NCBI RefSeq assembly: GCF_900112415.1
Contig: NZ_FOLV01000015.1
Coordinates: forward strand, 1-64,000
Length of the DNA stretch: 64,000 nt
Reading direction: 5' to 3'
From: Bacillus sp. 491mf
GTDB lineage: Bacteria; Bacillota; Bacilli; Bacillales; Bacillaceae_G
The notes under the pieces were generated by a model. That model was not told the DNA's origin, searched no databases, and saw only the letters and a list, made by a program, of their open reading frames with translations. Positions 1-64,000 of this stretch are shown piece by piece (position 1 is the first letter of the stretch; each line of letters opens with the position of its first letter). The position numbers and the translations under genes were made by a program.

Positions 1-344
1 TATTAGACACGGTCTCACAATGGACAAATAAAAAAGACGTAGCTGAAGCCGTTCTCCATTCGGATCAAGGCTATCAGTATACGTCTTATGCATACAACAA
101 GCGATTAGAAGCATATGGCATAAAAGGCAGCCACTCTCGCAAAGGAAACTGCCTAGATAACGCCTGTGTAGAATCCTTCTTTTCGCACCTCAAGACAGAG
201 AAGTTGTATCTATACCAGTGTAAATCGGAAAGTGAATTAAGACAAGCCGTTGAAGACTATATTTACTATTATAATTATCAACGATTTCAATCTAAACTCA
301 ATCAGCGTGCGCCGATTGAGTTTAGACACGCGCTAGCTGCATAG
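1..344 (+). mobile_element. IS3-family transposase, 3' part (integrase core), cut by window edge
   Basis: The reading frame is open from base 3 to the stop at 342-344 and has no start inside the window. It encodes the C-terminal half of an rve integrase core. Visible marks are HSDQGYQY early, the SRKGNCLDNACVESFF block that carries the last acidic residue of the DDE triad (the Glu of VESFF), and the YNYQRFQ region with a final APIEF typical of IS3/IS150-group OrfB. Bases after the stop (345-380) presumably hold the right end of the element, but I cannot fix the terminal repeat without the left end. It is followed by a patch of hairpin repeat and a methyltransferase-like gene. Confidence 0.85.
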
Positions 345-496
345 TTTTTTTATATTGTCTACTTGACAGGGATAAGACCATCTACAATAAATTGAGATAT
401 TAGGCTTTTTAATAAGAAAAATAGGATACATATTAACAGAATGCACTCATAAATGGAAATATGATATAAGACCATTAGGGTTTATCATATTTGGCG

Positions 497-562
497 AGAA
501 GACCCCCACCTCAAGCGCACATGAATTGCCCCCATAAAGTTAGACGGGTTTTAGGTGGGGGT
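497..562. repeat. Hairpin fragment related to the larger dispersed repeat of this window
   Basis: ACCCCCACCT near 502 pairs with AGGTGGGGGT near 552 across a spacer of about 40 bases. The same stem-type segment occurs inside the longer repeat at 61329-61484, so this looks like a partial copy. It sits in the gap between the IS3 end and the methyltransferase-like gene. The rest of 345-633 shows no gene. Confidence 0.45.
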
Positions 563-633
563 AGTTCAATTGGAAGTGAATGTAATAGTATTGAGTTTTT
601 TTATGTTAAAATAAGGAAGGGGGAGTGAAAAAA

Positions 634-1320
634 ATGAAATTAGATATTGAAAGAGTTGTATTTATTGGTCGTACGTTTGAAGAATATTGTGATATGTTCC
701 AATTATGTGATGAGGACATACAAAATAAGAAAATACTAGATTGCCCAGCTGGTGCTTGTTCATTTACTGCAGTCGCAAATGCAAGGGGCGGAGATGTAAC
801 AGCTTGTGATGTTGTCTATCAATTTGATGGAGAAGCATTATATGAAAAAGGATTACAAGATGTAATACATACGATGGAACATATGGAAAAAGCAAAAGAT
901 AATTACATATGGAATTATTTTTCTAGTGTAGAAGATTTACAGAAGCACCGTTTAGAAGCACTTCAAGTTTGCGGAGCGGACATAAAATATAATCCAGAGA
1001 AGTATGTGTATGCTACGTTACCAAAGCTGCCTTTTCAAGATGAAGAATTTGATATGGTTTTATCAGCACACTTTTTATTCATGTATGGCGATCGCTTCGA
1101 TTATGACTTTCATGTTAATACGATTACAGAATTGCTCCGCGTTGCGAAAGAAGAAATTAGAATTTTCCCGTGTATTGACTTAAAGGGTGAACGATATGAA
1201 TTTTTAGACGAACTCATAAAAAATTTACGAAACAGAGGATGCGAAGTAGCAGAGGTTCAGGTCCCATATGAGTTTCAAAAGAATGGGAATACGATGCTGC
1301 AAATTAAGAAGGGCTATTAG
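634..1320 (+). CDS. SAM-dependent methyltransferase-like protein
   Basis: A 228-residue protein with a glycine/alanine-rich SAM-binding motif I near residue 35 (ILDCPAGACSF) followed by an acidic motif-II residue (TACD). A later PFQDEEFDMVLSAH segment matches motif IV of class I methyltransferases. The substrate cannot be read from the sequence. An upstream GTG at 625 is in frame, but the Shine-Dalgarno run GGAAGGGGGAG (615-625) lies 8 bases before ATG 634, so 634 is the better start. The gene is alone, between an IS3 remnant and a bcr1 repeat. Confidence 0.7.
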   Translation: MKLDIERVVFIGRTFEEYCDMFQLCDEDIQNKKILDCPAGACSFTAVANARGGDVTACDVVYQFDGEALYEKGLQDVIHTMEHMEKAKDNYIWNYFSSVEDLQKHRLEALQVCGADIKYNPEKYVYATLPKLPFQDEEFDMVLSAHFLFMYGDRFDYDFHVNTITELLRVAKEEIRIFPCIDLKGERYEFLDELIKNLRNRGCEVAEVQVPYEFQKNGNTMLQIKKGY

Positions 1321-1340
1321 TGTATGAAAATGGGACAATC

Positions 1341-1525
1341 TTTATATATAAGCTAAAAACCTCTTTCTTTTTAGCAGGGACGAGAGCATCTGGTCGCGCA
1401 TAGAAACGGTAAGTGCTTTTTCCTACCACATGCAAGGTTTAAAACAAAAGGAGAAAGCAAGTGCGAATTACATGGTGTATTCTGCATAGCAGCGACCTAT
1501 ATATTGAATGATTAAAATGGATTAA
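1341..1525 (+). repeat. bcr1-type repeat, copy 1
   Basis: About 180 bases matching six other copies in this window. Shared blocks are an A-rich start with CCTCTTTCTTTTTAG, GAGAGCATCTGG, GCGCATAGAAACGGT, TTTTTCTACCACATGCAA, TTTAAAACAAAAGGAG and a tail CATAGCAGCGACTTATAT. I identify it from memory as bcr1, a roughly 155-bp B. cereus-group element. It fills most of the 377-base gap before azlC. Confidence 0.75.
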
Positions 1526-1697
1526 GACAATTATAAAAGTCGTCTATTTATTTAATATTCAGAATGTTCTTGACTATGTTAGATTCTTTTTTTATATTAG
1601 TAGGTATAATTATAACGACTAAAGTCAGTGTTAAGGATTATTAAATCTAGATAGGTGCCGGGAAGTGGAATGATGAAAATTTGAAGGGGGAGTTGAA

Positions 1698-2417
1698 GTG
1701 GAGCGAGCAACAGTTTTGCAGGTGCAAGATGACACGTTTATACAAGGCGTGAAAGACTGTTTGCCGACAGTTCTTGGTTATTTAAGTATCGGGGTTGCAT
1801 CAGGTGTTATTGAAAAAACAGCAGGATTTTCATTAACAGAAATTGCAATGATTTCTTTACTCATTTATGCAGGTTCGGCACAGTTTATTATGGCTGGAAT
1901 GTTTGTAGCAGGTGCACCAGCTACTACTATTATTTTTACAGTTTTCTTCGTGAATTTAAGGCATTTTTTAATGAGTGCAGCATTAGCTCCCTATTTAAAA
2001 AAAGTATCAGTTTGGAAAAACATAGTGATTGGTTCGCAGCTTACTGATGAAACATTTGGTGTTGCAGCCCAGCATGTAACAGGAAAGCAATATATAAGTG
2101 AAAAATGGATGCTCGGTTTAAATTTGACAGGTTATCTGAATTGGGTAATTGCAAATGTCATTGGCGGTATTTTAGGAGACTGGATACCAGATCCGCACGC
2201 ATACGGGATGGATTATGCGATTCCCGCAATGTTTATTGGCTTATTTGTTTTACAACTTGTAAGCAATCGACCGAAGATATTTGCCCATCTTTGCGTTGCC
2301 ATTGCATCTATGATCATTGCATACGGTGCCCATTTCTTTGTATCAAATAGCGTAGCTGTTATTATTGCTACACTTGCAGCAGCGACAATTGGGGTGGTGA
2401 TTGAAAAATGGAAGTAA
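1698..2417 (+). CDS. azlC: AzlC-family branched-chain amino acid exporter, large subunit
   Basis: A 239-residue membrane protein with the AzlC signature: a short cytosolic N-terminus, PTVLGYLSIGVASG, the YAGSAQF motif near residue 58, and FFVNLRHFLMSAALAP. About five to six hydrophobic segments follow. AzlC works with the small AzlD subunit to export branched-chain amino acids (azaleucine resistance in B. subtilis). The start is GTG with GGGGGAG 6 bases upstream. Its last 10 bases overlap azlD, so the two are translationally coupled. Confidence 0.9.
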   Translation: MERATVLQVQDDTFIQGVKDCLPTVLGYLSIGVASGVIEKTAGFSLTEIAMISLLIYAGSAQFIMAGMFVAGAPATTIIFTVFFVNLRHFLMSAALAPYLKKVSVWKNIVIGSQLTDETFGVAAQHVTGKQYISEKWMLGLNLTGYLNWVIANVIGGILGDWIPDPHAYGMDYAIPAMFIGLFVLQLVSNRPKIFAHLCVAIASMIIAYGAHFFVSNSVAVIIATLAAATIGVVIEKWK

Positions 2418-2725
2418 GATGGGATTTGTTACTTGTTGTGCTCGGATGTGCAATTGTCACATTTCTTCCGAGAGTCGTACCACTGCTTGTGTTAAGTAAA
2501 GTAGAAATTCCAGAATGGGGATTGAAGTGGCTTAATCATATTCCAATTGCAATATTAGCAGCATTGTTAGCACAAACGTTATTTATGCATGACACGGTGA
2601 AAGTAGATTATTTAGTTGCAGCTATTCCGACGTTTCTTGTTGCGATTTTCACACGGAGTTTGCTTGGGGCTGTATTAACAGGAGTCATTGTGGTGTTTTT
2701 GTTACGTTTCTTTTTTTCGGTTTAA
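2408..2725 (+). CDS. azlD: AzlD-family branched-chain amino acid exporter, small subunit
   Basis: A 105-residue protein with three to four hydrophobic helices and the AzlD hallmark FLPRVVPL followed by a KWLNHIPIAILAALL block. It starts inside the end of azlC (10-base overlap), the usual arrangement of this two-subunit exporter. It presumably forms the membrane complex with AzlC. No regulator gene (AzlB/Lrp type) is beside the pair, unlike the B. subtilis azl operon. Confidence 0.9.
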   Translation: MEVRWDLLLVVLGCAIVTFLPRVVPLLVLSKVEIPEWGLKWLNHIPIAILAALLAQTLFMHDTVKVDYLVAAIPTFLVAIFTRSLLGAVLTGVIVVFLLRFFFSV

Positions 2726-2825
2726 TGTAGAAAATTCTCTTTGATAGAAGTTTCAGTTTTTAGAAAGAGGAGTATTTTATATTATATCGAACTTTGTAGT
2801 ATAACGATTACTAGGGGAGGATGCC

Positions 2826-3038
2826 ATGTTTATTTTAGCAAGCGGAGTTGTTATGTTTATGCTATTTCTCTGTTTTGTTATAGGATTGACCGTATATAAA
2901 ATGCTTGTTCAAAAAGTGACACCTCAAATTTACTACACACCATTTGATTCCATTAGCGCACAATCACGTGTGGAATTTCATAAAGAGCAGGAAGATAGGG
3001 AAGAACGTAGGGATGAAGGGAAAGATAATGATAGATAA
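2826..3038 (+). CDS. Small membrane protein, DUF3951-like
   Basis: A 70-residue protein with one N-terminal transmembrane helix (residues 3-27). A cytosolic segment containing YTPFDSI and FHKEQED follows, and the tail is highly charged. YTPFD plus the FHKE tail fits the Bacillus DUF3951 family, which has no known function. The ribosome-binding site GGGGAGG precedes ATG by 5 bases. Confidence 0.65.
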   Translation: MFILASGVVMFMLFLCFVIGLTVYKMLVQKVTPQIYYTPFDSISAQSRVEFHKEQEDREERRDEGKDNDR

Positions 3039-3065
3039 AAAATATTTTATGTTGAAAGGGCAAAA

Positions 3066-3359
3066 ATGAAAAAGTTTAAAATAATTAGTATTACTAGTGT
3101 TGTAACAATTTTGATTCTGCTTGGAATCTCTATTTTTTCACCCTACAATGTTTTAAATCGTGTTCATGCAGAAGGGATTTTGCAAGAAAAAGAATTAAAA
3201 GATGAATTTGAAAGTAAAAACGTAAAGAACGTTATATATAAAGGTGATCATACTTATGTTGTTAAAACGGATACGAAGGAATATGTTGTAATCCAAGAAT
3301 ACTACACATTTATGAACTATAAATGGAAGGTATATGAACTTCAAAAAACGTGGGGTTAA
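3066..3359 (+). CDS. Hypothetical membrane-anchored or secreted small protein
   Basis: A 97-residue protein with a basic N-terminus (MKKFK) and a hydrophobic stretch (residues 7-25), fitting a signal anchor or signal peptide. The mature part of about 65 residues is lysine-rich with aromatic residues (YYTFMNYKWKVYE). I do not recognise the family. It follows the DUF3951-like gene by 27 bases with its own AAAGGG site and may be co-transcribed with it. A terminator hairpin follows directly. Confidence 0.55.
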   Translation: MKKFKIISITSVVTILILLGISIFSPYNVLNRVHAEGILQEKELKDEFESKNVKNVIYKGDHTYVVKTDTKEYVVIQEYYTFMNYKWKVYELQKTWG

Positions 3360-3362
3360 AAT

Positions 3363-3405
3363 AAACATAACAGAGGAGTAGGTCCTACATCTCTGTTATG
3401 TTTTT
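3363..3405. terminator. Bidirectional terminator between convergent genes
   Basis: AACATAACAGAG pairs with CTCTGTTATGTT around a 15-base loop, with A and T runs on the outer sides. It serves the upstream plus-strand gene and overlaps the 3' end of the minus-strand hydrolase. Confidence 0.75.
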
Positions 3406-3981
3406 AAGAAACGAACGGATCATCTCATACCCTTGATTCGCAGCTTCTTCGTTGTAAGCTTTAGAAAATGGATCAAGAAATCCATGTTCTCCATTAAGTT
3501 GCTTTATATGGAGACGTGAATGCCCCTTACTTTGTAAACTTTCAATTAAAGTAGAAACTGAAAAACTAGTTTCGTTTGCTGGGAATAATAAAAGCGTCCG
3601 GCATTTCGGTACAATATTTGTGTAATCACGAATACGTGAACCATAACATCCAATAACAAAATCAATTCTAGAATCTTCGCTACATAACCAAGCTATTGTT
3701 GCGCCAACGCTAAATCCGAGAATTCCTACATACGTATAGTTATTTCGTAGTTCAGTGAGCATATCTTCAATTTGTTGTTTCCCCTGTTGAAATCCAACGT
3801 TTTTAATAAAATATAAATATGCTTCTGATTCCTCATCGTAATGAAAAGGAAGAGAGCGGTATAATAAATTTGGACAAATAACGTCAATAGTAGAAGAGGA
3901 AAATGTACGAATAACATGCTCCATATGTTGATTGACTCCGTATATTTCATGTAGAAGAAGAAGAGCAGTTTTCTGTTTCAT
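3385..3981 (-). CDS. Dienelactone-hydrolase-like alpha/beta hydrolase
   Basis: A 198-residue single-domain alpha/beta hydrolase. It opens with ALLLLHEIYGVNQHM, matching the oxyanion-hole region of the dienelactone hydrolase family. The nucleophile elbow is GFSVGA near residue 94, with serine where classical dienelactone hydrolases have cysteine. The catalytic histidine is likely in NGEHGFLDP near residue 166. The substrate is unknown. It lies 3 bases downstream of the monooxygenase-like gene, so the two form an operon. Confidence 0.7.
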   Translation of the reverse strand: MKQKTALLLLHEIYGVNQHMEHVIRTFSSSTIDVICPNLLYRSLPFHYDEESEAYLYFIKNVGFQQGKQQIEDMLTELRNNYTYVGILGFSVGATIAWLCSEDSRIDFVIGCYGSRIRDYTNIVPKCRTLLLFPANETSFSVSTLIESLQSKGHSRLHIKQLNGEHGFLDPFSKAYNEEAANQGYEMIRSFLKNITEM

Positions 3982-3984
3982 AGA

Positions 3985-4305
3985 TTAAAATTCTCCCTTT
4001 GTAATACGATATTCTCTTTCAACGAGACAAATTCTTGTATGAAATTGTTCATACCATTGTTCTCTACCTCTTTTTCTGGCAATGGTGTGGGCAGCGTGTT
4101 CTTTCCACTGTTTGATTGCTTCAAGCGATTCCCAGTATGAAATAGTAATACCAAATCCAGTTTCATTACGGACACTTTCAACATCGATAAATCCGGGTTG
4201 CTCAGCGGCTAGCTTTACCATTTCATCTGCGACGATTTCATAATCGTCAGTTTCAGATGATAGTTGCGAAGTGAAAATGACAGCATAGTATGGAGCTTTG
4301 TTCAT
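3985..4305 (-). CDS. Antibiotic biosynthesis monooxygenase (ABM) domain protein
   Basis: A 106-residue single ABM-fold protein. It has an N-terminal YYAVIFTSQ strand, then AAEQPGFIDVESVR and the TISYWESLEAIKQWKEHAAH block seen in heme-degrading or quinol-oxidising ABM proteins of Firmicutes. It is first in a two-gene operon with the hydrolase. The physiological substrate cannot be inferred. A GGGGAAATAC segment precedes the start. Confidence 0.75.
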   Translation of the reverse strand: MNKAPYYAVIFTSQLSSETDDYEIVADEMVKLAAEQPGFIDVESVRNETGFGITISYWESLEAIKQWKEHAAHTIARKRGREQWYEQFHTRICLVEREYRITKGEF

Positions 4306-4350
4306 TGTATTTCCCCTTTACTTTAAATTTTTGTAACTATTCAGTCGCTC

Positions 4351-4531
4351 TATGAAAAAAAGGAAGAAAAGCATTTTTTTAAATGGTCTGGGAGGGACTG
4401 GCGATGTATAGGAGCGATCAGGGCCTTTTTCTGTCACGCGCAATGTTTGAAAACAAAGAGATGCAGCAGGGAACATTGCCATTTGTATCTTCATAGCAGC
4501 AATTTACATGCTGAAAAATGAAAATAATATA
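4351..4531 (+). repeat. bcr1-type repeat, copy 2 (diverged)
   Basis: This copy keeps the GGGCCTTTTTCTGTCAC, CAATGTTTGAAAACAAAG and CATAGCAGCAATTTACATG blocks, but its 5' half has drifted (GGCGATGTATAGGAGCG). It lies 180 bases from copy 3, in the opposite orientation. Together they occupy more than half of the 679-base intergenic region 4306-4984. Confidence 0.65.
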
Positions 4532-4710
4532 GGTAAGTGTATTTTTTACTGGAATCATCCCCCTTACCAAACTTCTAAATGAAATGTATGGCTGAGTAGT
4601 TACAAATTTTTCTTTTTAGTTTATCACGAAAATCTGAATAGTTCGTTATTTTTATTTGAATTAAATATTAATTTCATTTACCGTAATGAATGTAAAATGA
4701 AGCAAGAGAG

Positions 4711-4890
4711 AAATATATATCCATTTTCCTTTCTTGACATATAAGTCGCTGCTATGCAGAACACAACATGAACGCTACTGTTTTTCTCTCTTTGTTTTAA
4801 ACATCGCATGTGGCAGAAATAGACCCTGACCGCATCTAACACGGTCAGATGCTCTTGTCCCCCTTAAAAAGAGCGGTTTTTTTATAGTTA
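4711..4890 (-). repeat. bcr1-type repeat, copy 3
   Basis: The reverse strand reads GACAAGAGCATCTGACCGTG, GGTCTATTTCTGCCACATGC, TTTAAAACAAAGAGAG and GCATAGCAGCGACTTATATG. It is in the opposite orientation to copy 2. Between the two, 4532-4710 contains no recognisable gene. Confidence 0.75.
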
Positions 4891-4944
4891 CATCGGAAAT
4901 AAGAAAGTTCCTTAATGGAATAATTACCTACAAGTGTTGAAAAT

Positions 4945-4982
4945 AAAAAATCCCCCACTTCAAAATAAAATGAAGTGGGAGC
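4945..4982 (-). terminator. Terminator of sspH
   Basis: On the minus strand CCCACTTCA and TGAAGTGGG pair around an 8-base A/T loop, followed by GGATTTTTT just after the sspH stop. Confidence 0.75.
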
Positions 4983-4984
4983 TC

Positions 4985-5164
4985 TCATATTTCCTCTAAG
5001 CTGTTTATTGGAACAGTAAGTTCACGATTTGGATTCGTTGCTTCGTATACGCGTGCAGTTTCATTTGTTTCATCGACATGTTGAATCATAACAGACATTC
5101 CTTGAAATGTTACACTTGTTTGTTCCATTGACTCTGAAATTTCTTTTGCTCTTTGAGTGTTCAT
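4985..5164 (-). CDS. sspH: H-type small acid-soluble spore protein
   Basis: A 59-residue protein starting MNTQRAKEISESMEQ and ending with VPINSLEEI. It closely matches B. subtilis SspH in length and in QGM-VMIQHVDE-NETAR-YE and NPxRELTVP. It is a minor spore-core protein of the forespore. The longer frame to 5203 is rejected because GAGAGGAGTTTGACA gives a well-placed ribosome-binding site for ATG 5164. Forespore sigma-G control is expected from the family; I could not place a convincing promoter. Confidence 0.9.
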   Translation of the reverse strand: MNTQRAKEISESMEQTSVTFQGMSVMIQHVDETNETARVYEATNPNRELTVPINSLEEI

Positions 5165-5270
5165 TGTCAAACTCCTCTCTGTATCCGATTGGTAAATCAT
5201 CAAGATGGAAGTTTTCTTGTACTATTATTTTTTCTAAATACAAGGAATAATATACCAATTGGTAGAGAGT

Positions 5271-6485
5271 TTAAAGTTTTTGAATCATTTGTAATGTTTC
5301 TTCAGTGAAAGAATTGAACACCGGAGCATGGTAATCTTGCATAGCATTGTGTGCTTGTTTTGCTTCATACAGTGCTTGTTTTTTATTTTCTAGGTGCATA
5401 TAGCATAGTGCACGAAATGAGCCTGCTGTAGTCAATAATGCTTGGTCTATTGGATGGTGCGTATAAGTAGGGATTGTCACTTGCTCTAACTCATGTAATG
5501 CTTCATGATAACGCCCTAGACCATATAATGCTTTTCCTTTTTCCAGAAAATAAAAACCGTTTTTTTCGGGTTCTAATTTTGTGATAAGCTCTTTTCCATA
5601 TGTTTCAATATGAGAAAGCGCGGCTTCATATTGTTTCGTGATCGTATTATGAAAATAAGCTTCCAAGAGATGAAGGGTGGTTAATGACACCGTATTTTCT
5701 GTAAAGATGGCAAATTGCTTTGATTTCTCTAAATTGTGTAAATATCCTTCTGTATCTTTAACTAATATAGCTTGAAAAGATAAAATACGATAAAAATCAT
5801 CCATTTTATAGTACACTTGATTTTTTTTAGAAAAATCAAGTGTTTGTAAAAGGATATCTTTACATTCCTCATAATTTCCAAGTGCTAATAATATAAAAGC
5901 TTCATACAAAAAAAGGTTAATTTGCATGATTAAGTCCATCTCTAAAAGTTTTTCTTTATATTCATCACGCAAAGAATGAATTAATTGAAAGCATTCATTA
6001 AATTTTTTGTGCCGAAACAATGAATGGTAGGCGATAAGCTTTGTTTCTGTACTTTCTCGATATAAAGCATATTTTTCAAAAATGATGATTGCTTTTTCGA
6101 TATATGTATGTACATCGTAGTTTCCTGTATAAGTTACTACTCGTGCATATTGTTTATACAAACGTGCAGCATTTAATGTAGACGGCAATTCATCATGCAC
6201 AATAGGATGAAGGATTTCGTATACCTCTTTGAAACGCATATCTTGTATATATTGTTCCATCTTTTGTACAAGAGCAGCAAGTTCACTAGCTTCTTCTTCT
6301 AATAAAAAGCTTGCATCGCAGCCGAGTTTGTCAGCGAGATAATGAAGAGTCTTCATAGAAGGAGTCGCTTTCCCATTTTCAATTTGACTGAGCATACTTT
6401 TTGTTAGTTCTGTCCCAGCAAGTTCAGATTGGGTAAGTTTCTTTTCTTTTCGTAATGTCCGTATTTTTTCTCCGAGAGTAGCCAT
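5271..6485 (-). CDS. XRE-family regulator with TPR domain
   Basis: A 404-residue protein. Residues 3-60 form a Cro/C1 helix-turn-helix (LGEKIRTLRKEKKLTQSEL, then LTKSMLSQIENGKATPS), followed by roughly 330 residues of helical TPR-like repeats. This resembles RRNPP-type sensors such as PlcR and NprR in architecture. ATG 6485 is chosen because AAAGGAGAAGTTCC precedes it; the 29 residues upstream in frame look non-coding. It is divergent from an MFS exporter, with two matching 21-bp palindromes between them, so it probably controls that exporter and itself. No small signalling-peptide gene was seen beside it. Confidence 0.8.
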   Translation of the reverse strand: MATLGEKIRTLRKEKKLTQSELAGTELTKSMLSQIENGKATPSMKTLHYLADKLGCDASFLLEEEASELAALVQKMEQYIQDMRFKEVYEILHPIVHDELPSTLNAARLYKQYARVVTYTGNYDVHTYIEKAIIIFEKYALYRESTETKLIAYHSLFRHKKFNECFQLIHSLRDEYKEKLLEMDLIMQINLFLYEAFILLALGNYEECKDILLQTLDFSKKNQVYYKMDDFYRILSFQAILVKDTEGYLHNLEKSKQFAIFTENTVSLTTLHLLEAYFHNTITKQYEAALSHIETYGKELITKLEPEKNGFYFLEKGKALYGLGRYHEALHELEQVTIPTYTHHPIDQALLTTAGSFRALCYMHLENKKQALYEAKQAHNAMQDYHAPVFNSFTEETLQMIQKL

Positions 6486-6507
6486 GGAACTTCTCCTTTT
6501 TATAAAA

Positions 6508-6528
6508 AAGTTAAATATAATTAAACTT
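6508..6528. promoter_or_regulatory. Operator 1 of the XRE-TPR regulator (predicted)
   Basis: AAGTTAAATATAATTAAACT plus one T forms a 21-base palindrome with arms AAGTTNAA/TTNAACTT. It lies about 22 bases upstream of the regulator start, and a near-identical palindrome sits 33 bases away at 6562-6582. The arrangement suggests cooperative or autoregulatory binding. Confidence 0.6.
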
Positions 6529-6531
6529 TTG

Positions 6532-6561
6532 TTGTCAAATTCTGAGAATTGATTATATAAT
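6532..6561 (+). promoter_or_regulatory. Sigma-A promoter of the MFS exporter
   Basis: TTGTCA (6532-6537) and TATAAT (6556-6561) are separated by 18 bases. The -10 box directly abuts operator 2, so a bound regulator would block this promoter. Confidence 0.6.
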
Positions 6562-6582
6562 AAGTTTAACATAATTTAACTT
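6562..6582. promoter_or_regulatory. Operator 2 of the XRE-TPR regulator (predicted)
   Basis: AAGTTTAACATAATTTAACT plus one T is a 21-base palindrome sharing the AAGTTWAAYATAATTWAACT pattern with operator 1. It starts one base after the -10 hexamer of the exporter promoter, a classic repressor position. Confidence 0.6.
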
Positions 6583-6601
6583 TTGAGGGGAGAGTGATTG
6601 T

Positions 6602-7876
6602 ATGGAAGGTGTATTAGAAAATCAAGATAATACACGATTGAAAATGGCGACGCGAAATATTGTATTGATGATGATCGGAAAATTATCATCAATACTTGGG
6701 GCAAATATTTATACGTTTGCAATGGGACTGTACGTTTTAAAAACGACAGGATCTGGCATGGGATTCGCAATTACACTTGTTTGTGGTTCCGTTCCGCGTT
6801 TGATTAGCGGACCAATTGCCGGAGCAGCAGCAGACCGAATTAACCGGAAGAAGCTCGCTGTTGGAGCAGATTTATTAAGCGCTCTTATTATGTTCACCAT
6901 GTTTTTGCTTTCCACTTCATTTGGACTTTCATTAATCTTCATCTATGTATCCGCAGCACTGTTATCAATATGCGCAAGCTTTTTCTCTATTGCTTTAACA
7001 TCTTCAATTCCATCTCTAGTTGATACAACACGTATTCAAAAAGCAAATTCATTAAACCAAACAGCTACATCGCTTGCAACGATTTTAGGACCGGTTATTG
7101 GTGGTCTAGTATACGGCTTATTTTCTATAAAATTCTTTTTCTTACTAAATGGTATTACATTTGCTTTGGCGGCGATGGTAGAAGTATTTATGGTCTTTGA
7201 TTTGTATAAAGCAAACAAAAAAGAAGATAAGGATCATTTTTTAACGAGCATAAAAGAAGGTTTTATATATGTGAAAAAGCAAAGTGATCTTTTTTCGATG
7301 CTGAAACTGTTACTTTGGATCAATTTCTTTTTTTGTGCAATTACGGTCTCACTTCCGTATATTATTGTTCAAAAATTATCACTTTCTTCTCAGCAATTTG
7401 GCATAATTGAAGGAATGTTTGCGGTTGGGATGTTAATGGCCTCTATTATTTTATCCGTTCGAGCGGAGGCAACAAATAAGTTTCAGACGATTCGCAGGAA
7501 CCTTTTCATACTAACAGCTTTATTGTTTTGTATTGCATTACCAATGTTTCTTTCATTATCTAAAACAATGATTTTCATATATTATATTACCCTTATGATT
7601 CTATTTGGGGTGAATCTCATCACAATTAATGTTCCAATGCAAGTGTACGTTCAAAAAACGACGGTACCTGAATATTTAGGACGTGTATCCGGATTAATTG
7701 AAACGATTGCAACCGCAATTATGCCTCTTGGAACAATTTTGTATGGTGTACTTTTAGACTATATACCAGCATCCACTGTTATTTTCATATCTGCGTTTGG
7801 ACTGTTTGTTGTTGTTTTCTTTGGAACGAAGCAATGGAAGGATATTGGGCATCAAGAGGGAGTATCTATGTCATAA
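6602..7876 (+). CDS. MFS transporter, macrolide-efflux (MefA-like) type
   Basis: A 424-residue protein with about 12 transmembrane segments. The MFS signature AADRINRKKLAVGAD (loop 2-3) and LNQTATSLATILGPVIGG (helix 5 motif C region) place it in the DHA3/MefA-like exporters. The predicted role is drug or metabolite efflux at the cell membrane. GAGGGGAGAG lies ahead of ATG 6602. It is divergent from the XRE-TPR regulator and likely controlled by it through the paired palindromes. Confidence 0.85.
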   Translation: MEGVLENQDNTRLKMATRNIVLMMIGKLSSILGANIYTFAMGLYVLKTTGSGMGFAITLVCGSVPRLISGPIAGAAADRINRKKLAVGADLLSALIMFTMFLLSTSFGLSLIFIYVSAALLSICASFFSIALTSSIPSLVDTTRIQKANSLNQTATSLATILGPVIGGLVYGLFSIKFFFLLNGITFALAAMVEVFMVFDLYKANKKEDKDHFLTSIKEGFIYVKKQSDLFSMLKLLLWINFFFCAITVSLPYIIVQKLSLSSQQFGIIEGMFAVGMLMASIILSVRAEATNKFQTIRRNLFILTALLFCIALPMFLSLSKTMIFIYYITLMILFGVNLITINVPMQVYVQKTTVPEYLGRVSGLIETIATAIMPLGTILYGVLLDYIPASTVIFISAFGLFVVVFFGTKQWKDIGHQEGVSMS

Positions 7877-7973
7877 AAATGAACAGTCATTGTTACAAAA
7901 ATATGAACTTCCTACATTTGGAGAAAAAAAGGAGTATACTAGTATCATAATCCAATTACAAGGAAGTGTCGTA

Positions 7974-8135
7974 ATGAGTACGGTTAGTGCTGTATATGGA
8001 GTTATTCTTTCTTCTCTTTTTGTTTCTTTCATTATAGGCGTAACACGCTATATTCATAAGTGGAAAGAAGGAATTGCCAAGTTAGACCATATTGAAGAAG
8101 AAGTAAGTGATTTCATGTTACACCACGGGAAGTAA
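7974..8135 (+). CDS. Small single-pass membrane protein of unknown function
   Basis: A 53-residue protein with one transmembrane helix (about residues 5-25) and a charged cytosolic tail (HKWKEGIAKLDHIEEEVSDF). ATG 7974 has AAGGAAG about 9 bases upstream; the frame extending back to 7797 overlaps the MFS gene and is not credible. I do not recognise a family. A terminator follows. Confidence 0.55.
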   Translation: MSTVSAVYGVILSSLFVSFIIGVTRYIHKWKEGIAKLDHIEEEVSDFMLHHGK

Positions 8136-8194
8136 AATTTACAAAATCTATTATTCGTAAAGTTTTTAATCTTATAATTTTATTATGTAAACAG

Positions 8195-8233
8195 AAAAAG
8201 CATGGTGTTCGAATAAAACATCATGCTTTTTTT
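8195..8233 (+). terminator. Rho-independent terminator
   Basis: AAAAAGCATG pairs with CATGCTTTTT with a loop of mixed sequence, followed by a T run after the small membrane protein. Confidence 0.7.
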
Positions 8234-8318
8234 CTAAGTAAAGTATGATATCACATTATTATTAAACTTGGATAAATACAGATAAAAAGTGATAAATAAA
8301 GTAAAAGGGGACAAGGGA

Positions 8319-8891
8319 ATGACTACTATTTATTTTGTACGGCATGCGCATTCTACATATACACCAGATGAGAGGGAAAGACCATTATCTGAGAAAGGTT
8401 GGCAAGCTGCAGAGAGAGTAACAGAAGTATTGAAAGATGAGTCTATAGATGTTGTAATTGCTAGTCCATATAAAAGGGCTATTCAGACGGTAGAAGGGGT
8501 TGCCGAGCATTTTCAATTATCAATGGAATTAGAGGAAGATGTAAGAGAGCGTTTATTAAGTTTGCAGCCTGTTCAAGATTTTGAACAAGCTATTACAAAA
8601 GTATGGGAAGACCCTACGTTTCATTTAGAAGGTGGGGAGTCGAATGTTATCGCTCAGGAGCGCGGAGTTTCTTGTATAATGAAAATTCTAGAGAAACATA
8701 AAGGGAAAAATATTGTAATAGGAACACATGGAAATATTATGGTCCTTATCATGAATTATTTCGATTCCAAATACGATTTTTCATTTTGGAAGGAACTACA
8801 GATGCCTGATATATATAAACTGACATTTACAGAAAATCAACTTGTTCAAGTAGAACAAATTTGGAAAGAAGGCTTTGTAAAGAATGTATGA
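8319..8891 (+). CDS. Histidine phosphatase (phosphoglycerate-mutase-like) protein
   Basis: A 190-residue protein with the histidine phosphatase core: YFVRHAHS at residues 5-12 (catalytic RHG variant RHA), IASPYKRAIQT with the second phosphate-binding arginine near residue 62, an acidic EDVRERL segment, and GTHGNIM with the second catalytic histidine near 147. Its substrate is unknown. ATG 8319 is preferred over GTG 8289 because AAAGGGG lies 8 bases before it. A small acidic-protein gene follows. Confidence 0.8.
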   Translation: MTTIYFVRHAHSTYTPDERERPLSEKGWQAAERVTEVLKDESIDVVIASPYKRAIQTVEGVAEHFQLSMELEEDVRERLLSLQPVQDFEQAITKVWEDPTFHLEGGESNVIAQERGVSCIMKILEKHKGKNIVIGTHGNIMVLIMNYFDSKYDFSFWKELQMPDIYKLTFTENQLVQVEQIWKEGFVKNV

Positions 8892-8981
8892 AGATTGACG
8901 AAAAAAGCAGGAGATGATAGAGCAGTTATAGAAATAAATGGCTGGAATACAAAAGTTTTTTTAAAAAAGGAGGCTGTTCAT

Positions 8982-9371
8982 ATGTTCGAGAAAAACAATC
9001 GATTTTCATCCATGCCAGGAGAAACTGTAGAAGTTTACAACGTGTATGAGATTTTACCACCTGACGGAACGATTATTGGTATGGCAACACCTGAAGAAAT
9101 GGAAGTTGCTGCAGAACTGGAACTAAAGCATTATGCCTTTTCACGTTTAATGGAAGCGAATATTCAATTAGACGGTGCCTCCTACAAAGAAATGCTTGAA
9201 GAATTCGAAGACTATGAAAGAAAGTCAATGGCTTTCTGGCGGGCATTGCATGGAAGATTATCTGTGCCATGGGCATGGGTATTACGTGTTGATGTCGCAA
9301 ACGGTCCTATTCATGTAAGTACTGGGAACTTGTTTTATGATGTTGAAGAGCTAGAAGAAGACTTTGAATAA
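8982..9371 (+). CDS. Hypothetical acidic protein
   Basis: A 129-residue soluble protein, strongly acidic at the C-terminus (DVEELEEDFE) and rich in Glu/Ala in the centre. There is no signal peptide or membrane segment. I do not recognise the family. The frame runs back to a TTG at 8895, but AAAAAAGGAGG just before ATG 8982 makes this the likely start. The 29 upstream codons may be leftover coding sequence. A terminator follows. Confidence 0.6.
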   Translation: MFEKNNRFSSMPGETVEVYNVYEILPPDGTIIGMATPEEMEVAAELELKHYAFSRLMEANIQLDGASYKEMLEEFEDYERKSMAFWRALHGRLSVPWAWVLRVDVANGPIHVSTGNLFYDVEELEEDFE

Positions 9372-9373
9372 TA

Positions 9374-9416
9374 GGAAGAGGAAAGTAGGAAGGATACTGC
9401 TTTCCTCTTCTTTTTT
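9374..9416 (+). terminator. Rho-independent terminator
   Basis: GGAAGAGGAAAG pairs with CTTTCCTCTTC and is followed by TTTTTT. It lies between two convergent genes. Confidence 0.8.
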
Positions 9417-10308
9417 ACAATTTATGTAAATTTTTTATTTCTTCAATTATAATATCAGGTCGATCTACCTCAATAGAGTGTCCCGATTTAGCAGCAACAA
9501 AAAGGTGGCTTTGTTTTGAAAGTGTAGTTTGTTCATGAATCAGTTCTTGCCATACAGTTTCTAAGGATACGGCTTCTTCATAAGGAATACCATCTTGTAC
9601 TGCTAGTTGGATAGAATGATGGGCATCTCTTCCAATAATTATTAATGGTATGTTAGGGAATAGTTGCATACTCTTCATCTTTTGAGCACAATCTTTCCAA
9701 TGTATGATTTCTGAGGAAACGGCTTTATAAAGGGCTGAAGAGATTGAAAAAGATAGCAATAGTTTTTGGATTTCAACAGGTAATGTCGTTTGTGCAGTTG
9801 TTAGTTTTGGGAATACTTCTTGTTGTAATTGGGCGGTATTTAAATCGGCATAGTATAAGCATTTTTCAATCCATTTTTCATCTGAATCTGTCTCATCTAA
9901 TGTAGGTAAGTCGAGTTCATCTAAGCGGTGCAGATTCATAGATGTTGAATCTACGAGAACAAGCGTAGTAACTAGTTTAGGATAAAGCATCGTAAAATGT
10001 TGTGCACATAAACCGCCATAAGAATGCCCAACTAAAATAATCGGTTCTTGGATGTGTAAAACATGTAACAATTCTCGTAATTCATCCGCGTTTTGCCCAG
10101 TTGTCCGCTCTTTCCCATTTAATTCGCTAGTCCCGTAGCCAGGTCGATGAAACAAAACAACTTTGTAGTATGGGGAAAGTTCATTTGCAATTTTTATCCA
10201 ATTATAAAAGGAGCAAAACATCCCGGTTTGAATCAAAACAGTTTGTTTACCTTGTCCTGTTATCAGCACTTCAACTTTTTTTTCGAAAACATCTACATGC
10301 GTAATCAA
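9415..10308 (-). CDS. Alpha/beta-fold hydrolase
   Basis: A 297-residue protein with alpha/beta-hydrolase landmarks: an HRPGYGTSE loop after strand 4, nucleophile elbow VGHSYGG near residue 94, an acid residue probably in IIGRDAH, and a C-terminal SGHSIEVDRPD with the catalytic histidine near 279. It probably cleaves an ester or similar bond; the substrate is unknown. The start is TTG with GGAGGCG 7 bases upstream. It is the last gene of a MarR-DUF3147-hydrolase operon. Confidence 0.75.
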   Translation of the reverse strand: MITHVDVFEKKVEVLITGQGKQTVLIQTGMFCSFYNWIKIANELSPYYKVVLFHRPGYGTSELNGKERTTGQNADELRELLHVLHIQEPIILVGHSYGGLCAQHFTMLYPKLVTTLVLVDSTSMNLHRLDELDLPTLDETDSDEKWIEKCLYYADLNTAQLQQEVFPKLTTAQTTLPVEIQKLLLSFSISSALYKAVSSEIIHWKDCAQKMKSMQLFPNIPLIIIGRDAHHSIQLAVQDGIPYEEAVSLETVWQELIHEQTTLSKQSHLFVAAKSGHSIEVDRPDIIIEEIKNLHKL

Positions 10309-10320
10309 AAAAACGCCTCC

Positions 10321-10650
10321 TTAAGTTTGAAAATATCTCTGACACGCTAATAATATTCCCCATACTCCTATACCGAATAAAATAGAAGTGCTAAGTGAAA
10401 ATGAGTTGCGAAACCCTAAATAAACAATGAATAAAAGTAAGGCTGATGCAGGGAATCCATATAACACGCCAAGTGCAAAATCACTTAATTTTTCTCGTGA
10501 ACCACCTTCAACAGAAATCCAAAATAAACTGAGCAAACTAATTAACGGAAGTGCGGCAATGAAGCCGCCAAGTGTACTATAATGTTTGGCAACTTCCGTA
10601 ACGCCCCCAATAATAAGTGCAGAGACGATCACTTTAATGATAAAAGACAT
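10321..10650 (-). CDS. DUF3147-family membrane protein
   Basis: A 109-residue protein with four hydrophobic segments and the family's conserved early IIGGVTEVAKHYSTLGGFIAALPL block. The function is unknown. Its first 17 bases overlap the end of the marR-type gene, so it is translated from the same message and is a likely target of that repressor. Confidence 0.75.
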   Translation of the reverse strand: MSFIIKVIVSALIIGGVTEVAKHYSTLGGFIAALPLISLLSLFWISVEGGSREKLSDFALGVLYGFPASALLLFIVYLGFRNSFSLSTSILFGIGVWGILLACQRYFQT

Positions 10651-11041
10651 CGTAAGCCTCCTTTGCTAATAATTCGAATGCAGATTGAATCAGTTCTTTT
10701 TCTTCTTCAGATAATTTCTTTTCTATTTGTTTTAGTTTTGCCTCATCGAGCAATGTGTGTGTAGCTAATGCTTGTTGTCCTTTTTCTGTTAGCTTTACAA
10801 TTACAACTCGTTCATCCTGTTGACTACGCTCCTTTATGACAAACTCTTTTTGAATTAATCGTTTAATATGTTCAGAAGCAGTGTTATGTGAGAGTTGCAG
10901 TTTTGCTGCGATTGCACTAATGGTTTGGGCTTCTTGGCGAGAAATCATTTGTAAAATACGAATGGCTTGGTGAGTTAAATTTTCTTCATACTCATGACGG
11001 AGATAAAAATAAATTGTTTCCCAATGTTTATTTATTTGCAT
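10634..11041 (-). CDS. MarR-family transcriptional regulator
   Basis: A 135-residue winged-helix protein. The recognition region is ISAIAAKLQLSHNTASEHIKR (split here as ISAIAAKLQLS and HNTASEHIKR), followed by the wing KERSQQDERVVIVKLTEKG. It probably binds as a dimer to the perfect palindrome at 11059-11079 in its own promoter, controlling itself, the DUF3147 protein and the hydrolase. AAAAAGGAGTTGG gives the ribosome-binding site. Confidence 0.85.
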   Translation of the reverse strand: MQINKHWETIYFYLRHEYEENLTHQAIRILQMISRQEAQTISAIAAKLQLSHNTASEHIKRLIQKEFVIKERSQQDERVVIVKLTEKGQQALATHTLLDEAKLKQIEKKLSEEEKELIQSAFELLAKEAYDVFYH

Positions 11042-11058
11042 AATTCCAACTCCTTTTT

Positions 11059-11079
11059 TATATCGTATTATACGATATA
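11059..11079. promoter_or_regulatory. MarR-type operator (perfect palindrome)
   Basis: TATATCGTA and TACGATATA flank a 3-base centre TTA, an exact inverted repeat just upstream of the marR-type gene. It includes TATAAT read on the minus strand, so it overlaps the likely -10 box. Confidence 0.65.
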
Positions 11080-11194
11080 ATTGTTTGTAAAGATATATAT
11101 GGTTTTATTTGCAAAATTTTTCATTGAAAAAGTATCTTTTTTTTAGTAGATAATATAAGCTTATCTTAAAATCACAATGAAACGAGGGATGGGG

Positions 11195-11995
11195 ATGAAG
11201 GCTGCACATACCTTTAAATGGCTTGGTGATGAAAAAGCGTATTTAAATGAAATTCATATTGAAAAGTTAGGTCCTCTTTCTATCGGATTATATGACGGGA
11301 ATACAAATGAAGATGCTGTGCTTGCTTGGTATGATCCACATGGTTCATGGGAATTTGTGATGATTTTTGATGCCGAGCATACTATTGAAAGGGCAAAGTT
11401 TATTATAGATATAATTTGTGAAAGAAAAGAGAAATTACTACAACTGTTTTCATATCCAAATCATTTAGTTTTTCATCATACACACATGTATTTATTATCG
11501 TTATTTACAGATGAAACATTTATTAAAAAAAGTGAGAAGATGCCAGAACAAACAGATTGTCTCATTTGTTTTCGAAAAGACCAGTTTGTGTATTGGTTGT
11601 CAGTAGGAGAGTGCTTCATTTATTTATTTCAACAAGAGTCACAACAATGCAAACAGGGCCGTTTAAATGAACAACAGTTTTATGAGCGAATTGGTAGACC
11701 AAACATTTTTGCAGCAGCAACGCCTTGTTTTACATCTGGAGTTCGTGAATTACAGAGAGGAACAAATCATATTGTGATAGCAACAGATAAAATCGTTGAA
11801 TGTAGAGAACAGATATTTGAAGACGACCGTTTATTTTATCAATCGCTTTATGCGGAAGGCACTCTTAATATTAAACGTGTGCTGGAAGAGGTAGATTCTT
11901 GGAAAGAAGCAGGAAGTGCCACAATTATAAGTTGGTCTGTTGATATAGAGAATTTAGATTGTACTTGTGAGGGTGATGAACGCAGAGATAAGTAA
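11195..11995 (+). CDS. PP2C-like phosphatase-family protein
   Basis: A protein of about 266 residues. GLYDGNTNEDAVLAW followed by WEFVMIFDAEHT resembles the first two metal-binding strands of PP2C (PPM) phosphatases, and a later IVIATDKIVEC resembles the PP2C SDG-type region. Several classic aspartates are not obvious, so catalytic activity is uncertain. The start is ambiguous (ATG 11177, 11189 or 11195); GAGGGATGGGG favours 11195. Confidence 0.55.
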   Translation: MKAAHTFKWLGDEKAYLNEIHIEKLGPLSIGLYDGNTNEDAVLAWYDPHGSWEFVMIFDAEHTIERAKFIIDIICERKEKLLQLFSYPNHLVFHHTHMYLLSLFTDETFIKKSEKMPEQTDCLICFRKDQFVYWLSVGECFIYLFQQESQQCKQGRLNEQQFYERIGRPNIFAAATPCFTSGVRELQRGTNHIVIATDKIVECREQIFEDDRLFYQSLYAEGTLNIKRVLEEVDSWKEAGSATIISWSVDIENLDCTCEGDERRDK

Positions 11996-12026
11996 TATGT
12001 AAAAGGGAGCTTTCGTGGTGGCTGCC

Positions 12027-12180
12027 TTTTATCCTGCTACTTGTGGGCAGTAACCCCCATCGCAAGATTTAGAGGGAAACGAGGAAGGTAGCTGGAATAA
12101 TTGCTGACATATGTCCGATTGGGTGGGCTTTCCATCAGCGGGGGATGAAAAAAACCTACTGATGGAAGTTCCGCTTTAGT
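12027..12180 (+). repeat. Dispersed hairpin repeat, diverged copy
   Basis: Starts TTTATCCTGCTACTTGTGGG, continues GGGCAGTAACCCCC, then CCGATTGGG, and ends in a CCATCAG...CTGATGG hairpin and GTTCCGCTTTA. The same order (TATCCCGC, GGGCAGTAA, CCCGATTGG, AATCAGTGGGGG hairpin, GTTTCACTTTA) occurs at 61329-61484. Its right edge overlaps the stop codon of the next minus-strand gene. Confidence 0.6.
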
Positions 12181-12808
12181 TTGCTTCTTTTTTGGGACTC
12201 CATTCTTTGTCCATTTTCTTACCAAAAGTACGATCTAATCCCCATTGTGCTTCTCTTGTGTTAGAGTAAATCTCATTATTAAAATCTACTGTATTCCATA
12301 ATACATCAATATAAACCATGAACAGCATATTTAGAATTTCATCTGTGTCATCATCAAACTTTCCTTTGTATGTGTGTGCTTCCCACTCTGTATAGGAGCT
12401 TTTATGTACTGAGCCAACTTGTTCATCATTCTTGAAGATAGAGTAATAATTTCCTTCAAATCCATGTGTATGTTGGTAGATTTTATAGTACTCTTGGTGC
12501 ACAATTGCTTCCCAAGAATCCTGTACGATATCAAATTTATCAATAAGCTGACCGACATTCGCATTACAAAGTTGTATCCTAAATTTGGAAGGGATAAAAC
12601 TCTTAATAAATGGAACAAATTTCAATAATACATATATGAAGTTGGTTTCTATTCCGCTTGCAACGATCTCTTTTTCTCTGTAGAGAGTAATTTTTCTTCT
12701 TACAGGAAGAATAACGCGATTTGCTTTTGCAGTGTATGTATTCTTCATATACGGAAAGTTGTAGGTTAAATCCCATTTTAATGGTTTTTGAATCATTGTA
12801 ATTTCCAT
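12176..12808 (-). CDS. Hypothetical protein, possibly of the tubby/LURP-like fold
   Basis: A protein of about 210 residues with no signal peptide and one weakly hydrophobic segment near 55-65. Alternating beta-strand patterns (ILPVRRKITLYREKEIVASG; YYSIFKNDEQVGSV) hint at a scramblase/tubby-like beta barrel, but I am not certain. ATG 12808 is preferred to 12817 because AGAAGGG lies about 9 bases upstream of it. The stop codon lies inside a dispersed repeat, so the C-terminus may have been altered by the insertion. Confidence 0.5.
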   Translation of the reverse strand: MEITMIQKPLKWDLTYNFPYMKNTYTAKANRVILPVRRKITLYREKEIVASGIETNFIYVLLKFVPFIKSFIPSKFRIQLCNANVGQLIDKFDIVQDSWEAIVHQEYYKIYQHTHGFEGNYYSIFKNDEQVGSVHKSSYTEWEAHTYKGKFDDDTDEILNMLFMVYIDVLWNTVDFNNEIYSNTREAQWGLDRTFGKKMDKEWSPKKEAN

Positions 12809-13074
12809 CGGTTTCATCCCTTCTGTAGTTACATCCCCGTTTAAAGTAAACTAATTCTTTTTCCAACAAATACAATCTCTTGTAAATATTATATCTTATT
12901 AGATTTCTAAGGTGCTATCTAAAGTAAGGAGAAGAAGAAAAATTATTTGCTTCTCCATATTGTTTATATCAAACTATATAGGAATGTGGTAGAGACGACT
13001 GCGAAATTTGGTCGGGTCATTAAGATTAGATCTACACCCTCATTTTCTGTTACATAAATATATAAATACAACTT

Positions 13075-13256
13075 GAAAAACCAACATAAAAACCACTTTT
13101 TTTAGATGGGCGAAAGCGTCTGGCCGTGCTTGGAGCGGTCAAGGCCCTTTTCTGCCACAGGCAATGTGAAAACAAAGGGAGCAAACAAGTAGCGTATCAC
13201 TTTTTGTTTTACATAACGGCAACTTAGATGTTAAAAAATCAAAGTGGATATATATA
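13075..13256 (+). repeat. bcr1-type repeat, copy 4
   Basis: Carries AAAAACCAC, GGGCGAAAGCGTCTGGCCGT, GCCCTTTTCTGCCACAGG, AACAAAGGGAGCAAACAAGT and CATAACGGCAACTTAGATG. It lies in the 758-base gap between the tubby-like gene and the FbpA-type gene. Confidence 0.7.
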
Positions 13257-13270
13257 AATTAAGTCAAAAT

Positions 13271-13436
13271 TGTAATGATCATGGTTATAAAAATATAGTT
13301 GCAGAGCTCTATTAAGAAGGAAACTTTCTAGCAAATGATTTGGTTAATGAAGTGATTAGACAATAGTCTAAACATAAGAAGTAGGACGCTCAAAAAAATC
13401 TTAAAAATTGTCATGAGATCTTTTTTTGGGGCATAT
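13271..13436 (+). pseudogene. Possible decayed ORF with in-frame stops
   Basis: One frame reads CNDHGYKNIVAELY, stop, EGNFLANDLVNEVIRQ, stop, SKHKK, stop, DAQKNLKNCHEIFFWG. The protein-like character in a single frame, broken by three stops, suggests a relic, but no family is recognised and chance cannot be excluded. Confidence 0.25.
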
Positions 13437-13566
13437 ATATGTATAATGTGGCCACAAAACGTTCATGTAGTAAATCATTTAGGTGATAATTACACTTCCT
13501 AAAAACCTATTTTATAACTGATAAAGGTTATGATTGGTGAATGGTCGAAAGGAGTTTGGAAAAAGA

Positions 13567-13737
13567 ATGAATTATGGGCTTCGTTATGCAGTAGAGAAAC
13601 GGAAGAAACAATTGATTGAGAAGTTGCTTGATGTAGGTGTATACAAAGTACTAAATAAACAGTTGTATGAATTAACATTAGATGAATTGGAAAAAGAATA
13701 TCAGGATATTTTAAAATATGAAGGAGTGCAAGCTTAG
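13567..13737 (+). CDS. Fur-regulated basic protein, FbpA type
   Basis: A 56-residue basic protein with the FbpA family pattern: LRYAVEKRKKQLIEKLLDVG followed by KQLYELTLDELEKEYQ. In B. subtilis such small basic proteins act in the iron-sparing response. ATG 13567 is used; AAAGGAG lies about 13 bases before it. The only Fur-like sequence seen is a half-site TGATAAT at 13484-13490, so iron control here rests on family knowledge. It lies 1.2 kb from the siderophore locus. Confidence 0.75.
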   Translation: MNYGLRYAVEKRKKQLIEKLLDVGVYKVLNKQLYELTLDELEKEYQDILKYEGVQA

Positions 13738-13821
13738 TGTACTCCGTATTCTCCTTTAAAGAAGAATTCAAGATGATAGATACGATTGGCTATTGGTAAG
13801 AGATAAAGAAAGCTTTATTTA

Positions 13822-13867
13822 TGAGCTCCCCTTTCTCAGCGTCATGAGGAGAAAGGGGAGTTTTTTT
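13822..13867 (+). terminator. Rho-independent terminator
   Basis: CTCCCCTTTCTC pairs with GAGAAAGGGGAG around a 12-base loop, followed by seven T. It ends the FbpA-type transcript. Confidence 0.8.
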
Positions 13868-14027
13868 ATAAGCAGTCGTAAATGGAGGGATAGGGTCATG
13901 GAATATATCCCAGTTTTCATACATTTCTTGTTATATCGTAAATGATACAAAAAAGAATTTTGACAGTAAATCGAAATTATCACGATTTGCAAATGAGATG
14001 TAATGAATATGATACGAAGGGGATGAA

Positions 14028-14102
14028 TTGTGGAAAGAGTTTACAGGATATTTCTGGAATGATAAACTTAAGCCACCCGTAATAATGGATTGCAAAGTGT
14101 GA
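14028..14102 (+). other. Short ORF, possibly a gene remnant
   Basis: TTG with GAAGGGGATGAA upstream opens a 24-codon frame reading LWKEFTGYFWNDKL then KPPVIMDCKV before a stop. A good ribosome-binding site with so short a product suggests a truncated gene or tiny peptide. The rest of 13868-14218 shows no other gene. Confidence 0.25.
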
Positions 14103-14218
14103 TGCTTCCTTTATTTTGGATTACATATAATGGGGGTAGCTGCCAATAACATATACCTATTTTAAAATTTGTTTTTGCCTATTTAAAATGGCGTACAAAT
14201 TAGGATAGGAGTGTAAAA

Positions 14219-14806
14219 ATGATTGAATTAAACACTGAAAGATTAAGACTAATTCCTTTGAGTGCAGAAAATTTGAAATTACTTATTGATAATCCAAAGA
14301 AAATGGAACTAAGGTTATCTTTAAGTGAATCAAATAGATTTCTTAGCCTAGAACTTAAACAAGCTATGGAAACAAGGCTTTCAAAGCTGTTAATCGATAA
14401 GGAGAATTATATATGGTATACCAATTGGTTAATTGTGTCGAAAGATAAAAACTGTAATGTTGGAGGAATCATGTTAAAAGGTCTTCCAAATGAAAATGGT
14501 GAAGTAGTAATTGGTTATTATACTCTTCCTGAATATCAAGGAAATGGCTATATGACGGAAACCGTTAATAATATGAAAAACTGGTTGTTAAATCAGACGG
14601 GTGTTATGTACGTTATTGCTGATACTGATAAAGATAACATTCCATCGCACAAGGTATTAGAAAAATTAGGAGCGGAAATGTATAAAGAAACAGATGAATT
14701 ATACTTTTGGAGATTTGGCCGAAATCCGTTCACTGAAAAAAATAACGAAGAGTCATCATTTTATAGTAATGGTTCTTCGTTAAGGCATCAGTACAATGTT
14801 GATTAA
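14219..14806 (+). CDS. GNAT-family N-acetyltransferase (RimJ/RimL-like)
   Basis: A 195-residue protein with the Acetyltransf_3 layout: N-terminal IELNTERLRLIPLS, a central VGGIMLKG strand, IGYYTLPEYQGNGYMTE containing the acetyl-CoA-binding Q-G-N-G motif near residue 104, and VIADTDKDNIPSHKVLEKLG. It acetylates an amine acceptor that cannot be named from the sequence. AGGATAGGAG lies upstream of the ATG. A bidirectional terminator separates it from the siderophore synthetase gene. Confidence 0.8.
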   Translation: MIELNTERLRLIPLSAENLKLLIDNPKKMELRLSLSESNRFLSLELKQAMETRLSKLLIDKENYIWYTNWLIVSKDKNCNVGGIMLKGLPNENGEVVIGYYTLPEYQGNGYMTETVNNMKNWLLNQTGVMYVIADTDKDNIPSHKVLEKLGAEMYKETDELYFWRFGRNPFTEKNNEESSFYSNGSSLRHQYNVD

Positions 14807-14897
14807 TAGAATGACAAAATCTTGTTCAATTAACGAGTGTTTCAGTTGAACAAAAAAATGAATGTTTTTATAAAAGAGTAATGTATTAGAATATGTT

Positions 14898-14944
14898 AAG
14901 AGCGTGTTTTGATTAATTTTTTTCAAAACACGCTCTTTCTTTTT
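14898..14944. terminator. Bidirectional terminator between GNAT and siderophore synthetase genes
   Basis: AAGAGCGTGTTTTGA and TCAAAACACGCTCTT form a 15-bp perfect stem with a 10-base loop and a T-rich tail. Confidence 0.8.
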
Positions 14945-14982
14945 GTTCGTTTATACAGAAGTCAAAAGAATTTGTTTCTATT

Positions 14983-16962
14983 TCAATCACTTAATGGGTT
15001 TTTAACTTTTACATAATAATAAGCATGAGCTTCTCCCATCATCCGCATAAGAGTTAAAGCTTTATAATCTACTTGATTTGCAAAAAAGATAGCATAGTCA
15101 GATATTGCACACTCTTTGTAGTTAGGATCTTCTTGTAAATCTACAAAAATATTGTGTAAAATTCGTTTTACTATATTCCATAGCAGTTGTTCATCAAATT
15201 CATAGAACTGACTGATATGCAAAAATAATTCCCCAAAGTGATTTTGCATGACAGAGTAGAACACTTTATTCCGCATACTTTTCTCATCATCTACTAAAAT
15301 TCTTGATTTATGATGAAACATGTTCAAATCAAATCCTGCATTTTGTAAACGGTTGCGATGAACCCGAATACCTTCCCAGTCACGTACGAGTAGTCGATCC
15401 GGTGTCCCATCTTTTTTAAAGACAGGAACTGTGTTTTGCAGGTGACCCTCTAAACCGATTCCGTATTTTACCATTAGTGGGATAAAACCGGTAAGGGCAT
15501 TTGTTACATATTTCTCTATGAATTGAACAACCGCATCTTGTAATGATAGGTCATAGTTCTCTTTATATAATTCAATTAGTTCTATTATGACTGGTTTATT
15601 TGTACCGTGCACAGAAGCGACAAGAGCAGATCCGACGATAGCCCATTCATCTTGATTCACATAAGCATGAATATTATCACGAATGACGCAAGCGAGGTTT
15701 TCACTCCGTAATGTTTGATATTCTTCGTCTACGTCATTTGGATGAAGAAAATGAGCGCCAGCTCGCTCCATAATGGGAACAAAACGATTTCCATCAATCA
15801 TTTTATCTTGCGTAACAATTTGTTTTAAAATGGTGCTCATAATTGGTCCGTTATGAATTGTTTGTTCTGATAATGTTCGTACTTCCCCGGTTAAATGAAT
15901 ATTTGTTGTTAGTTTATAATGGGGTCTAATCGTATCATACTTTGCAGGAAAGATTGTCCGAAATGACATCCCCGCCAAATATTTTGCTTTATAATCCAAT
16001 AAAATAATCATTTGTTTTTCAAGTTCAGTGCTATAAATTTCACGTAACGTATGAGTAGCTTGCCAAGGGTGAATTGGTAATAGGATATAGTCTTCTAGTT
16101 TATCACCAAGCTTCAGTTCGGCTTCTACTTGAAGTGCAGGTTCAAAAGAGAATAATACTGCATTCCAATTTTGTTCTTCCATAAAAGCTGAGCTTATGTA
16201 ATTTTGGTGTACAGCGACAAAGCAGAGTGGAATGGCATTTTTAAACTCCGCTGAATAAGCTAATGTTTCTTCTGGGCTTAAGCCCTTCCTCATTTTGGCA
16301 CCAGGGTGACAAGGGTGTCCTTCTATAACGAGCTGTTCGAAAAAGGCATAGGAATCTCGTGCCTGAGTAGCAGCTTGTAGCGTTGAAGTATTTTCAATTT
16401 GTTCATGAAATGTATAAGCAAGTGCTAAATTAGCAGCGCTATTTGTAACATCGTCTTCAAACATATGAAAATAAGTAGGAGATCCTTGCCAATCTTCTTG
16501 CATGAGCAAAGTCAATACTTCATTCGGATGCGTAATTTCTTTTTCATTTGATGGTGATACGAGAATATATGGTCCACTGATAACTGGTCGTTCAAAAGCA
16601 TATATGTGTTGAATCGGTATAAGCAGGTATGCGTTTTGCTTCTTGAAATATAGCCCTTGTATCATTGAAAACTCGTCAAATTGATGAGTGTGAGTATTTA
16701 TATAATCTAGTAAATAATCTGGGCAACGCTGTTCTGAAAATGAAGCAAACATTCCTTTATGTTTGCGAAGTAAAATCCCAGTCTCTGTCATATTACATAT
16801 ATTTTCACGTATGAAGGATGAGAGTAATCGTTCCAGTATACCAGCCCGTCCTTTTTGAATCATTTGTTGATAGGTTTCATGTAGTGGTGCGTGATGTTGT
16901 TGTAAAAAAGAAAGCAAGTTTTGTTCCTCTAATTCTAATGTTTGAATTGTATTGAGTTGCAT
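14983..16962 (-). CDS. sfaD: NIS siderophore synthetase, IucA/IucC family (SfaD-like)
   Basis: A 659-residue NRPS-independent siderophore synthetase. IucA/IucC landmarks are VIEGHPCHPGAKMRKGLS (about 215-232), LPIHPWQ, AGMSFRTIFPAKYDT, HGTNKP, and a C-terminal FhuF-like part with LEGHLQN and LVRDWEGIRVH. Such enzymes adenylate citrate and condense it with an amine. In staphylococci SfaD joins citrate to D-ornithine, the first step of staphyloferrin A. ATG 16962 follows AAAGGTGG by about 5 bases. It is divergent from the MFS-synthetase-racemase operon across a Fur box, exactly as sfaD is from sfaABC. Confidence 0.85.
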   Translation of the reverse strand: MQLNTIQTLELEEQNLLSFLQQHHAPLHETYQQMIQKGRAGILERLLSSFIRENICNMTETGILLRKHKGMFASFSEQRCPDYLLDYINTHTHQFDEFSMIQGLYFKKQNAYLLIPIQHIYAFERPVISGPYILVSPSNEKEITHPNEVLTLLMQEDWQGSPTYFHMFEDDVTNSAANLALAYTFHEQIENTSTLQAATQARDSYAFFEQLVIEGHPCHPGAKMRKGLSPEETLAYSAEFKNAIPLCFVAVHQNYISSAFMEEQNWNAVLFSFEPALQVEAELKLGDKLEDYILLPIHPWQATHTLREIYSTELEKQMIILLDYKAKYLAGMSFRTIFPAKYDTIRPHYKLTTNIHLTGEVRTLSEQTIHNGPIMSTILKQIVTQDKMIDGNRFVPIMERAGAHFLHPNDVDEEYQTLRSENLACVIRDNIHAYVNQDEWAIVGSALVASVHGTNKPVIIELIELYKENYDLSLQDAVVQFIEKYVTNALTGFIPLMVKYGIGLEGHLQNTVPVFKKDGTPDRLLVRDWEGIRVHRNRLQNAGFDLNMFHHKSRILVDDEKSMRNKVFYSVMQNHFGELFLHISQFYEFDEQLLWNIVKRILHNIFVDLQEDPNYKECAISDYAIFFANQVDYKALTLMRMMGEAHAYYYVKVKNPLSD

Positions 16963-17030
16963 AGAAACCACCTTTCTCAAGTTTTTCTATCTTTACAGAT
17001 AAAAAAGAATATTTTATAGTATTTTACATG

Positions 17031-17049
17031 GATAATGATAATCAATATC
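17031..17049. promoter_or_regulatory. Fur box in the sfaD/sfaA divergent promoter
   Basis: GATAATGATAATCAATATC matches the classical 19-base Fur consensus (GATAATGATAATCATTATC) at 18 of 19 positions. It lies 69 bases upstream of the minus-strand synthetase start and 44 bases upstream of the MFS start, so one site probably represses both directions when iron is plentiful. Confidence 0.85.
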
Positions 17050-17092
17050 AATTATAAAGAGTGCATGTGAAAATGCAACAAAAAATTTCGGG

Positions 17093-18286
17093 GTGGTTTT
17101 TATTCGTAAACTATTTTTTAGTAGTTCATTTTTCTTATTTATGGGGAATTGGCTTGGAATGACTGCGATCAATTGGTACGTCTATGACCTGTATCAGAGT
17201 GCTACATATTTAGGGTGGATTAACTTTGTAAGGCTGATTCCTATTGCATTGTTTAGTGTATATGCAGGGAAGCTTTGTGATCTGTATCCACGTATAAAGT
17301 TAATGAAGTCTTATTCATTCTGGGGGCTAGTGGTTACAACTCTACTTGCTATTTATGTTGTGCTTATTACTCCTTCTTTTTTTATTTTTCTTCTTTTTTC
17401 ATTTGTGAGAGGAGTAATAAGTGCATTAGAAACACCAAATCGGAATACACTACTTTCGGACATTGATACGAACAATCAAATTAGTAAATTAATATCTATG
17501 AATTCATTTGTAATGAATGTTTGCCGTTCAACAGGGCCTGCTGTAGCTGGATTTTTAATTGCAGGAGGACATATTGAGCTGACATTTGTGATGCAGGCAA
17601 TTTGTTCACTTATTGCTTTCATTCTCGTATTACCAATGAAAGATCGGACGATGAAAAAACGAAAAGAAAAGAAAAAAGCAAGCTGGGAACAAATTGTTCA
17701 ATATTTTTCTCATGATCATATGGGGAAAAATATTTTTATTACATCAATGATTACAATGGCTTTTGGCTTTTCGTATACGACTGTATTGCCTGTCCTTGTT
17801 TCTCATCAATTTACTGGAAAAGCGGAAGTGTTTGGCATTGCGATGTCTGCGGCAGCAATTGGTGCGATTATAGCAACGATTATTCTTCCGAGAATATTAG
17901 AGTATATTTCAGAAGTTAAGATTTATTACATGAGTTTACTTTTGTTTTCTATTAGTATAGCGCTTCTTATTATTAGTAATATATTTATGTTTTTTATACT
18001 ACTATTCTCTATCGGTCTTCTTGGACAGTTGTTACGTTCTAGTAATCGTGTCTATTTTCAAAACAATGTTCGTGAAGAAGAACGAGGTCTCATGCTTAGT
18101 GTTGTATTAATGGACCGAGGAATGATTCCGCTCGGTTCAATCGTAGTAAGTTATGCAATTGAATATGTAGGTATTTCTGAAACATTTGTAATGATGGGGA
18201 TTTTATGTATGATTCCATATGCATTTCAATATATAAAAGTGAAAAAACAAAACAGGAAGGTGAAGAATGTTGTCCATTCAAAGTAA
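17093..18286 (+). CDS. sfaA: MFS siderophore exporter (SfaA-like)
   Basis: A 397-residue protein with about 12 transmembrane helices and MFS motifs (YAGKLCDLYPRIKLM; CRSTGPAVAGF). Its position as first gene of the operon matches SfaA, the staphyloferrin A exporter of staphylococci. The start is uncertain: GTG 17093 has no clear ribosome-binding site. GGGGTGG at 17090-17096 is ideally placed for an in-frame ATT at 17102. An ATG at 17073 is out of frame and leads only to a 29-codon ORF. The 3' end overlaps the next synthetase gene by 20 bases. Confidence 0.8.
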   Translation: MVFIRKLFFSSSFFLFMGNWLGMTAINWYVYDLYQSATYLGWINFVRLIPIALFSVYAGKLCDLYPRIKLMKSYSFWGLVVTTLLAIYVVLITPSFFIFLLFSFVRGVISALETPNRNTLLSDIDTNNQISKLISMNSFVMNVCRSTGPAVAGFLIAGGHIELTFVMQAICSLIAFILVLPMKDRTMKKRKEKKKASWEQIVQYFSHDHMGKNIFITSMITMAFGFSYTTVLPVLVSHQFTGKAEVFGIAMSAAAIGAIIATIILPRILEYISEVKIYYMSLLLFSISIALLIISNIFMFFILLFSIGLLGQLLRSSNRVYFQNNVREEERGLMLSVVLMDRGMIPLGSIVVSYAIEYVGISETFVMMGILCMIPYAFQYIKVKKQNRKVKNVVHSK

Positions 18287-20075
18287 ACAATTAAATCAAG
18301 TACAAGCAGAATATCGTATTTTAAATCGTTTTTGTAATGCGTTAATTCGTGAGAAAAATGTATTAGAAGGTTGTGCTGTGCTAAAGCATGAGCATGGTAT
18401 TGAAATTATAGATTGTATGAATGAGGCAGAATTATTACTAGAAGTGCAACAAGAAGGGGCGTTTGAACGATACGAATTTGCTTTCCCAATTCGCTTTAAA
18501 GTAAGAGGGCATGTGAGATGGATTGATTCATTACAAGCATTTTTTGAGGAGGTAGCACCATTCTTTCAGCTTCATGTTTCAGATGCTCTGCAGAAAGAAT
18601 TATTGAATAGCGTTGAGAACTTAGCACTAGCATATGAGGCATGGGAACAAAAACAAGAATGGGTAAACCAACAACTCGAAACAAACATGATGTTTTTTGC
18701 GAAATACAAACCGAATAATTTATACCAGTTCTTTGAAGAATTAAAAAAATGTACGTCATTTGATGAATTATCATATACAGAGTCATTAGTGATTGAAGGA
18801 CATCCACTGCACCCTTCAACAAAGACGAAACTAGGTTTATCGAAAGAAGAAGTAAAGCGCTTTGCGCCTGAATTTGAACAAATTGTTCCATTACATGTAT
18901 TACTTGTTCATAAGGATGTAGCAGCAGTTACAGGAGATCGTTTTGAAAAAGCATTATTATATGAAGTTATGCCAGACTTATATGAAACAGCATATGAAAC
19001 ACTAGTAAATCAAAGAAAACAAATGGAGGATTATTATCCATTTCTTGTTCATCCGTGGCAATATGAACATGTGTTAACAAAGGAGTATGAGACTGATTTA
19101 GAGGAAGGGCGTATCATTCCGATTCCATATCAACTTTCGTCCCGGGCGACGCTTTCATTTCGAACGATGAATCTACTAGAATTGCCGTACCATGTAAAGC
19201 TTCCAGTACGCGCACAAGCTACGAGTGCAGTTAGAACGGTGTCACCAGAAATAACGGTAAACGGACCGATTCTTTCTTCACTGTTTGATACGATTTACGC
19301 AAATGAGAAAGAGTTATCACAATCAGTAGTAGTTGTTCGTGAACGAGTTGGAGCCACTTTTACGAAAAATAATGATGTTCATCTAGGAAGGAATCTCGCA
19401 TTTGTTTTACGAGAAAGTCCACATGTATATAAGCAAGAAGGAGAATTACTATGGGTTGGAGCTAGTTTAACCGCAAGTAATCCGTTAAAAGAAGATGAAC
19501 CAGTGATTGTAGATATTATGCGCACATATTTTGGAACAGAAACGATTAGCAAAAAAGAGGTATTTCATTACGTTGCTCATTATACAGAGAAAGTTATGAT
19601 TCCTTTACTACAGCTTGTTTTACAATATGGAATTGCATTAGAAGGGCATATGCAGAACTCTATTATTGTTACAAAGAAAGGAGAAATTCAGCGTATTTTT
19701 GTACGTGATTTAGGAGGCGTGCGAATTCATAAGAAGACATTGGTGAGAGTAGTAGATATTACGAATTTGAAAGAAGCAGTTGTATTTACGGATGATAGAA
19801 ATGAAGTTTATAACAAGTTTATTCATTCCGTATTACAAAACCACTTTGGAGATGTGTTATTTACGTTAGCTCGTGCGATAGACGACATACAGGAAAAAGA
19901 ATTATGGAGAATTATTGCTGCGATTGTAAAGGAGTATATGGAAGATGCAACAGAAGAGCAAAAAGCAGCTATCTTCGCAGCGCAAATTGAAACAAAAGCA
20001 TTGTTTTCAATGCGAATACAAGATCAAGCGAAATCTTATTTGTATACAAAGTTTCATAATCCACTTTGTATGTAG
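18267..20075 (+). CDS. sfaB: NIS siderophore synthetase, IucA/IucC family (SfaB-like)
   Basis: A 602-residue paralogue of the divergent synthetase. Family blocks are VIEGHPLHPSTKTKLGLS (about 174-191), LVHPWQYEH, SSRATLSFRTMNL, VRTVSPEITVNGP, LEGHMQNSI and FVRDLGGVRIH. In the staphyloferrin A pathway SfaB adds the second citrate to the citryl-ornithine made by SfaD. The start overlaps the MFS gene, giving translational coupling; GGAAGGTGAAG precedes ATG 18267. The two synthetases differ clearly, as expected for enzymes with different acceptors. Confidence 0.85.
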   Translation: MLSIQSKQLNQVQAEYRILNRFCNALIREKNVLEGCAVLKHEHGIEIIDCMNEAELLLEVQQEGAFERYEFAFPIRFKVRGHVRWIDSLQAFFEEVAPFFQLHVSDALQKELLNSVENLALAYEAWEQKQEWVNQQLETNMMFFAKYKPNNLYQFFEELKKCTSFDELSYTESLVIEGHPLHPSTKTKLGLSKEEVKRFAPEFEQIVPLHVLLVHKDVAAVTGDRFEKALLYEVMPDLYETAYETLVNQRKQMEDYYPFLVHPWQYEHVLTKEYETDLEEGRIIPIPYQLSSRATLSFRTMNLLELPYHVKLPVRAQATSAVRTVSPEITVNGPILSSLFDTIYANEKELSQSVVVVRERVGATFTKNNDVHLGRNLAFVLRESPHVYKQEGELLWVGASLTASNPLKEDEPVIVDIMRTYFGTETISKKEVFHYVAHYTEKVMIPLLQLVLQYGIALEGHMQNSIIVTKKGEIQRIFVRDLGGVRIHKKTLVRVVDITNLKEAVVFTDDRNEVYNKFIHSVLQNHFGDVLFTLARAIDDIQEKELWRIIAAIVKEYMEDATEEQKAAIFAAQIETKALFSMRIQDQAKSYLYTKFHNPLCM

Positions 20076-20089
20076 TAGGAGGAAGAAAC

Positions 20090-21187
20090 ATGATGCCTAT
20101 TATGAAAGTAAACCTTTCCAAATTAAAGCATAATGCGATGATGATGAAGCAATTATGTGAGCGCTCAAATTTAATGTGTTTTCCAGTGACAAAAGGGATC
20201 GGCGCTGCGAAAGAGGTAATTGAAACGCTTCAAGAGGCAAAGTATATAAGATTTGCTGATTCTAGATTGCAGCATCTTCATCACATTCGTTCTATTGTCG
20301 GAAAAGAAGCGGAGCTCTTATTAATTCGTACGCCAGCTTTGTCAGAAGTAGAAGAAACGGTGCTTTGTGCGGATATTAGTTTGAATTCTGAACTAAGTAT
20401 TATAGAAGCGTTAGGAAGAGCAGCGAGAACATATGGAAAAGTACATCGTGTCATTTTAATGGTTGATTTAGGTGATCTTCGCGAAGGAATGATGCCGCAT
20501 CAAGTGATAGAAGCAGCGCAAAGAGTATCGAATATACCTGGAATTGCACTCGATGGTATTGGAGCAAACTTTACTTGCTTTAGTGGTGTGATTCCAACTG
20601 AGAGTTCTTTGCAAGAACTAACGCAATTAACAAATTTAGTAGAAAAGAAAATAGGCGCACAACTTCGGTTTATCTCAGGAGGTAATTCAAGTTCGTTACC
20701 ACTAATTATGCAAAAACGACATATTGGACGGGTGAATTCTCTACGGATTGGAGAAGCTATTTTTCTAGGAAAAGAAACAGCTTATGGAAAAAATATTCCC
20801 TTTATGTATCAAGATGTATTTTCAATTGAAGCAGAAATCATCGAAATAAAAAGGAAGCCATCGATGCCAAGGGGAGTCATTGGAAGAGATGCGTTTGGCC
20901 AAGTTCCGTGTTTTGAAGATAAAGGAGAGCGACTACGGGCAATTGTTGCGATAGGAAAACAGGATCTTGATATTAACGGTTTACGAGCTTTTGATAAGAA
21001 TATCGAAATTCTTGGTGGAAGCAGTGATCATTTAATTGTTGATATAACGGATAGTACACCGCGCAGCATAGGGGACAAAATGACATTTGTTCCGGCGTAT
21101 AGTGCATTGCAAAGCGGTATGGTTTCTTCACTTGTACGAAAACAATATGTGTATGATGAAGTGCTGCAAAAAGCGCTTGTTTTATAA
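20090..21187 (+). CDS. sfaC: PLP-dependent alanine/ornithine racemase-like enzyme (SfaC-like)
   Basis: A 365-residue fold-type III PLP enzyme. The probable Schiff-base lysine is K35 in FPVTKGIG, followed by a TIM barrel (ILMVDLGDLREGM; FISGGNSSSLPL; NSLRIGEAIFLG) and a C-terminal beta domain ending near VPAYSALQ. The DLGDLREG and GGNSSS blocks fit the alanine/ornithine racemase group. In staphylococci SfaC is proposed to supply D-ornithine for staphyloferrin A. AGGAGG lies 7 bases before ATG 20090. It is the last biosynthetic gene before the importer genes. Confidence 0.8.
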   Translation: MMPIMKVNLSKLKHNAMMMKQLCERSNLMCFPVTKGIGAAKEVIETLQEAKYIRFADSRLQHLHHIRSIVGKEAELLLIRTPALSEVEETVLCADISLNSELSIIEALGRAARTYGKVHRVILMVDLGDLREGMMPHQVIEAAQRVSNIPGIALDGIGANFTCFSGVIPTESSLQELTQLTNLVEKKIGAQLRFISGGNSSSLPLIMQKRHIGRVNSLRIGEAIFLGKETAYGKNIPFMYQDVFSIEAEIIEIKRKPSMPRGVIGRDAFGQVPCFEDKGERLRAIVAIGKQDLDINGLRAFDKNIEILGGSSDHLIVDITDSTPRSIGDKMTFVPAYSALQSGMVSSLVRKQYVYDEVLQKALVL

Positions 21188-21287
21188 AATAAAGATCACA
21201 TCAGAGTATTATCTATAAATCATTTCAAAAAACATTTTTTTAGGAGAAAATGATAGACAATTTCTAAAATTATGCTATCATATTAAA

Positions 21288-21306
21288 TGAAAATGATTAT
21301 CAATAT
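21288..21306. promoter_or_regulatory. Fur box upstream of the siderophore importer
   Basis: TGAAAATGATTATCAATAT contains TGANAATGATTATCA, one mismatch from the 7-1-7 Fur core TGATAATNATTATCA. It lies 22 bases before the start of the binding-protein gene, so the importer has its own iron-regulated promoter. Confidence 0.8.
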
Positions 21307-21328
21307 TGCTGGTATGGGGGATTACATA

Positions 21329-22291
21329 ATGAATAGGAAAAAAATGAGTACTTTACTTGTAGCTATGTCATTAGCGGTGGGGGCGCTTGCTGGATGCAGT
21401 GGAGGAGCAAAAGAAACAGTTAAAAAAGAAGATAAAGCAGAAGCAAAAAATCAAGCAGGATCAGTAAAAATTAAACATGAGTGGGGAGAAACGGAGTTAA
21501 AAGAAACACCAAAAAATATAGTAACTCTTGACTTTTCATTTATTGATACATTAGTAGATTTAGGTGTTACACCAGTTGCAAATGCTGGAGTAGGAAAAAC
21601 GAAAATTCCAGAATATTTACAAGATAAAGCATCAAAAGTTAAAGATGTTGGGGAGCGAAAAGCACCGAACTTAGAAGTTATTTCATCTGTGAAACCAGAG
21701 TTAATTATTGCTAGTAAAGATCGTCACAATATGATTCAAAAAGAATTAAAAGATATTGCTCCAACAATTGCATTCGATGATAACAGCTATGAAGAAGTAA
21801 TGAAAAATATGGATACGATTGCTAAAGCAGTTGGAAAAGAAGAACAAGCGAAAAAGATTCGTACAGAATTACAAGATAAAATTTCAAAAGCAAAAGAGAA
21901 AGTAACAGGAAATCCAACGGTACTTGTAATTGGTGCTTTTGATGATGAATTTTCTGTATGGATTAAAGATTCATTTATTGGTTCGTTAATGACAGATGTT
22001 GGCGTGAAGTACGCATATGAAGGTAAAAAAGAAAAAACAGAAGGTAAAGCAGAAATTGCTAAAATTACGATGGAACGTCTAAATGAAATCAATCCAGACT
22101 ATATCTTCTTATATGGAGAAAACGTAGAGAAGTTTAAAAATAATCCGCTATACAATAACTTAAAAGCAGTGAAAGAAAAGCATGTAATTGATGTTGACCG
22201 TAATCTTTGGGCACGTGGACGCGGTCCAATTGCAGCAAATAAAATTTTAGATGAGGCACTTCCAGCATTAACAGGTCAGTCTTCTAAATAA
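21329..22291 (+). CDS. Iron-siderophore ABC transporter substrate-binding lipoprotein (HtsA-like)
   Basis: A 320-residue class III binding protein with a lipoprotein signal ending in LAGC (lipidated Cys 22), a linker rich in Lys/Glu, and the FecB/FhuD fold segments ITLDF-type VTLDFSFIDTLVDLG, VSSVKPELIIAS-like ISSVKPELIIASK and YIFLYGENVEKF. It probably captures the ferric form of the siderophore made next door, as HtsA does for staphyloferrin A. The start is set at ATG 21329 with GGGGG 8 bases upstream. It heads a four-gene import operon preceded by a Fur box. Confidence 0.85.
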   Translation: MNRKKMSTLLVAMSLAVGALAGCSGGAKETVKKEDKAEAKNQAGSVKIKHEWGETELKETPKNIVTLDFSFIDTLVDLGVTPVANAGVGKTKIPEYLQDKASKVKDVGERKAPNLEVISSVKPELIIASKDRHNMIQKELKDIAPTIAFDDNSYEEVMKNMDTIAKAVGKEEQAKKIRTELQDKISKAKEKVTGNPTVLVIGAFDDEFSVWIKDSFIGSLMTDVGVKYAYEGKKEKTEGKAEIAKITMERLNEINPDYIFLYGENVEKFKNNPLYNNLKAVKEKHVIDVDRNLWARGRGPIAANKILDEALPALTGQSSK

Positions 22292-22304
22292 GGAGTTGGA
22301 GACT

Positions 22305-23336
22305 TTGTATCATTCACAAACTAGAAGCAGACGGGCGTTACACCCGTATGCTTCTTCTACTTTGCAATTTATTTTCTTTTTTCTACTATTAATAATGGTT
22401 GGAGCTCTCTCTGCATTATTTCGTGTAAAAGGATTATCATTTCATAACATAACAGAAGTATTTGCAACGGATACGAAAAATTTAATTTACTATACAGTTT
22501 GGCAAGTACGTGTACCACGTGTCGTGCTAGGCGCTTTACTTGGCGCGGCATTAGCTGTTGCCGGATGTCTCTTACAAGGGATTACGCGAAATCCGTTATC
22601 TGATCCAGAAAATATGGGAATCAATCAAGGAGCTTCTTGTTTTGTTGTCATTGCCCTTTTAATTTTTGGAGAGAAGGATACGAGTTTCGTTATTTTACTA
22701 GCAGCATTTCTCGGGGCTGCTGCAGGTGGGAGTGTGATTTATTCATTAGCATTTCGTGGTGAATATACGCCTTCACGTCTTGTACTTGCTGGCATTGCAG
22801 TGAGTCTATTTCTTGGATCATTAACGACAGGAGCGATTTTGTTATACGAAACACAATTAACAGAAATTTTATATTGGATGGCTGGAAAGTTATCAGGGGC
22901 AAATTGGCAAGATATAAAAATGATGGTAGTATCGGCAGTTCCTGTTATGGTTTTTGTTTTTTTTCTAGCAAATCAATTAAATATTTTATCACTTGGTGAA
23001 GAGACAGCGCGTGGACTTGGTGTAAATGTACTTTTGATTCGGAGAGTATTTGCGTTTTTCGTTGTTCTTCTTGTCGGTAGTGCAGTTGCGGTAGCTGGAC
23101 CGATTGGTTTTATCGGACTCATAGTTCCGCATATTGCAAGAAAACTAATTGGTCAAGATTATCGAATTATTTTACCATTTTCAGCATTGCTCGGCGCTAA
23201 TCTTCTTGTCATCGCAGATTTTGCAGCGCAGTGGGTGTCTTATCCAGCAGAGACGCCTGTTGGTGTTATAACAGCACTATTAGGTACACCATTCTTCATT
23301 TATTTAATGAGAAGGAAGCGAGGTGCTGTGAAATGA
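22305..23336 (+). CDS. FecCD-family siderophore ABC permease (first subunit)
   Basis: A 343-residue permease with about nine to ten helices. FecCD/BtuC marks are VRVPRVVLGALLGAALAVAG, the ITRNPLSDPENMGIN loop, and the coupling segment GPIGFIGLIVPHIARKL near the C-terminus. It forms the membrane channel with the next permease. TTG 22305 is preferred over TTG 22296 because AAGGAG (22290-22295) is 9 bases upstream of it. The end overlaps the next start by 4 bases (ATGA). Confidence 0.85.
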   Translation: MYHSQTRSRRALHPYASSTLQFIFFFLLLIMVGALSALFRVKGLSFHNITEVFATDTKNLIYYTVWQVRVPRVVLGALLGAALAVAGCLLQGITRNPLSDPENMGINQGASCFVVIALLIFGEKDTSFVILLAAFLGAAAGGSVIYSLAFRGEYTPSRLVLAGIAVSLFLGSLTTGAILLYETQLTEILYWMAGKLSGANWQDIKMMVVSAVPVMVFVFFLANQLNILSLGEETARGLGVNVLLIRRVFAFFVVLLVGSAVAVAGPIGFIGLIVPHIARKLIGQDYRIILPFSALLGANLLVIADFAAQWVSYPAETPVGVITALLGTPFFIYLMRRKRGAVK

Positions 23337-24310
23337 AGAAGTTCGGCCGGTTTACAATTGTTATAATAGTAGGATTTATATTGCTAATTGCGCTTTCTTT
23401 GCTAAGTTTGCGGCTTGGGGCTGTACCAACACCACTTGCTGAGATTATAGAAGGACTGATGAGAGGAGAAGGTGTTGTACTAAAATATCGTTTGCCGCGG
23501 CTTATTATAGCGATTTTAGTTGGAGTTAACATGGCCTTATCTGGATCGATTTTACAAAGTGTAACACGAAATCCGCTTGCAGCACCTGATATTATTGGAG
23601 TTTCTGCTGGTGGAGGATTAGCAGCTGTTATTATGCTCCTTATGTTTCCAAGTGTACCAGCAATTATGCTCCCTATTGCTGCATTTGCCGGGGCAATGAT
23701 TGCGAGTTTGCTAGTGTATGTATTATCGTATCAAAAGGGAGGAGTAGAACCGGAACGTCTTGCACTTTGCGGAGTTGCTATTTCTACGGGTTTACAGGCT
23801 CTTATTACATTTATTATTGTGAAATTTGCGGTTGATTCCTCACAAGCTCTTGTATGGCTAAAGGGAAGTTTATATGCAAGATCTTGGGAACATGTTGATA
23901 TGCTATGGCCATGGACAATAATTGGAGCGGCTATTACATTTATAAGTTATAAGCAAATTAACCTTTTATTATTAAATGAAGAAACAGTAAAGGGGTTAGG
24001 TATGCGTATCAATGTTGTTCGTCTTGTGCTGATCGGCGTAGCTGTTGCTTTAGCTGCAAGTTCAGTAGCAGTAGCGGGGACAATTAGTTTTGTGGGGCTT
24101 GTTATCCCACATGCGGCGCGTCTACTTGTTGGATCGGATAGTAGATTGTTCTTACCAATTTCAGCATTACTCGGTGCATTACTCGTTACGGGGGCAGATA
24201 TGGTAGGAAGGATTATTATCCCGCCAATTGAAATACCAGCTGGTATTATTACAGCACTCATTGGCGCACCATATTTTATATATTTACTCGTCATTAGAAA
24301 AGGAACATAG
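23333..24310 (+). CDS. FecCD-family siderophore ABC permease (second subunit)
   Basis: A 325-residue permease paralogous to the preceding one, with YRLPRLIIAILVGVNMALSG, VTRNPLAAPDIIGVSAGG and the coupling segment GTISFVGLVIPHAARLLVG. It starts at ATG 23333 overlapping the previous stop, which signals translational coupling and heterodimer assembly. The frame extending back to 23231 overlaps the first permease and is not used. Confidence 0.85.
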   Translation: MKKFGRFTIVIIVGFILLIALSLLSLRLGAVPTPLAEIIEGLMRGEGVVLKYRLPRLIIAILVGVNMALSGSILQSVTRNPLAAPDIIGVSAGGGLAAVIMLLMFPSVPAIMLPIAAFAGAMIASLLVYVLSYQKGGVEPERLALCGVAISTGLQALITFIIVKFAVDSSQALVWLKGSLYARSWEHVDMLWPWTIIGAAITFISYKQINLLLLNEETVKGLGMRINVVRLVLIGVAVALAASSVAVAGTISFVGLVIPHAARLLVGSDSRLFLPISALLGALLVTGADMVGRIIIPPIEIPAGIITALIGAPYFIYLLVIRKGT

Positions 24311-24340
24311 TCTCCTATAAAAAAATAAGGAGTGAACAAG

Positions 24341-25162
24341 ATGACTAGTTTACATACGGAACAACTGGAACTTACGTATGGAAATCAAACGATTATTAAT
24401 CATCTCGATCTATATATTCCAGAAGGGAAAATTACGGCACTTGTTGGCCGAAATGGATGCGGAAAGTCAACGATTTTAAAATCGTTAGCACGGCTACTGC
24501 AACCAACTAAGGGTCACGTATATTTAGATGGTAAAGCAATTCATACGATGCCAACAAAAGAAGTATCAAAGAAATTGGCAATTTTACCACAATCACCGAC
24601 AGCACCCGAAGGATTAACGGTAGAAGGTCTCGTTTGGCATGGACGTTATCCGCATCAGCGTTTGCTTGGAAAGCGAACGGATAAAGACTATGAAATGGTA
24701 AACTGGGCACTTGAAGTAACTGGAATGAATCAATTTACAGATCGTACATTAGATGAATTGTCAGGCGGACAGCGTCAGCGCGTTTGGATTGCGATGGCAC
24801 TTGCGCAAGATACGGAATTATTATTATTAGATGAACCGACTACGTACTTGGATATGGCCCACCAGTTAGAAGTATTAGAGTTATTGAAAAAGTTAAATGA
24901 AGAAGAAAATCGAACGGTTGTTATGGTTGTACATGATTTAAATCATGCAGCTAAATATGCGCATCACATTGTTGCGATTAAAGATGGAGATAAAGTAATG
25001 GAAGGAGCACCAAATGAGATTTTAAATGATGAGTTGTTTGAAACAGTGTTTGGTGTGAAAGCGCGTGTTGTGTATGATCCAGTTGCGATGACATATATGT
25101 GTACACCGTATGCATTACTTTCAGAGAAAAAAGAACAGCAAAAAGAAAGAATTGTTGGATAA
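24341..25162 (+). CDS. Iron-siderophore ABC transporter ATP-binding protein
   Basis: A 273-residue ATPase with Walker A GRNGCGKST near residue 37, signature LSGGQRQR, Walker B LLLLDEPTTYLD and H-loop VVHDLNH. It belongs to the FepC/FhuC/FecE group. It energises the two FecCD permeases. The S. aureus hts operon lacks its own ATPase and borrows FhuC, so this importer is more self-contained. AAGGAG lies 8 bases ahead of ATG 24341. A terminator follows immediately. Confidence 0.9.
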   Translation: MTSLHTEQLELTYGNQTIINHLDLYIPEGKITALVGRNGCGKSTILKSLARLLQPTKGHVYLDGKAIHTMPTKEVSKKLAILPQSPTAPEGLTVEGLVWHGRYPHQRLLGKRTDKDYEMVNWALEVTGMNQFTDRTLDELSGGQRQRVWIAMALAQDTELLLLDEPTTYLDMAHQLEVLELLKKLNEEENRTVVMVVHDLNHAAKYAHHIVAIKDGDKVMEGAPNEILNDELFETVFGVKARVVYDPVAMTYMCTPYALLSEKKEQQKERIVG

Positions 25163-25165
25163 AAG

Positions 25166-25198
25166 AACTGTTGAGAAAAGATTCTCAGCAGTTTTTTT
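25166..25198 (+). terminator. Terminator of the siderophore importer operon
   Basis: AACTGTTGAGAA pairs with TTCTCAGCAGTT around a 4-base loop, then seven T. Confidence 0.8.
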
Positions 25199-25204
25199 AT
25201 CGGG

Positions 25205-25235
25205 AATTTTTATCTCGTTATTTGCGGGCAGTAAG
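25205..25235 (+). repeat. Small fragment of the dispersed hairpin repeat (5' end)
   Basis: TTATCTCGTTATTTGCGGGC then AGTAAGA resembles the left end of the repeat at 61329 (TTATCCCGC..CGGGCAGTAAT). Only this left end is present. Confidence 0.35.
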
Positions 25236-25280
25236 ATCTTATTTAACATATTTCCAAAAGAATTCCCCTTTCTCAAGGAA

Positions 25281-25331
25281 AGAAGTGCACCCCAATTGTT
25301 AGACTGTGTCTAACAATTGGGGTGCACTTCT
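25281..25331. repeat. Perfect 24-bp inverted repeat with 3-base loop
   Basis: AGAAGTGCACCCCAATTG then TTAGAC (25281-25304) is followed by TGT and the exact reverse complement (25308-25331). No T run follows, so it is a poor terminator. It could be two insertion-sequence ends joined head to head, or a MITE-like remnant. It is the main content of the 347-base gap before the DinB-like gene. Confidence 0.7.
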
Positions 25332-25509
25332 AAGGTGGATAAGGAGGGGTTATTCACGAATGAGAGAGAAGTAAAGAAGATGTGTGAGTAATAAAGTCAT
25401 TTTATTTTTAGTCTTTTTCTCAAAGATTGTTATTTTTGCAACTTTTAGCGAATATACGTTCGTTTTATGTTATAATTATATGAAATTAATTTTGAAAAGA
25501 GGGGTTAAT

Positions 25510-26007
25510 TTGAGTGAGATAAAAAATATAATTAGTCATTTTAATCATTATTCATCTTGGTTAATCACTTTAGAAGAAATCGATGAAACAGTATGGTTTA
25601 AACCAACAGCTGAAGGGAAATGGTCTGTAAGTGAGATAATAGCACATATTATGAAGTGGGATAATCATCTATTAACAGAAGTCCTTCCATCTGTACAAAA
25701 TGAAAAGGGAATGGAGTTTCCTGATTTTTACAAACATAATAAAAAGGCATCAAGCTACGCAAAATCAGGCATATCACAATCAAAGCTTCTTGAAGAAGCA
25801 AAAGATATAAGGGAACTACTTGTGAAAGAACTTAACGAACTGCCAACCGAAAAGTTAATAAAACCATTAACTGCAAACGGTGTAACTCATTGTCCACATA
25901 CTGGAACACCTTATTCACTTATATATATTGTTAAGGAATTTACAGACCACGATAACCATCATCAAAGACAAATTATACAATTCCTAAGGGAAAACAGTAA
26001 TTTATGA
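25510..26007 (+). CDS. DinB-family protein
   Basis: A 165-residue four-helix-bundle protein. Histidines at HIMKWDNHLL (about residue 47) and HDNHHQRQI (about 150) fit the metal-binding triad of the DinB/YfiT superfamily, and WFKPTAEGKWSVSEIIAH matches its N-terminal block. Many members are metal-dependent thiol transferases, but the activity here is unknown. TTG 25510 has GAGGGG 5 bases upstream; the frame starting at 25384 overlaps the promoter (TATGTTATAAT at about 25467). Confidence 0.75.
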   Translation: MSEIKNIISHFNHYSSWLITLEEIDETVWFKPTAEGKWSVSEIIAHIMKWDNHLLTEVLPSVQNEKGMEFPDFYKHNKKASSYAKSGISQSKLLEEAKDIRELLVKELNELPTEKLIKPLTANGVTHCPHTGTPYSLIYIVKEFTDHDNHHQRQIIQFLRENSNL

Positions 26008-26365
26008 CATGGATTGAATTGTCGTTGTTATAAATAACGTTTTCGATTATTGGTTATCTGTAAATGTAAATTTAAAAATATTATACATACTTATGTGAGT
26101 TGGCAATACAAAAAGAAGTTATTTTTAAATAGCTTTTTTTGATGACTTGGATTGAATATAAGTAAAATAAGAAAAAATATTGTATTTTTTAAAATTATCA
26201 TTGCGAAAAATGGGCTCTACTTTTAAAATAAAAAAGGTCGTGTATTTATTATACTAAAAAAACAAATCGGAATAGTTTGAATATTTATATTTTACCTAGT
26301 TATGTTTATGTATAGGTAACTATACGACATGCATCATGTTATTACTTCATAAGGAGAGAAGAAAT
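26008..26365. other. Gap with no recognised feature
   Basis: About 358 A/T-rich bases between the DinB-like and nhaC genes. I see no ORF with a ribosome-binding site, no strong hairpin and no known repeat; it presumably contains the nhaC promoter. Confidence 0.5.
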
Positions 26366-27769
26366 TTGAAAAGTGTAAGATTACCATCGATGATAGAAAT
26401 CATCATTCTTTTGCTATTATTTTTAGGCGTTGTCTTTTCATTTCAGACAACTTTTAATTTACCGATTCAGCTTGCGTTATTTATTTCATGGTTTCTTGTC
26501 ATTGCGCTTGGATTAAGACTTGGGTTTCGTTATCAAGAATTACAAGATGCAATTACAAAAGGAATTTCGAATGGACTTGAAGCAATTTTAATATTAGTAG
26601 CGGTTGGAGCTCTTATTGGAACTTGGATTGCTGGCGGTGTTGTGCCAACACTAATATATTATGGTTTAGAATTTATTCACCCAAGTATCTTTCTATTAGC
26701 AACATTAATTATTTGTTCGATAACATCTATCGCGACTGGTACTTCTTGGGGGACGGTAGGTACAGCTGGTATTGCTATGATGGCAATCGGAGAAGGACTT
26801 GGATTACCACTTCCGCTTGTAGCTGGTGCAGTGCTGTCCGGTGCGTATTTCGGAGATAAATTATCACCATTATCTGATAGCACTGTACTTGCAGCTTCTA
26901 TGGCGAAAGTAGATGTTATTGCACACGTTCGTGCGATGTTGTATTTAGATATTCCAGCTTATATTATTACAGGTATTATGTTTACAGTTGCGGGCTGGAT
27001 ATATGGCGGGGAGAATGTGGATTTAGAAAAAGTAGATTTTTTAAAGGCATCTTTATTAAAGCAGTTTGATATTCACATTTGGATGCTCGTTCCAGCGGTC
27101 GTTGTCATTATCCTTTTAGCGATGAAACGTCCATCTATGCCTACAATTGCAATGGGAGCTCTTCTTGGTGCAATCTGGGCAGCTGTGTTCCAAGGAATGC
27201 CTTTTGGAGATGCGATTGGCACAGCTTACAAAGGTTTTTCTATTGATTCCGGTATCGACTTTATTGATAAATTACTAAATCGCGGCGGAATTGAAGGAAT
27301 GCTCGGTTCTGTTGCTGTTATTATTTTCGGACTCGGTTTTGGTGGTTTACTAGAAAAGCTTGGCGTTTTAAAAGTTATTGTTTCGAAGTTTGAGAAAAAA
27401 TTAACATCTGCAGGAAATGTAACACTTTCGACGTTAATTGTTGCATTTCTAGCAAACGTATTTGGCTGTGCTATGTATGTATCGTTAATTTTAACACCAA
27501 AAATTATGGAAGAAAGCTATGATAAATTAAAATTAGATCGCCGCATTTTAGCGCGTAACTCAGAAGTAGGTGGAACACTCACATCAGGGATGGTTCCATG
27601 GTCTGATAACGGTATCTTTATGGCAGGTATCCTAGGCGTATCAACGTTAGCTTATCTACCATTTATGTGGCTGAGCTTTGTATCACTAGCGCTCGCTGTT
27701 ATTTACGGATATACAGGTAAATTTATTTGGTATGTAGATGATGCAGAGAAAGCAAAGCAAGTATCATAG
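26366..27769 (+). CDS. nhaC: Na+/H+ antiporter, NhaC family
   Basis: A 467-residue protein with about 11-12 transmembrane segments. NhaC marks are TSIATGTSWGTVGTAGIAM, GAYFGDKLSPLSDST and the late GGTLTSGMVPWSDNG block. It exchanges Na+ for H+ at the membrane (some family members exchange malate/lactate with Na+). TTG 26366 is set by AAGGAGA 9 bases upstream. It is monocistronic with its own terminator. Confidence 0.9.
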   Translation: MKSVRLPSMIEIIILLLLFLGVVFSFQTTFNLPIQLALFISWFLVIALGLRLGFRYQELQDAITKGISNGLEAILILVAVGALIGTWIAGGVVPTLIYYGLEFIHPSIFLLATLIICSITSIATGTSWGTVGTAGIAMMAIGEGLGLPLPLVAGAVLSGAYFGDKLSPLSDSTVLAASMAKVDVIAHVRAMLYLDIPAYIITGIMFTVAGWIYGGENVDLEKVDFLKASLLKQFDIHIWMLVPAVVVIILLAMKRPSMPTIAMGALLGAIWAAVFQGMPFGDAIGTAYKGFSIDSGIDFIDKLLNRGGIEGMLGSVAVIIFGLGFGGLLEKLGVLKVIVSKFEKKLTSAGNVTLSTLIVAFLANVFGCAMYVSLILTPKIMEESYDKLKLDRRILARNSEVGGTLTSGMVPWSDNGIFMAGILGVSTLAYLPFMWLSFVSLALAVIYGYTGKFIWYVDDAEKAKQVS

Positions 27770-27777
27770 TATGGGGA

Positions 27778-27818
27778 AAATCATCCTTTCGCTTATAGCG
27801 TGAGGATGATTTTTTTTA
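27778..27818 (+). terminator. Terminator of nhaC
   Basis: AATCATCCT pairs with AGGATGATT around a 14-base loop, then TTTTTTT. Confidence 0.8.
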
Positions 27819-27900
27819 TATTTTTAGTGGTAATATTTGTTATTTGCAGTGTTTTCGATAAAATGAAAAGGAAGGCATTTAATTCTAAGGGGATGAAAAC

Positions 27901-29289
27901 ATGGAGTATAGAATTGAAAGAGATACATTAGGAGAAATGAAAGTTCCAGCTGATAAATTATGGGCAGCACAAACGCAGCGTAGTAAGGAGAACTTTCCGA
28001 TTGGAACAGAGAAAATGCCACTTGAAATTGTTCGGGCATTTGCAATTTTAAAGAAAAGTGCAGCGCTTAGTAATCAAAAGTTAGGAAAGCTAGCAGATGA
28101 AAAGGCGAGTGCAATTGTAGAGGCGGTTGATGAAATTCTATCAGGGAAATGGGATGATCATTTTCCGCTTGTTGTTTGGCAAACAGGAAGTGGAACACAG
28201 TCAAATATGAATGTGAATGAAGTGATAGCAAATCGCGGAAATCAAATTTTACGAGAAAAAGGGCTAAATCTACATATTCATCCGAACGATGATGTTAACA
28301 TGTCTCAAAGTTCAAATGATACATTTCCAACAGCACTTCATATTGCATGTTTAATAGCTGTAGAAGAACAAGTATTACCAGCAGTAGCTAAATTGAAAGA
28401 AACGTTACAAGAAAAAGTAAACGAGTTCTCTCATATTATTAAAATTGGTCGTACTCATTTGCAAGATGCAACGCCGTTAACGTTAGGACAAGAAGTGAGC
28501 GGTTGGCATCGCATGCTTGAAAAGACGGAGCGGATGATAAGAGAAAGCAGTACTTATATGAAAGAGCTCGCAATTGGTGGGACTGCGGTTGGAACGGGGA
28601 TTAATGCTCATCCCCAATTCGGCAATATGGTTGCAAAAGAAATTAGTAATTTCACAGGAAAACAATTCGTATCAGCTCCAAATAAATTCCATGCGTTAAC
28701 AAGCCATGATGAAGTTGTTTATACGCACGGGGCGTTAAAAGCGTTAGCAGCTGATGTAATGAAAATTGCAAACGATGTCCGTTGGCTCGCAAGCGGACCG
28801 CGCAGTGGCCTTGGGGAGATTACGATTCCAGCTAATGAGCCAGGGAGCTCGATTATGCCTGGAAAAGTAAATCCAACGCAAAGTGAAGCTTTAACGATGG
28901 TCGCAGCGCAAGTTATGGGAAATGATGCAACGATCGGCTTTGCGGCGAGTCAAGGGAACTTTGAATTAAACGTCTTTAAACCGGTCATTGCTTACAATTT
29001 CTTGCAATCCGCTCGATTATTAGCAGACGCGATTGTTTCGTTTCATGATAACTGTGTAGTCGGTATTGAAGCGAATGAAGAAATAACTAGGCGGCACTTA
29101 AATAATTCGTTAATGCTTGTAACGGCATTAAATCCGCATATCGGTTATGAAAATGCAGCGAAAATTGCAAAATATGCACATAAAGAGGGATTAACATTAA
29201 AAGAAGCAGCACTGCAATCAGGTTTATTAACAGAGGATCAATTTGATGAAATTGTAGATCCGAAGAAAATGATTGAACCGAAAGAATGA
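27901..29289 (+). CDS. fumC: Class II fumarate hydratase
   Basis: A 462-residue fumarase C, full family length. The superfamily signature [15 protein letters not shown] lies near residue 318, and [17 protein letters not shown] near 98 and [12 protein letters not shown] near 138 form the active site. TQSE and TQSNM distinguish it from aspartase. It interconverts fumarate and malate in the TCA cycle as a cytosolic tetramer. A second member of the superfamily (aspartase) is 27 kb downstream. AAGGGGATG precedes the start. Confidence 0.93.
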
Positions 29290-29410
29290 AATGATTTTCA
29301 AAGATAGGATTCCCAAGTGTTTTATTAAGTAATATAAAAACCAGGATATTCTTGAATAAGACAACATCTTTTATATAATATTATAGTTTTTATAAGAGAG
29401 GAAATGAGGA

Positions 29411-29456
29411 GAATAGATACAAGTAGAGATTATGTGCTTGATCTATTCTTTTTTTG
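29411..29456 (+). terminator. Terminator downstream of fumC
   Basis: GAATAGAT and ATCTATTC arms with inner CAAG/CTTG pairing, followed by TTTTTTTG. Confidence 0.6.
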
Positions 29457-29532
29457 TACAGCATATGACCTCATTTACTACAACATAGAAGAACCGATGT
29501 TGCAGTAAAACCCTCAATAAGCTGTGTACAAA

Positions 29533-29560
29533 AAAATGAAGACCGCGCGGTCTTCATTTT
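29533..29560. terminator. 28-base perfect palindrome, bidirectional terminator
   Basis: AAAATGAAGACCGC is followed directly by its reverse complement. The A-rich left and T-rich right ends suit termination from both sides, between fumC and the converging decayed gene. Confidence 0.65.
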
Positions 29561-29616
29561 AGTCGACATAGTTCCCGTTACTGGAAGTCGATTTATAAAA
29601 AATGTTCCAAGTATTT

Positions 29617-30029
29617 TCAATTTCTTTTTAAAAGATATCTTTCACGGGGACCGTAATCTTGCTCAGTTTGAAAATATGCAAGTTTGTCTGGAACACATGA
29701 AATGATAGAAGACAAACCATAGAAAGCTATTTTTTCTACTGCAATGTGTAAAGGTAAGTGCCTACCGTCTACATCTTCGTTTAAGGACATAACATAACAG
29801 CTATCCTGGGCACCATAATTTTTTAATAGTTGTAGGAGTTCGTCGGCGTTAGCTATACGTTGTGTGATGCTTACGATGTATTTTTCATTCAAGACAATGT
29901 TGTAGTTATGATTTAAACGCCATAAGGCATCTTTTCTTTTTTTAGGAGAAAATAATTCAAATAGAACCCTGTCACATAATCTCTTAGAAAAAAATTTTTG
30001 ACAAATGTTTCTTCATATTCTTTGTCCAT
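29617..30029 (-). pseudogene. Hypothetical gene broken by a frameshift in an A/T homopolymer
   Basis: A good start (GGAGGGCTATAT then ATG at 30029) opens with MDKEYEETFVK. The frame then fails at a T7/A5-type run (29988-29999) and ends early. In another frame the coding continues KRLCDRVLFELFSPKK, RKDALWRLNHNYNIVLNEK and on to the stop at 29617. Adding one base in the run restores a single protein of about 135 residues. The 91-residue ORF 29617-29892 is only its 3' part. The family is unknown. A sequencing error in the homopolymer is the alternative. Confidence 0.6.
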
Positions 30030-30226
30030 ATATAGCCCTCCGAGTAAATGATTTCTTTAAGGTTGTATTCCATACTAATCAGAGGTAACCTTTTCTGTAT
30101 ATCATATTCATGTATGGTTAACATAACCTCTCTTAGCAGGAGTGCAATTATTTGTAGAAATATAGATTTTGCTAAACGATAACTTTTTATTAGGCCACTT
30201 GATAATAAAATATGAAGTTATCAAAG

Positions 30227-30520
30227 CTATTCCATTAAACCAACTATATCAAGAAAAATCATAGTAGTTATCATTGCGATAACTGCTATAAGAAATTTAA
30301 ATCTGAATTTAATCTTAATACCTAGCTTATCTGGAATAAAATATATTCCCAAACCTATACTAATACGTCCTATTAATAAATATAATTGATATAAAAATTC
30401 GTTATTTATTTTTGCCTTAATATATACTTTACTGTAATCGAACAATAGGAAATATATTAAAATTATAATTAAGTAGAGAATAAATAATTTCACATAGTTT
30501 CTCATTTTAGTTTTTCTCAA
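30227..30520 (-). CDS. Hypothetical membrane protein
   Basis: A protein of about 97 residues with three to four hydrophobic segments (LFILYLIIILIYFLLF; LYLLIGRISIGLGIYFI; FLIAVIAMITTMIFLDIV). I do not recognise the family. TTG 30520 is preferred because AAAGGAG lies 10 bases before it; the frame extends to 30553 without a usable site. It sits in a decayed, low-density region. Confidence 0.45.
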   Translation of the reverse strand: MRKTKMRNYVKLFILYLIIILIYFLLFDYSKVYIKAKINNEFLYQLYLLIGRISIGLGIYFIPDKLGIKIKFRFKFLIAVIAMITTMIFLDIVGLME

Positions 30521-30619
30521 AATACCCCATACTCCTTTTAGATGTTCAATCAACTTATAAAATTTCTTTTATTAAATATCAATCTGATGTGAAATTCACA
30601 TAATCACTGTTAGCGGAAG

Positions 30620-31093
30620 TCATGATTCATTAAGCAATAGTTCTAATGTTTCTGTAATTTCCTCTTCTAATTGATTTACACTACTTATATACAGATGTCC
30701 TGTACCACTATTGTGGGAGAAGCCTTGATAATAATACCACAGCTCAATAGTACATCTATAAAAACCCTCATCTAGTTTGGGTTCACCCTCGTAGTCAATT
30801 GCTATTAAAGATCGATATTCAGCTTCTAAGCATTGACTTGAAGTAAGTTGATTTGATTCATCACCATCTATGTCACGAGCAGTCCATAATTGAAGGTTTC
30901 TCTTTCCCTTTTTTTCAAAGGGGTCTTTGTATATTGCTTGGTATTTAATACAAAGTTCCTCAGCTGTTGTCTCCAAATGCATAATCTTCTTCTTTAGCTC
31001 TTCATTTATCTCAGATTTTGATATAATCGGGCCAAAGTCTAGATTTTGATCCATTTTTTCTCCCTTTATCCATGCCCAAAATTGTTTAAACAT
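30620..31093 (-). CDS. Hypothetical protein
   Basis: A 157-residue soluble protein starting MFKQFWAWIKGEKMD, with a charged helical region (INEELKKKIMHLETTAEELC) and aromatic strands (CTIELWYYYQGFSH). No family is recognised. AAGGGGGC lies 6 bases ahead of ATG 31093. The longer frame to 31201 runs into a GC-rich, probably foreign patch and is not used. Confidence 0.55.
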   Translation of the reverse strand: MFKQFWAWIKGEKMDQNLDFGPIISKSEINEELKKKIMHLETTAEELCIKYQAIYKDPFEKKGKRNLQLWTARDIDGDESNQLTSSQCLEAEYRSLIAIDYEGEPKLDEGFYRCTIELWYYYQGFSHNSGTGHLYISSVNQLEEEITETLELLLNES

Positions 31094-31149
31094 GTGATGC
31101 CCCCTTATTATCAGGACGTTCTCTATCATAATACATTCGTGTAAGTAGG

Positions 31150-31440
31150 AAAGAATTCCTCTTGTATATTCTATACATGTGGGTTTTACATAACGTAACA
31201 TTATCGACAGTGATGTTTGCGTCGCAGCCCTTGTGGGGCAAGGATCTGCCGTTCTCCCAATGGCTTAACTGTATGCAGGATTTCATACTACCGCGCCACG
31301 ACTGTGTTTGGTGGTAGTACCTGTTTCCGTTGTTTGCATAAAATCTTGCATATATAATTTGCAGTTTGCTGTGTAGATTCCTAAGTAAAAAGCCCAAGAG
31401 GGGCCTTCTCCTGTGCTGTTTTTTTAAATGCTATACATCA
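31150..31440. other. GC-rich unexplained patch, possible mobile-element relic
   Basis: Bases 31201-31320 are roughly half G+C, against about 35% around them. Long frames exist on the minus strand (31086-31397), but they lack a ribosome-binding site and family resemblance. AAGCCCAAGAGGGGCCTT near 31391 forms a small hairpin. I cannot name it. Confidence 0.35.
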
Positions 31441-31574
31441 ATACTCGTGCGTACCTTGCTAAATAAGTTGGTTAATGCTGTAAGGCTTATTACTTTTATT
31501 CATTACTTAGGCTTACAGTATAAGGATCCTATTTTTTTAGTCTATAAAGGAATCGTGTATAAATACAAAGTGAA

Positions 31575-31755
31575 AAAACGACACAAAAACCTCTTCCTTT
31601 TGAGGTGAGCGAGAGTATATGGCCATGCATAGATGCGGTCAGTGCCTATTTCTGCCACATGCCAGGCTTAAAACAAAAGGAGCAAGTGAGTGCAGGCTAT
31701 GTTTTGTTCTTTATACAAGTGACTTATATGTTGAAAAAGTAAAATGGATTTATAT
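31575..31755 (+). repeat. bcr1-type repeat, copy 5
   Basis: Contains AAAAACCTCTTCCTTTTGAG, GCGAGAGTATATGGCCATGC, GTGCCTATTTCTGCCACATG, CTTAAAACAAAAGGAG and a tail GTGACTTATATGTTGAAAAA. It lies between the GC-rich patch and nosD. Confidence 0.75.
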
Positions 31756-31863
31756 TTAAAAATATCTTTTTTTTTGTCAAAAAATACAAAATTACTTCAC
31801 AAATTCCACACAATTGTTTGTTATCCTTCATGTAGGTCGACTGATATTTGAGGAGATTGCTAT

Positions 31864-33141
31864 ATGAAAATAACTCGAGTCTTTTTTCTCTTTTGTATCA
31901 TTTTTTTAAGTTGTTCATTCCATACTTATGCACAGGATACGTTGCAATCTCAAATTGACGCTGCTTCTGAATATGGAATCGTAAAAATACCGAGTGGTAA
32001 TTATGATGAAGCAATCGTTCTTTCAAAGCCTATTACTTTGGAAGGGACGGGAGAAGTTATTGTTCGCTCTTGTCGTAAAGAACCCGTTATTACGGTAAAA
32101 GGACAATCTGTCACCTTGAAGCATATAAAGGTAGAACAATGCAGTAGTAGGGCAGACACGGAAGCTATTCATGTTACAGGTAAGAATCATCGGTTGAAAA
32201 ATCTTCAAATCTACACAAAGCAGTTCGGGATTAAATTAAATAGGGCGAGTGATACGGTAGTAGAAGGTAGTTTGATTAAAGGGAATTCTAAAGGAAATGG
32301 AATTGACTTATGGGAATCAAATAACAATATGATTCAAGGGGTCGAGATTGATAAAGTAAGAGATGGCATTTATATAGAAAATAGTCATTTTAATCGAATA
32401 ACTCGTAATGCTATCGGAAATTCTCGTTATGGCATACATATTATGTTTTCAAATCAAATAACCGTACAGAATAACAAGTCTCACAACAATATTACAGGTG
32501 CAATGGTGATGGGAACAAAAGAAACGAAAATTGAAAGGAACGAGTTAACTTTCAATAATCGTAATGTTAATGCACAGGGTTTATTGCTGTATGATGCAGA
32601 GAACACGGAAACGATTGGAAATCGAATTTCTAATAATCGTGTAGGGATGTATGTGGAAAATGCGAATAACAACCAGATTTCAGATAATGAAGTAACTGAG
32701 AATTTTATTGGCATGCAATTTAAAAATGCGAATGAAAATCATGTGTCTGACAATGTCTTTGTTGGAAATGTAAATGAATCTCAAGCGATAAACAGCAATG
32801 AAAACGAAATTATACATAATTATTGGGACGCATCATTGAAACTGGATACAAAGGGAAATGGTATGAGCAGCATTCCGCATAGAGCAGATCCATTTTTTCT
32901 AACATTAACAAATGAAGTCCCAGAATATCAACTGTTTTTCCAAGCGCCTGGTATGATTGTACTCCAAACATTGTTGAAAAGTCCTGAAAGTCGAGTTTTA
33001 ACTGATTATGAACCTATGATGACAACTAGAGGAAAAAAGGAAGAAAACAATTCCTCATTTAAGATGCAAATTGGAATGATCAGTGTAAGTATGTTAGCAA
33101 TAAGTATCACTTTATTTAAAATTGGGAGGAAAAGAAGATGA
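31864..33141 (+). CDS. nosD: NosD-like periplasmic-type copper/sulfur delivery protein
   Basis: A 425-residue protein with a signal peptide (residues 1-23, cleaved after YAQ), a parallel beta-helix of repeats of about 22 residues (GIKLNRASDTVVEGS; GIDLWESNNNMIQG; GIYIENSHFNRITRN; GMYVENANNNQISDN) and a C-terminal transmembrane helix (about 400-418). This matches NosD of nitrous oxide reductase clusters, where it acts with the NosFY transporter in assembly of the CuZ site. It overlaps nosL by 4 bases. No nosZ is within the window, so its client is unknown. Confidence 0.85.
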   Translation: MKITRVFFLFCIIFLSCSFHTYAQDTLQSQIDAASEYGIVKIPSGNYDEAIVLSKPITLEGTGEVIVRSCRKEPVITVKGQSVTLKHIKVEQCSSRADTEAIHVTGKNHRLKNLQIYTKQFGIKLNRASDTVVEGSLIKGNSKGNGIDLWESNNNMIQGVEIDKVRDGIYIENSHFNRITRNAIGNSRYGIHIMFSNQITVQNNKSHNNITGAMVMGTKETKIERNELTFNNRNVNAQGLLLYDAENTETIGNRISNNRVGMYVENANNNQISDNEVTENFIGMQFKNANENHVSDNVFVGNVNESQAINSNENEIIHNYWDASLKLDTKGNGMSSIPHRADPFFLTLTNEVPEYQLFFQAPGMIVLQTLLKSPESRVLTDYEPMMTTRGKKEENNSSFKMQIGMISVSMLAISITLFKIGRKRR

Positions 33142-33656
33142 AATTGAAAGGTTTATTGATTACAATAGTTGCAGCTCTTTTATTGACAGTAGTTGGCTGC
33201 GGGAAAAAGGAAGTTAAGCCAGTAGCAATTGACGAGAAAAATGATAAATGTGCCAATTGTAATATGCTTGTGACGAATGATCAATTCGGAACAGAAGTAA
33301 TTCTTGAAAACGGTAAATCATTAAAATTTGATGACCTTGGTTGTATGTACAAATGGATGAATAAAAATAAGAATGAAAAGTTGCAAGCAAAATTTGTACG
33401 TGATTACAATTCAAAAGAGTGGGTTGAAGTAGACAAAGCGACTTATGTTTATGACAAAGATATTAAAACACCAATGGCTTATAATGTGATTTCATTCAAA
33501 GATAAAAAAGACGCGGACAGCTTTGTCTCCAAAAATAAAGGTGAAGTGTTAACTGCAAAAGAGTTGGAAAAGCATGAATGGACAAAGAACATGGATATGA
33601 TGATGAAAATAAAAGAAGAGAATGCAAAGAAAAAGGATATGAATCATTCTCATTAA
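33138..33656 (+). CDS. nosL: NosL-like copper-binding lipoprotein
   Basis: A 172-residue lipoprotein: signal peptide with lipobox VVGC (Cys 21), then the NosL copper site CANCNM near residue 37 and KSLKFDDLGCMYKWM. The C-terminus ends in a His/Lys/Met-rich tail (MDMMMKIKE, DMNHSH) that could also bind copper. NosL delivers Cu(I) to NosZ maturation in denitrifiers. The start overlaps the nosD stop (ATGA). A terminator-like hairpin follows before nosY. Confidence 0.88.
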   Translation: MKLKGLLITIVAALLLTVVGCGKKEVKPVAIDEKNDKCANCNMLVTNDQFGTEVILENGKSLKFDDLGCMYKWMNKNKNEKLQAKFVRDYNSKEWVEVDKATYVYDKDIKTPMAYNVISFKDKKDADSFVSKNKGEVLTAKELEKHEWTKNMDMMMKIKEENAKKKDMNHSH

Positions 33657-33659
33657 TAA

Positions 33660-33691
33660 AAAAAGGATAACCGTTCTGGTTGTCCTTTTTT
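33660..33691 (+). terminator. Terminator-like hairpin between nosL and nosY
   Basis: AAAAAGGATAACC pairs with GGTTGTCCTTTTT with a 5-base loop. It lies inside what otherwise looks like one operon and may reduce nosYF expression relative to nosDL. Confidence 0.7.
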
Positions 33692-33708
33692 ACGGAAAGA
33701 GGGATTTT

Positions 33709-34521
33709 ATGTGGCACATTTGGCAATCTGAGTGGCGAATCACGATAAGACAACGTTCATCTTATACATTTGTCATTCTTTGGACGAGTGTTATGTCGTT
33801 ACTATTTTTACTAGGGCGAAATTCACCTACTATAACTGGATACACAAATATGACAGGTACAATGGCGAATTTAGTGTTGTATATTATACCGCTATTTATG
33901 CTTATTATCATTTCTTTTTCTATCGCAAATGAAATGGAAAACGGACAGTGGCGGTTATTAAGTACGTATCCTATTTCTAGTGTTGCATACGTAATGGGAA
34001 AAGCATTCGGACAATTTACAGCGCAGCTTATTATTTTTACGCTAAGTTATGGTATAAGTCTTCTAATCGGTCTTGTTAGTGGAAGTGCGCTATCTATGAA
34101 ATGGATACTGGCTCTTTATGTATTCTCAATCGTATTAATGCTATTCTTTCTAATAATTGGTGTTGTGATCGGTTCTTTTGTCGTAACAAGATGGCAGGCA
34201 CTAACTATATCTGTTGGGGTTTGGTTTTTCTTCATTATGATTTGGCCTACTGCGCTTATCGCTGTTCTTAACTTTGTTCCGTATCCGATGATTGCTGTGC
34301 TTCTAAAAGTAGCTTTATTTCTTAATCCCGCTGAATTGCTTCGTATCGTATTCGTTGTTCAATTAGGTGGTGGTGCAATATTTGGACAAGCATATGATTC
34401 TCTCGTTACCTTTTTACAATCTGAGGCGGCGTGGGGCGTTCTCATTTTATATACAGTAATATATATGACATTTGGTTTTGCTCTATCTGCATGGAAGCTA
34501 GAAAGGAGAAAGATGCAATGA
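33709..34521 (+). CDS. nosY: NosY-like ABC transporter permease
   Basis: A 270-residue ABC-2 type permease with six transmembrane segments, starting MWHIWQSEWRITIRQR and containing the EMENGQWRLLSTYPISS loop. It partners the NosF ATPase, and with NosD the complex is thought to move a sulfur species or copper for cofactor assembly. The stop overlaps the ATPase start by 4 bases. AAAGAGGG lies upstream of ATG. Confidence 0.82.
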   Translation: MWHIWQSEWRITIRQRSSYTFVILWTSVMSLLFLLGRNSPTITGYTNMTGTMANLVLYIIPLFMLIIISFSIANEMENGQWRLLSTYPISSVAYVMGKAFGQFTAQLIIFTLSYGISLLIGLVSGSALSMKWILALYVFSIVLMLFFLIIGVVIGSFVVTRWQALTISVGVWFFFIMIWPTALIAVLNFVPYPMIAVLLKVALFLNPAELLRIVFVVQLGGGAIFGQAYDSLVTFLQSEAAWGVLILYTVIYMTFGFALSAWKLERRKMQ

Positions 34522-35237
34522 CACTTTTACAAGTTACAGAGGTTTCAAAAGAATATAAGACAAAACAAGCACTCTCTCACTTTTCACTTCAAGTAGAAGC
34601 AGGAACGTGTATCGTACTATGCGGCGGGAACGGTGCAGGAAAAAGTACACTTCTTCATATATTGGCAGGTATTTCAAGACCGACAGATGGAACGATTGTA
34701 TTGAATGGTATTGCTCTTCATGAAAATAGGACTGCATACGTGTCACAAATTGGATATATGCCAGATGACTTCCATGCGCAGGAAATGATGACTGTGCATG
34801 AATTTCTTACCTTTTATGGTGTATTACGAAAGGTAAGAGGGCAACAAATACAAGAAATTTTAGAAAAGATCGGTTTAATTGAAAAGAGGAATGAACTTGT
34901 AAAACATTTATCAAAGGGAATGCGGCAACGATTAGTATTTGGACAAGCATTGTTAGGGGAGCCAAAACTATTATTATTAGATGAACCGACAAATGGTTTA
35001 GATCCATATTGGGTCAATGCATTTGTTGAGGTTTTACAGGACATTAAGAAGATGGGGACAATTGTTATTTTTTCTACACATATGATGGACGTGGCAGCGG
35101 AAATAGGAGATTGTATTTTGTTTATGAAAGATGGGATCGTGACAAATCGTATTGAACATAAGGGGAGTAAAGAAGAAAAAACACTACACTTGATGCAATT
35201 GCACCGGCAGGGATGGAACCAAAACGATTTCATATAA
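34518..35237 (+). CDS. nosF: NosF-like ABC transporter ATP-binding protein
   Basis: A 239-residue ATPase with Walker A GGNGAGKST near residue 37, signature LSKGMRQR, Walker B LLLLDEPTNGLD and H-loop STHMMD. It energises NosY. ATG 34518 is chosen because GAAAGGAGAAAG precedes it and it overlaps the nosY stop; the frame back to 34431 is inside nosY. It is the fourth gene of the nosDLYF set. Confidence 0.85.
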   Translation: MTLLQVTEVSKEYKTKQALSHFSLQVEAGTCIVLCGGNGAGKSTLLHILAGISRPTDGTIVLNGIALHENRTAYVSQIGYMPDDFHAQEMMTVHEFLTFYGVLRKVRGQQIQEILEKIGLIEKRNELVKHLSKGMRQRLVFGQALLGEPKLLLLDEPTNGLDPYWVNAFVEVLQDIKKMGTIVIFSTHMMDVAAEIGDCILFMKDGIVTNRIEHKGSKEEKTLHLMQLHRQGWNQNDFI

Positions 35238-35290
35238 CATAAAAAGTGGGAAATTGATAAAATAAGGACATGAGAAGTGAGGTGAAAATA

Positions 35291-35554
35291 GTGAAATATG
35301 TTATTTCTACTTTAACCGTCCTTATTACATTCATTGTGTTACAGTGCTTATCAGGTTATATATTATCAGAGTTGTTTTTGGTTGATAACTCGGAATGGAC
35401 AAGCGTTGCAGTGTTCACTCTAGAAAATTCTAATCAATCATTTTATTTAGACTATCTTCAATTACTCTTCGTCTTCTTATCTACAATAGTTAGTTTCATT
35501 TTCCTTAAGTTAATCGAGAAAAAAGAAAAGTTTAATAGCGCAAATGAGAAATAG
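35291..35554 (+). CDS. Small membrane protein downstream of nosF
   Basis: An 87-residue protein with two transmembrane helices (about residues 4-26 and 54-75) joined by an extracytoplasmic loop with DNSEWTSVAVF. No family is recognised. GTG 35291 follows GAGGTG by 7 bases; ATG 35270 has no good site. It is close enough (53 bases) to belong to the nos transcript and is followed by a terminator. Confidence 0.5.
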   Translation: MKYVISTLTVLITFIVLQCLSGYILSELFLVDNSEWTSVAVFTLENSNQSFYLDYLQLLFVFLSTIVSFIFLKLIEKKEKFNSANEK

Positions 35555-35582
35555 GACTAGCTTGGTAGCTAGTCCTATTTTG
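35552..35582 (+). terminator. Terminator after the nosDLYF region
   Basis: AGGACTAGCT and AGCTAGTCCT pair around TGGT, followed by ATTTTG. Confidence 0.75.
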
Positions 35583-35813
35583 TTTATCTCGCTATTGATG
35601 ATTAGTAATTTTCCGTTGATATAATTTTTGCTCTATTGGAGATATATGAACTTTTCTTCTAGAATTCACAAAACACAAACGATATTTGGATTTGTTTGAA
35701 AATAGGTGAACGATATGTTGAAATGTTTAATTTTATTATGATATTATAAATAAAAATAAACTAAATCATAATTTGTTTGTTTTTAAAATAAACTTTTTAG
35801 GGGATTGTTTAGT

Positions 35814-36578
35814 ATGAATGATATTTCAGAATGGTTTTGGGATGCTACGATTGAGGAATTGAAAAAAGGATATGTTTTTGAGAAGGACACTGAAGAATAT
35901 GTTTGTTTATCTTGTGGAGAAAAATTTATGAAAGGTATTATTTATCAAGAGCAGAATATTTTTTATGAAGCAGAGAAGTTTACACAAATTCATATCGCAA
36001 ATGAACATATTTCTATGTTTGACTATTTATTAGGGTTAGATAAGAAGTTAACAGGTTTAACAGATTTGCAGAAGAAGATGCTGCAGTTCTTTCATATGGG
36101 TTTAAACGATAAAGAGATTGTACAGGAAATGGACGGCGGAAGTACTTCAACAATTCGGAATCATCGTTTTACATTAAGGGAGAAGATGAAACAAGCAAAA
36201 GTGTTTCTAGCGCTTATGGAGCTCTCAGAAGAAAAAGCGACGACTAGGCCTAAATTTCTCCCGATTCATCGTACAGCAACGATGGTTGATCAGCGGTATA
36301 ACATTACCGAAGAGGAAAATGAAGAAGTAATAAAATTGCATTTTACAGAAGGATTAGACGGACCGCTTTCTAAATTTCCGAAGAAACAAAAGCGAAAGCT
36401 CATTATTTTGAGACATGTAGTGAAAAAGTTTGATAGCAATCAAAAGTATACAGAAAAAGAAGTGAATGAGATTTTAGAACATGTATATCCTGATTATGTC
36501 ACGTTAAGAAGGTATTTAATTGAATATGGTTTCCTCGACAGAACATCAGATGGAAGTCAGTACTGGGTGAAATTATAG
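35814..36578 (+). CDS. DUF2087-domain putative transcriptional regulator
   Basis: A 254-residue protein with three parts. An N-terminal zinc-ribbon-like CLSCGEKF occurs once, so the partner cysteines are absent. A LuxR-like helix-turn-helix follows at about residues 80-130 (LTDLQKKMLQFF; LNDKEIVQEM; STSTIRNHRFTLREKMKQA). A C-terminal DUF2087 domain (KFPKKQKRKLIILRHVVKKF to TLRRYLIEYGFLDR) completes it. DUF2087 is usually found in bacillar regulators. ATG 35814 has AGGGGA 9 bases upstream. Confidence 0.75.
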   Translation: MNDISEWFWDATIEELKKGYVFEKDTEEYVCLSCGEKFMKGIIYQEQNIFYEAEKFTQIHIANEHISMFDYLLGLDKKLTGLTDLQKKMLQFFHMGLNDKEIVQEMDGGSTSTIRNHRFTLREKMKQAKVFLALMELSEEKATTRPKFLPIHRTATMVDQRYNITEEENEEVIKLHFTEGLDGPLSKFPKKQKRKLIILRHVVKKFDSNQKYTEKEVNEILEHVYPDYVTLRRYLIEYGFLDRTSDGSQYWVKL

Positions 36579-36599
36579 AAAAAAATGTAGATAAATACA

Positions 36600-36780
36600 A
36601 ATTTAAAAATTGATATAAAAACCCTCTTTCTTTATAGACGGGCGAGAGCATCTGGCTGTGCATAGAAGCGGTTAAGGCCTTTTTCTACCGCATACTAGGT
36701 TAAAACAAAAGGAGTAAGCAAGTAGCTTTCATGTTGAATTAGCCATAGCAGTGACTTAGATGGCAAAAAGATATATATAG
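36600..36780 (+). repeat. bcr1-type repeat, copy 6
   Basis: Contains AAAAACCCTCTTTCTTTATA, GGGCGAGAGCATCTGGCTGT, AGGCCTTTTTCTACCGCATA, TTAAAACAAAAGGAGTAAGC and CATAGCAGTGACTTAGATGG. Its right end abuts the start region of the GIY-YIG-like gene. Confidence 0.75.
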
Positions 36781-36803
36781 ATAAAATGAAAGGAGAAAGG
36801 AAA

Positions 36804-37160
36804 TTGGATAGAAAAAAAGAATTAAAACAACTGTATAAAGAAACCGAAATTGAAGGGGGTATTTATTGTATTCGAAATACAAAGAACGAAAAAGTGTATG
36901 TAGAGAGTACAAGAAATTTCAAAACGATGAGTGGAAGGCGTCTTTTACTTAATATGGGTTCTCATACGAATAAGGCATTGCAAGATGATTGGAAGGAATA
37001 CGGGACAGATGCTTTTGAGTTTAAAATATTAGAAGTGTTGAAAAAGAAAGATACGGGATATTTTAATGAAAAAGAAGAATTGAAAAAATTAGAAGAGAAG
37101 TGGTTAGAGAAATTGCAGCCATACGGAGAGCGAGGATATAATCGCGACATTTCTCGATAA
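36804..37160 (+). CDS. GIY-YIG-like protein with altered catalytic motif
   Basis: A 118-residue protein that keeps the GIY half of the GIY-YIG nuclease motif (GGIYCIRNTKNEKVYVEST at about 18-36), but the YIG half reads YVE. A downstream HTNKALQDDWKEYGTDAFEFKILE matches the family's HxxL..WxxYG..F.F.ILE block. Loss of the YIG glycine suggests reduced or changed nuclease activity. TTG 36804 is preferred (AAAGGAG 8 bases before). It lies 15 bases upstream of the MATE pump gene. Confidence 0.7.
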   Translation: MDRKKELKQLYKETEIEGGIYCIRNTKNEKVYVESTRNFKTMSGRRLLLNMGSHTNKALQDDWKEYGTDAFEFKILEVLKKKDTGYFNEKEELKKLEEKWLEKLQPYGERGYNRDISR

Positions 37161-37175
37161 AAGGAGTTATGAAAA

Positions 37176-38552
37176 TTGAAAATAACTGAAGAAGGAACAG
37201 AAAGTAAACCAATATGGCGTTCTATGGCTATGTTTCTTATTCCTTTACTGTTAAGTAATGTATTGCAGTCACTTGGACAATTGTTTGGTATGGTAGTGGT
37301 AGGGCGTTGGCTTGGTATGAATGAATTAGCTGCTATTTCGGCTTTCTTTCCGTTATTTTTCCTACTCATTTCATTTGTCATTGGGATTGGGTCTGGTAGC
37401 TCGATTTTAATTGGTCAGGCTTTTGGGGCTCGTAATGAAGATCGCTTAAAGGCCATTGTCGGTACAACGTTGACATTTACGTTCGTACTTGGAGCGATTT
37501 TAGCGGTAATGGGTAGTATGTTTGCGATGGATATTATGCGACTTGTTGGTACGCCGGAAAATATTATTGATATAAGTGTTCATTATGCTCGAATTTTATT
37601 TATTTCCATGCCAGTGCTATTTTTATATTTTGCATATACAACATTTATGCGCGGGGCAGGAGACTCTAAAACACCGTTTTATTTTTTAATTGTTAGTACA
37701 GGACTAAATATGGCATTATTACCTATTCTTATATTTGGTTGGTTCGGCCTGCCGAAACTCGGTGTGTACGGTGCAGCATATGCTTCTGTTATATCAACAA
37801 TTGTTACATTTATTATTCTGTTAGTTTATTTAAGAAAAACGAAACATCCATTGCAATTTGATGCAACAGTTCGAAAGTATCTTCGCATGGATTGGGAGTT
37901 ATTAAAATTATTATTACGTCTTGGCATTCCAGCAAGTATTAATATGATACTTGTTTCATTATCAGAGATTGCTGTTATTTCCTTTGTAAACCGTTTTGGT
38001 TCAGATGCAACGGCAGCATACGGAGTAGTGAATCAAGTGGCAAGTTATGTACAGATGCCAGCAGTAAGTCTTGGGATTACCGTTTCCATATTTGCAGCGC
38101 AGTCTATTGGAGCAAATCAATTTGATCGTCTGCAAAAAGTAATCCGAGCGGGACTTGTTATGAACTATGTAATTGGAGGAATATTAATCGCTTTTATTTA
38201 TTTATTCTCAAAACAAATTTTAGCGCTTTTTTTAACGAGTCAAAATACGATAGATATTGCACATAGTCTCATTATGATTACGTTATGGAGTTACTTAATT
38301 TTTGGTCATGCGCAAATATATGGGGCAACGATGAGAGCGAGCGGTACTGTATTGTGGCCAACTATTTTTGCGGTTATAGCGATTTGGCTTGTAGAAGTTC
38401 CAGTAGCCTATTTCCTATCGTATCATACGAGCCTTGGAATAAAAGGAATATGGGTAGGATATCCAGCTGCGTTTATTGTGAGTTTGCTTCTGCAATACGG
38501 ATATTACAGGTTGTCGTGGAAGAAGAAGCGAATTACGCGTCTTATAAGCTAG
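37176..38552 (+). CDS. MATE-family multidrug efflux transporter
   Basis: A 458-residue protein with 12 predicted helices in two similar halves, and MATE motifs GMVVVGRWLGMNELAAIS near residue 35 and FVNRFGSDATAAYGVVNQV near 272. It exports cationic compounds using a Na+ or H+ gradient. The start is TTG with AAAGGAG 9-10 bases upstream. It follows the GIY-YIG-like gene closely and ends in a terminator. Confidence 0.88.
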   Translation: MKITEEGTESKPIWRSMAMFLIPLLLSNVLQSLGQLFGMVVVGRWLGMNELAAISAFFPLFFLLISFVIGIGSGSSILIGQAFGARNEDRLKAIVGTTLTFTFVLGAILAVMGSMFAMDIMRLVGTPENIIDISVHYARILFISMPVLFLYFAYTTFMRGAGDSKTPFYFLIVSTGLNMALLPILIFGWFGLPKLGVYGAAYASVISTIVTFIILLVYLRKTKHPLQFDATVRKYLRMDWELLKLLLRLGIPASINMILVSLSEIAVISFVNRFGSDATAAYGVVNQVASYVQMPAVSLGITVSIFAAQSIGANQFDRLQKVIRAGLVMNYVIGGILIAFIYLFSKQILALFLTSQNTIDIAHSLIMITLWSYLIFGHAQIYGATMRASGTVLWPTIFAVIAIWLVEVPVAYFLSYHTSLGIKGIWVGYPAAFIVSLLLQYGYYRLSWKKKRITRLIS

Positions 38553-38574
38553 AATGAATTAGATGAATAAGGAC

Positions 38575-38608
38575 GCCCCTTCAGATAAGCGAGCTGAAGG
38601 GGATTTTT
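38575..38608 (+). terminator. Terminator of the MATE transporter gene
   Basis: CCCCTTCAG pairs with CTGAAGGGG with an 8-10 base loop, followed by ATTTTTAT. Confidence 0.8.
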
Positions 38609-38708
38609 ATCGTTATAGATAAAGCATAAATGTTACAAATTAATACTTAAAAACTATTACATGTTATTATAGAAAAGACAGAATATTCTTTAATGTGGAG
38701 GGGTTAAT

Positions 38709-39578
38709 TTGCTAGGTGAATTAGAACTAGTCATTGATGCGAAGGCTACTCTTGGAGAAGGGCCTTGCTGGGATAGTCAAAAGCAGTTATTGTATTGGGT
38801 CGATATATTGGAGAAGAAGGTTCATATTTATAATCCAATTACAAATGAATGTAAGGCAATCTATCTTGGACAGATGGTAGGAGCAGTAGTTCCGAGTGAG
38901 TCTGGTGAAATGATTCTAGCTTTAGAGAATGGCTTTCATTTTTTAAATACGGATACAGAACAACTGCGGGCTGTTTGTGACCCCGAAAGCCATTTGCCAG
39001 AAAATCGTTTTAATGATGGGAAATGTGATCCGGCAGGTCGTTTTTGGGCGGGTACTACAGACGCTGTTGGTATTGATGGAAAGGGAGCGCTTTACTGTTT
39101 AGATACCGATTTAATTGTAACAAAGAAAATAGAACATGTAAGTACTTCTAATGGTTTAGCGTGGTCACCAGATTATAAGTATATGTATTTCATAGATACG
39201 CCGACAAGAAAAGTAGTTCGCTTTGATTATGATATTTGCACAGGAAATATTGAAAATCCAAAAGATGTTGTTGTCATAAAAAAAGAAGAAGGACTTCCTG
39301 ATGGAATGACAATTGATGAAGAAGGAATGTTGTGGATTGCTCATTGGGGCGGTTCTAAAATAACAAGATGGAATCCGATGAATGGAGAGCAGTTGTTAAG
39401 TATTCCTATCCCAGCATTATATGTAACCTCTTGTACATTTGGTGGAAGGGATTTAAACGAGTTATACATTACGACGGCTAAAATGCATACTACTGATGCG
39501 AGTGCGGGTGGAGTATTTCGCATAAAAACGAATGTAAGAGGGGGTCCTACATATCGGTTTAGTGGAGAAGCTTACTAA
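38709..39578 (+). CDS. SMP-30/gluconolactonase/LRE-family protein
   Basis: A 289-residue six-bladed beta-propeller. Family marks are LGEGPCWDSQKQLLYWVDI (metal-binding Glu near residue 15), ENRFNDGKCDPAGRFWAGT, TSNGLAWSPDYKYMYFIDT and LPDGMTIDEEGMLWIAHWGG with the last metal-binding Asp. It hydrolyses sugar lactones or related esters with a divalent metal; the substrate is not known. The start is TTG with GGAGGGG 6 bases upstream. Confidence 0.85.
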   Translation: MLGELELVIDAKATLGEGPCWDSQKQLLYWVDILEKKVHIYNPITNECKAIYLGQMVGAVVPSESGEMILALENGFHFLNTDTEQLRAVCDPESHLPENRFNDGKCDPAGRFWAGTTDAVGIDGKGALYCLDTDLIVTKKIEHVSTSNGLAWSPDYKYMYFIDTPTRKVVRFDYDICTGNIENPKDVVVIKKEEGLPDGMTIDEEGMLWIAHWGGSKITRWNPMNGEQLLSIPIPALYVTSCTFGGRDLNELYITTAKMHTTDASAGGVFRIKTNVRGGPTYRFSGEAY

Positions 39579-39629
39579 TTTAGAAGTGTAGCTAATTATC
39601 ATTGTATGATTTAGAAAAAGGAGTTTGTT

Positions 39630-40142
39630 TTGAAAATGGAAAATGTACAAATTCGAAAAATTAAAATAGCAGATGCTGAAAAATTTCTATCGCTTTGCAA
39701 GCAATTAGACGAAGAAACTGAATTTATGATGTTAGAGCCAAATGAACGAAATACTACCATCGATGAACAAGAAAAACAAATTCAAGACATTTTAGAGAAT
39801 AAAAGTTCAACTATATTAGTTGCTGAAAAAAATGATGTTTTAGTTGGATATGTTGCTGCTTATAGAGAAAACTTCAATAGATGCAGGCATAGTGCTTATG
39901 TTGTCACGGGAATTTTAGCTTCTTATCATGGTCAAGGGATTGGTACATTACTTTTTAAGGCTTTAGAAGAATGGGCAAAAGATAATCAGATTCATAGATT
40001 AGAATTGACAGTAATGGTACATAATGAAGCGGGAATAGCCTTATATAAAAAGTCAGGGTTTGAAATTGAAGGAATAAAACGTCATTCTCTTATCATTGGA
40101 GATGAATTTATTAATGAGTATTATATGTCAAAAATAATGTAG
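39630..40142 (+). CDS. GNAT-family N-acetyltransferase
   Basis: A 170-residue GNAT domain: IRKIKIADAEKFLSLC at the N-terminus, the acetyl-CoA motif A YHGQGIGTLLF near residue 108, and motif B LTVMVHNEAGIALYKKSGF followed by a conserved E-G-I-KR. The acceptor is unknown. TTG 39630 has AAGGAG 6 bases upstream. A short terminator follows. Confidence 0.82.
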   Translation: MKMENVQIRKIKIADAEKFLSLCKQLDEETEFMMLEPNERNTTIDEQEKQIQDILENKSSTILVAEKNDVLVGYVAAYRENFNRCRHSAYVVTGILASYHGQGIGTLLFKALEEWAKDNQIHRLELTVMVHNEAGIALYKKSGFEIEGIKRHSLIIGDEFINEYYMSKIM

Positions 40143-40170
40143 ACCCTATAGATTACCTATAGGGTTCTGA
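40143..40170 (+). terminator. Weak terminator/hairpin
   Basis: ACCCTATAG pairs with CTATAGGGT around ATTAC; there is no long T run, and a minus-strand gene converges from the right. Confidence 0.5.
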
Positions 40171-40198
40171 CTAAGAAAATCGAATATGTTTATTCACT

Positions 40199-40741
40199 TC
40201 AAACTTGCATTGCTTTTACTAACGCCGCTACTTTGTTGATTGTATTCCAGTTACGCGTTGTTGCCTTATTTCCAAGTTTGTACATATTTTTTGCCAGCTC
40301 GGAATCCAAGATGCTTTGACGGAACAAGAAGTAAATTTCACGTCCATGGATATGATATTCATCGTTATTATATTCACTGCTTGCCAATTGATCGACCACC
40401 TTCTGCGGCGGCGGTTCTGTTAATATGGAAACATGAATGCTTTCTCCTTCAGCCAAAGGGACATCTGCATATGGGCAATCTGCAATAATCCGCTCCAGCT
40501 CTTCAGCTGTTCTTAAGACAACGGTGATTGAAATGCCAAAATTGGTTCTAATTCCATCCTCGATTCGGAGGCGCAGCTGCTCTAGACTCTCTTCCGACTT
40601 GAAAAGGACATTGCCGGTTTGAATATATGTTTGCACCTGGCTAAGGCCCATCGTTTCTAGAGTACGTCTCAATTCAGCCATCTTAATTTTGTTATGCCCA
40701 CTTACGTTAATACCTCGTAACAGCGCGATATAAATAACCAT
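40199..40741 (-). CDS. DUF1697-domain protein
   Basis: A 180-residue protein with the DUF1697 signature: YIALLRGINVSGHNKIKMAEL at residues 3-23 (split as YIALLRGINV and SGHNKIKMAEL), TYIQTGNVLF and the C-terminal NWNTINKVAALV. The function is unknown. ATG 40741 is set by GAAGGTGA 5-6 bases upstream. Parts of the coding sequence are clearly richer in G+C (for example 40561-40620 about half) than its neighbours, which suggests recent acquisition. Confidence 0.8.
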   Translation of the reverse strand: MVIYIALLRGINVSGHNKIKMAELRRTLETMGLSQVQTYIQTGNVLFKSEESLEQLRLRIEDGIRTNFGISITVVLRTAEELERIIADCPYADVPLAEGESIHVSILTEPPPQKVVDQLASSEYNNDEYHIHGREIYFLFRQSILDSELAKNMYKLGNKATTRNWNTINKVAALVKAMQV

Positions 40742-41017
40742 CGATTCACCTTCAGTCATGTATTATTTTGGGCTGCATTTAACAAATTCGTTTATATAGG
40801 GAAGGAGTCCTTTTTTGTACAGAAAATAGTAATTTTATATTCCAATATTTTTTGTTATATGCCGTTTGGTTACGCTACGTTTAAAGTGCGAGAAATCAAT
40901 CAAAATTATGTTAAACTAAGAATAACGCTTGTAAAAACTTGTATGTTTTACAATTGCTGTATAGGTAACGATGGATAAATCAGTTATAACATTTATATAC
41001 AGAAAGGAGCATTCAGA

Positions 41018-42286
41018 TTGACCCTTAAAAAGGAAACAAAGTTTAACTCATCGTTGCCCTCGAATGGAACTAGTGAAAAGTGGCTATCAAAAGTTACACA
41101 TCTACCTAGTTCATATATTGTTTTTGTTTCTAGTATACTAATTTCCCGACTCGGTGACGCCCTTTATACGTTTGCGCTTCCTTGGATTGCTTATGAGTTA
41201 ACTGGTTCCGTGGTAGTAATGAGTACACTTTTTGCTACTAGTGTATTACCTATTGTTTTATTCGGACCAATAGTTGGCGTAATGGTAGATCGCTGGAATC
41301 GAAGGAAGTTGATGTGGACAGCTGATTTAGGATGTATGGTCTTGGTAGGACTAGTTCCTATTTTAAATTTTCTAGATGTACTCCAGATTTGGCATCTATA
41401 CGTTATTTCTTTTATGTTAGCTGTCTTATCTATGTTATTTGATGTAGCTACTGTTACAGCAATTCCGTATATTGCAGGTCAAAAGTTAACGAAAGCGAAT
41501 TCAGCATACCAAATGGTTAATCAAATTGCTAGTTTAGCAGGTCCAACATTGGCAGGAATAACAATCGCTATAATAGGAGGATTTAACGCGCTTTGGTTAA
41601 ATGTTTTCTCCTTTGCCGCTACTTTAATTGCAGTATTACTCTTGCCTAAATTAGTGGGAAATAAAGTCATCGTTAGAGAAGGGAATGTATTAAAAGGCAT
41701 AGGGAGAGATCTGAAAGAGGGACTGAAATGGCTGACGAATAATCGGCTTAACCTTGCTTTATCTCTCCAAGCTATGGTTGGCAACTTTGGGGCTAGTGCT
41801 GTACTGGGCGTATTCATGTATTACTTACTTTCGACTTTACATTTATCTGCTGAACAAAGCGGTCTTAATTATACCTTAATTGGAGTTGGGGGACTTATAG
41901 GAAGTATTATTGCAGTTCCACTCGAAAGGTACTTTCGGCGTGGGATTCTTATCCCTGTTCTTTTAGGTATAGGTGCTATTGGACTAACGTATGCAATATG
42001 GAGCAAATATTGGCTAGCACCTGGTATTGCCCTTGGTGTGGCAATGGTCTGTAACATAGCTTGGAACACAATCGTAGCATCAGTTCGGCAAGAAACAGTG
42101 CCTACCGATATGCAAGGAAGGGTTCTTGGCTTCTCGCGAGTACTTACTCGTCTAGCAATGCCGTTAGGTGCTTTAGTTGGTGGGATTATTTCTGGCTATA
42201 ATCCAGTTGCAGTATTTGCATTGGCGTCAGTTGCGAAGATAATGGAAGTTATTATTGCGCTTATTAGTCCTATTCGAAAGCTATGA
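41018..42286 (+). CDS. MFS transporter, DHA3/MefA-like exporter
   Basis: A 422-residue protein with 12 helices. MFS marks are ISRLGDALYTFALPW, GVMVDRWNRRKLMWTADLG (loop 2-3) and YQMVNQIASLAGPTLAG. It is of the same broad exporter class as the gene at 6602 but clearly a different protein. The TTG start has AAAGGAG 8 bases upstream. No regulator is adjacent; a bcr1 copy follows. Confidence 0.85.
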   Translation: MTLKKETKFNSSLPSNGTSEKWLSKVTHLPSSYIVFVSSILISRLGDALYTFALPWIAYELTGSVVVMSTLFATSVLPIVLFGPIVGVMVDRWNRRKLMWTADLGCMVLVGLVPILNFLDVLQIWHLYVISFMLAVLSMLFDVATVTAIPYIAGQKLTKANSAYQMVNQIASLAGPTLAGITIAIIGGFNALWLNVFSFAATLIAVLLLPKLVGNKVIVREGNVLKGIGRDLKEGLKWLTNNRLNLALSLQAMVGNFGASAVLGVFMYYLLSTLHLSAEQSGLNYTLIGVGGLIGSIIAVPLERYFRRGILIPVLLGIGAIGLTYAIWSKYWLAPGIALGVAMVCNIAWNTIVASVRQETVPTDMQGRVLGFSRVLTRLAMPLGALVGGIISGYNPVAVFALASVAKIMEVIIALISPIRKL

Positions 42287-42300
42287 GGAAAAGATATATA

Positions 42301-42475
42301 GACGATATAAAATCCCCTTTCTTTTTAGGGGAGCGAGAGCACTTGGCCGCGCATCGAAACGGTCAGGACCTTTTTCTACCACATACAATGTTTAAAACAA
42401 AATGAGAATGCAAGTAACGGTAATATCATGTTGTATTCAACGTAGCCTCGACTTATAGATTGGAAAATGAATATA
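42301..42475 (+). repeat. bcr1-type repeat, copy 7
   Basis: Contains AAAATCCCCTTTCTTTTTAG, GCGAGAGCACTTGGCCGCGC, GGACCTTTTTCTACCACATA and TTTAAAACAAAATGAG. It fills the gap between the MFS and DUF3995 genes. Confidence 0.75.
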
Positions 42476-42547
42476 GATTGTTTTCTTATATAGGTTATAT
42501 ATGAAAGGAAGTTATTAAAAGTAAGCGAATTTATGGAGGGGAATACA

Positions 42548-42976
42548 ATGGTAGCATTTTTCATCATTTTAAGTGCAAGCATACTTGTGTTTATCAGCCT
42601 CATTCATATGTATTGGGCATGTGGCGGATCTTGGGGCAGTAAGGTTGTTCTTCCGATGAAAAAAGACAGCGACGAATCTGTTTTTGTTCCTCGGAAAATA
42701 GGAACTTTTGCAGTGGCACTTGCCATTCTATGTTTCGCTATGATTCTATTAGCTCAAAGTAGATATTTGTCTTTTTGGGATTCAAGTCGTTACACGAGAT
42801 GGGGATGTATCATTCTTGCAGGCATTTTCTTATTACGTGCAATTGGTGACATGAAGTATGTTGGATTCTTTAAGAAAGTAAAAGGAACAAAATTTTCGGT
42901 ATATGATACGTGGTTATACAGTCCGCTTTGTTTGTATATCGCATTTATTTTTGTAGTAGCGGTTTATTGTTATTGA
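42548..42976 (+). CDS. DUF3995-domain membrane protein
   Basis: A 142-residue protein with four transmembrane helices. HMYWACGGSWGSKVVLP near residue 20 is the DUF3995 hallmark, with a second conserved part at YDTWLYSPLCLYIAF. The function is unknown. ATG 42548 follows GGAGGGG by 7 bases. Confidence 0.8.
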   Translation: MVAFFIILSASILVFISLIHMYWACGGSWGSKVVLPMKKDSDESVFVPRKIGTFAVALAILCFAMILLAQSRYLSFWDSSRYTRWGCIILAGIFLLRAIGDMKYVGFFKKVKGTKFSVYDTWLYSPLCLYIAFIFVVAVYCY

Positions 42977-43031
42977 TATGTAGAAGGAAAACTTTCATGA
43001 AGGGAGTTTTTCTTTTTTTGTATTTTCTCTC

Positions 43032-43060
43032 TTTACAATAAGAGTTTGGAAGCGTATATT
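43032..43060 (+). promoter_or_regulatory. Sigma-A promoter of the kdpA leader
   Basis: TTTACA (43032-43037) and TATATT (43055-43060) are spaced by 17 bases, about 30 bases upstream of the riboswitch. Confidence 0.55.
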
Positions 43061-43089
43061 AACATACAAATGGAAAATTTTACAGCCGA

Positions 43090-43212
43090 ATATCGCTTAA
43101 TCCAATAGGAGCGGGGGAACCAATTTTGTGCTTTGTCACTCGGGGTGAATCCTTTTTAGGTAGGGCTACTCTCAAGGTCCGAATCCGACAGCTAACCTCG
43201 TCAGCGTTTTGA
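43090..43212 (+). ncRNA. c-di-AMP riboswitch (ydaO/yuaA class)
   Basis: The order of conserved ydaO/yuaA elements is intact: ATCGCTTAATCC, AGGAGCGGGGGAACCAA, a short stem, then GGGGTGAATCC, GGTAGGGCTACTCTC, GGTCCGAATCCGACAGCT and AACCTCGTCAGCG. This class binds c-di-AMP and switches genes off by termination. It precedes a strong terminator and kdpA, and c-di-AMP normally represses potassium uptake, so it should silence kdpA when potassium and c-di-AMP are high. Confidence 0.9.
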
Positions 43213-43232
43213 GAGGGGGGACTTGTGTGTAA

Positions 43233-43264
43233 AAAACACTAGGTGCGGCCTAGTGTTTTCTTTT
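43233..43264 (+). terminator. Riboswitch expression-platform terminator
   Basis: AAAACACTAGG pairs with CCTAGTGTTTT around TGCGG, followed by CTTTT. It lies 20 bases after the riboswitch core and upstream of the kdpA start, consistent with c-di-AMP-dependent termination. Confidence 0.85.
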
Positions 43265-43350
43265 ATTCTCTTTATGGTAAAAATTTACAATTAAACTTAT
43301 TTCTATATGTAATGGAGAAAAATATAGAGATAACAGAGGAGAGGAAAAGA

Positions 43351-45018
43351 GTGAGCTGGCTTACAAGTCTAATTGTAATTTGTCTATTTGTAGTTGTTGC
43401 GAAACCAATGGGAGATTATATATACAACGTTTTTCAGCAAAAGGGACCATTTCAAAAGATATTTGGCCCGCTAGAAAAATTTTTATTTAAAATCGCGGAC
43501 ATTAAGGGCTATAGTCAAAGCTGGAAGCGCTATTTGTTTTGTTTAATTATAACGAATCTATTTTTTATACTTGTTGTGTATTCTATATTTCGATTACAGG
43601 GGATGTTACCGTTAAATCCAAATCATTTTCCGGGAATGGAGCCGACGTTAGCTTTTCATACGGCCATCACGTTTATGACAAATGCGAATCTACAACATTA
43701 TGGTGGTGAAAGTAATTTATCTAATTTCTCTCAAATGGTTGGGGTAACATTTATGATGTTTGCAGCACCTGCAACTTCAATGGCAATTGGGATTACGTTT
43801 ATTCGTGTGCTAGCAGGTAAAAGAATAGGGAATTTCTTTGTTGATTTTGTTCAATCTATTATAAGAGTATTGTTACCAATTTCATTTGTAGCGTCGCTCA
43901 TTTTTCTAGCGCTAGGAACACCGCAGACGTTAGATTCTACAATTATCGCAAAAACGTTAGAAGGGACCGAGCAAGTAATTCCTCGGGGGCCAGTAGCGTC
44001 TTTACTAGCTATTAAAGAACTTGGAGATAATGGTGGCGGTTTTTTTGGAACGGTTTCCGCACATCCTTTTGAAAACCCAAATATGATTAGTAACGTGCTG
44101 CAAATGATGCTGCAAATGTTAATTCCGATGGCATTCCCATTTGTTTACGGCCGAATGATTGGAAATCGGAAGCAAGGAAGACTGTTTTTTGTATCGATGT
44201 TCATTTTGTTTATCGTTGGATTTCAGGCGCTTTCCATATCTGAGTTGAAAGGAAATCCGCCGTTAAATCAACTTGGAATAGAGCATTCACAAGGAAATAT
44301 GGAAGGGAAAGAAATGCGCCTTGGCGTTATATCTTCTGCTTTATACGCAACGGTTACAAGCGCTTCGGGGACAGGGGGCGTGAATACTACACATGATACG
44401 TTAACACCAATTGGAGGAATGGTTCCGCTTGTAAATATGCTTCTCGGAACTGTATTTGGCGGAATTGGAGTCGGATTTATGAACGTGATCATGTATGCGA
44501 TGATTGCAGTATTTTTGGCAGGATTAATGGTAGGCCGTTCGCCGGAGTTCCTGAATAAAAAATTAGAAGGTAAAGAAATGAAATTAATCGCCATTACAAT
44601 TGTATCTCAGCCATTACTTATTCTTGGCGCTGCAGCAATTGCCTTTTCAACACATTTCGGAACAGATGCAATTTCGAATGCCGGTTTTCACGGTCTAACG
44701 CAAGTCATATATGAATATACATCGTCTGCTATGAATAATGGATCTGGATTTGAAGGATTAAATGATAATACACCGTTTTGGAATATTTCAACTGGCCTCG
44801 TGATGTATATTGGCCGTTATTTTAGTATCATTACGATGCTTGCTGTTGCAGTTGGCTTGAAAAAGAAAAAAATTGTACCTGAAACGATTGGTACGCTCCA
44901 AACTGACAATCGTTTATTTGGCGGGATTTTACTTGGTACGATATTTATAGTAGGCGCTTTAACATTTTTACCAGTACTTGTCCTTGGTCCAATTGCTGAA
45001 TTTTTAACAATATTATAA
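43351..45018 (+). CDS. kdpA: KdpA, potassium-translocating subunit, without kdpBC
   Basis: A 555-residue KdpA of normal length with about ten membrane helices. The four selectivity-filter loops are present: TNANLQHYGGE, GDNGGGFFG, TVTSASGTGGVN and NNGSGFEGL. KdpA is the potassium-conducting subunit of the KdpFABC ATPase and normally requires KdpB and KdpC. Here a terminator follows and the next gene is DUF445, so no kdpB, kdpC or kdpDE is in the window. GTG 43351 follows AGAGGAGAGG; the upstream frame overlaps the riboswitch terminator. Confidence 0.9.
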   Translation: MSWLTSLIVICLFVVVAKPMGDYIYNVFQQKGPFQKIFGPLEKFLFKIADIKGYSQSWKRYLFCLIITNLFFILVVYSIFRLQGMLPLNPNHFPGMEPTLAFHTAITFMTNANLQHYGGESNLSNFSQMVGVTFMMFAAPATSMAIGITFIRVLAGKRIGNFFVDFVQSIIRVLLPISFVASLIFLALGTPQTLDSTIIAKTLEGTEQVIPRGPVASLLAIKELGDNGGGFFGTVSAHPFENPNMISNVLQMMLQMLIPMAFPFVYGRMIGNRKQGRLFFVSMFILFIVGFQALSISELKGNPPLNQLGIEHSQGNMEGKEMRLGVISSALYATVTSASGTGGVNTTHDTLTPIGGMVPLVNMLLGTVFGGIGVGFMNVIMYAMIAVFLAGLMVGRSPEFLNKKLEGKEMKLIAITIVSQPLLILGAAAIAFSTHFGTDAISNAGFHGLTQVIYEYTSSAMNNGSGFEGLNDNTPFWNISTGLVMYIGRYFSIITMLAVAVGLKKKKIVPETIGTLQTDNRLFGGILLGTIFIVGALTFLPVLVLGPIAEFLTIL

Positions 45019-45024
45019 AATTAT

Positions 45025-45057
45025 AAAAACGAGGGGTGTATTAGTCTCTCGTTTTTA
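45025..45057 (+). terminator. Terminator of kdpA
   Basis: ATAAAAACGAG and CTCGTTTTTAT arms, immediately after the kdpA stop; it closes the transcript without kdpB. Confidence 0.7.
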
Positions 45058-45175
45058 TAATGAATTCTTTGTGGTTTCTAATGGCATTCATTATAGTATA
45101 GATATATGCTTTTATTGAAGGATTTTATTATAGATTGAAAAGTTTACTTTACATAAAAAAGGATGTGCAAATGTA

Positions 45176-46423
45176 ATGTCATTACAATCAAAATATATAG
45201 CGGGAATTTCACTTGGAGTAATGGGAGTGGGATTTGCCGCAACACTTCCGATTCAAGGAACGGTAGTAGGCGGAATTATTCAAGGTGGATTTGAAGCTGG
45301 TTTAGTAGGTGGACTTGCCGATTGGTTTGCAGTTACGGCGCTTTTTCGCTATCCGATGGGAATCCCAATTCCGCATACAGCACTATTACCAAAAAATCGA
45401 AAACGAATTACAAAAGGACTTGTTACTACACTGGAAAATGATTGGCTGACGAAAGAAAGTATAACAAATAAAGTGAAAGAGCTGCAATTAGCACAAATCG
45501 TATTGCAGATTGCAGAAAGAGAGTTGCAATCTGATAGCGTGAAAAAAAGCATTGTGATAATTGCTGAAAAAGCGATTCTTCAAATAAATATTGAAAAATT
45601 AGCGACTGTAATTGAAAAAGAATTAAAAACGTATTTGCATACGATTCATACAGGAAATATACTACAAGTCCTTATTGATCAATTAGTTGCAGAAGAGTAC
45701 GATGAAAAAACATTTGACTATATGTTAGGAAAGGCAAAAGAGTGGACAGCTCAAGATGAAGCCCGTTATCAACTCGGAAGCTTAGGCATGAAAGCGATGG
45801 AGAATATAAAAGTAGATGGATTTTTGCAGTTTACGCTTAAATCTTTTATGAATATTGTAGATGAAGAAAAAATCGGAAGCATTTTGCAGAAGTTTTTGAT
45901 TAGTAATATTAGTAGTTTACAAAATCCTGATAATAGTACAAGACAACAGATCATAATGAAGATTCGCCAAGAACTTATTCACGTTAAGGAAAATGAAGCG
46001 GTATTACAGGAATTAGAGAATTGGAAAGAAAGTTTGATTGCAAATTGGAATGCGAATGAAAAAATAACAGAATTGTTGGGACAAGCACAGGAAAGAGCAG
46101 TTGCTTTTATAAAAAAAGAGGAGTTTACAGATAAATATCTTCTTTCATTTTTAAGGGCGCAAATGAATAAAGTAAAAGAAGATCCCGAAACGATTCAAAA
46201 AATGGAAGTCTGGTTGCAAAGGCAAATTGTAACCCTTGTCGAAAACAATCATTCTAAAATTGGAAAGCTTGTACAAGAAAACTTGGATAAGCTAGATGAT
46301 CAGACGCTAATTGAAATGATTGAAAATAATGTAGGGAAAGATTTGCAGTGGATTCGTGTAAATGGTGCTGTTTGTGGCTTTATGATTGGGTTAGTTTTGG
46401 AAGGTTTAAAAGCGGTTATATAG
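45176..46423 (+). CDS. DUF445-family membrane protein
   Basis: A 415-residue protein. The N-terminal glycine-rich membrane segment contains GGLADWFAVTALFRYPMGIP, then PHTALLPKNRKRI, the DUF445 hallmark. A long amphipathic helical region follows, and a final transmembrane helix ends VNGAVCGFMIGLVLEG. This architecture resembles envelope-spanning tube proteins, but the function is unknown. The spacing from kdpA and the intervening terminator argue for separate transcription. Confidence 0.82.
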   Translation: MSLQSKYIAGISLGVMGVGFAATLPIQGTVVGGIIQGGFEAGLVGGLADWFAVTALFRYPMGIPIPHTALLPKNRKRITKGLVTTLENDWLTKESITNKVKELQLAQIVLQIAERELQSDSVKKSIVIIAEKAILQINIEKLATVIEKELKTYLHTIHTGNILQVLIDQLVAEEYDEKTFDYMLGKAKEWTAQDEARYQLGSLGMKAMENIKVDGFLQFTLKSFMNIVDEEKIGSILQKFLISNISSLQNPDNSTRQQIIMKIRQELIHVKENEAVLQELENWKESLIANWNANEKITELLGQAQERAVAFIKKEEFTDKYLLSFLRAQMNKVKEDPETIQKMEVWLQRQIVTLVENNHSKIGKLVQENLDKLDDQTLIEMIENNVGKDLQWIRVNGAVCGFMIGLVLEGLKAVI

Positions 46424-46536
46424 AAAAAACACCTCCAATTTGTCGTTTGCATTTACATACGACAGTGGGGGTGCTTTATCCTTGTCTCACTTTACTGGGT
46501 CATTACAATATGAATGTGGAAAGGTTTTTTAGCTTC

Positions 46537-47493
46537 TTATTTTTCAAGAACACTTATGTCTATATTATAAGTTTTTTGAATGTTTAGCTGGTGTGTACCA
46601 TTTCCCGTTTTTATGGTGTTTTTATACCATTGTTCTTGCTGATTTGAATCGGGATTCCCCTCTGAAGTATTATTTTCTTTTTTCGCTAGTTCTTCTACAT
46701 GTTCCCAAGGTGTACTGCCATGAGAATCCTTTTGATTGGTTACAGCTGATAGTGTCATATCACTATCTTTTACAAGATGAACAGATACACTTGAACTTTC
46801 TTGTACAGACCAATTATTTTGTAATTGACCTGGGTAAAGAGAGAGTCCTCTTTCAGAACCGCGAATTTCCACGTTTTTATTTTGCGGGAGGACAAGTGTT
46901 GCTGTCATTCGTAATTGTGATGCGAAGAATTTATGGTGAACGGGTAATGGTTTTAATGTCACATACATCGTTTCGCCGACTGTTTGAATCGCAATAAAAT
47001 CGTCCTGTTTTAGTTTGTCTTTTTCATTTTCTTTCATAGTCATTTCATATGTTCCTAATAAATGAACTTTATTGCTATTGCTTCCTTCTATTGTAAGAGG
47101 AGCATTACTCGTATTAACTACAATTTTTTTAATAGAGTCAGGTATGTCATACTGTACTTCTGGGATGTTATTCGTTTGTTCAGTTGTATGAATAGAATGA
47201 CGAATCTCTTCTAGTAATCCAGTGGATAATAAGAAATAGAAGGCAATACCAATTGTCCCTAAGATACCGATAAAGAAAATACTAAAAATATCATATTTAA
47301 TGATAGGTTGCTCTTTTTTAGAGAATATAACATATAGTAAAATTTCGATGCCGAGTACAATGAAAAGAATAGGCCACCATGCTGTAATGTTATCGAATAC
47401 TTGTATGCCTTTTATAATTGAAAATAATAAGAAACAACCTAATGTAATAGTTGAAATCCCCATAGATATCGTTCCTACACGCCATGTTCTCAT
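46537..47493 (-). CDS. Membrane protein with LiaF-like N-terminus (ECF operon gene 4)
   Basis: A 318-residue protein. Three N-terminal transmembrane helices with WWPILFIVLGIEILLYV resemble the LiaF/DUF5668 unit, and an extracytoplasmic domain of about 200 residues is rich in beta strands (KKIVVNTSNAPLTIEGS; VEIRGSERGLSLYP), similar to DUF4097-type beta-helix domains. Its start overlaps the previous gene by 4 bases. The operon position suggests an envelope-stress output or sensor. Confidence 0.6.
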   Translation of the reverse strand: MRTWRVGTISMGISTITLGCFLLFSIIKGIQVFDNITAWWPILFIVLGIEILLYVIFSKKEQPIIKYDIFSIFFIGILGTIGIAFYFLLSTGLLEEIRHSIHTTEQTNNIPEVQYDIPDSIKKIVVNTSNAPLTIEGSNSNKVHLLGTYEMTMKENEKDKLKQDDFIAIQTVGETMYVTLKPLPVHHKFFASQLRMTATLVLPQNKNVEIRGSERGLSLYPGQLQNNWSVQESSSVSVHLVKDSDMTLSAVTNQKDSHGSTPWEHVEELAKKENNTSEGNPDSNQQEQWYKNTIKTGNGTHQLNIQKTYNIDISVLEK

Positions 47494-48560
47494 TCTTTCG
47501 CACCACCTTTTTCTTCTTTATTTCCTAGTAATAGTTTAAAGCCACCACCAATTAAAAGGAGGGCAACGATAGATGTTTGGAAATAGCGATAATACAATTC
47601 ATTAATATGAATGTTAAATATAGTAGCGAAATAATCGTTTAAAATAGGAAGGAGTGTTTGATCTAATAAATAGTAGCCTCCTAACCCGATAAGTCCGATG
47701 CCGAGCCATTTTTGATGATTAATAAAATAATCAATAATAGGTGTGTCTTGTAAGTCTTCTTTTCCGTATTTTGCAGTTTGCTGTAATGTATCAAAAAAGC
47801 TATAAAACCAAATAATAGGTACTAAAAATAAGAAGGCTGATAATCTTAATAAGTCGAGCAAATAAATAGCAAGTAAAAAAGCTGCCATTAACTGAAGACC
47901 GCGGCGCTGTAAGCCTAAGTACATATGGCCTGCTCCAGGGAACATAGCTAAAATAGAAGCAAATGTTTTGCTTTTCTTTCCTTGTTCTCGGTGCTCTTCA
48001 AATTCTTCGAAAATAGTACGATCGACTAATATTTCGCCATGTTCTTTTTTCTGCAGATGCTGGACGGCATCGAAGAAATTATAAATCCATAGAACAGGTA
48101 ACGTAGCAAGAAAGATAAGAAAGCTTTCACGAGATGTTAATAGTGTAACGAATATAATCATGCTACCTAGCCCTGTAAAAGCGACTAAAAATGTAAGCCC
48201 GCGCTGCATAAGTCCTAATTGGAAATGCCCAAGTCCAGGGATGATGGATAAGAGAATGATATAAAATCGTTCACTTTCACGTGCTGATTCTTGCGTTCGA
48301 TCTTTCTCTCTTTTCCATGACTGATTCACTATAGAAATAATTAAGTCTAGTAGGTTTATTCCCCATACAAGTGCTAATAAAAATACGATAAGGAAAATGA
48401 AATCGCTATACCCAAAGTTAATAATAAATCCTACCGCAGCAATGAATAGTAATAATGAACAACCACTATATATAATAAAACGCCCAATTCGCTGTAAATA
48501 TAAATGGCCGAGCCCAGGGATTAGCCCTAAAACAAGCGCTAAAAAGGGGTTTTTATTCAT
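47490..48560 (-). CDS. Membrane protein with three TM2-like repeats (ECF operon gene 3)
   Basis: A 356-residue polytopic protein built from three similar units of about 95 residues. Each begins with a P-G-(L/A)-G-H motif: LIPGLGHLYLQRIGR (about 13), IIPGLGHFQLGLMQRG (about 105) and MFPGAGHMYLGLQRRG (about 207). Each is followed by two helices and a conserved end (NLLDLI, NFFDAVQH, SFFDTLQQ). The motif resembles the TM2 domain. A LiaF-like pair of helices ends the protein. GGAGGTTC precedes ATG 48560, which overlaps the anti-sigma gene. Confidence 0.65.
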   Translation of the reverse strand: MNKNPFLALVLGLIPGLGHLYLQRIGRFIIYSGCSLLLFIAAVGFIINFGYSDFIFLIVFLLALVWGINLLDLIISIVNQSWKREKDRTQESARESERFYIILLSIIPGLGHFQLGLMQRGLTFLVAFTGLGSMIIFVTLLTSRESFLIFLATLPVLWIYNFFDAVQHLQKKEHGEILVDRTIFEEFEEHREQGKKSKTFASILAMFPGAGHMYLGLQRRGLQLMAAFLLAIYLLDLLRLSAFLFLVPIIWFYSFFDTLQQTAKYGKEDLQDTPIIDYFINHQKWLGIGLIGLGGYYLLDQTLLPILNDYFATIFNIHINELYYRYFQTSIVALLLIGGGFKLLLGNKEEKGGAKE

Positions 48561-49008
48561 GTTTTGAACCTCCGTTCGTTTTTGTTGTGTGTATCGTTTT
48601 GTTTACAATTTGTTTTGAAATCGAAACCCCATTTTGTTTGGAAGATTGTTCAAAACTAGCAGTTACCGTGAAAATATAATGGAATAAACCGCTTGCCATA
48701 AAAATTAACGTAGCTGCAGTTGCAATTATGTAGTGAATGAGCGTACCTTTTATTTGTCTTGGTTGCTTCTTACTCATTTTTTCTTCAGACTCTAGGGATT
48801 CAAAGTTAATTTTCTCCATAACTTCATTTGTAAATGAATCATCATTTATCATTGGAAGGTTTTCATTTTGTTCATCAATGATTTCCATATAAAGTGCTAA
48901 ACAATGATCACATTCATAAAGATGTTGTTCCATAAATTCGCGTTCACTGTTTGATAGAAGGTCTAAAATATAATTGCACCAAGCTTCTTTTGAAAAATGT
49001 GTCATAGA
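48553..49008 (-). CDS. Anti-sigma factor with zinc-finger (ZAS/zf-HC2) domain
   Basis: A 151-residue protein. The cytosolic N-terminus carries a H-x3-C-x2-C zinc motif (HLYECDHC near residue 33), typical of anti-sigma factors for ECF sigma factors. A linker and one transmembrane helix (about 97-118) follow, with a short outside tail. It should hold the upstream-encoded sigma factor at the membrane. ATG 49008 follows GGAAGGAGG and overlaps the sigma gene by 7 bases. Confidence 0.82.
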   Translation of the reverse strand, partial: SMTHFSKEAWCNYILDLLSNSEREFMEQHLYECDHCLALYMEIIDEQNENLPMINDDSFTNEVMEKINFESLESEEKMSKKQPRQIKGTLIHYIIATAATLIFMASGLFHYIFTVTASFEQSSKQNGVSISKQIVNKTIHTTKTNGGSKHE

Positions 49009-49547
49009 AAATCTTCCTCCTTCCAATGTTTTTTAATCCATTTTCTTGCTCTGTAAAGCTTCATTTCCACCGTTTTGACTTCAGCATTTTGTTGAGCAGC
49101 AATTTCTTGATAACTTTTTTCTTCTAAGTAATGTGCGAGAACAACGTCACGATAATTCTTTGGAAGTTCTCTTAGTTTTTGAGCAATCAACACTTTTTGC
49201 TCTTTCGTCAATAACAATGCCTCAATATTATGGGGGGATTTTATATCTTCCTGAGTTTCTTTTGATAAGGAGAGTTCTTCGTTTTCCCTTGCTTTCTTTC
49301 TCTTATAATCAATAGCGTGATTTGTAGCAATTCGTGTAATCCACGTTTTGAATCCACGAAATTGATAATTAGGAAGAGAAGCGTGGATCTTTACGAACAC
49401 TTCTTGTGTGACATCTTGGGCATCTTCTTGATGTCTTAAAATAGCAAAAATAACTTGGAAAATATAATGACGATATGTTTGTACAAGGATGCGAAAAGCA
49501 TGCTCGCTTCCTTGTTGTGCTTTTTCAATTAATTGTCTTTCCTCAAT
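49002..49547 (-). CDS. ECF RNA polymerase sigma factor, apparent ATT start
   Basis: A 181-residue sigma-70 family ECF factor. Region 2 includes QDVTQEVFVKIH and FKTWITRIATNHAIDYKRKK; region 4 includes LPKNYRDVVLAHYLEEKSYQEIA and VEMKLYRARKWIKKHW. The full N-terminus (IEERQLIEKAQQGSEHAF onward) is coded from 49547, where the codon is ATT, 9 bases after GGAGG (49557-49561). No in-frame ATG, GTG or TTG lies near that site. The first canonical start (GTG 49400) would delete most of region 2. It is the first gene of a four-gene operon. Confidence 0.8.
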   Translation of the reverse strand: MEERQLIEKAQQGSEHAFRILVQTYRHYIFQVIFAILRHQEDAQDVTQEVFVKIHASLPNYQFRGFKTWITRIATNHAIDYKRKKARENEELSLSKETQEDIKSPHNIEALLLTKEQKVLIAQKLRELPKNYRDVVLAHYLEEKSYQEIAAQQNAEVKTVEMKLYRARKWIKKHWKEEDFL

Positions 49548-49729
49548 TGTTCTCTCCCTCCTTTTTGACGCATTCTATTATATAGACGTAAAAAATGAGA
49601 AGCCCCCCTACACATGATATAAAAAAAAATATTATATTTTCAGAGAAGGGGCTATATCAAAAAAGTGTGAAAAAGTGGTATAGAGAAGTATATAATGAGC
49701 AATAGGGAAATGTTACATGGAGAAAGGAT

Positions 49730-50401
49730 GTGAATGTTAGTAGGAGAATTTCCGTACTAACAAACATGAAGATAAAAGTATTAATAGCTGATGATAACTC
49801 TTTTATTAGAGAAGGAATGAAAATCATTTTAAGTACATACGAAGAATTTGAAGTGCTAGAAACAGTAAATGATGGACAAGAGGCTTTAGATTATTGCAAA
49901 AAACATGATGTAGATATTGCGCTTTTAGATGTACGTATGCCAAATATGAACGGTGTGGAAGCAACGAAATTCATTTGTGAACAAACAAAAACAAAGCCGC
50001 TTATTTTAACGACATTTGATGATGACGAATACATTTTAGAGGCGGTGAAAAATGGGGCAAAAGGTTATTTATTAAAGAATAATGATCCAGAGCGAATTCG
50101 AGATGCACTTAAAAGCGTATATCACGGACATACTGTGATGCAAGATGTAGTCCTTGATAAAATTAAATCAAACTTACAAGAAAATAAAGAAGAGTTGAAG
50201 ATAGATAAGAGTCTTTTCACAGAAAGAGAGCTTAGTATTATTGCTCATATCGCTAAAGGCTTTTCGAATAAAGAGATTTCAAAACAGCTTTTTATATCAG
50301 AAGGGACGATTGCGAATTATATTACATCAATTCTGAATAAAACAGGGCTTGAGCATCGTACGCAAATTGCCATTTACTATTTAACAGGAACTGTGGATTA
50401 G
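49730..50401 (+). CDS. NarL/FixJ-type response regulator
   Basis: A 223-residue protein. The receiver domain has an acidic pair (IADDNSF), phospho-acceptor Asp in ALLDVRMPNMNG and Lys in GYLLKNNDP. The C-terminal LuxR helix-turn-helix reads FTERELSIIAHIAKGFSNKEI followed by SEGTIANYITSILNK. The start may be GTG 49730 (GGAG 7 bases before) or ATG 49766. The kinase gene follows 4 bases later but is truncated. Confidence 0.85.
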   Translation: MNVSRRISVLTNMKIKVLIADDNSFIREGMKIILSTYEEFEVLETVNDGQEALDYCKKHDVDIALLDVRMPNMNGVEATKFICEQTKTKPLILTTFDDDEYILEAVKNGAKGYLLKNNDPERIRDALKSVYHGHTVMQDVVLDKIKSNLQENKEELKIDKSLFTERELSIIAHIAKGFSNKEISKQLFISEGTIANYITSILNKTGLEHRTQIAIYYLTGTVD

Positions 50402-50405
50402 AAAT

Positions 50406-51134
50406 ATGGAATTTTGGATCGTTATTAGTAAGTTGATCATCTTCCTTTACATCGTATTTAGTTATGTATATTCTAGTGTGACGAATTTACCATGGATTGT
50501 ATTTACTTTACTTTTATATTTTTGTACAAATGTTGCGATTTATATTTTCAAAAAAGATGCAGTGAAAAAAGTATTTATACTTGCATCAATTGTGATGATA
50601 GTTGTTTCGCATGAACAGATTCATCCGTTATTACTTTTATTTTTACCACTGAATTTATATGAGTTTACTTCTTATTACATACAGAGAAGATGGATGATTC
50701 TTTTTATTATGCTTCTTCCAGTTATGTTTGCCCAGGAAAATATACGTATGACATACAGTTTAATCGCTGTATTTGATTTTGTTGTTTATACAATGGCCAA
50801 GCTATATACGGAAAGGTTATGTAAATTTGAAGTAGACAATGACATGATGCGAAAAGATATGCAAAGGCTCACGAAGAATTTGAATGAAAATAAAGCATAC
50901 ATAAGACAATCGGAATATACATTTAAGCTAGAAGAACGAAATCGATTATCGCAAGAAATTCATGATAAAATTGGTCATTCTATGACATCTGCGTTAATTC
51001 AAATGGAAGCAGCAAAAAGGTTAATGGATACTGATAAAGAGAAAGCGGCAGAGTTGCTTCAAAATGCCATTTCTTTCTTCCTAATTGCTATTTATAAATT
51101 TGGGCGGAATAACGATGCTAGGAATTTTATTTAA
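50406..51134 (+). pseudogene. Truncated sensor histidine kinase lacking the ATPase domain
   Basis: A 242-residue product with about five membrane helices (residues 5-125) and a HisKA_3 dimerisation segment, EERNRLSQEIHDKIGHSMTSAL, with the phospho-histidine near residue 187. After LLQNAI the sequence departs to SFFLIAIYKFGRNNDARNFI and stops, so the HATPase domain of about 100 residues is missing. A deletion probably joined the kinase to an unrelated gene end. The cognate regulator is intact. Confidence 0.75.
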
Positions 51135-51142
51135 TAAAGATG

Positions 51143-51180
51143 TAAAAGGGGTACAGTTTGATACTGTACTCCTTTTATAC
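51143..51180 (+). terminator. Terminator after the truncated kinase
   Basis: AAAAGGGGTACAGT pairs with ACTGTACTCCTTTT around a 5-base loop. Confidence 0.75.
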
Positions 51181-51348
51181 AAGACTTCATTATGAGTTCC
51201 TTGTACAACATATTTGTCTCCACCTAAAAGAAAAACACTATTTGCAATGACATTTCCCTCACTTGTACCAGGAATAATAATATTACACGTAGAACCAAAA
51301 AGGCCGGGAATAAAGACGATAGGTGTTTTTTTCGTTAAGATTTTTCAT
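51179..51348 (-). pseudogene. Broken N-terminal fragment of a lipase-like alpha/beta hydrolase
   Basis: GGGGTGAACTGG precedes ATG 51348 (MKNL). One extra base just after codon 4 breaks the frame, and the shifted frame reads TKKTPIVFIPGLFGSTCN then IIIPGTSEG, which matches the start of a secreted-lipase-type hydrolase. Coding character ends by about 51180 near the terminator. It is the main content of the 341-base gap 51135-51475. Confidence 0.5.
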
Positions 51349-51475
51349 CCAGTTCACCCCGTATGTATATATAAATAGTAAAAAATAATATGAAACGCCC
51401 TGTAAATTAGCATTAAAAATACCTTCTGCTGAAATACTATGTAGAAACAATTATTTTGTGCGGAAGGAAAACGAA

Positions 51476-52687
51476 ATGATGAAAAAAATACTTCGGATTA
51501 TTTCTATTATTATTGCTATATTCCTTTTACTACTTGTTTGTATGCATGTTGATGTTACGCTGGGAAGAAAAATAGAAGCGAAAAAAAATCAAACGAAAGA
51601 GTATGAAAATCACTATAGTGATTTTCAACTATTTGTGGAGGGGCAATCTTTGTATCAACAGCTATTTTCGGATATAAAAGAGGCGAAACATTCAATTTTT
51701 ACTTATTTCTTTATTATTTCAGATGATAAAAGCAGCCGTACTTTTTTGAATCTGTTGAAAGAAAAAGCAAAAGAAGGTGTACAAGTATACCTATCAGTCG
51801 ATCGGATTAATGATTTGTCTTTCAAAAGAAAAATGAAAAATGAATTAGAAGCAAGTGGTGTTCATTTTACATATAGTAGAAAACCTGAATTGCCATTCTC
51901 TTTTTATTCGCTACATCATCGGAATCACCGCCGAATTACAATAATCGATGGGAAAATAGGTTATAGTGGTGGTTTTAACATAGGAGATGAGTATTTAGGA
52001 AAAGACAAGAAATTTGGATATTGGCGAGATTATCATATACGAATAAAAGGAGACGGGGTAAAGGATTTAGAAGAACAGTTTGCATTAGACTGGAAACGAG
52101 ATGCTTCTGAAACGATAACAAGTATTTCTAAACAGAGTGTCCCAGGAAAAACGTTATATACACTGTCTAGTTATAATGGCCATGATATCATCCAAAAGTA
52201 TATGGAATTAATAAAGCAGGCAAAACAATCTATTGTGATTGCCACCCCGTATTTTATACCAAAAGATGAAAAGCTTATGAATGCTTTAATTCAAGCAAGG
52301 CAGCGCGGCGTTTCCGTTAAAATAGTGTGGTCTTTCAAGCCGGATGTTCCTTTTATAAAAGAGGCTGCCTATCCTTATATTCGTGAAGCAATCGAGAATG
52401 GCATTTCTGTATATGGATATAAAAAAGGGATGTTTCATGGAAAAGCTATGGTATTTGATAATGAAACAATCGTTATCGGAACAGCGAATTTTACTCCGCG
52501 TAGCTTTCATATTAATGATGAGATGAATTTCTATATAAAGGGTGGTCCCCTTCTGCAACAGATAAATCAAGCATTATCACAAGATATTCGGGATTCAAAA
52601 GAAATGACGTTATCATTCTTAAACAATTTGTCCTTTTTAGAGAAGTGTAAAGAAAAGATAGTAGGGATGTTTAGTTATTATTTATAG
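51476..52687 (+). CDS. Phospholipase D-family protein, cardiolipin-synthase-like
   Basis: A 403-residue membrane-anchored protein: one N-terminal helix (about 4-24) and two PLD domains. The first catalytic motif is NHRRITIIDGKIGYSGG (HxR instead of HxK, near residue 147); the second is FHGKAMVFDNETIVIGTAN (near 320). Paired HKD motifs fit cardiolipin synthase, which joins two phosphatidylglycerols. The HxR substitution may lower or alter activity. ATG 51476 has GGAAGG 8 bases upstream. Confidence 0.82.
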   Translation: MMKKILRIISIIIAIFLLLLVCMHVDVTLGRKIEAKKNQTKEYENHYSDFQLFVEGQSLYQQLFSDIKEAKHSIFTYFFIISDDKSSRTFLNLLKEKAKEGVQVYLSVDRINDLSFKRKMKNELEASGVHFTYSRKPELPFSFYSLHHRNHRRITIIDGKIGYSGGFNIGDEYLGKDKKFGYWRDYHIRIKGDGVKDLEEQFALDWKRDASETITSISKQSVPGKTLYTLSSYNGHDIIQKYMELIKQAKQSIVIATPYFIPKDEKLMNALIQARQRGVSVKIVWSFKPDVPFIKEAAYPYIREAIENGISVYGYKKGMFHGKAMVFDNETIVIGTANFTPRSFHINDEMNFYIKGGPLLQQINQALSQDIRDSKEMTLSFLNNLSFLEKCKEKIVGMFSYYL

Positions 52688-52708
52688 GAACAGAAATATG
52701 AATGAGAG

Positions 52709-52736
52709 AAAATGCAGCGTGATGCTGCATTTTTTC
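52709..52736 (+). terminator. Terminator of the cardiolipin-synthase-like gene
   Basis: AAATGCAGC pairs with GCTGCATTT around GTGAT, then TTTCTT. Confidence 0.8.
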
Positions 52737-52875
52737 TTAATGATAATAATCGCTTAAGAAACGAATACATATTTTTACAATATGTTATTTGGATGATATA
52801 CTAAAATAGCATAGATCAATTGTATTTCATAAAAATAAGGATGTGTGTGCTTGGATTCCATGAGGAGGGATTGGA

Positions 52876-53550
52876 GTGAAACGTCAAACTGTTATTCGTG
52901 AAATAGCGGAGCATATATGTGCACTTAAATTAAATCATCCTGTAAGAGTGGGGGTTAGTGGAATTACAGCTTCAGGGAAAACGACATTTGCTAATGAATT
53001 AGCGAAGGAAGTTCAAACTCTAGGAAGAACAGTAATTCGAACGAGTATCGATCATTTTCACAATCCAAGAGCAATTCGATATTCACAAGGGAAGGAATCA
53101 GCGAAGGGGTATTATGAAGATGCTCATGATTATAAGGCTATTTCTGACCGGTTATTAAATCCATTAGGATCAAATGGTACGATGCGTTATGAAATACAAT
53201 CACACGATTTAGAAACCGATATGTATATTCATTCTGAACCTGTATTAGCTTCAGAAGATACAATATTTATAGTAGATGGAACATTTTTGTTTAAAGAAGA
53301 ACTGAAACATTTATTTGACTATAAAGTATTTGTAGAAACAGACTTTCAGATTGCTAGAGAACGTGGTTCCAAGAGGGAAGCGCAAGCTTTTGGAAGTAAA
53401 GAGAAAGCTAAGGATATGTTTATACATCGGTATCATGCGGCTTGTCATATGTACATAGAAGAGCATGCACCGAAGGAGTGTGCAGATGTAGTTGTAAACA
53501 ATAATAGTATAGAAGAACCAGTAGTTGTATGTAATGGTTTTTCCTTTTAG
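52876..53550 (+). CDS. Uridine-kinase-like P-loop protein
   Basis: A 224-residue P-loop kinase with Walker A GVSGITASGKTTFA near residue 27, a RTSIDHFHNPR segment (uridine kinase/phosphoribulokinase-type catalytic Asp) and IFIVDGTFLF as Walker B. The C-terminal lid includes RERGSKREAQAFGSKEKA. It is related to uridine kinase but shorter in conserved substrate residues, so the true substrate is uncertain. The GTG start has GGAGGGA about 6 bases upstream. Confidence 0.7.
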   Translation: MKRQTVIREIAEHICALKLNHPVRVGVSGITASGKTTFANELAKEVQTLGRTVIRTSIDHFHNPRAIRYSQGKESAKGYYEDAHDYKAISDRLLNPLGSNGTMRYEIQSHDLETDMYIHSEPVLASEDTIFIVDGTFLFKEELKHLFDYKVFVETDFQIARERGSKREAQAFGSKEKAKDMFIHRYHAACHMYIEEHAPKECADVVVNNNSIEEPVVVCNGFSF

Positions 53551-53666
53551 ATTATACGGAATAATCTATCTATTTATCGATTCTATATTTCAATTGTATA
53601 CTAAAGAAGGACATTCATGGACAATTCAAGAAAAAAATCCGAAAGTTTTGTGACAAACTTGTAGGT

Positions 53667-53682
53667 TTTTGTCTGATTTTGT
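53667..53682 (+). promoter_or_regulatory. GlnL-type direct repeat upstream of the DAACS symporter
   Basis: TTTTGT-CTGA-TTTTGT matches exactly the TTTTGT-N4-TTTTGT direct repeat described for B. subtilis GlnL. It lies 90 bases upstream of the symporter start. A GlnL-like regulator is encoded 6 kb downstream behind the same gene set. Confidence 0.65.
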
Positions 53683-53724
53683 AGGTTCACCTATATCATG
53701 TGATTAAGCTTTTATACATACAAA

Positions 53725-53739
53725 TTGAAAGCGTTCGCA
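53725..53739 (+). promoter_or_regulatory. CcpA cre site
   Basis: TTGAAAGCGTTCGCA fits the cre consensus WTGNAANCGNWNNCA at all defined positions. It sits between the GlnL-type repeat and the ribosome-binding site of the symporter, where CcpA binding would block transcription when preferred sugars are present. Confidence 0.7.
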
Positions 53740-53756
53740 TGGAGGGGATGAAATAC

Positions 53757-55028
53757 ATGAAAAAATTCGGATTAGCTACACAAATTTTTGTAGCGCTTAT
53801 TTTAGGGATTGTAGTAGGGGCAATCTTTTATGGAAATAAAACAGCTATTTCCTATATTACACCGCTTGGAGACATCTTTATTCATTTAATTAAAATGATT
53901 GTCGTTCCAATTGTTATATCAGCACTTATTGTTGCGGTAGCTGGTGTGGGCGACATGAAGAAGCTCGGTAAATTAGGCGGAAAAACGATACTCTATTTTG
54001 AAATTATCACGACGATTGCCATTTTAATGGGCTTAGTAGCAGCAAATGTGTTCCATCCAGGAACGGGCGTTGATATGAGCCATTTGCAGCAAGGTGATAT
54101 TTCGGCATATAAAGCAACAGCAGATGCAACGCAGAAAAAAGGTTTTGCAGAAACAATTGTTCATATTGTACCAAAAAACGTATTTGAATCTATTGCACAA
54201 GGGGACTTACTACCAATTATTTTCTTCTCAGTGTTATTTGGTTTAGGAGTTGCTGCAATCGGAGAAAAAGGAAAGCCAGTCTTTCATTTCTTTGAAGGTG
54301 TATTAGAAGCAATGTTTTGGGTGACAAATCAAGTCATGAAATTTGCTCCGGTTGGTGTATTTGCACTAATTGCTGTTACGGTTGCAAAATTTGGAGTTGC
54401 TACACTGCTTCCGTTAGGAAAATTAGTGGTTGCAGTTTATGTAACAGTTATTTTATTTGTTATTGTGATACTAGGGATCAATGCAAAATTGGTGGGAGTA
54501 AACATTTTCACCTTAATGAAAATTTTAAAAGAAGAATTAATTCTTTCCTTTACAACAGCAAGTTCAGAAGCTGTTTTACCAAATATTATGAGAAAAATGG
54601 AAGAGTTTGGTTGTCCGAAGGCCGTTGCTTCTTTCGTAATACCAACTGGCTATACATTTAACCTAACTGGATCAGCTATTTATCAAGCGTTAGCATCACT
54701 ATTTGTGGCACAAATGTATGGTGTACACATGTCACTAACAGAGCAAGTTACCTTGTTATTTGTTTTAATGTTAACGTCTAAAGGAATGGCTGGTGTTCCT
54801 GGTGCTTCCTTTGTTGTTGTATTGGCAACATTAGGTTCAATGGGACTTCCGTTAGAAGGAATTGCTTTAATTGCTGGTATTGACCGCATTTTAGATATGA
54901 TTCGCTCGTCTGTCAATGTATTAGGGAACGCATTAGCAGCGATTGTCATGTCGAAATGGGAAGGCGAATTTGATCAAGAAAAAGCAAAACAGTATGTAGA
55001 AACTGTAAACGAAACAAAAGCGGCATAA
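53757..55028 (+). CDS. Dicarboxylate/amino acid:cation symporter (DAACS, GltP/GltT-like)
   Basis: A 423-residue membrane protein with eight helices and two re-entrant loops. Family marks are LIKMIVVPIVISALIVAVAG, the serine-rich TTASSEAVLPNIMRKM loop (about 260-275), and PTGYTFNLTGSAIYQ, IDRILDMIRSSVNVLGNA near the end. It imports aspartate/glutamate or C4-dicarboxylates with H+ or Na+. ATG 53757 is set by GGAGGGG 9 bases upstream. The next genes, aspartase and malic enzyme, would feed the substrate into fumarate, malate and pyruvate. Confidence 0.9.
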   Translation: MKKFGLATQIFVALILGIVVGAIFYGNKTAISYITPLGDIFIHLIKMIVVPIVISALIVAVAGVGDMKKLGKLGGKTILYFEIITTIAILMGLVAANVFHPGTGVDMSHLQQGDISAYKATADATQKKGFAETIVHIVPKNVFESIAQGDLLPIIFFSVLFGLGVAAIGEKGKPVFHFFEGVLEAMFWVTNQVMKFAPVGVFALIAVTVAKFGVATLLPLGKLVVAVYVTVILFVIVILGINAKLVGVNIFTLMKILKEELILSFTTASSEAVLPNIMRKMEEFGCPKAVASFVIPTGYTFNLTGSAIYQALASLFVAQMYGVHMSLTEQVTLLFVLMLTSKGMAGVPGASFVVVLATLGSMGLPLEGIALIAGIDRILDMIRSSVNVLGNALAAIVMSKWEGEFDQEKAKQYVETVNETKAA

Positions 55029-55040
55029 ATTAAAAGTTTA

Positions 55041-55072
55041 ATTAGTGAGAGATTATTTATCTCTCGCTAATT
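55041..55072 (+). terminator. Hairpin between symporter and aspartase genes
   Basis: ATTAGTGAGAGAT pairs with ATCTCTCGCTAAT around TATTT with one mismatch. There is no T run, so it may stabilise or attenuate rather than fully terminate. Confidence 0.5.
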
Positions 55073-55196
55073 ATTCGTGAAACGAATTGATGTATCACAA
55101 ATAGTATATCTCCAGCCTCATTTTTTATTTCTTGTAAAATTTGAGGTAGAAGAATGATTACATATGGGGCAAAATAAGGTGAGGAGTGGAACATAT

Positions 55197-56636
55197 ATGG
55201 CAACAGTAACTGAAGCTAAAAAAGATGTGCGAATTGAAAGAGACTTTTTAGGCGAGAAAGAAGTACCGATGCATGCGTATTATGGTGTTCAAACGATGCG
55301 TGCGGTCGAAAACTTTCCGATTACAGGTTATAAAGTCCATGAAGGATTAATTAAAGCGCTTGCGATTGTAAAAAAAGCGGCGGCGCTTGCAAATACAGAT
55401 GTTGGACGATTAGAACTTAAAAAAGGTACAGCAATTGCAGAAGCAGCAGAAGAGATTCTTGAGGGGAAATGGCACGAGCATTTTATCGTAGATCCAATTC
55501 AAGGTGGAGCTGGAACTTCAATGAATATGAATGCAAATGAAGTGATTGCCAATCGTGCTCTTGAATTATTAGAAATGGAAAAAGGCGACTATCATTACAT
55601 TAGCCCAAATACCCATGTAAATATGGCACAATCAACAAATGATGCATTCCCAACTGCAATTCATATTGCGACGTTAAATTCGTTAGAAGAATTATTACAA
55701 ACAATGGGCTATATGCGCGACATCTTTGAATTAAAAGCAGAGCAATTCGATCATGTTATTAAAATGGGACGCACGCATTTACAAGATGCTGTACCAATTC
55801 GTCTTGGACAAGAATTTAAAGCATATGCTCGCGTACTTGGACGCGATATTAAACGTATTGAGAAATCTCGTCAACATCTATATGAAGTAAATATGGGAGC
55901 GACAGCTGTTGGTACAGGATTAAATGCGGATCCACAGTACATTGAGGCTGTAGTAAAACATTTAGCGGATATTAGTAAATTGCCTCTTGTCGGAGCAGAA
56001 GATTTAGTAGATGCAACGCAAAATACAGATGCATATACAGAAGTTTCAGCTGCACTGAAAGTATGTATGATGAATATGTCCAAAATTGCTAATGACTTAC
56101 GCTTAATGGCATCTGGTCCACGCGTAGGATTAGGTGAAATTATGCTTCCAGCTCGTCAACCTGGTTCTTCTATTATGCCGGGGAAAGTAAACCCTGTAAT
56201 GCCAGAAGTAATTAACCAAATTGCGTTCCAAGTAATTGGGAACGACCATACAATTTGTCTTGCTTCAGAAGCAGGCCAATTAGAACTGAATGTAATGGAA
56301 CCAGTGTTAGTATTTAACTTACTTCAATCAATCAGTATTATGAATAACGGCTTCCGTGCTTTCACAGATAATTGTTTAAAAGGAATTGAAGCAAATGAAG
56401 CACACTTAAAAGAATATGTTGAGAAAAGCGTTGGTATTATTACAGCTGTGAATCCACATATCGGATACGAAGCAGCAGCTCGCGTTGCAAAAGAAGCAAT
56501 TGCAACTGGTCAATCTGTCAGAGAGCTTTGCTTGAAAAACGGAGTATTATCACAAGAAGAGTTAGACTTGATTTTAGATCCGTTTGAAATGACGCATCCT
56601 GGAATTGCAGGAGCATCTCTTTTAAAGAAAAATTAA
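55197..56636 (+). CDS. aspA: Aspartate ammonia-lyase
   Basis: A 479-residue enzyme of the fumarase/aspartase superfamily, with the signature [15 protein letters not shown] near residue 327. [19 protein letters not shown] and [12 protein letters not shown] are aspartase-type variants of the motifs in the fumarase at 27.9 kb. It deaminates L-aspartate to fumarate and ammonia. ATG 55197 follows GTGAGGAGTGG. It sits between the amino-acid/dicarboxylate symporter and malic enzyme, an arrangement for using aspartate as carbon and nitrogen source. Confidence 0.93.
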
Positions 56637-56664
56637 AAAAAGGGGGGACTTTCCCCTTTTTTTT
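56636..56664 (+). terminator. Terminator of aspA
   Basis: AAAAAGGGGGGA and TTCCCCTTTTT arms followed by TTTG, immediately after the stop. Confidence 0.75.
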
Positions 56665-56709
56665 GTTTACAATATAGAAATGTTATATATCAATAAAGGT
56701 AGGGGTTAT

Positions 56710-58422
56710 ATGAGTAAATTTACAGTTTCCTCGAATGGAACTTTAGAAACAACATTACGAGGAGCAGAAGTATTAGCAACACCACTTTTAAATAAGGGTG
56801 TCGCTTTCTCGGCGGAGGAAAGAGAAGAACTAGGATTAAAGGGGTTATTACCGCCAGCAGTATTAACATTAGATGAACAAGCACGCCGTGCGTATGAACA
56901 ATTTTGTTCACAGCCAGATGACTTATTAAAAAACGTATACTTAACAGCGCTGCATGATCGTAATGAAGTATTATTTTATCGTATACTTACAGATCATTTA
57001 CGAGAAATGCTTCCGGTTGTATACACGCCAACTGTTGGTGTGGCGATTCAGAGATATAGTCATGAATATCGTAAACCACGTGGTGTGTATTTATCAGTTA
57101 ATGATCCAAATGGTATTGAAGAAGCATTCTCTAACATTGGTGCAACTGCCGAAAATATTGATTTAGTCGTTGTAACAGACGGTGAAGGCATTTTAGGAAT
57201 TGGAGACTGGGGCGTAGGTGGTATTAATATTGCCATTGGAAAACTAGCTGTTTACACAGCAGCAGTTGGTATTGATCCAAGTCGTGTATTACCGGTTATT
57301 TTAGATGTTGGTACAAACAATGAGGATTTATTAAATAATCCGTTTTATATCGGAAATCGCCATCCACGTGTAACGGGAGAAGCGTATGATACATTTATTG
57401 ATTTGTTTGTAAAGGCTGTATGTAACAAGTTCCCGAATGCATTACTGCACTGGGAAGATTTTAGTTCACGTAATGCGCGCAAAATTTTAGACAAATATCG
57501 CGATAACGTTTGTACATTTAACGATGATATTCAAGGAACTGGCGCTGTTTCATTGGCAGCGGTGTTATCAGCTGTGAAAACTTCTGATGTTCCGCTATGT
57601 GAACATCGCGTTGTTGTTTTTGGTGCAGGTACTGCTGGAATTGGAATTGCAGATCAAGTGCGTGATGCGATGGTGCGCTTAGGTTTATCAAAGGAAGAAG
57701 CAAACCGCCGTTTTTGGTGTATTGACCGCAATGGTTTACTTACCGATAATATGGATAATCTTCTTGATTTCCAACTTCCTTATGCACGTGAGAAGTCTGA
57801 AGTCGAACAATGGAAACAATCAGAAACGATTGGTCTTGCTGAAGTTGTAAAACATGCACAACCAACTATTTTAATTGGGACGTCAACAGTTGCCGGTGCA
57901 TTCACAGAAGAAATTGTAAAAGAGATGGCAGCACATGTGGCAAGGCCAATTATTTTACCAATGTCTAATCCAACGCCTCTTGCGGAGGCGAAACCAGCTG
58001 ACTTAATTTCTTGGACAGAAGGGCGAGCACTAGTTGCAACTGGTAGTCCATTTGATCCAGTTACATACAATGGAGTTACTTATGTAATTGGACAATCTAA
58101 CAATGCACTTATCTTCCCAGGTCTTGGTCTTGGTACAAATGTTGTTCGTGCTCGTGTCATGACAGATGGTATGTTTGCTGCGGCAGCAGAAGCGGTAGCA
58201 AGTATGGTAGATACAAGTCAACCTGGTGCACCAATTCTTCCAGAAGTAGAGGAATTGCGTAATATTTCCGAGATCGTTGCTATTGAAGTAGCAAAAGCGG
58301 CAGTTGCTGAAGGTGTTGCTCGTGAGGTATTAAGTGATAACGATATCAGGAAGGCTGTTAAAGATGCAATGTGGCAACCAGTTTATCGTCAAATAAAAGC
58401 AGTTGAAAAAGTAACAGTATAG
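56710..58422 (+). CDS. NAD-dependent malic enzyme (SfcA/MaeA type)
   Basis: A 570-residue long-form malic enzyme. Marks are [35 protein letters not shown], the metal-binding [14 protein letters not shown] then [10 protein letters not shown], the nucleotide-binding [14 protein letters not shown] and [11 protein letters not shown]. It decarboxylates malate to pyruvate. With the symporter and aspartase it completes a route from aspartate or C4-acids to pyruvate. AGGTAGGGG lies ahead of ATG 56710. Confidence 0.92.
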
Positions 58423-58425
58423 GAA

Positions 58426-58462
58426 TAGAGCCCGTTTATATATTAAGCGGGCTTTCCTTATT
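58426..58462 (+). terminator. Terminator of the malic enzyme gene
   Basis: AGCCCG pairs with CGGGCT with flanking A/T extension around TTTATATATTAAG, followed by TTCCTT. Confidence 0.65.
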
Positions 58463-58496
58463 ATGTTTAAAGACTAAAAAATGGGAAGTGACGTGT

Positions 58497-59801
58497 GTGA
58501 ACTGGCATCAATTGTGGAAGAAGGATATTTCACTTTTAATTATGTTAATTTTGATTGTTCCGGTCGCTGGAGAACTGAACTTTCATCCATTTAATGATAC
58601 GTTTCGTGTTAGCTTTGGAACACCGATTTTCTTCTTTTTACTATTATTTTTAAGGAAAATCCCAGCTTCTATAGCGGGAATTTTAGTTGGGGCATCTGTA
58701 GTAGCATTTCGAATTGGCCTTGACTGGATGCTACAAAGTTCTTTTCATTTCTCAGACTCTTTTAGTATGCGTTATCCAGTTTTCTTTTATTATTTCGTAT
58801 ATGGAAGTCTTTTTTCAATATGCAGAGTAAATCGATTTCATCAAAAGCCGTTTATAATCGGGTGTTTTGGGATTTCAATTGAAATTATTTCAAGTATGGC
58901 AGAACTTACTTTTTATCATATTTTTGTGCTCAGCACGATGATTACAGTTTCAGAATTCAATAAAATTATTATTATTGCTATTTTTCGCAGTTTTTTTGCG
59001 CTCGGTTTTTTAAATATGATGAATTTATATGAGACAAAATTAAAAGAAGCGCAGGTCCGAAAAGAAAATGAAAAGATGTTTATGCATCTTTCAAATTTGT
59101 ATGTAGAGTCTGTTCATTTGAAGAAAACGCTGCAAAATGCAGAAAGGATTACACAAGAAGCCTACCAATTATATCGGCACTTACAACTGAAAGGTAGTAC
59201 TGAGAATGAGATTGAGGCGTATAGTAAGAACGCGCTAAAAATTGCAGGGGAAGTACACGAAATAAAAAAAGATAATCAAAGAATTTTTGCAGGATTATCT
59301 AAACTTCTTTTAGATAAAGATCTTTCGGAATATATAAATGGAAATGAACTGACGGAAATGATTATAAGAATTAACGAGAAATACGCACAGTTATTACAGA
59401 AGGAAATTGTATTTTCTAAACGGATTGAAGGAGAACATACGCAATATCATGTATTTACCGTTTTATCGATTTTAAATAATTTAGTTGCGAATGCTGTGGA
59501 AGCGATTGATCGTGTTGGTACAATTACAATTCAAGTTAAGAAGCAAGGGACGGTTGTCACGTTTGAAGTAATAGATGATGGACCAGGCATTTCAGGGAAA
59601 TATAAGGAGCTAGTATTTAAGCCTGGTTTTACTTCAAAATATGATCAAACAGGAACACCATCAACAGGAATTGGTCTTTCTTATATAAAAGAGTTGGTGA
59701 CGGAACTTGAGGGAGAGGTTATACTACAAGACAGAGACGCTGAAAGAGGCTGCAAGTTTATTGTACGACTGCCGGAATCTAGCCTAGCTAAGGAAGGATG
59801 A
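58497..59801 (+). CDS. GlnK-like sensor histidine kinase
   Basis: A 434-residue sensor with about six N-terminal membrane helices (residues 10-170), a coiled-coil linker (KEAQVRKENEKMFMHL onward) and a C-terminal HATPase domain: N-box LNNLVANAVEAI, G1 VIDDGPGISG, F-box VFKPGFTSKYD and G2 STGIGLSYIKEL. Layout and pairing with a YcbB-type regulator match B. subtilis GlnK (YcbA). The signal may be glutamine, glutamate, aspartate or a C4-acid. The start is ambiguous (GTG 58488 or 58497). It lies 4 bases upstream of the regulator gene. Confidence 0.78.
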   Translation: MNWHQLWKKDISLLIMLILIVPVAGELNFHPFNDTFRVSFGTPIFFFLLLFLRKIPASIAGILVGASVVAFRIGLDWMLQSSFHFSDSFSMRYPVFFYYFVYGSLFSICRVNRFHQKPFIIGCFGISIEIISSMAELTFYHIFVLSTMITVSEFNKIIIIAIFRSFFALGFLNMMNLYETKLKEAQVRKENEKMFMHLSNLYVESVHLKKTLQNAERITQEAYQLYRHLQLKGSTENEIEAYSKNALKIAGEVHEIKKDNQRIFAGLSKLLLDKDLSEYINGNELTEMIIRINEKYAQLLQKEIVFSKRIEGEHTQYHVFTVLSILNNLVANAVEAIDRVGTITIQVKKQGTVVTFEVIDDGPGISGKYKELVFKPGFTSKYDQTGTPSTGIGLSYIKELVTELEGEVILQDRDAERGCKFIVRLPESSLAKEG

Positions 59802-59805
59802 GCCT

Positions 59806-60738
59806 ATGTTTTATTACATCGTAGATGATGACGAAGTATTTCGTTCTATGTTAGCGCAAATTATTGAAGATGAGGACCTTGGAGAAGTAGTTGGAGAAGA
59901 AGAAGATGGGGTTTTTGTAGAAGGAGAACAGTTAAATTTTAAAAGAGTAGATATATTATTTATTGACTTATTAATGCCAATTCGTGATGGAATTGAAACG
60001 GTTCGGCAAATTGCTTCGTCGTTCACAGGAAAAGTAGTTATGATTTCTCAAGTAGAATCAAAACAATTAATTGGTGAAGCTTACTCCCTTGGTGTTGAAT
60101 ATTATATAACAAAACCGCTTAATAAAATTGAAGTTGTATCCGTTGTACGAAAAGTGATAGAGCGTATTCGTTTGGAACGGTCTATTCAAGATATTCAAAA
60201 ATCATTAAACAATGTATTTCAATGGGAACAACCAAAAGGGCGAATAGAATCAGGGCTTGAAGAGAAAAAAATAGCTAATACTGGCCGTTGTTTATTAGCA
60301 GAACTAGGGATTGCTGGAGAGAATGGTAGTAAAGATTTACTAAGTATGCTGGAATACTTATATCAATATGAAAAGAAGGAAACCTTTGAACATGGATTTC
60401 CAGTATTAAAAGATATTTTTCAGCGCATTACTGTCAAAAAGTTAGGTGAAATGGCTTCGGACGTAGAAATTGATAAAGAAAGAAAAGCTTCAGAACAAAG
60501 AGTGCGCCGCGCGATTTATCAATCACTTAATCACTTAGCTTCTCTTGGTTTAACAGATTTTTCAAATCCGAAATTTGAAAGCTATGCTCCGAAATTTTTT
60601 GATTTTACAATTGTGCGTAAACGAATGACGGAGTTAACAAATGAATCATTAGCAACGGCTGGTCATACACGAATTAATACGAAGAAATTTATTCAAGTGT
60701 TGTATTTTGAAGCGAAGCGGTTGACTGAAGATAATTAA
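59806..60738 (+). CDS. GlnL/YcbB-like response regulator
   Basis: A 310-residue regulator. The N-terminal receiver has YIVDDDEVF, phospho-acceptor Asp in ILFIDLLMPIRDG (near 51) and Lys in YYITKPLN. The C-terminal YcbB-type DNA-binding domain (about 160-305) includes EQRVRRAIYQSLNHLASLG and ends FIQVLYFEAKRL. In B. subtilis GlnL binds TTTTGT-N4-TTTTGT and activates glutamine use; the same repeat occurs before the symporter at 53667. It therefore probably controls the symporter-aspartase-malic enzyme genes. Confidence 0.85.
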   Translation: MFYYIVDDDEVFRSMLAQIIEDEDLGEVVGEEEDGVFVEGEQLNFKRVDILFIDLLMPIRDGIETVRQIASSFTGKVVMISQVESKQLIGEAYSLGVEYYITKPLNKIEVVSVVRKVIERIRLERSIQDIQKSLNNVFQWEQPKGRIESGLEEKKIANTGRCLLAELGIAGENGSKDLLSMLEYLYQYEKKETFEHGFPVLKDIFQRITVKKLGEMASDVEIDKERKASEQRVRRAIYQSLNHLASLGLTDFSNPKFESYAPKFFDFTIVRKRMTELTNESLATAGHTRINTKKFIQVLYFEAKRLTEDN

Positions 60739-60748
60739 GTGGATAAAG

Positions 60749-60812
60749 AACGGTAAAAGAAAAAGATGTTTGCTTATTTGTAGCAAACATCTTTTTCTTT
60801 TACCGTTTTTAC
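60749..60812. terminator. Very long perfect bidirectional terminator
   Basis: A 26-bp perfect stem (60749-60774 with 60782-60807) encloses a 7-base loop TATTTGT, then TTTT. The arms begin AACGGTAAAAG and end CTTTTACCGTT. It separates the GlnL-like gene from the convergent DUF3934-like gene. Confidence 0.85.
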
Positions 60813-60943
60813 TGGTTAAAATATACCCTTATATAGCTGTAAACTCCACAAAATCAACGAACAACATCTATTTTACACTTACATGAAAGATAGCAAGTTT
60901 CATAAAAGTAAACCGCAGTCGTCATATTTTAGATTTGTCATCT

Positions 60944-61093
60944 TTAGCTTGTCTTTGCGTCATTTGCTTTTTTAACACCTTTGCTTGTATAAGGTTTGGC
61001 GCTCTTTTTTTTGTTGGCGCTGGCTTTCCATCTGTTCCAGCCCTTACTGCCTGTTCCTCTACCTGTTCCACCTTTACCTTTAGCCTTACTCAT
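60944..61093 (-). CDS. Small basic Gly/Lys-rich protein, DUF3934-like
   Basis: A 49-residue protein reading MSKAKGKGGTGRGTGSKGWN then RWKASANKKKSAKP, YTSKGVKKANDAKTS. The strongly basic, glycine-rich N-terminus with GWNRWKASA fits the bacillar DUF3934 family of unknown function; such composition suggests nucleic-acid or spore association, but that is inference. CGGAGTG precedes ATG 61093. A 74-codon plus-strand ORF here is the shadow of this gene. Confidence 0.7.
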   Translation of the reverse strand: MSKAKGKGGTGRGTGSKGWNRWKASANKKKSAKPYTSKGVKKANDAKTS

Positions 61094-61328
61094 TTAATCA
61101 CTCCGTTACTATTGTATAGCAAATTTGTTTCCACAGAAGTCAATATATCTTTGAAATGAAATTCTGATTTATGACTTTTTCCTTTCCGACAGTTGCTCAT
61201 AAAAATGAACAACAGGATACAATAGTATATCATAATATGGACAGTAATGCGCAAAATCCTCAGGTTTATCCCGCTAACAGAAATCTTTTAAAATAGAAAA
61301 AAGAGTCCTTCACAGTTACAATTTATAG

Positions 61329-61484
61329 TTTATCCCGCATTAACGGGCAGTAATACTCCCACCTCAAAATTCAGCGAAAGCAAAGAAGTTAGGTGAGAGA
61401 TAAACTGCTCGTAAAAGCCCGATTGGTTCAACTAATAATCAGTGGGGGATGAAGAAAACCCCCACTGATTAAAGTTTCACTTTA
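61329..61484 (+). repeat. Dispersed hairpin repeat, best-preserved copy
   Basis: TTTATCCCGCATTAACGGGC, AGTAATACTCCCACCTC, a stem AGGTGAGAG, CTCGTAAAAGCCCGATTGG, then an AATCAGTGGGGG...CCCCCACTGATT hairpin and AGTTTCACTTTA. Related pieces occur at 497, 12027 and 25205. It looks like a B. cereus-group repeat able to fold as RNA, but I do not assign a bcr number. It ends exactly at the -35 element of the next promoter. Confidence 0.6.
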
Positions 61485-61511
61485 TGTCACACATTACATG
61501 ATTAATTTGTC
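61485..61511 (+). promoter_or_regulatory. ECF41-type promoter upstream of the epimerase gene (predicted)
   Basis: TGTCACA (61485-61491), 16 bases, then TGTC (61508-61511). ECF41 sigma factors recognise TGTCACA and CGTC at this kind of spacing, so only one base differs. The epimerase gene starts 100 bases downstream and the ECF41-type sigma gene is next. Confidence 0.55.
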
Positions 61512-61610
61512 TTAAATATGAACGTAAAAAAGAGTACATTGTATATTCGTTTTTTCATTCTAAAGGTATCGAATTATTAAGTTTTTAAAAAATATTATGG
61601 AGGTATAGAT

Positions 61611-62462
61611 ATGAAAATTTTTCTTGCTGGTGCAACTGGTGTAATAGGACGTTCTTTAATTCGTTTGTTAGTACAAGAGAATCACGAAGTGTTCGGAATG
61701 ATTCGTGATGAATCACAGGCGAGTATAATTACAAAAATGGGTGCAAAGCCAGTGGTGGTCGATGCATTTGATCGAAATGCTGTATTCTTTGCATTAGAAA
61801 AGAGTCAGCCGGATGTAGTGATTCATCAACTTGCATCGTTAAGTGCGGGAAGCTCGGTGGATAATGCGAAAATGCGAATTGAGGGGACAGAAAATCTTGT
61901 AGATGCAGCAAAATCAGTAGGTGTTAGACGAATGATTGCACAAAGTATTTCATGGGCATATGAGCCTGGAGAGGAGCCTGCTACAGAAGAAGACATGTTA
62001 GATATTACTGCTCCGTTTCCGCGAAAAACGACGATAGAAGGTATTATAGCGTTAGAAGAAAAAGTGTCTCAAATGCCGGAATTTGTGGTTCTCCGTTACG
62101 GAACGCTTTATGGACCAGGAACTTGGTATGCAACAGATGGAATGATTGCGAATCAAGTACGACGACAAGAGATAGTAGCAACTGATGGGATAACTTCTTT
62201 TCTCCATGTAGATGATGCAGCAAGAGCGGCACTATTGGCACTAGATTGGCCATCTGGTCCGGTCAACATTGTCGATAATCATCCTGCACCAGGAAATGAT
62301 TGGTTGCCTGTTTATGCTTCTGCAATCGGGGCGCCTGAGCCTTGTTTCCAAGCTGGTAGTAATCGCGGTGAGCGCGGCGCTGCTAATACAAAAGCTCGAG
62401 AAGAGTATGGGTGGGAGCCCATTCATCCTTCCTGGTCTAAAGGGTTTCAACATCATTTGTAG
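61611..62462 (+). CDS. NAD(P)-dependent epimerase/dehydratase (atypical SDR)
   Basis: A 283-residue Rossmann protein: LAGATGVIGRSLIRLL dinucleotide motif at residues 4-19, DVVIHQLASLS after strand 4, and a C-terminal region with NTKAREEYGWEPIHPSWSKGF typical of nucleoside-diphosphate-sugar epimerase-like SDRs. The usual catalytic YxxxK is not evident; SWAYEPGEE occupies that area, so it is an atypical member. ATGGAGG-type sequence precedes the start. Its pairing with an ECF41 sigma gene fits the known ECF41 neighbourhood (decarboxylase, oxidoreductase or epimerase). Confidence 0.8.
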   Translation: MKIFLAGATGVIGRSLIRLLVQENHEVFGMIRDESQASIITKMGAKPVVVDAFDRNAVFFALEKSQPDVVIHQLASLSAGSSVDNAKMRIEGTENLVDAAKSVGVRRMIAQSISWAYEPGEEPATEEDMLDITAPFPRKTTIEGIIALEEKVSQMPEFVVLRYGTLYGPGTWYATDGMIANQVRRQEIVATDGITSFLHVDDAARAALLALDWPSGPVNIVDNHPAPGNDWLPVYASAIGAPEPCFQAGSNRGERGAANTKAREEYGWEPIHPSWSKGFQHHL

Positions 62463-62532
62463 AATCCTTTTAAGATAAGTTTTGTTATAAAAATACTATT
62501 TTAAAAAAATGTTTTAGAAGAATTTGTATAGG

Positions 62533-62562
62533 TATACCCTAGAAAATTTTTTCTAGGGTATT
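62533..62562 (+). terminator. Hairpin between epimerase and ECF41-type sigma genes
   Basis: ATACCCTAGAAAA pairs with TTTTCTAGGGTAT with a 3-4 base loop, followed by TTTG. Confidence 0.7.
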
Positions 62563-62616
62563 TGTGATTGTATATCATGTTAAAATTTGGGTGAGTTAGC
62601 TTCGAGGAGGGAGAAG

Positions 62617-63513
62617 GTGGAAAAAAATAATTTAGACATAAATGAATTGTATGTAACGTACAAATCTTATTTTATTGCTATTGCATATAAAATGCTTGGA
62701 TCGATAAGTGATGCTGAAGATATTGTTCAAGATACATTTCTAAAGCTACAAATGAGAGAGATTCATTTAACTGCTGTTAATAATGTGAAGTCGTATGTAA
62801 GTAGAATGGTAGTAAATCGCTGTATAAATGAATTACAATCAAGCCGAAAAAAAAGAGAAACTTATGTTGGAACGTGGTTGCCAGAGCCGATTGTACAAGA
62901 TATAAAATGGGATCCTACAGAGAAAATCATTCAAGATGACCAACTATATTATACTTTTGCTGTTCTTATGGAAAAACTCTCGGCCACAGAGCGAGCAGTT
63001 TATGTCCTAAAAGAAGCGTTAGATTTAAAACATAGTGAAATCGCTGACTTACTCCATATAACGGAGATGAATTGCCGTAAAGTGTTTAGCCGTGCGAAGA
63101 AGAAAATGAATGTATCTATTGATGAAAATTCTACATCATACGAAATTCAACAAGAGCAAATTCATAAGTTTATTTCGGCTTTATCAAGAGGTGACGTTCA
63201 AGAAATTTCAGCAATTCTTACTAGCGATGTAACGCTTATTGCAGATGGAGGGGGGAACGTCGCTACAGCTATTAATCAAATTATTAGTAAAAAACGTGTC
63301 CTAAGTTTGTTATCTGCAATTGCTACAAAATTTTTCACAGGAAAAAAAGCAAAAGCGGTCATAGTAAATAATGAGCCAGGTGTTCTCGTATTAAAGGATG
63401 AGGAAGTAGTCGGTGTATTCAGTTTCGCCTGGAAGAAAAATACGAATCAGATTGAACAAATTTATTATGTTGTAAATCCTGATAAGCTGGGGCATATTAG
63501 TATACAATGCTAA
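62617..63513 (+). CDS. ECF41-type RNA polymerase sigma factor (SigJ-like)
   Basis: A 298-residue sigma factor. Region 2: YKMLGSISDAEDIVQDTFLK; the ECF41 linker region WLPEP; region 4: ATERAVYVLKEALDLKHSEIA then NCRKVFSRAKKKM. The C-terminal SnoaL-like extension of about 120 residues carries the conserved DGGG (near 217) and ends with NPDKL. In ECF41 this extension acts as a built-in regulatory domain, so no anti-sigma gene is needed. GTG 62617 follows GAGGAGGGAG. The adjacent epimerase is the probable target. Confidence 0.87.
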   Translation: MEKNNLDINELYVTYKSYFIAIAYKMLGSISDAEDIVQDTFLKLQMREIHLTAVNNVKSYVSRMVVNRCINELQSSRKKRETYVGTWLPEPIVQDIKWDPTEKIIQDDQLYYTFAVLMEKLSATERAVYVLKEALDLKHSEIADLLHITEMNCRKVFSRAKKKMNVSIDENSTSYEIQQEQIHKFISALSRGDVQEISAILTSDVTLIADGGGNVATAINQIISKKRVLSLLSAIATKFFTGKKAKAVIVNNEPGVLVLKDEEVVGVFSFAWKKNTNQIEQIYYVVNPDKLGHISIQC

Positions 63514-63520
63514 AGGCATA

Positions 63521-63562
63521 GAGTTGTTCTAACAGTTGTGAGAGAGCTGTTAGAGCAACTCT
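63521..63562. terminator. Bidirectional terminator
   Basis: GAGTTGTTCTAACAG pairs with CTGTTAGAGCAACTC (one G-T type mismatch) around an 11-base loop, between the sigma gene and the convergent MFS gene. Confidence 0.7.
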
Positions 63563-63583
63563 TATTTAAGTTACTCTTTTTGA

Positions 63584-64000
63584 TTAGCTTGTATTTTTTC
63601 GTAAAGAAAATGACAATAGGAAAGACAAGAATAAGACAGAGAAAATAGTAAGTACGACATATTTAAACATCATTTTGGTCCCGATATATGGACCGATACT
63701 AGATCCTAAAAATAAGGTAAATGTATATAGGGCCATTGCAACTCCTTTTTTCTTCCCGCTTATTTGTCCAATATGAAAAATGATAGAGGGTAGTACGATT
63801 GAAATTCCAGCCGCAAATATAATTGTAGTGACAGATAGAAAATAAAGACGATCCCATTTTAAGAACAAAAGTACTCCTGTACACGTAATAATAAGCCCTA
63901 GAGTAATTATTTTTGGGGCTTTAGTATGTGTAATAAAGTTATTCATAAAAGGAGAAATAGACATTCCGATTAGGCCAAGACATTGAAAGAGCAAAATTTC
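63584..64000 (-). CDS. MFS transporter, C-terminal part (start outside window)
   Basis: An open frame of about 138 residues running off the right edge. Four hydrophobic segments (FNNF-preceding helix, IITLGLIITCTGVLLFL, FLSVTTIIFAAGISIVLPSIIF, VVLTIFSVLFLSFLLSF) and the loop GQISGKKKGVAMALYTFTLFLGSSIGP match the last helices of an MFS exporter. The substrate is unknown. The N-terminal two thirds are not in the window. Confidence 0.7.
   Translation of the reverse strand, partial: EILLFQCLGLIGMSISPFMNNFITHTKAPKIITLGLIITCTGVLLFLKWDRLYFLSVTTIIFAAGISIVLPSIIFHIGQISGKKKGVAMALYTFTLFLGSSIGPYIGTKMMFKYVVLTIFSVLFLSFLLSFSLRKNTS

What the first reader, a model, noticed from the sequence alone, without database searches (positions are those of the whole stretch)
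14983..25162. Staphyloferrin-A-like biosynthesis, export and import island in a B. cereus-group genome
Two IucA/IucC synthetases, an MFS exporter and an ornithine/alanine-racemase-like enzyme keep the staphylococcal sfa layout (sfaD divergent from sfaABC). An hts-like importer follows directly, and Fur boxes lie at 17031 and 21288. The usual B. cereus-group siderophores are petrobactin and bacillibactin, so a third, citrate-ornithine type carboxylate siderophore would be notable. The importer also carries its own ATPase, unlike S. aureus hts.
Basis: partly seen in the sequence, partly recalled or inferred. Interest (0 to 1): 0.75.

Follow-up and report, generated by a model that had tools for sequence, protein, structure and literature searches.

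The report
Staphyloferrin-A-type iron-scavenging island in Bacillaceae
A bacillus-like bacterium carries the gene set that staphylococci use to make and export the iron carrier staphyloferrin A, joined to an iron importer of a different lineage that brings its own energy subunit.

Summary
At 14983-25162 lie two IucA/IucC (NIS) synthetases, an MFS exporter, an ornithine-racemase-like enzyme and a complete ABC importer; the window's only two good Fur boxes sit in the two control gaps. Both synthetases fall inside the SfaD and SfaB clades (SH-aLRT 100 each), the exporter in the SfaA clade. The divergent sfaD / sfaB-sfaC order recurs in 18 of 18 staphylococcal-type loci examined, and three Bacillales genomes have all eight genes. 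A staphyloferrin-A-type pathway (two citrates on D-ornithine) is the best reading; the product is untested.

Two points need correction. The importer groups with a stand-alone Sutcliffiella halmapala importer and that of one high-GC sfa locus, apart from staphylococcal HtsABC (100/100), and its receptor lacks several HtsA pocket residues. And 'B. cereus-group genome' is not shown: no genome is held; the nearest lineage sampled is the family of Ectobacillus panaciterrae. 'Third siderophore' cannot be checked.

Verdict: a real sfa-type locus, a new variant of a known kind, with its own ATPase and a divergent importer.

The parts
14983..16962 (-). sfaD-like NIS synthetase (first citrate-ornithine condensation, inferred); ORF listed to 16980, likely ATG at 16962
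   Evidence: PF04183 209 bits, PF06276 92 bits; in the 22-row SfaD clade, SH-aLRT 100; 29 of 29 near-invariant NIS columns kept
17030..17050 (.). two overlapping Fur-box-like sites between the divergent transcripts
   Evidence: 17036-17050 1 mismatch, 17030-17044 2 mismatches; 0 of 100 shuffles have two sites at <=1 mismatch in the window
17093..18286 (+). sfaA-like MFS exporter (start codon uncertain)
   Evidence: MFS_1/MFS_3; in a 15-row clade with 10 staphylococcal-type SfaA, SH-aLRT 100
18267..20075 (+). sfaB-like NIS synthetase (second citrate, inferred)
   Evidence: PF04183 195 bits; in the 23-row SfaB clade, SH-aLRT 100
20090..21187 (+). sfaC-like PLP enzyme of the ornithine-racemase (Orr) kind, supplies D-ornithine (inferred)
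   Evidence: NF040742 Orr 389 bits, cut-off 480; groups with Orr-type enzymes
21288..21302 (.). Fur-box-like site upstream of the importer genes
   Evidence: 1 mismatch; similar sites at the same place in relatives
21329..22291 (+). ferric-siderophore binding lipoprotein (HtsA/FecB-like)
   Evidence: best PDB match HtsA 3eiw, 119 bits, with 6all close behind at 115; clade with L268 and L136
22296..23336 (+). FecCD-type permease 1
   Evidence: PF01032 323 bits
23333..24310 (+). FecCD-type permease 2
   Evidence: PF01032 308.5 bits; ATG at 23333 overlaps the end of permease 1
24341..25162 (+). ABC importer ATPase (FecE-like)
   Evidence: PF00005 121 bits; best NCBIfam model FecE 319 bits, cut-off 375
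25158..25201 (+). terminator-like hairpin after the ATPase gene
   Evidence: 20-pair stem with T-rich tail

Best explanation
An iron-repressed (Fur) make-export-recapture locus for a staphyloferrin-A-type carboxylate siderophore. The racemase-like enzyme turns L-ornithine into D-ornithine; the SfaD-like synthetase joins one citrate to it; the SfaB-like synthetase joins the second citrate; the SfaA-like MFS protein exports the product; and a four-gene ABC importer (binding lipoprotein, two permeases, own ATPase) brings the ferric complex back. Shown here: gene content, placement of both synthetases and the exporter in the sfa clades, conserved order, two Fur-box-like sites. Inferred: the reactions, the product, the importer's ligand, the regulation.
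For: Synthetase clades; 13 of 13 SfaD-specific fixed columns kept. Layout: sfaD-like gene divergent from sfaB-sfaC in 18 of 18 staphylococcal-type regions, MFS between in 13 of 18, importer genes next in 14 of 18 (regions were picked by a racemase match). Full eight-gene layout with ATPase in L185 and L186, and in G456 split over two contigs (L187, L188): the three best of 397 Bacillales genomes searched with the SfaD-like protein. That the reference loci are staphylococcal-type rests on L138's binding protein matching S. aureus HtsA with 398 bits. Orr-kind racemase. Fur-box-like sites. Literature: SfaD and SfaB make staphyloferrin A from citrate, D-ornithine and ATP (PMC3326035 passages).
Against: No product, expression or enzyme data. 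The SfaB relation is deep: best identity 43%, and only 1 of 2 SfaB-specific fixed columns is kept. The racemase scores below the Orr cut-off and lies apart from staphylococcal-type SfaC. The importer is not in the HtsABC clade and its receptor has changed HtsA pocket residues, so the ferric ligand could differ.
Confidence: 0.75

Rival explanations
1. A staphyloferrin A relative with another bridging amino acid or stereochemistry (for example lysine, as in corynebactin of C. diphtheriae, or L-ornithine), read by a matching, different receptor.
For: Binding protein lacks Arg86, Phe146, His209, Tyr239 and Tyr244 of HtsA and lies outside the HtsABC clade; the SfaB branch is long; a dicitryl-lysine siderophore exists (PMC3326035 passages).
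Against: The racemase is closest to ornithine-racemase-type enzymes; all 13 SfaD-specific columns are kept; five HtsA arginine positions are kept.
Confidence: 0.2
2. The importer is a ferric citrate (Fec-type) transporter that happens to sit next to an sfa-type biosynthesis operon and is not dedicated to its product.
For: Best NCBIfam models are the ferric dicitrate binding protein, FecC and FecE for the binding protein, first permease and ATPase (all under cut-off); the nearest relative, L268 of Sutcliffiella halmapala, stands without sfa genes.
Against: Own Fur-box-like site; same position as hts in 14 of 18 staphylococcal-type regions; the same importer type sits in a second sfa locus, L136; the best solved-structure match is HtsA, though only by 119 against 115 bits.
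Confidence: 0.15
3. The locus belongs to the tandem-synthetase, decarboxylase-linked (rhizoferrin-like) group found in other Bacillales.
For: One set of those synthetases is the nearest outgroup of SfaD; NCBIfam FslA (rhizoferrin) is the top model for both window synthetases, at 223 and 208 bits against a cut-off of 1000.
Against: The tree places both window synthetases outside all 29 tandem rows; the window has a racemase-like gene and no decarboxylase, unlike the four tandem loci scanned.
Confidence: 0.03

Closest known systems
sfaABCD + htsABC of Staphylococcus (staphyloferrin A)
   Same: Same SfaD, SfaB and SfaA clades, same gene order, Fur-box-like sites at the same places in most gaps checked
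   Different: Synthetases 31-38% identical to the staphylococcal-type ones; racemase of Orr kind, apart from staphylococcal-type SfaC; importer of another clade and with its own ATPase gene
Eight-gene sfa-type loci in three unnamed Bacillales genomes (L185, L186, L187/L188)
   Same: Same eight genes in the same order with ATPase (in G456 cut by contig ends); SfaD 48-54%, SfaB 42%
   Different: Their binding proteins keep His209, Tyr239 and Tyr244 of HtsA and their importers do not join the window's clade
sfa-type locus L136 of an unnamed high-GC (0.57) genome of class Bacilli
   Same: SfaD 46%, SfaB 38%, SfaC 47%, ATPase present, importer of the same clade
   Different: No MFS gene between sfaD and sfaB; the MFS gene of L136 lies elsewhere and groups elsewhere
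Stand-alone importer of Sutcliffiella halmapala (L268)
   Same: Closest importer: 51/50/63% for binding protein and permeases
   Different: No ATPase and no synthetase match in the 18-kb region; the two synthetases found in that genome lie outside the sfa clades
Ornithine racemase Orr of Clostridia
   Same: 43% identity to an Acetoanaerobium noterae homologue; 389 bits on NF040742
   Different: Under the curated cut-off; genetic context is siderophore synthesis

Membership tests
Staphyloferrin A biosynthesis locus (sfa) | Two NIS synthetases, one of the SfaD and one of the SfaB clade | tested here: met
   22-row and 23-row clades, SH-aLRT 100 each, short-search tree of 86 rows without bootstrap
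Staphyloferrin A biosynthesis locus (sfa) | sfaD divergent from sfaA-sfaB-sfaC | tested here: met
   Window coordinates
Staphyloferrin A biosynthesis locus (sfa) | SfaA-type MFS exporter | tested here: met
   15-row clade, SH-aLRT 100; one row of it (L189) is from a tandem locus, so the clade is not wholly confined to sfa
Staphyloferrin A biosynthesis locus (sfa) | SfaC-type amino acid racemase | tested here: inconclusive
   Homologue in place, but it lies on the side of the Orr-type enzymes (17 rows) apart from 13 staphylococcal-type SfaC
Staphyloferrin A biosynthesis locus (sfa) | Product: two citrates on D-ornithine, 480 Da | not testable with these tools
   Needs chemistry
Ornithine racemase Orr (NF040742) | Score at or above the curated cut-off (480 bits) | tested here: not met
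   389 bits
HtsABC importer | Binding protein and permeases in the HtsABC clade | tested here: not met
   Clade with L136 and L268, 100/100. The deep order is unresolved: a tree with the nine other stand-alone importers held together, which leaves Hts and the window clade on one side, is not rejected (p-AU 0.27)
HtsABC importer | HtsA contact residues (Arg104, Arg126, Phe146 and His209 named in a paper seen; Arg86, Tyr239, Tyr244, Arg299, Arg304, Arg306 recalled) | tested here: inconclusive
   Kept: Arg 104, 126, 299, 304, 306. Not kept: Arg86 (Lys), Phe146, His209 (Trp), Tyr239, Tyr244. Arg86, Phe146 and Arg304 also vary among loci of staphylococcal type (L142, L146)
HtsABC importer | No ATPase in the operon (FhuC is used) | tested here: not met
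   ATPase gene at 24341-25162; no ATPase match in the 18 staphylococcal-type regions
Bacillus cereus group (host) | Close identity to B. cereus-group core genes | tested here: inconclusive
   No genome held; nearest sampled lineage 76-79% in MaeA; B. cereus YfiY reaches only 73% in that family, so its 19 genomes seem to hold no B. cereus-group member

The most novel reading that the evidence does not exclude
The sfa biosynthesis core is a module that travels with exchangeable receptors: in this lineage and in L136 it is paired with a different, self-powered importer whose pocket has diverged, so that the cell makes a private variant of staphyloferrin A that HtsA-bearing staphylococci would take up poorly.
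Probability: 0.2. Interest if true: 0.6.

Novelty: new variant of a known kind. Interest (0 to 1): 0.42.

Why it matters
Staphyloferrin A is generally treated as a staphylococcal trait (recalled; sfa is reported as present in all staphylococcal species analysed, PMC12709192 passages). Co-linear loci with synthetases of the same clades in this window and in three of 397 sampled Bacillales genomes show that the pathway is wider, that its racemase may come from an ornithine racemase, and that synthesis and uptake modules can be matched differently. It also gives a self-contained importer for comparing receptor specificity with HtsA.

Tried and rejected
Gene order around fumC is little shared with the 80 named loci or 11 family regions, while the transporter-aspA-maeA-sensor-regulator order (53700-60738) is shared with two regions of that family (L291, L292) and in part with a third (L290). 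No species name results. A single-sequence scan of genome contigs with the racemase-like protein found no relative; it needs exact octapeptides and is weak evidence of absence.

Horizontal transfer: G+C of the island (0.33-0.39) is like the rest of the window (0.31-0.39); no tRNA in the window. A palindrome and a shared terminator-like hairpin beside the island were seen but not resolved.

The importer was first taken as HtsABC; the trees led me to drop that. Holding all sfa-linked importers as one group was rejected (p-AU 4.6e-61), but that test also forces L268 out of its own clade, so I rely on milder tests: window + L136 as a pair is not rejected (p 0.107), Hts + L185/L186/L188 as a group is not rejected (p 0.54), the nine other stand-alone importers as a group are not rejected (p 0.27), and window + L136 + L268 + L185/L186/L188 as a group is not rejected (p 0.32). 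L278, a long branch, also joins the window's side.

Literature: the lists show no title or abstract start that reports an sfa-type cluster in Bacillaceae. One search listed 25 of 105 papers, most were not opened, and most subscription journals are not held, so this is not proof of absence. Passages only were seen of PMC10553834, PMC3326035, PMC9598555, PMC7337064, PMC7857480, PMC10740426, PMC12403628, PMC13293324, PMC12709192, PMC9352062, PMC11865118, PMC10700112 and PMC12160565. Where these name the producer or gene source of staphyloferrin A it is Staphylococcus or Staphylococcaceae; PMC10740426 and PMC12160565 list petrobactin and bacillibactin for B. cereus-group strains.

Rows dropped or not taken: of 44 strong racemase matches (E 2e-48 or better), 19 were fetched as regions, 13 were seen only as 4-kb loci without sfa neighbours and 12 were not looked at. 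Of 45 genomes, 18 had their synthetase region fetched. One search left out one SfaD row identical to another (L141) and the short SfaD piece of L188. One search used 10 importer sets from 9 of the 14 staphylococcal-type loci that have one, and 11 of the 12 stand-alone regions (not L273). Searches also left out L278. One search used 13 of 18 staphylococcal-type SfaC, 11 of the 13 stand-alone loci L087-L099, and L211. No structure prediction was run.
Full report
What is there. Between 14983 and 25162 the window holds eight open genes: an IucA/IucC synthetase on the minus strand, then on the plus strand an MFS transporter, a second IucA/IucC synthetase, an alanine-racemase-fold enzyme, a siderophore-type binding lipoprotein, two FecCD permeases and an ABC ATPase. 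Both synthetases keep all 29 near-invariant columns of an 86-row NIS alignment. The genes are packed as two divergent transcripts, and the second permease overlaps the first by a few bases. A terminator-like hairpin with a 20-pair stem follows the ATPase gene.

Regulation. Only two sites in 64 kb match the Fur-box core with at most one mismatch: 17036-17050, between the divergent transcripts, and 21288-21302, just before the importer genes. None of 100 shuffles gave two such sites; at three mismatches the number is no more than chance. I then scanned 21 matching gaps (each with 40 bases on either side) in 12 related loci, not all that I had: 18 of 21 hold a site with at most two mismatches, and the three without one are the sfaD-sfaA gaps of L142 and L146 and the sfaD-sfaB gap of L155 (no shuffle control was run for these). 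Repression by Fur is a sound inference but is not shown.

Relatives. A search of 398 genomes of class Bacilli with the racemase-like protein gave matches in 72, of which 44 places are strong (E 2e-48 or better) and the rest weak. Of the 44, 13 were stand-alone racemase genes in 4-kb loci (L087-L099), 19 were fetched as regions together with the tandem pair of G001, and 12 were not examined. In 18 of 18 staphylococcal-type regions (G+C 0.30-0.38) the sfaD-like gene is divergent from sfaB-sfaC; 13 of 18 have the MFS gene between them, 14 of 18 have the importer genes next, and none of the 18 has an ATPase match. A search of 397 Bacillales genomes with the SfaD-like protein (45 with E at or under 1e-40) gave three far better than the rest, G439, G471 and G456. 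All three have the same eight genes including the ATPase, in G456 cut by contig ends. The nineteenth region, L136 from a high-GC genome, has both synthetases, racemase, importer and ATPase but no MFS gene in the usual place.

Trees. In a tree of 86 synthetases the window's SfaD-like protein lies in a 22-row SfaD clade and its SfaB-like protein in a 23-row SfaB clade, SH-aLRT 100 for each. The 29 rows from other Bacillales synthetase loci (tandem pairs, one single) and the 12 outgroup rows lie outside (short search, no bootstrap; SfaD/SfaB labels within sfa loci were given by the better BLAST score, the other labels by locus). Best identities are 55% for SfaD (a partial row) and 43% for SfaB. 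Of columns fixed in the other clade members and rare elsewhere the window keeps 13 of 13 for SfaD but 1 of 2 for SfaB. The exporter lies in a 15-row clade with 10 staphylococcal-type SfaA; one row of that clade comes from a tandem locus. The racemase-like enzyme lies with the Orr-type enzymes and the Bacillales sfa racemases, apart from 13 staphylococcal-type SfaC. It scores 389 bits on the ornithine racemase model, against 380 for L136 and 233-264 for the four staphylococcal-type SfaC scanned, with a cut-off of 480. This favours ornithine as substrate but does not prove it.

The importer. Binding protein and permeases of the window are 51/50/63% identical to a stand-alone importer of Sutcliffiella halmapala (L268, genome G003), 49/50/56% to those of L136, and 32-34/31-36/35-40% to the ten staphylococcal-type sets. 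In the concatenated tree window, L136 and L268 form a clade at 100/100, apart from HtsABC and from nine other stand-alone Bacillales importers; a tenth, L278, joins the window's side on a long branch. How these blocs are ordered is unresolved: a tree with the nine together is not rejected (p-AU 0.27), so a shared origin of Hts and the window's importer is still possible. Whether L268 or L136 is closer is also open (p-AU 0.107 for window + L136). In an alignment with HtsA the window's receptor keeps arginines 104, 126, 299, 304 and 306 but not Arg86, Phe146, His209, Tyr239 or Tyr244; L136 is alike except that it keeps Arg86. L185, L186 and L188 keep His209, Tyr239 and Tyr244 but not Phe146, and some of the kept positions vary even in staphylococcal-type loci (L142 and L146: Asn86, Leu146, Lys304). 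Arg104, Arg126, Phe146 and His209 are named as HtsA contacts in PMC10553834 (passages); the other positions are recalled. 'Hts-like' is thus right as a description of place and likely role, not as orthology. Among solved structures HtsA is the best match, but only by 119 against 115 bits for 6all.

How it most likely works. L-ornithine to D-ornithine (racemase), citrate onto D-ornithine (SfaD type), second citrate (SfaB type), export (SfaA type), recapture by the four-part importer, all under Fur. The order of the two condensations is that shown for S. aureus (PMC3326035 passages); its transfer to this locus is inference from the trees.

Host. No genome is held for the window. MaeA is closest to the family of Ectobacillus panaciterrae (76-79%; other Bacillales above the threshold 70% or less), and the transporter-aspA-maeA-sensor-regulator order is shared with two regions of that family. 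B. cereus YfiY reaches at most 73% in that family, so those 19 genomes seem to include no B. cereus-group member; the window could still be one. The host claim of the title is open, and with it the claim of a third siderophore.

Novelty and score. The kind is known (staphyloferrin A locus). The variant is not reported in the listings and passages that I saw (and the passages named in Tried and rejected): outside staphylococci, Orr-kind racemase, self-powered importer of another clade. Interest 0.42: useful for siderophore specialists and testable, but not a new kind of system.

Noticed in passing
window 25285-25327: A perfect palindrome with 20-bp arms just after the island; similar sites of about 50-60 bases occur in 11 plasmid records of Priestia, Peribacillus, Paenibacillus and Niallia, one annotated as an IS3 family transposase. 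It may be an IS remnant or an IS-linked terminator.
   Followed up: partly
window 14885-14955: A stretch with a terminator-like hairpin just before the island is shared (91.7% over about 70 bases) with a Priestia flexa plasmid and less closely with 12 other Bacillaceae plasmid records.
   Followed up: partly
window 43084-45018: A c-di-AMP riboswitch (97 bits) precedes an ORF whose sequence looks like KdpA (by eye, no family scan made); the next ORF listed downstream (45176) does not look like kdpB.
   Followed up: no
window 50406-51134: A 242-residue sensor-kinase-like ORF directly after a response-regulator-like ORF (49730-50401) ends early and may be truncated (by eye only).
   Followed up: no
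L137, L189-L199, L201, L202 (Bacillales genomes): Tandem NIS synthetase pairs, in most of these loci with an MFS gene and a ~400-aa ORF beside them; the four such ORFs scanned (L189, L190, L192, L195) are Orn/DAP/Arg-type decarboxylases. This resembles the N-citryl-ornithine decarboxylase logic of Francisella rhizoferrin (PMC7857480 passages) and may be a rhizoferrin-like pathway in Bacillales.
   Followed up: partly
L144 and L151 (staphylococcal-type genomes): Two hts-like importers stand in tandem behind sfaC.
   Followed up: no
window 31864-35237: ORFs that by eye look like nosD, nosL and an ABC permease/ATPase pair, suggesting a nitrous-oxide or copper-handling operon fragment.
   Followed up: no
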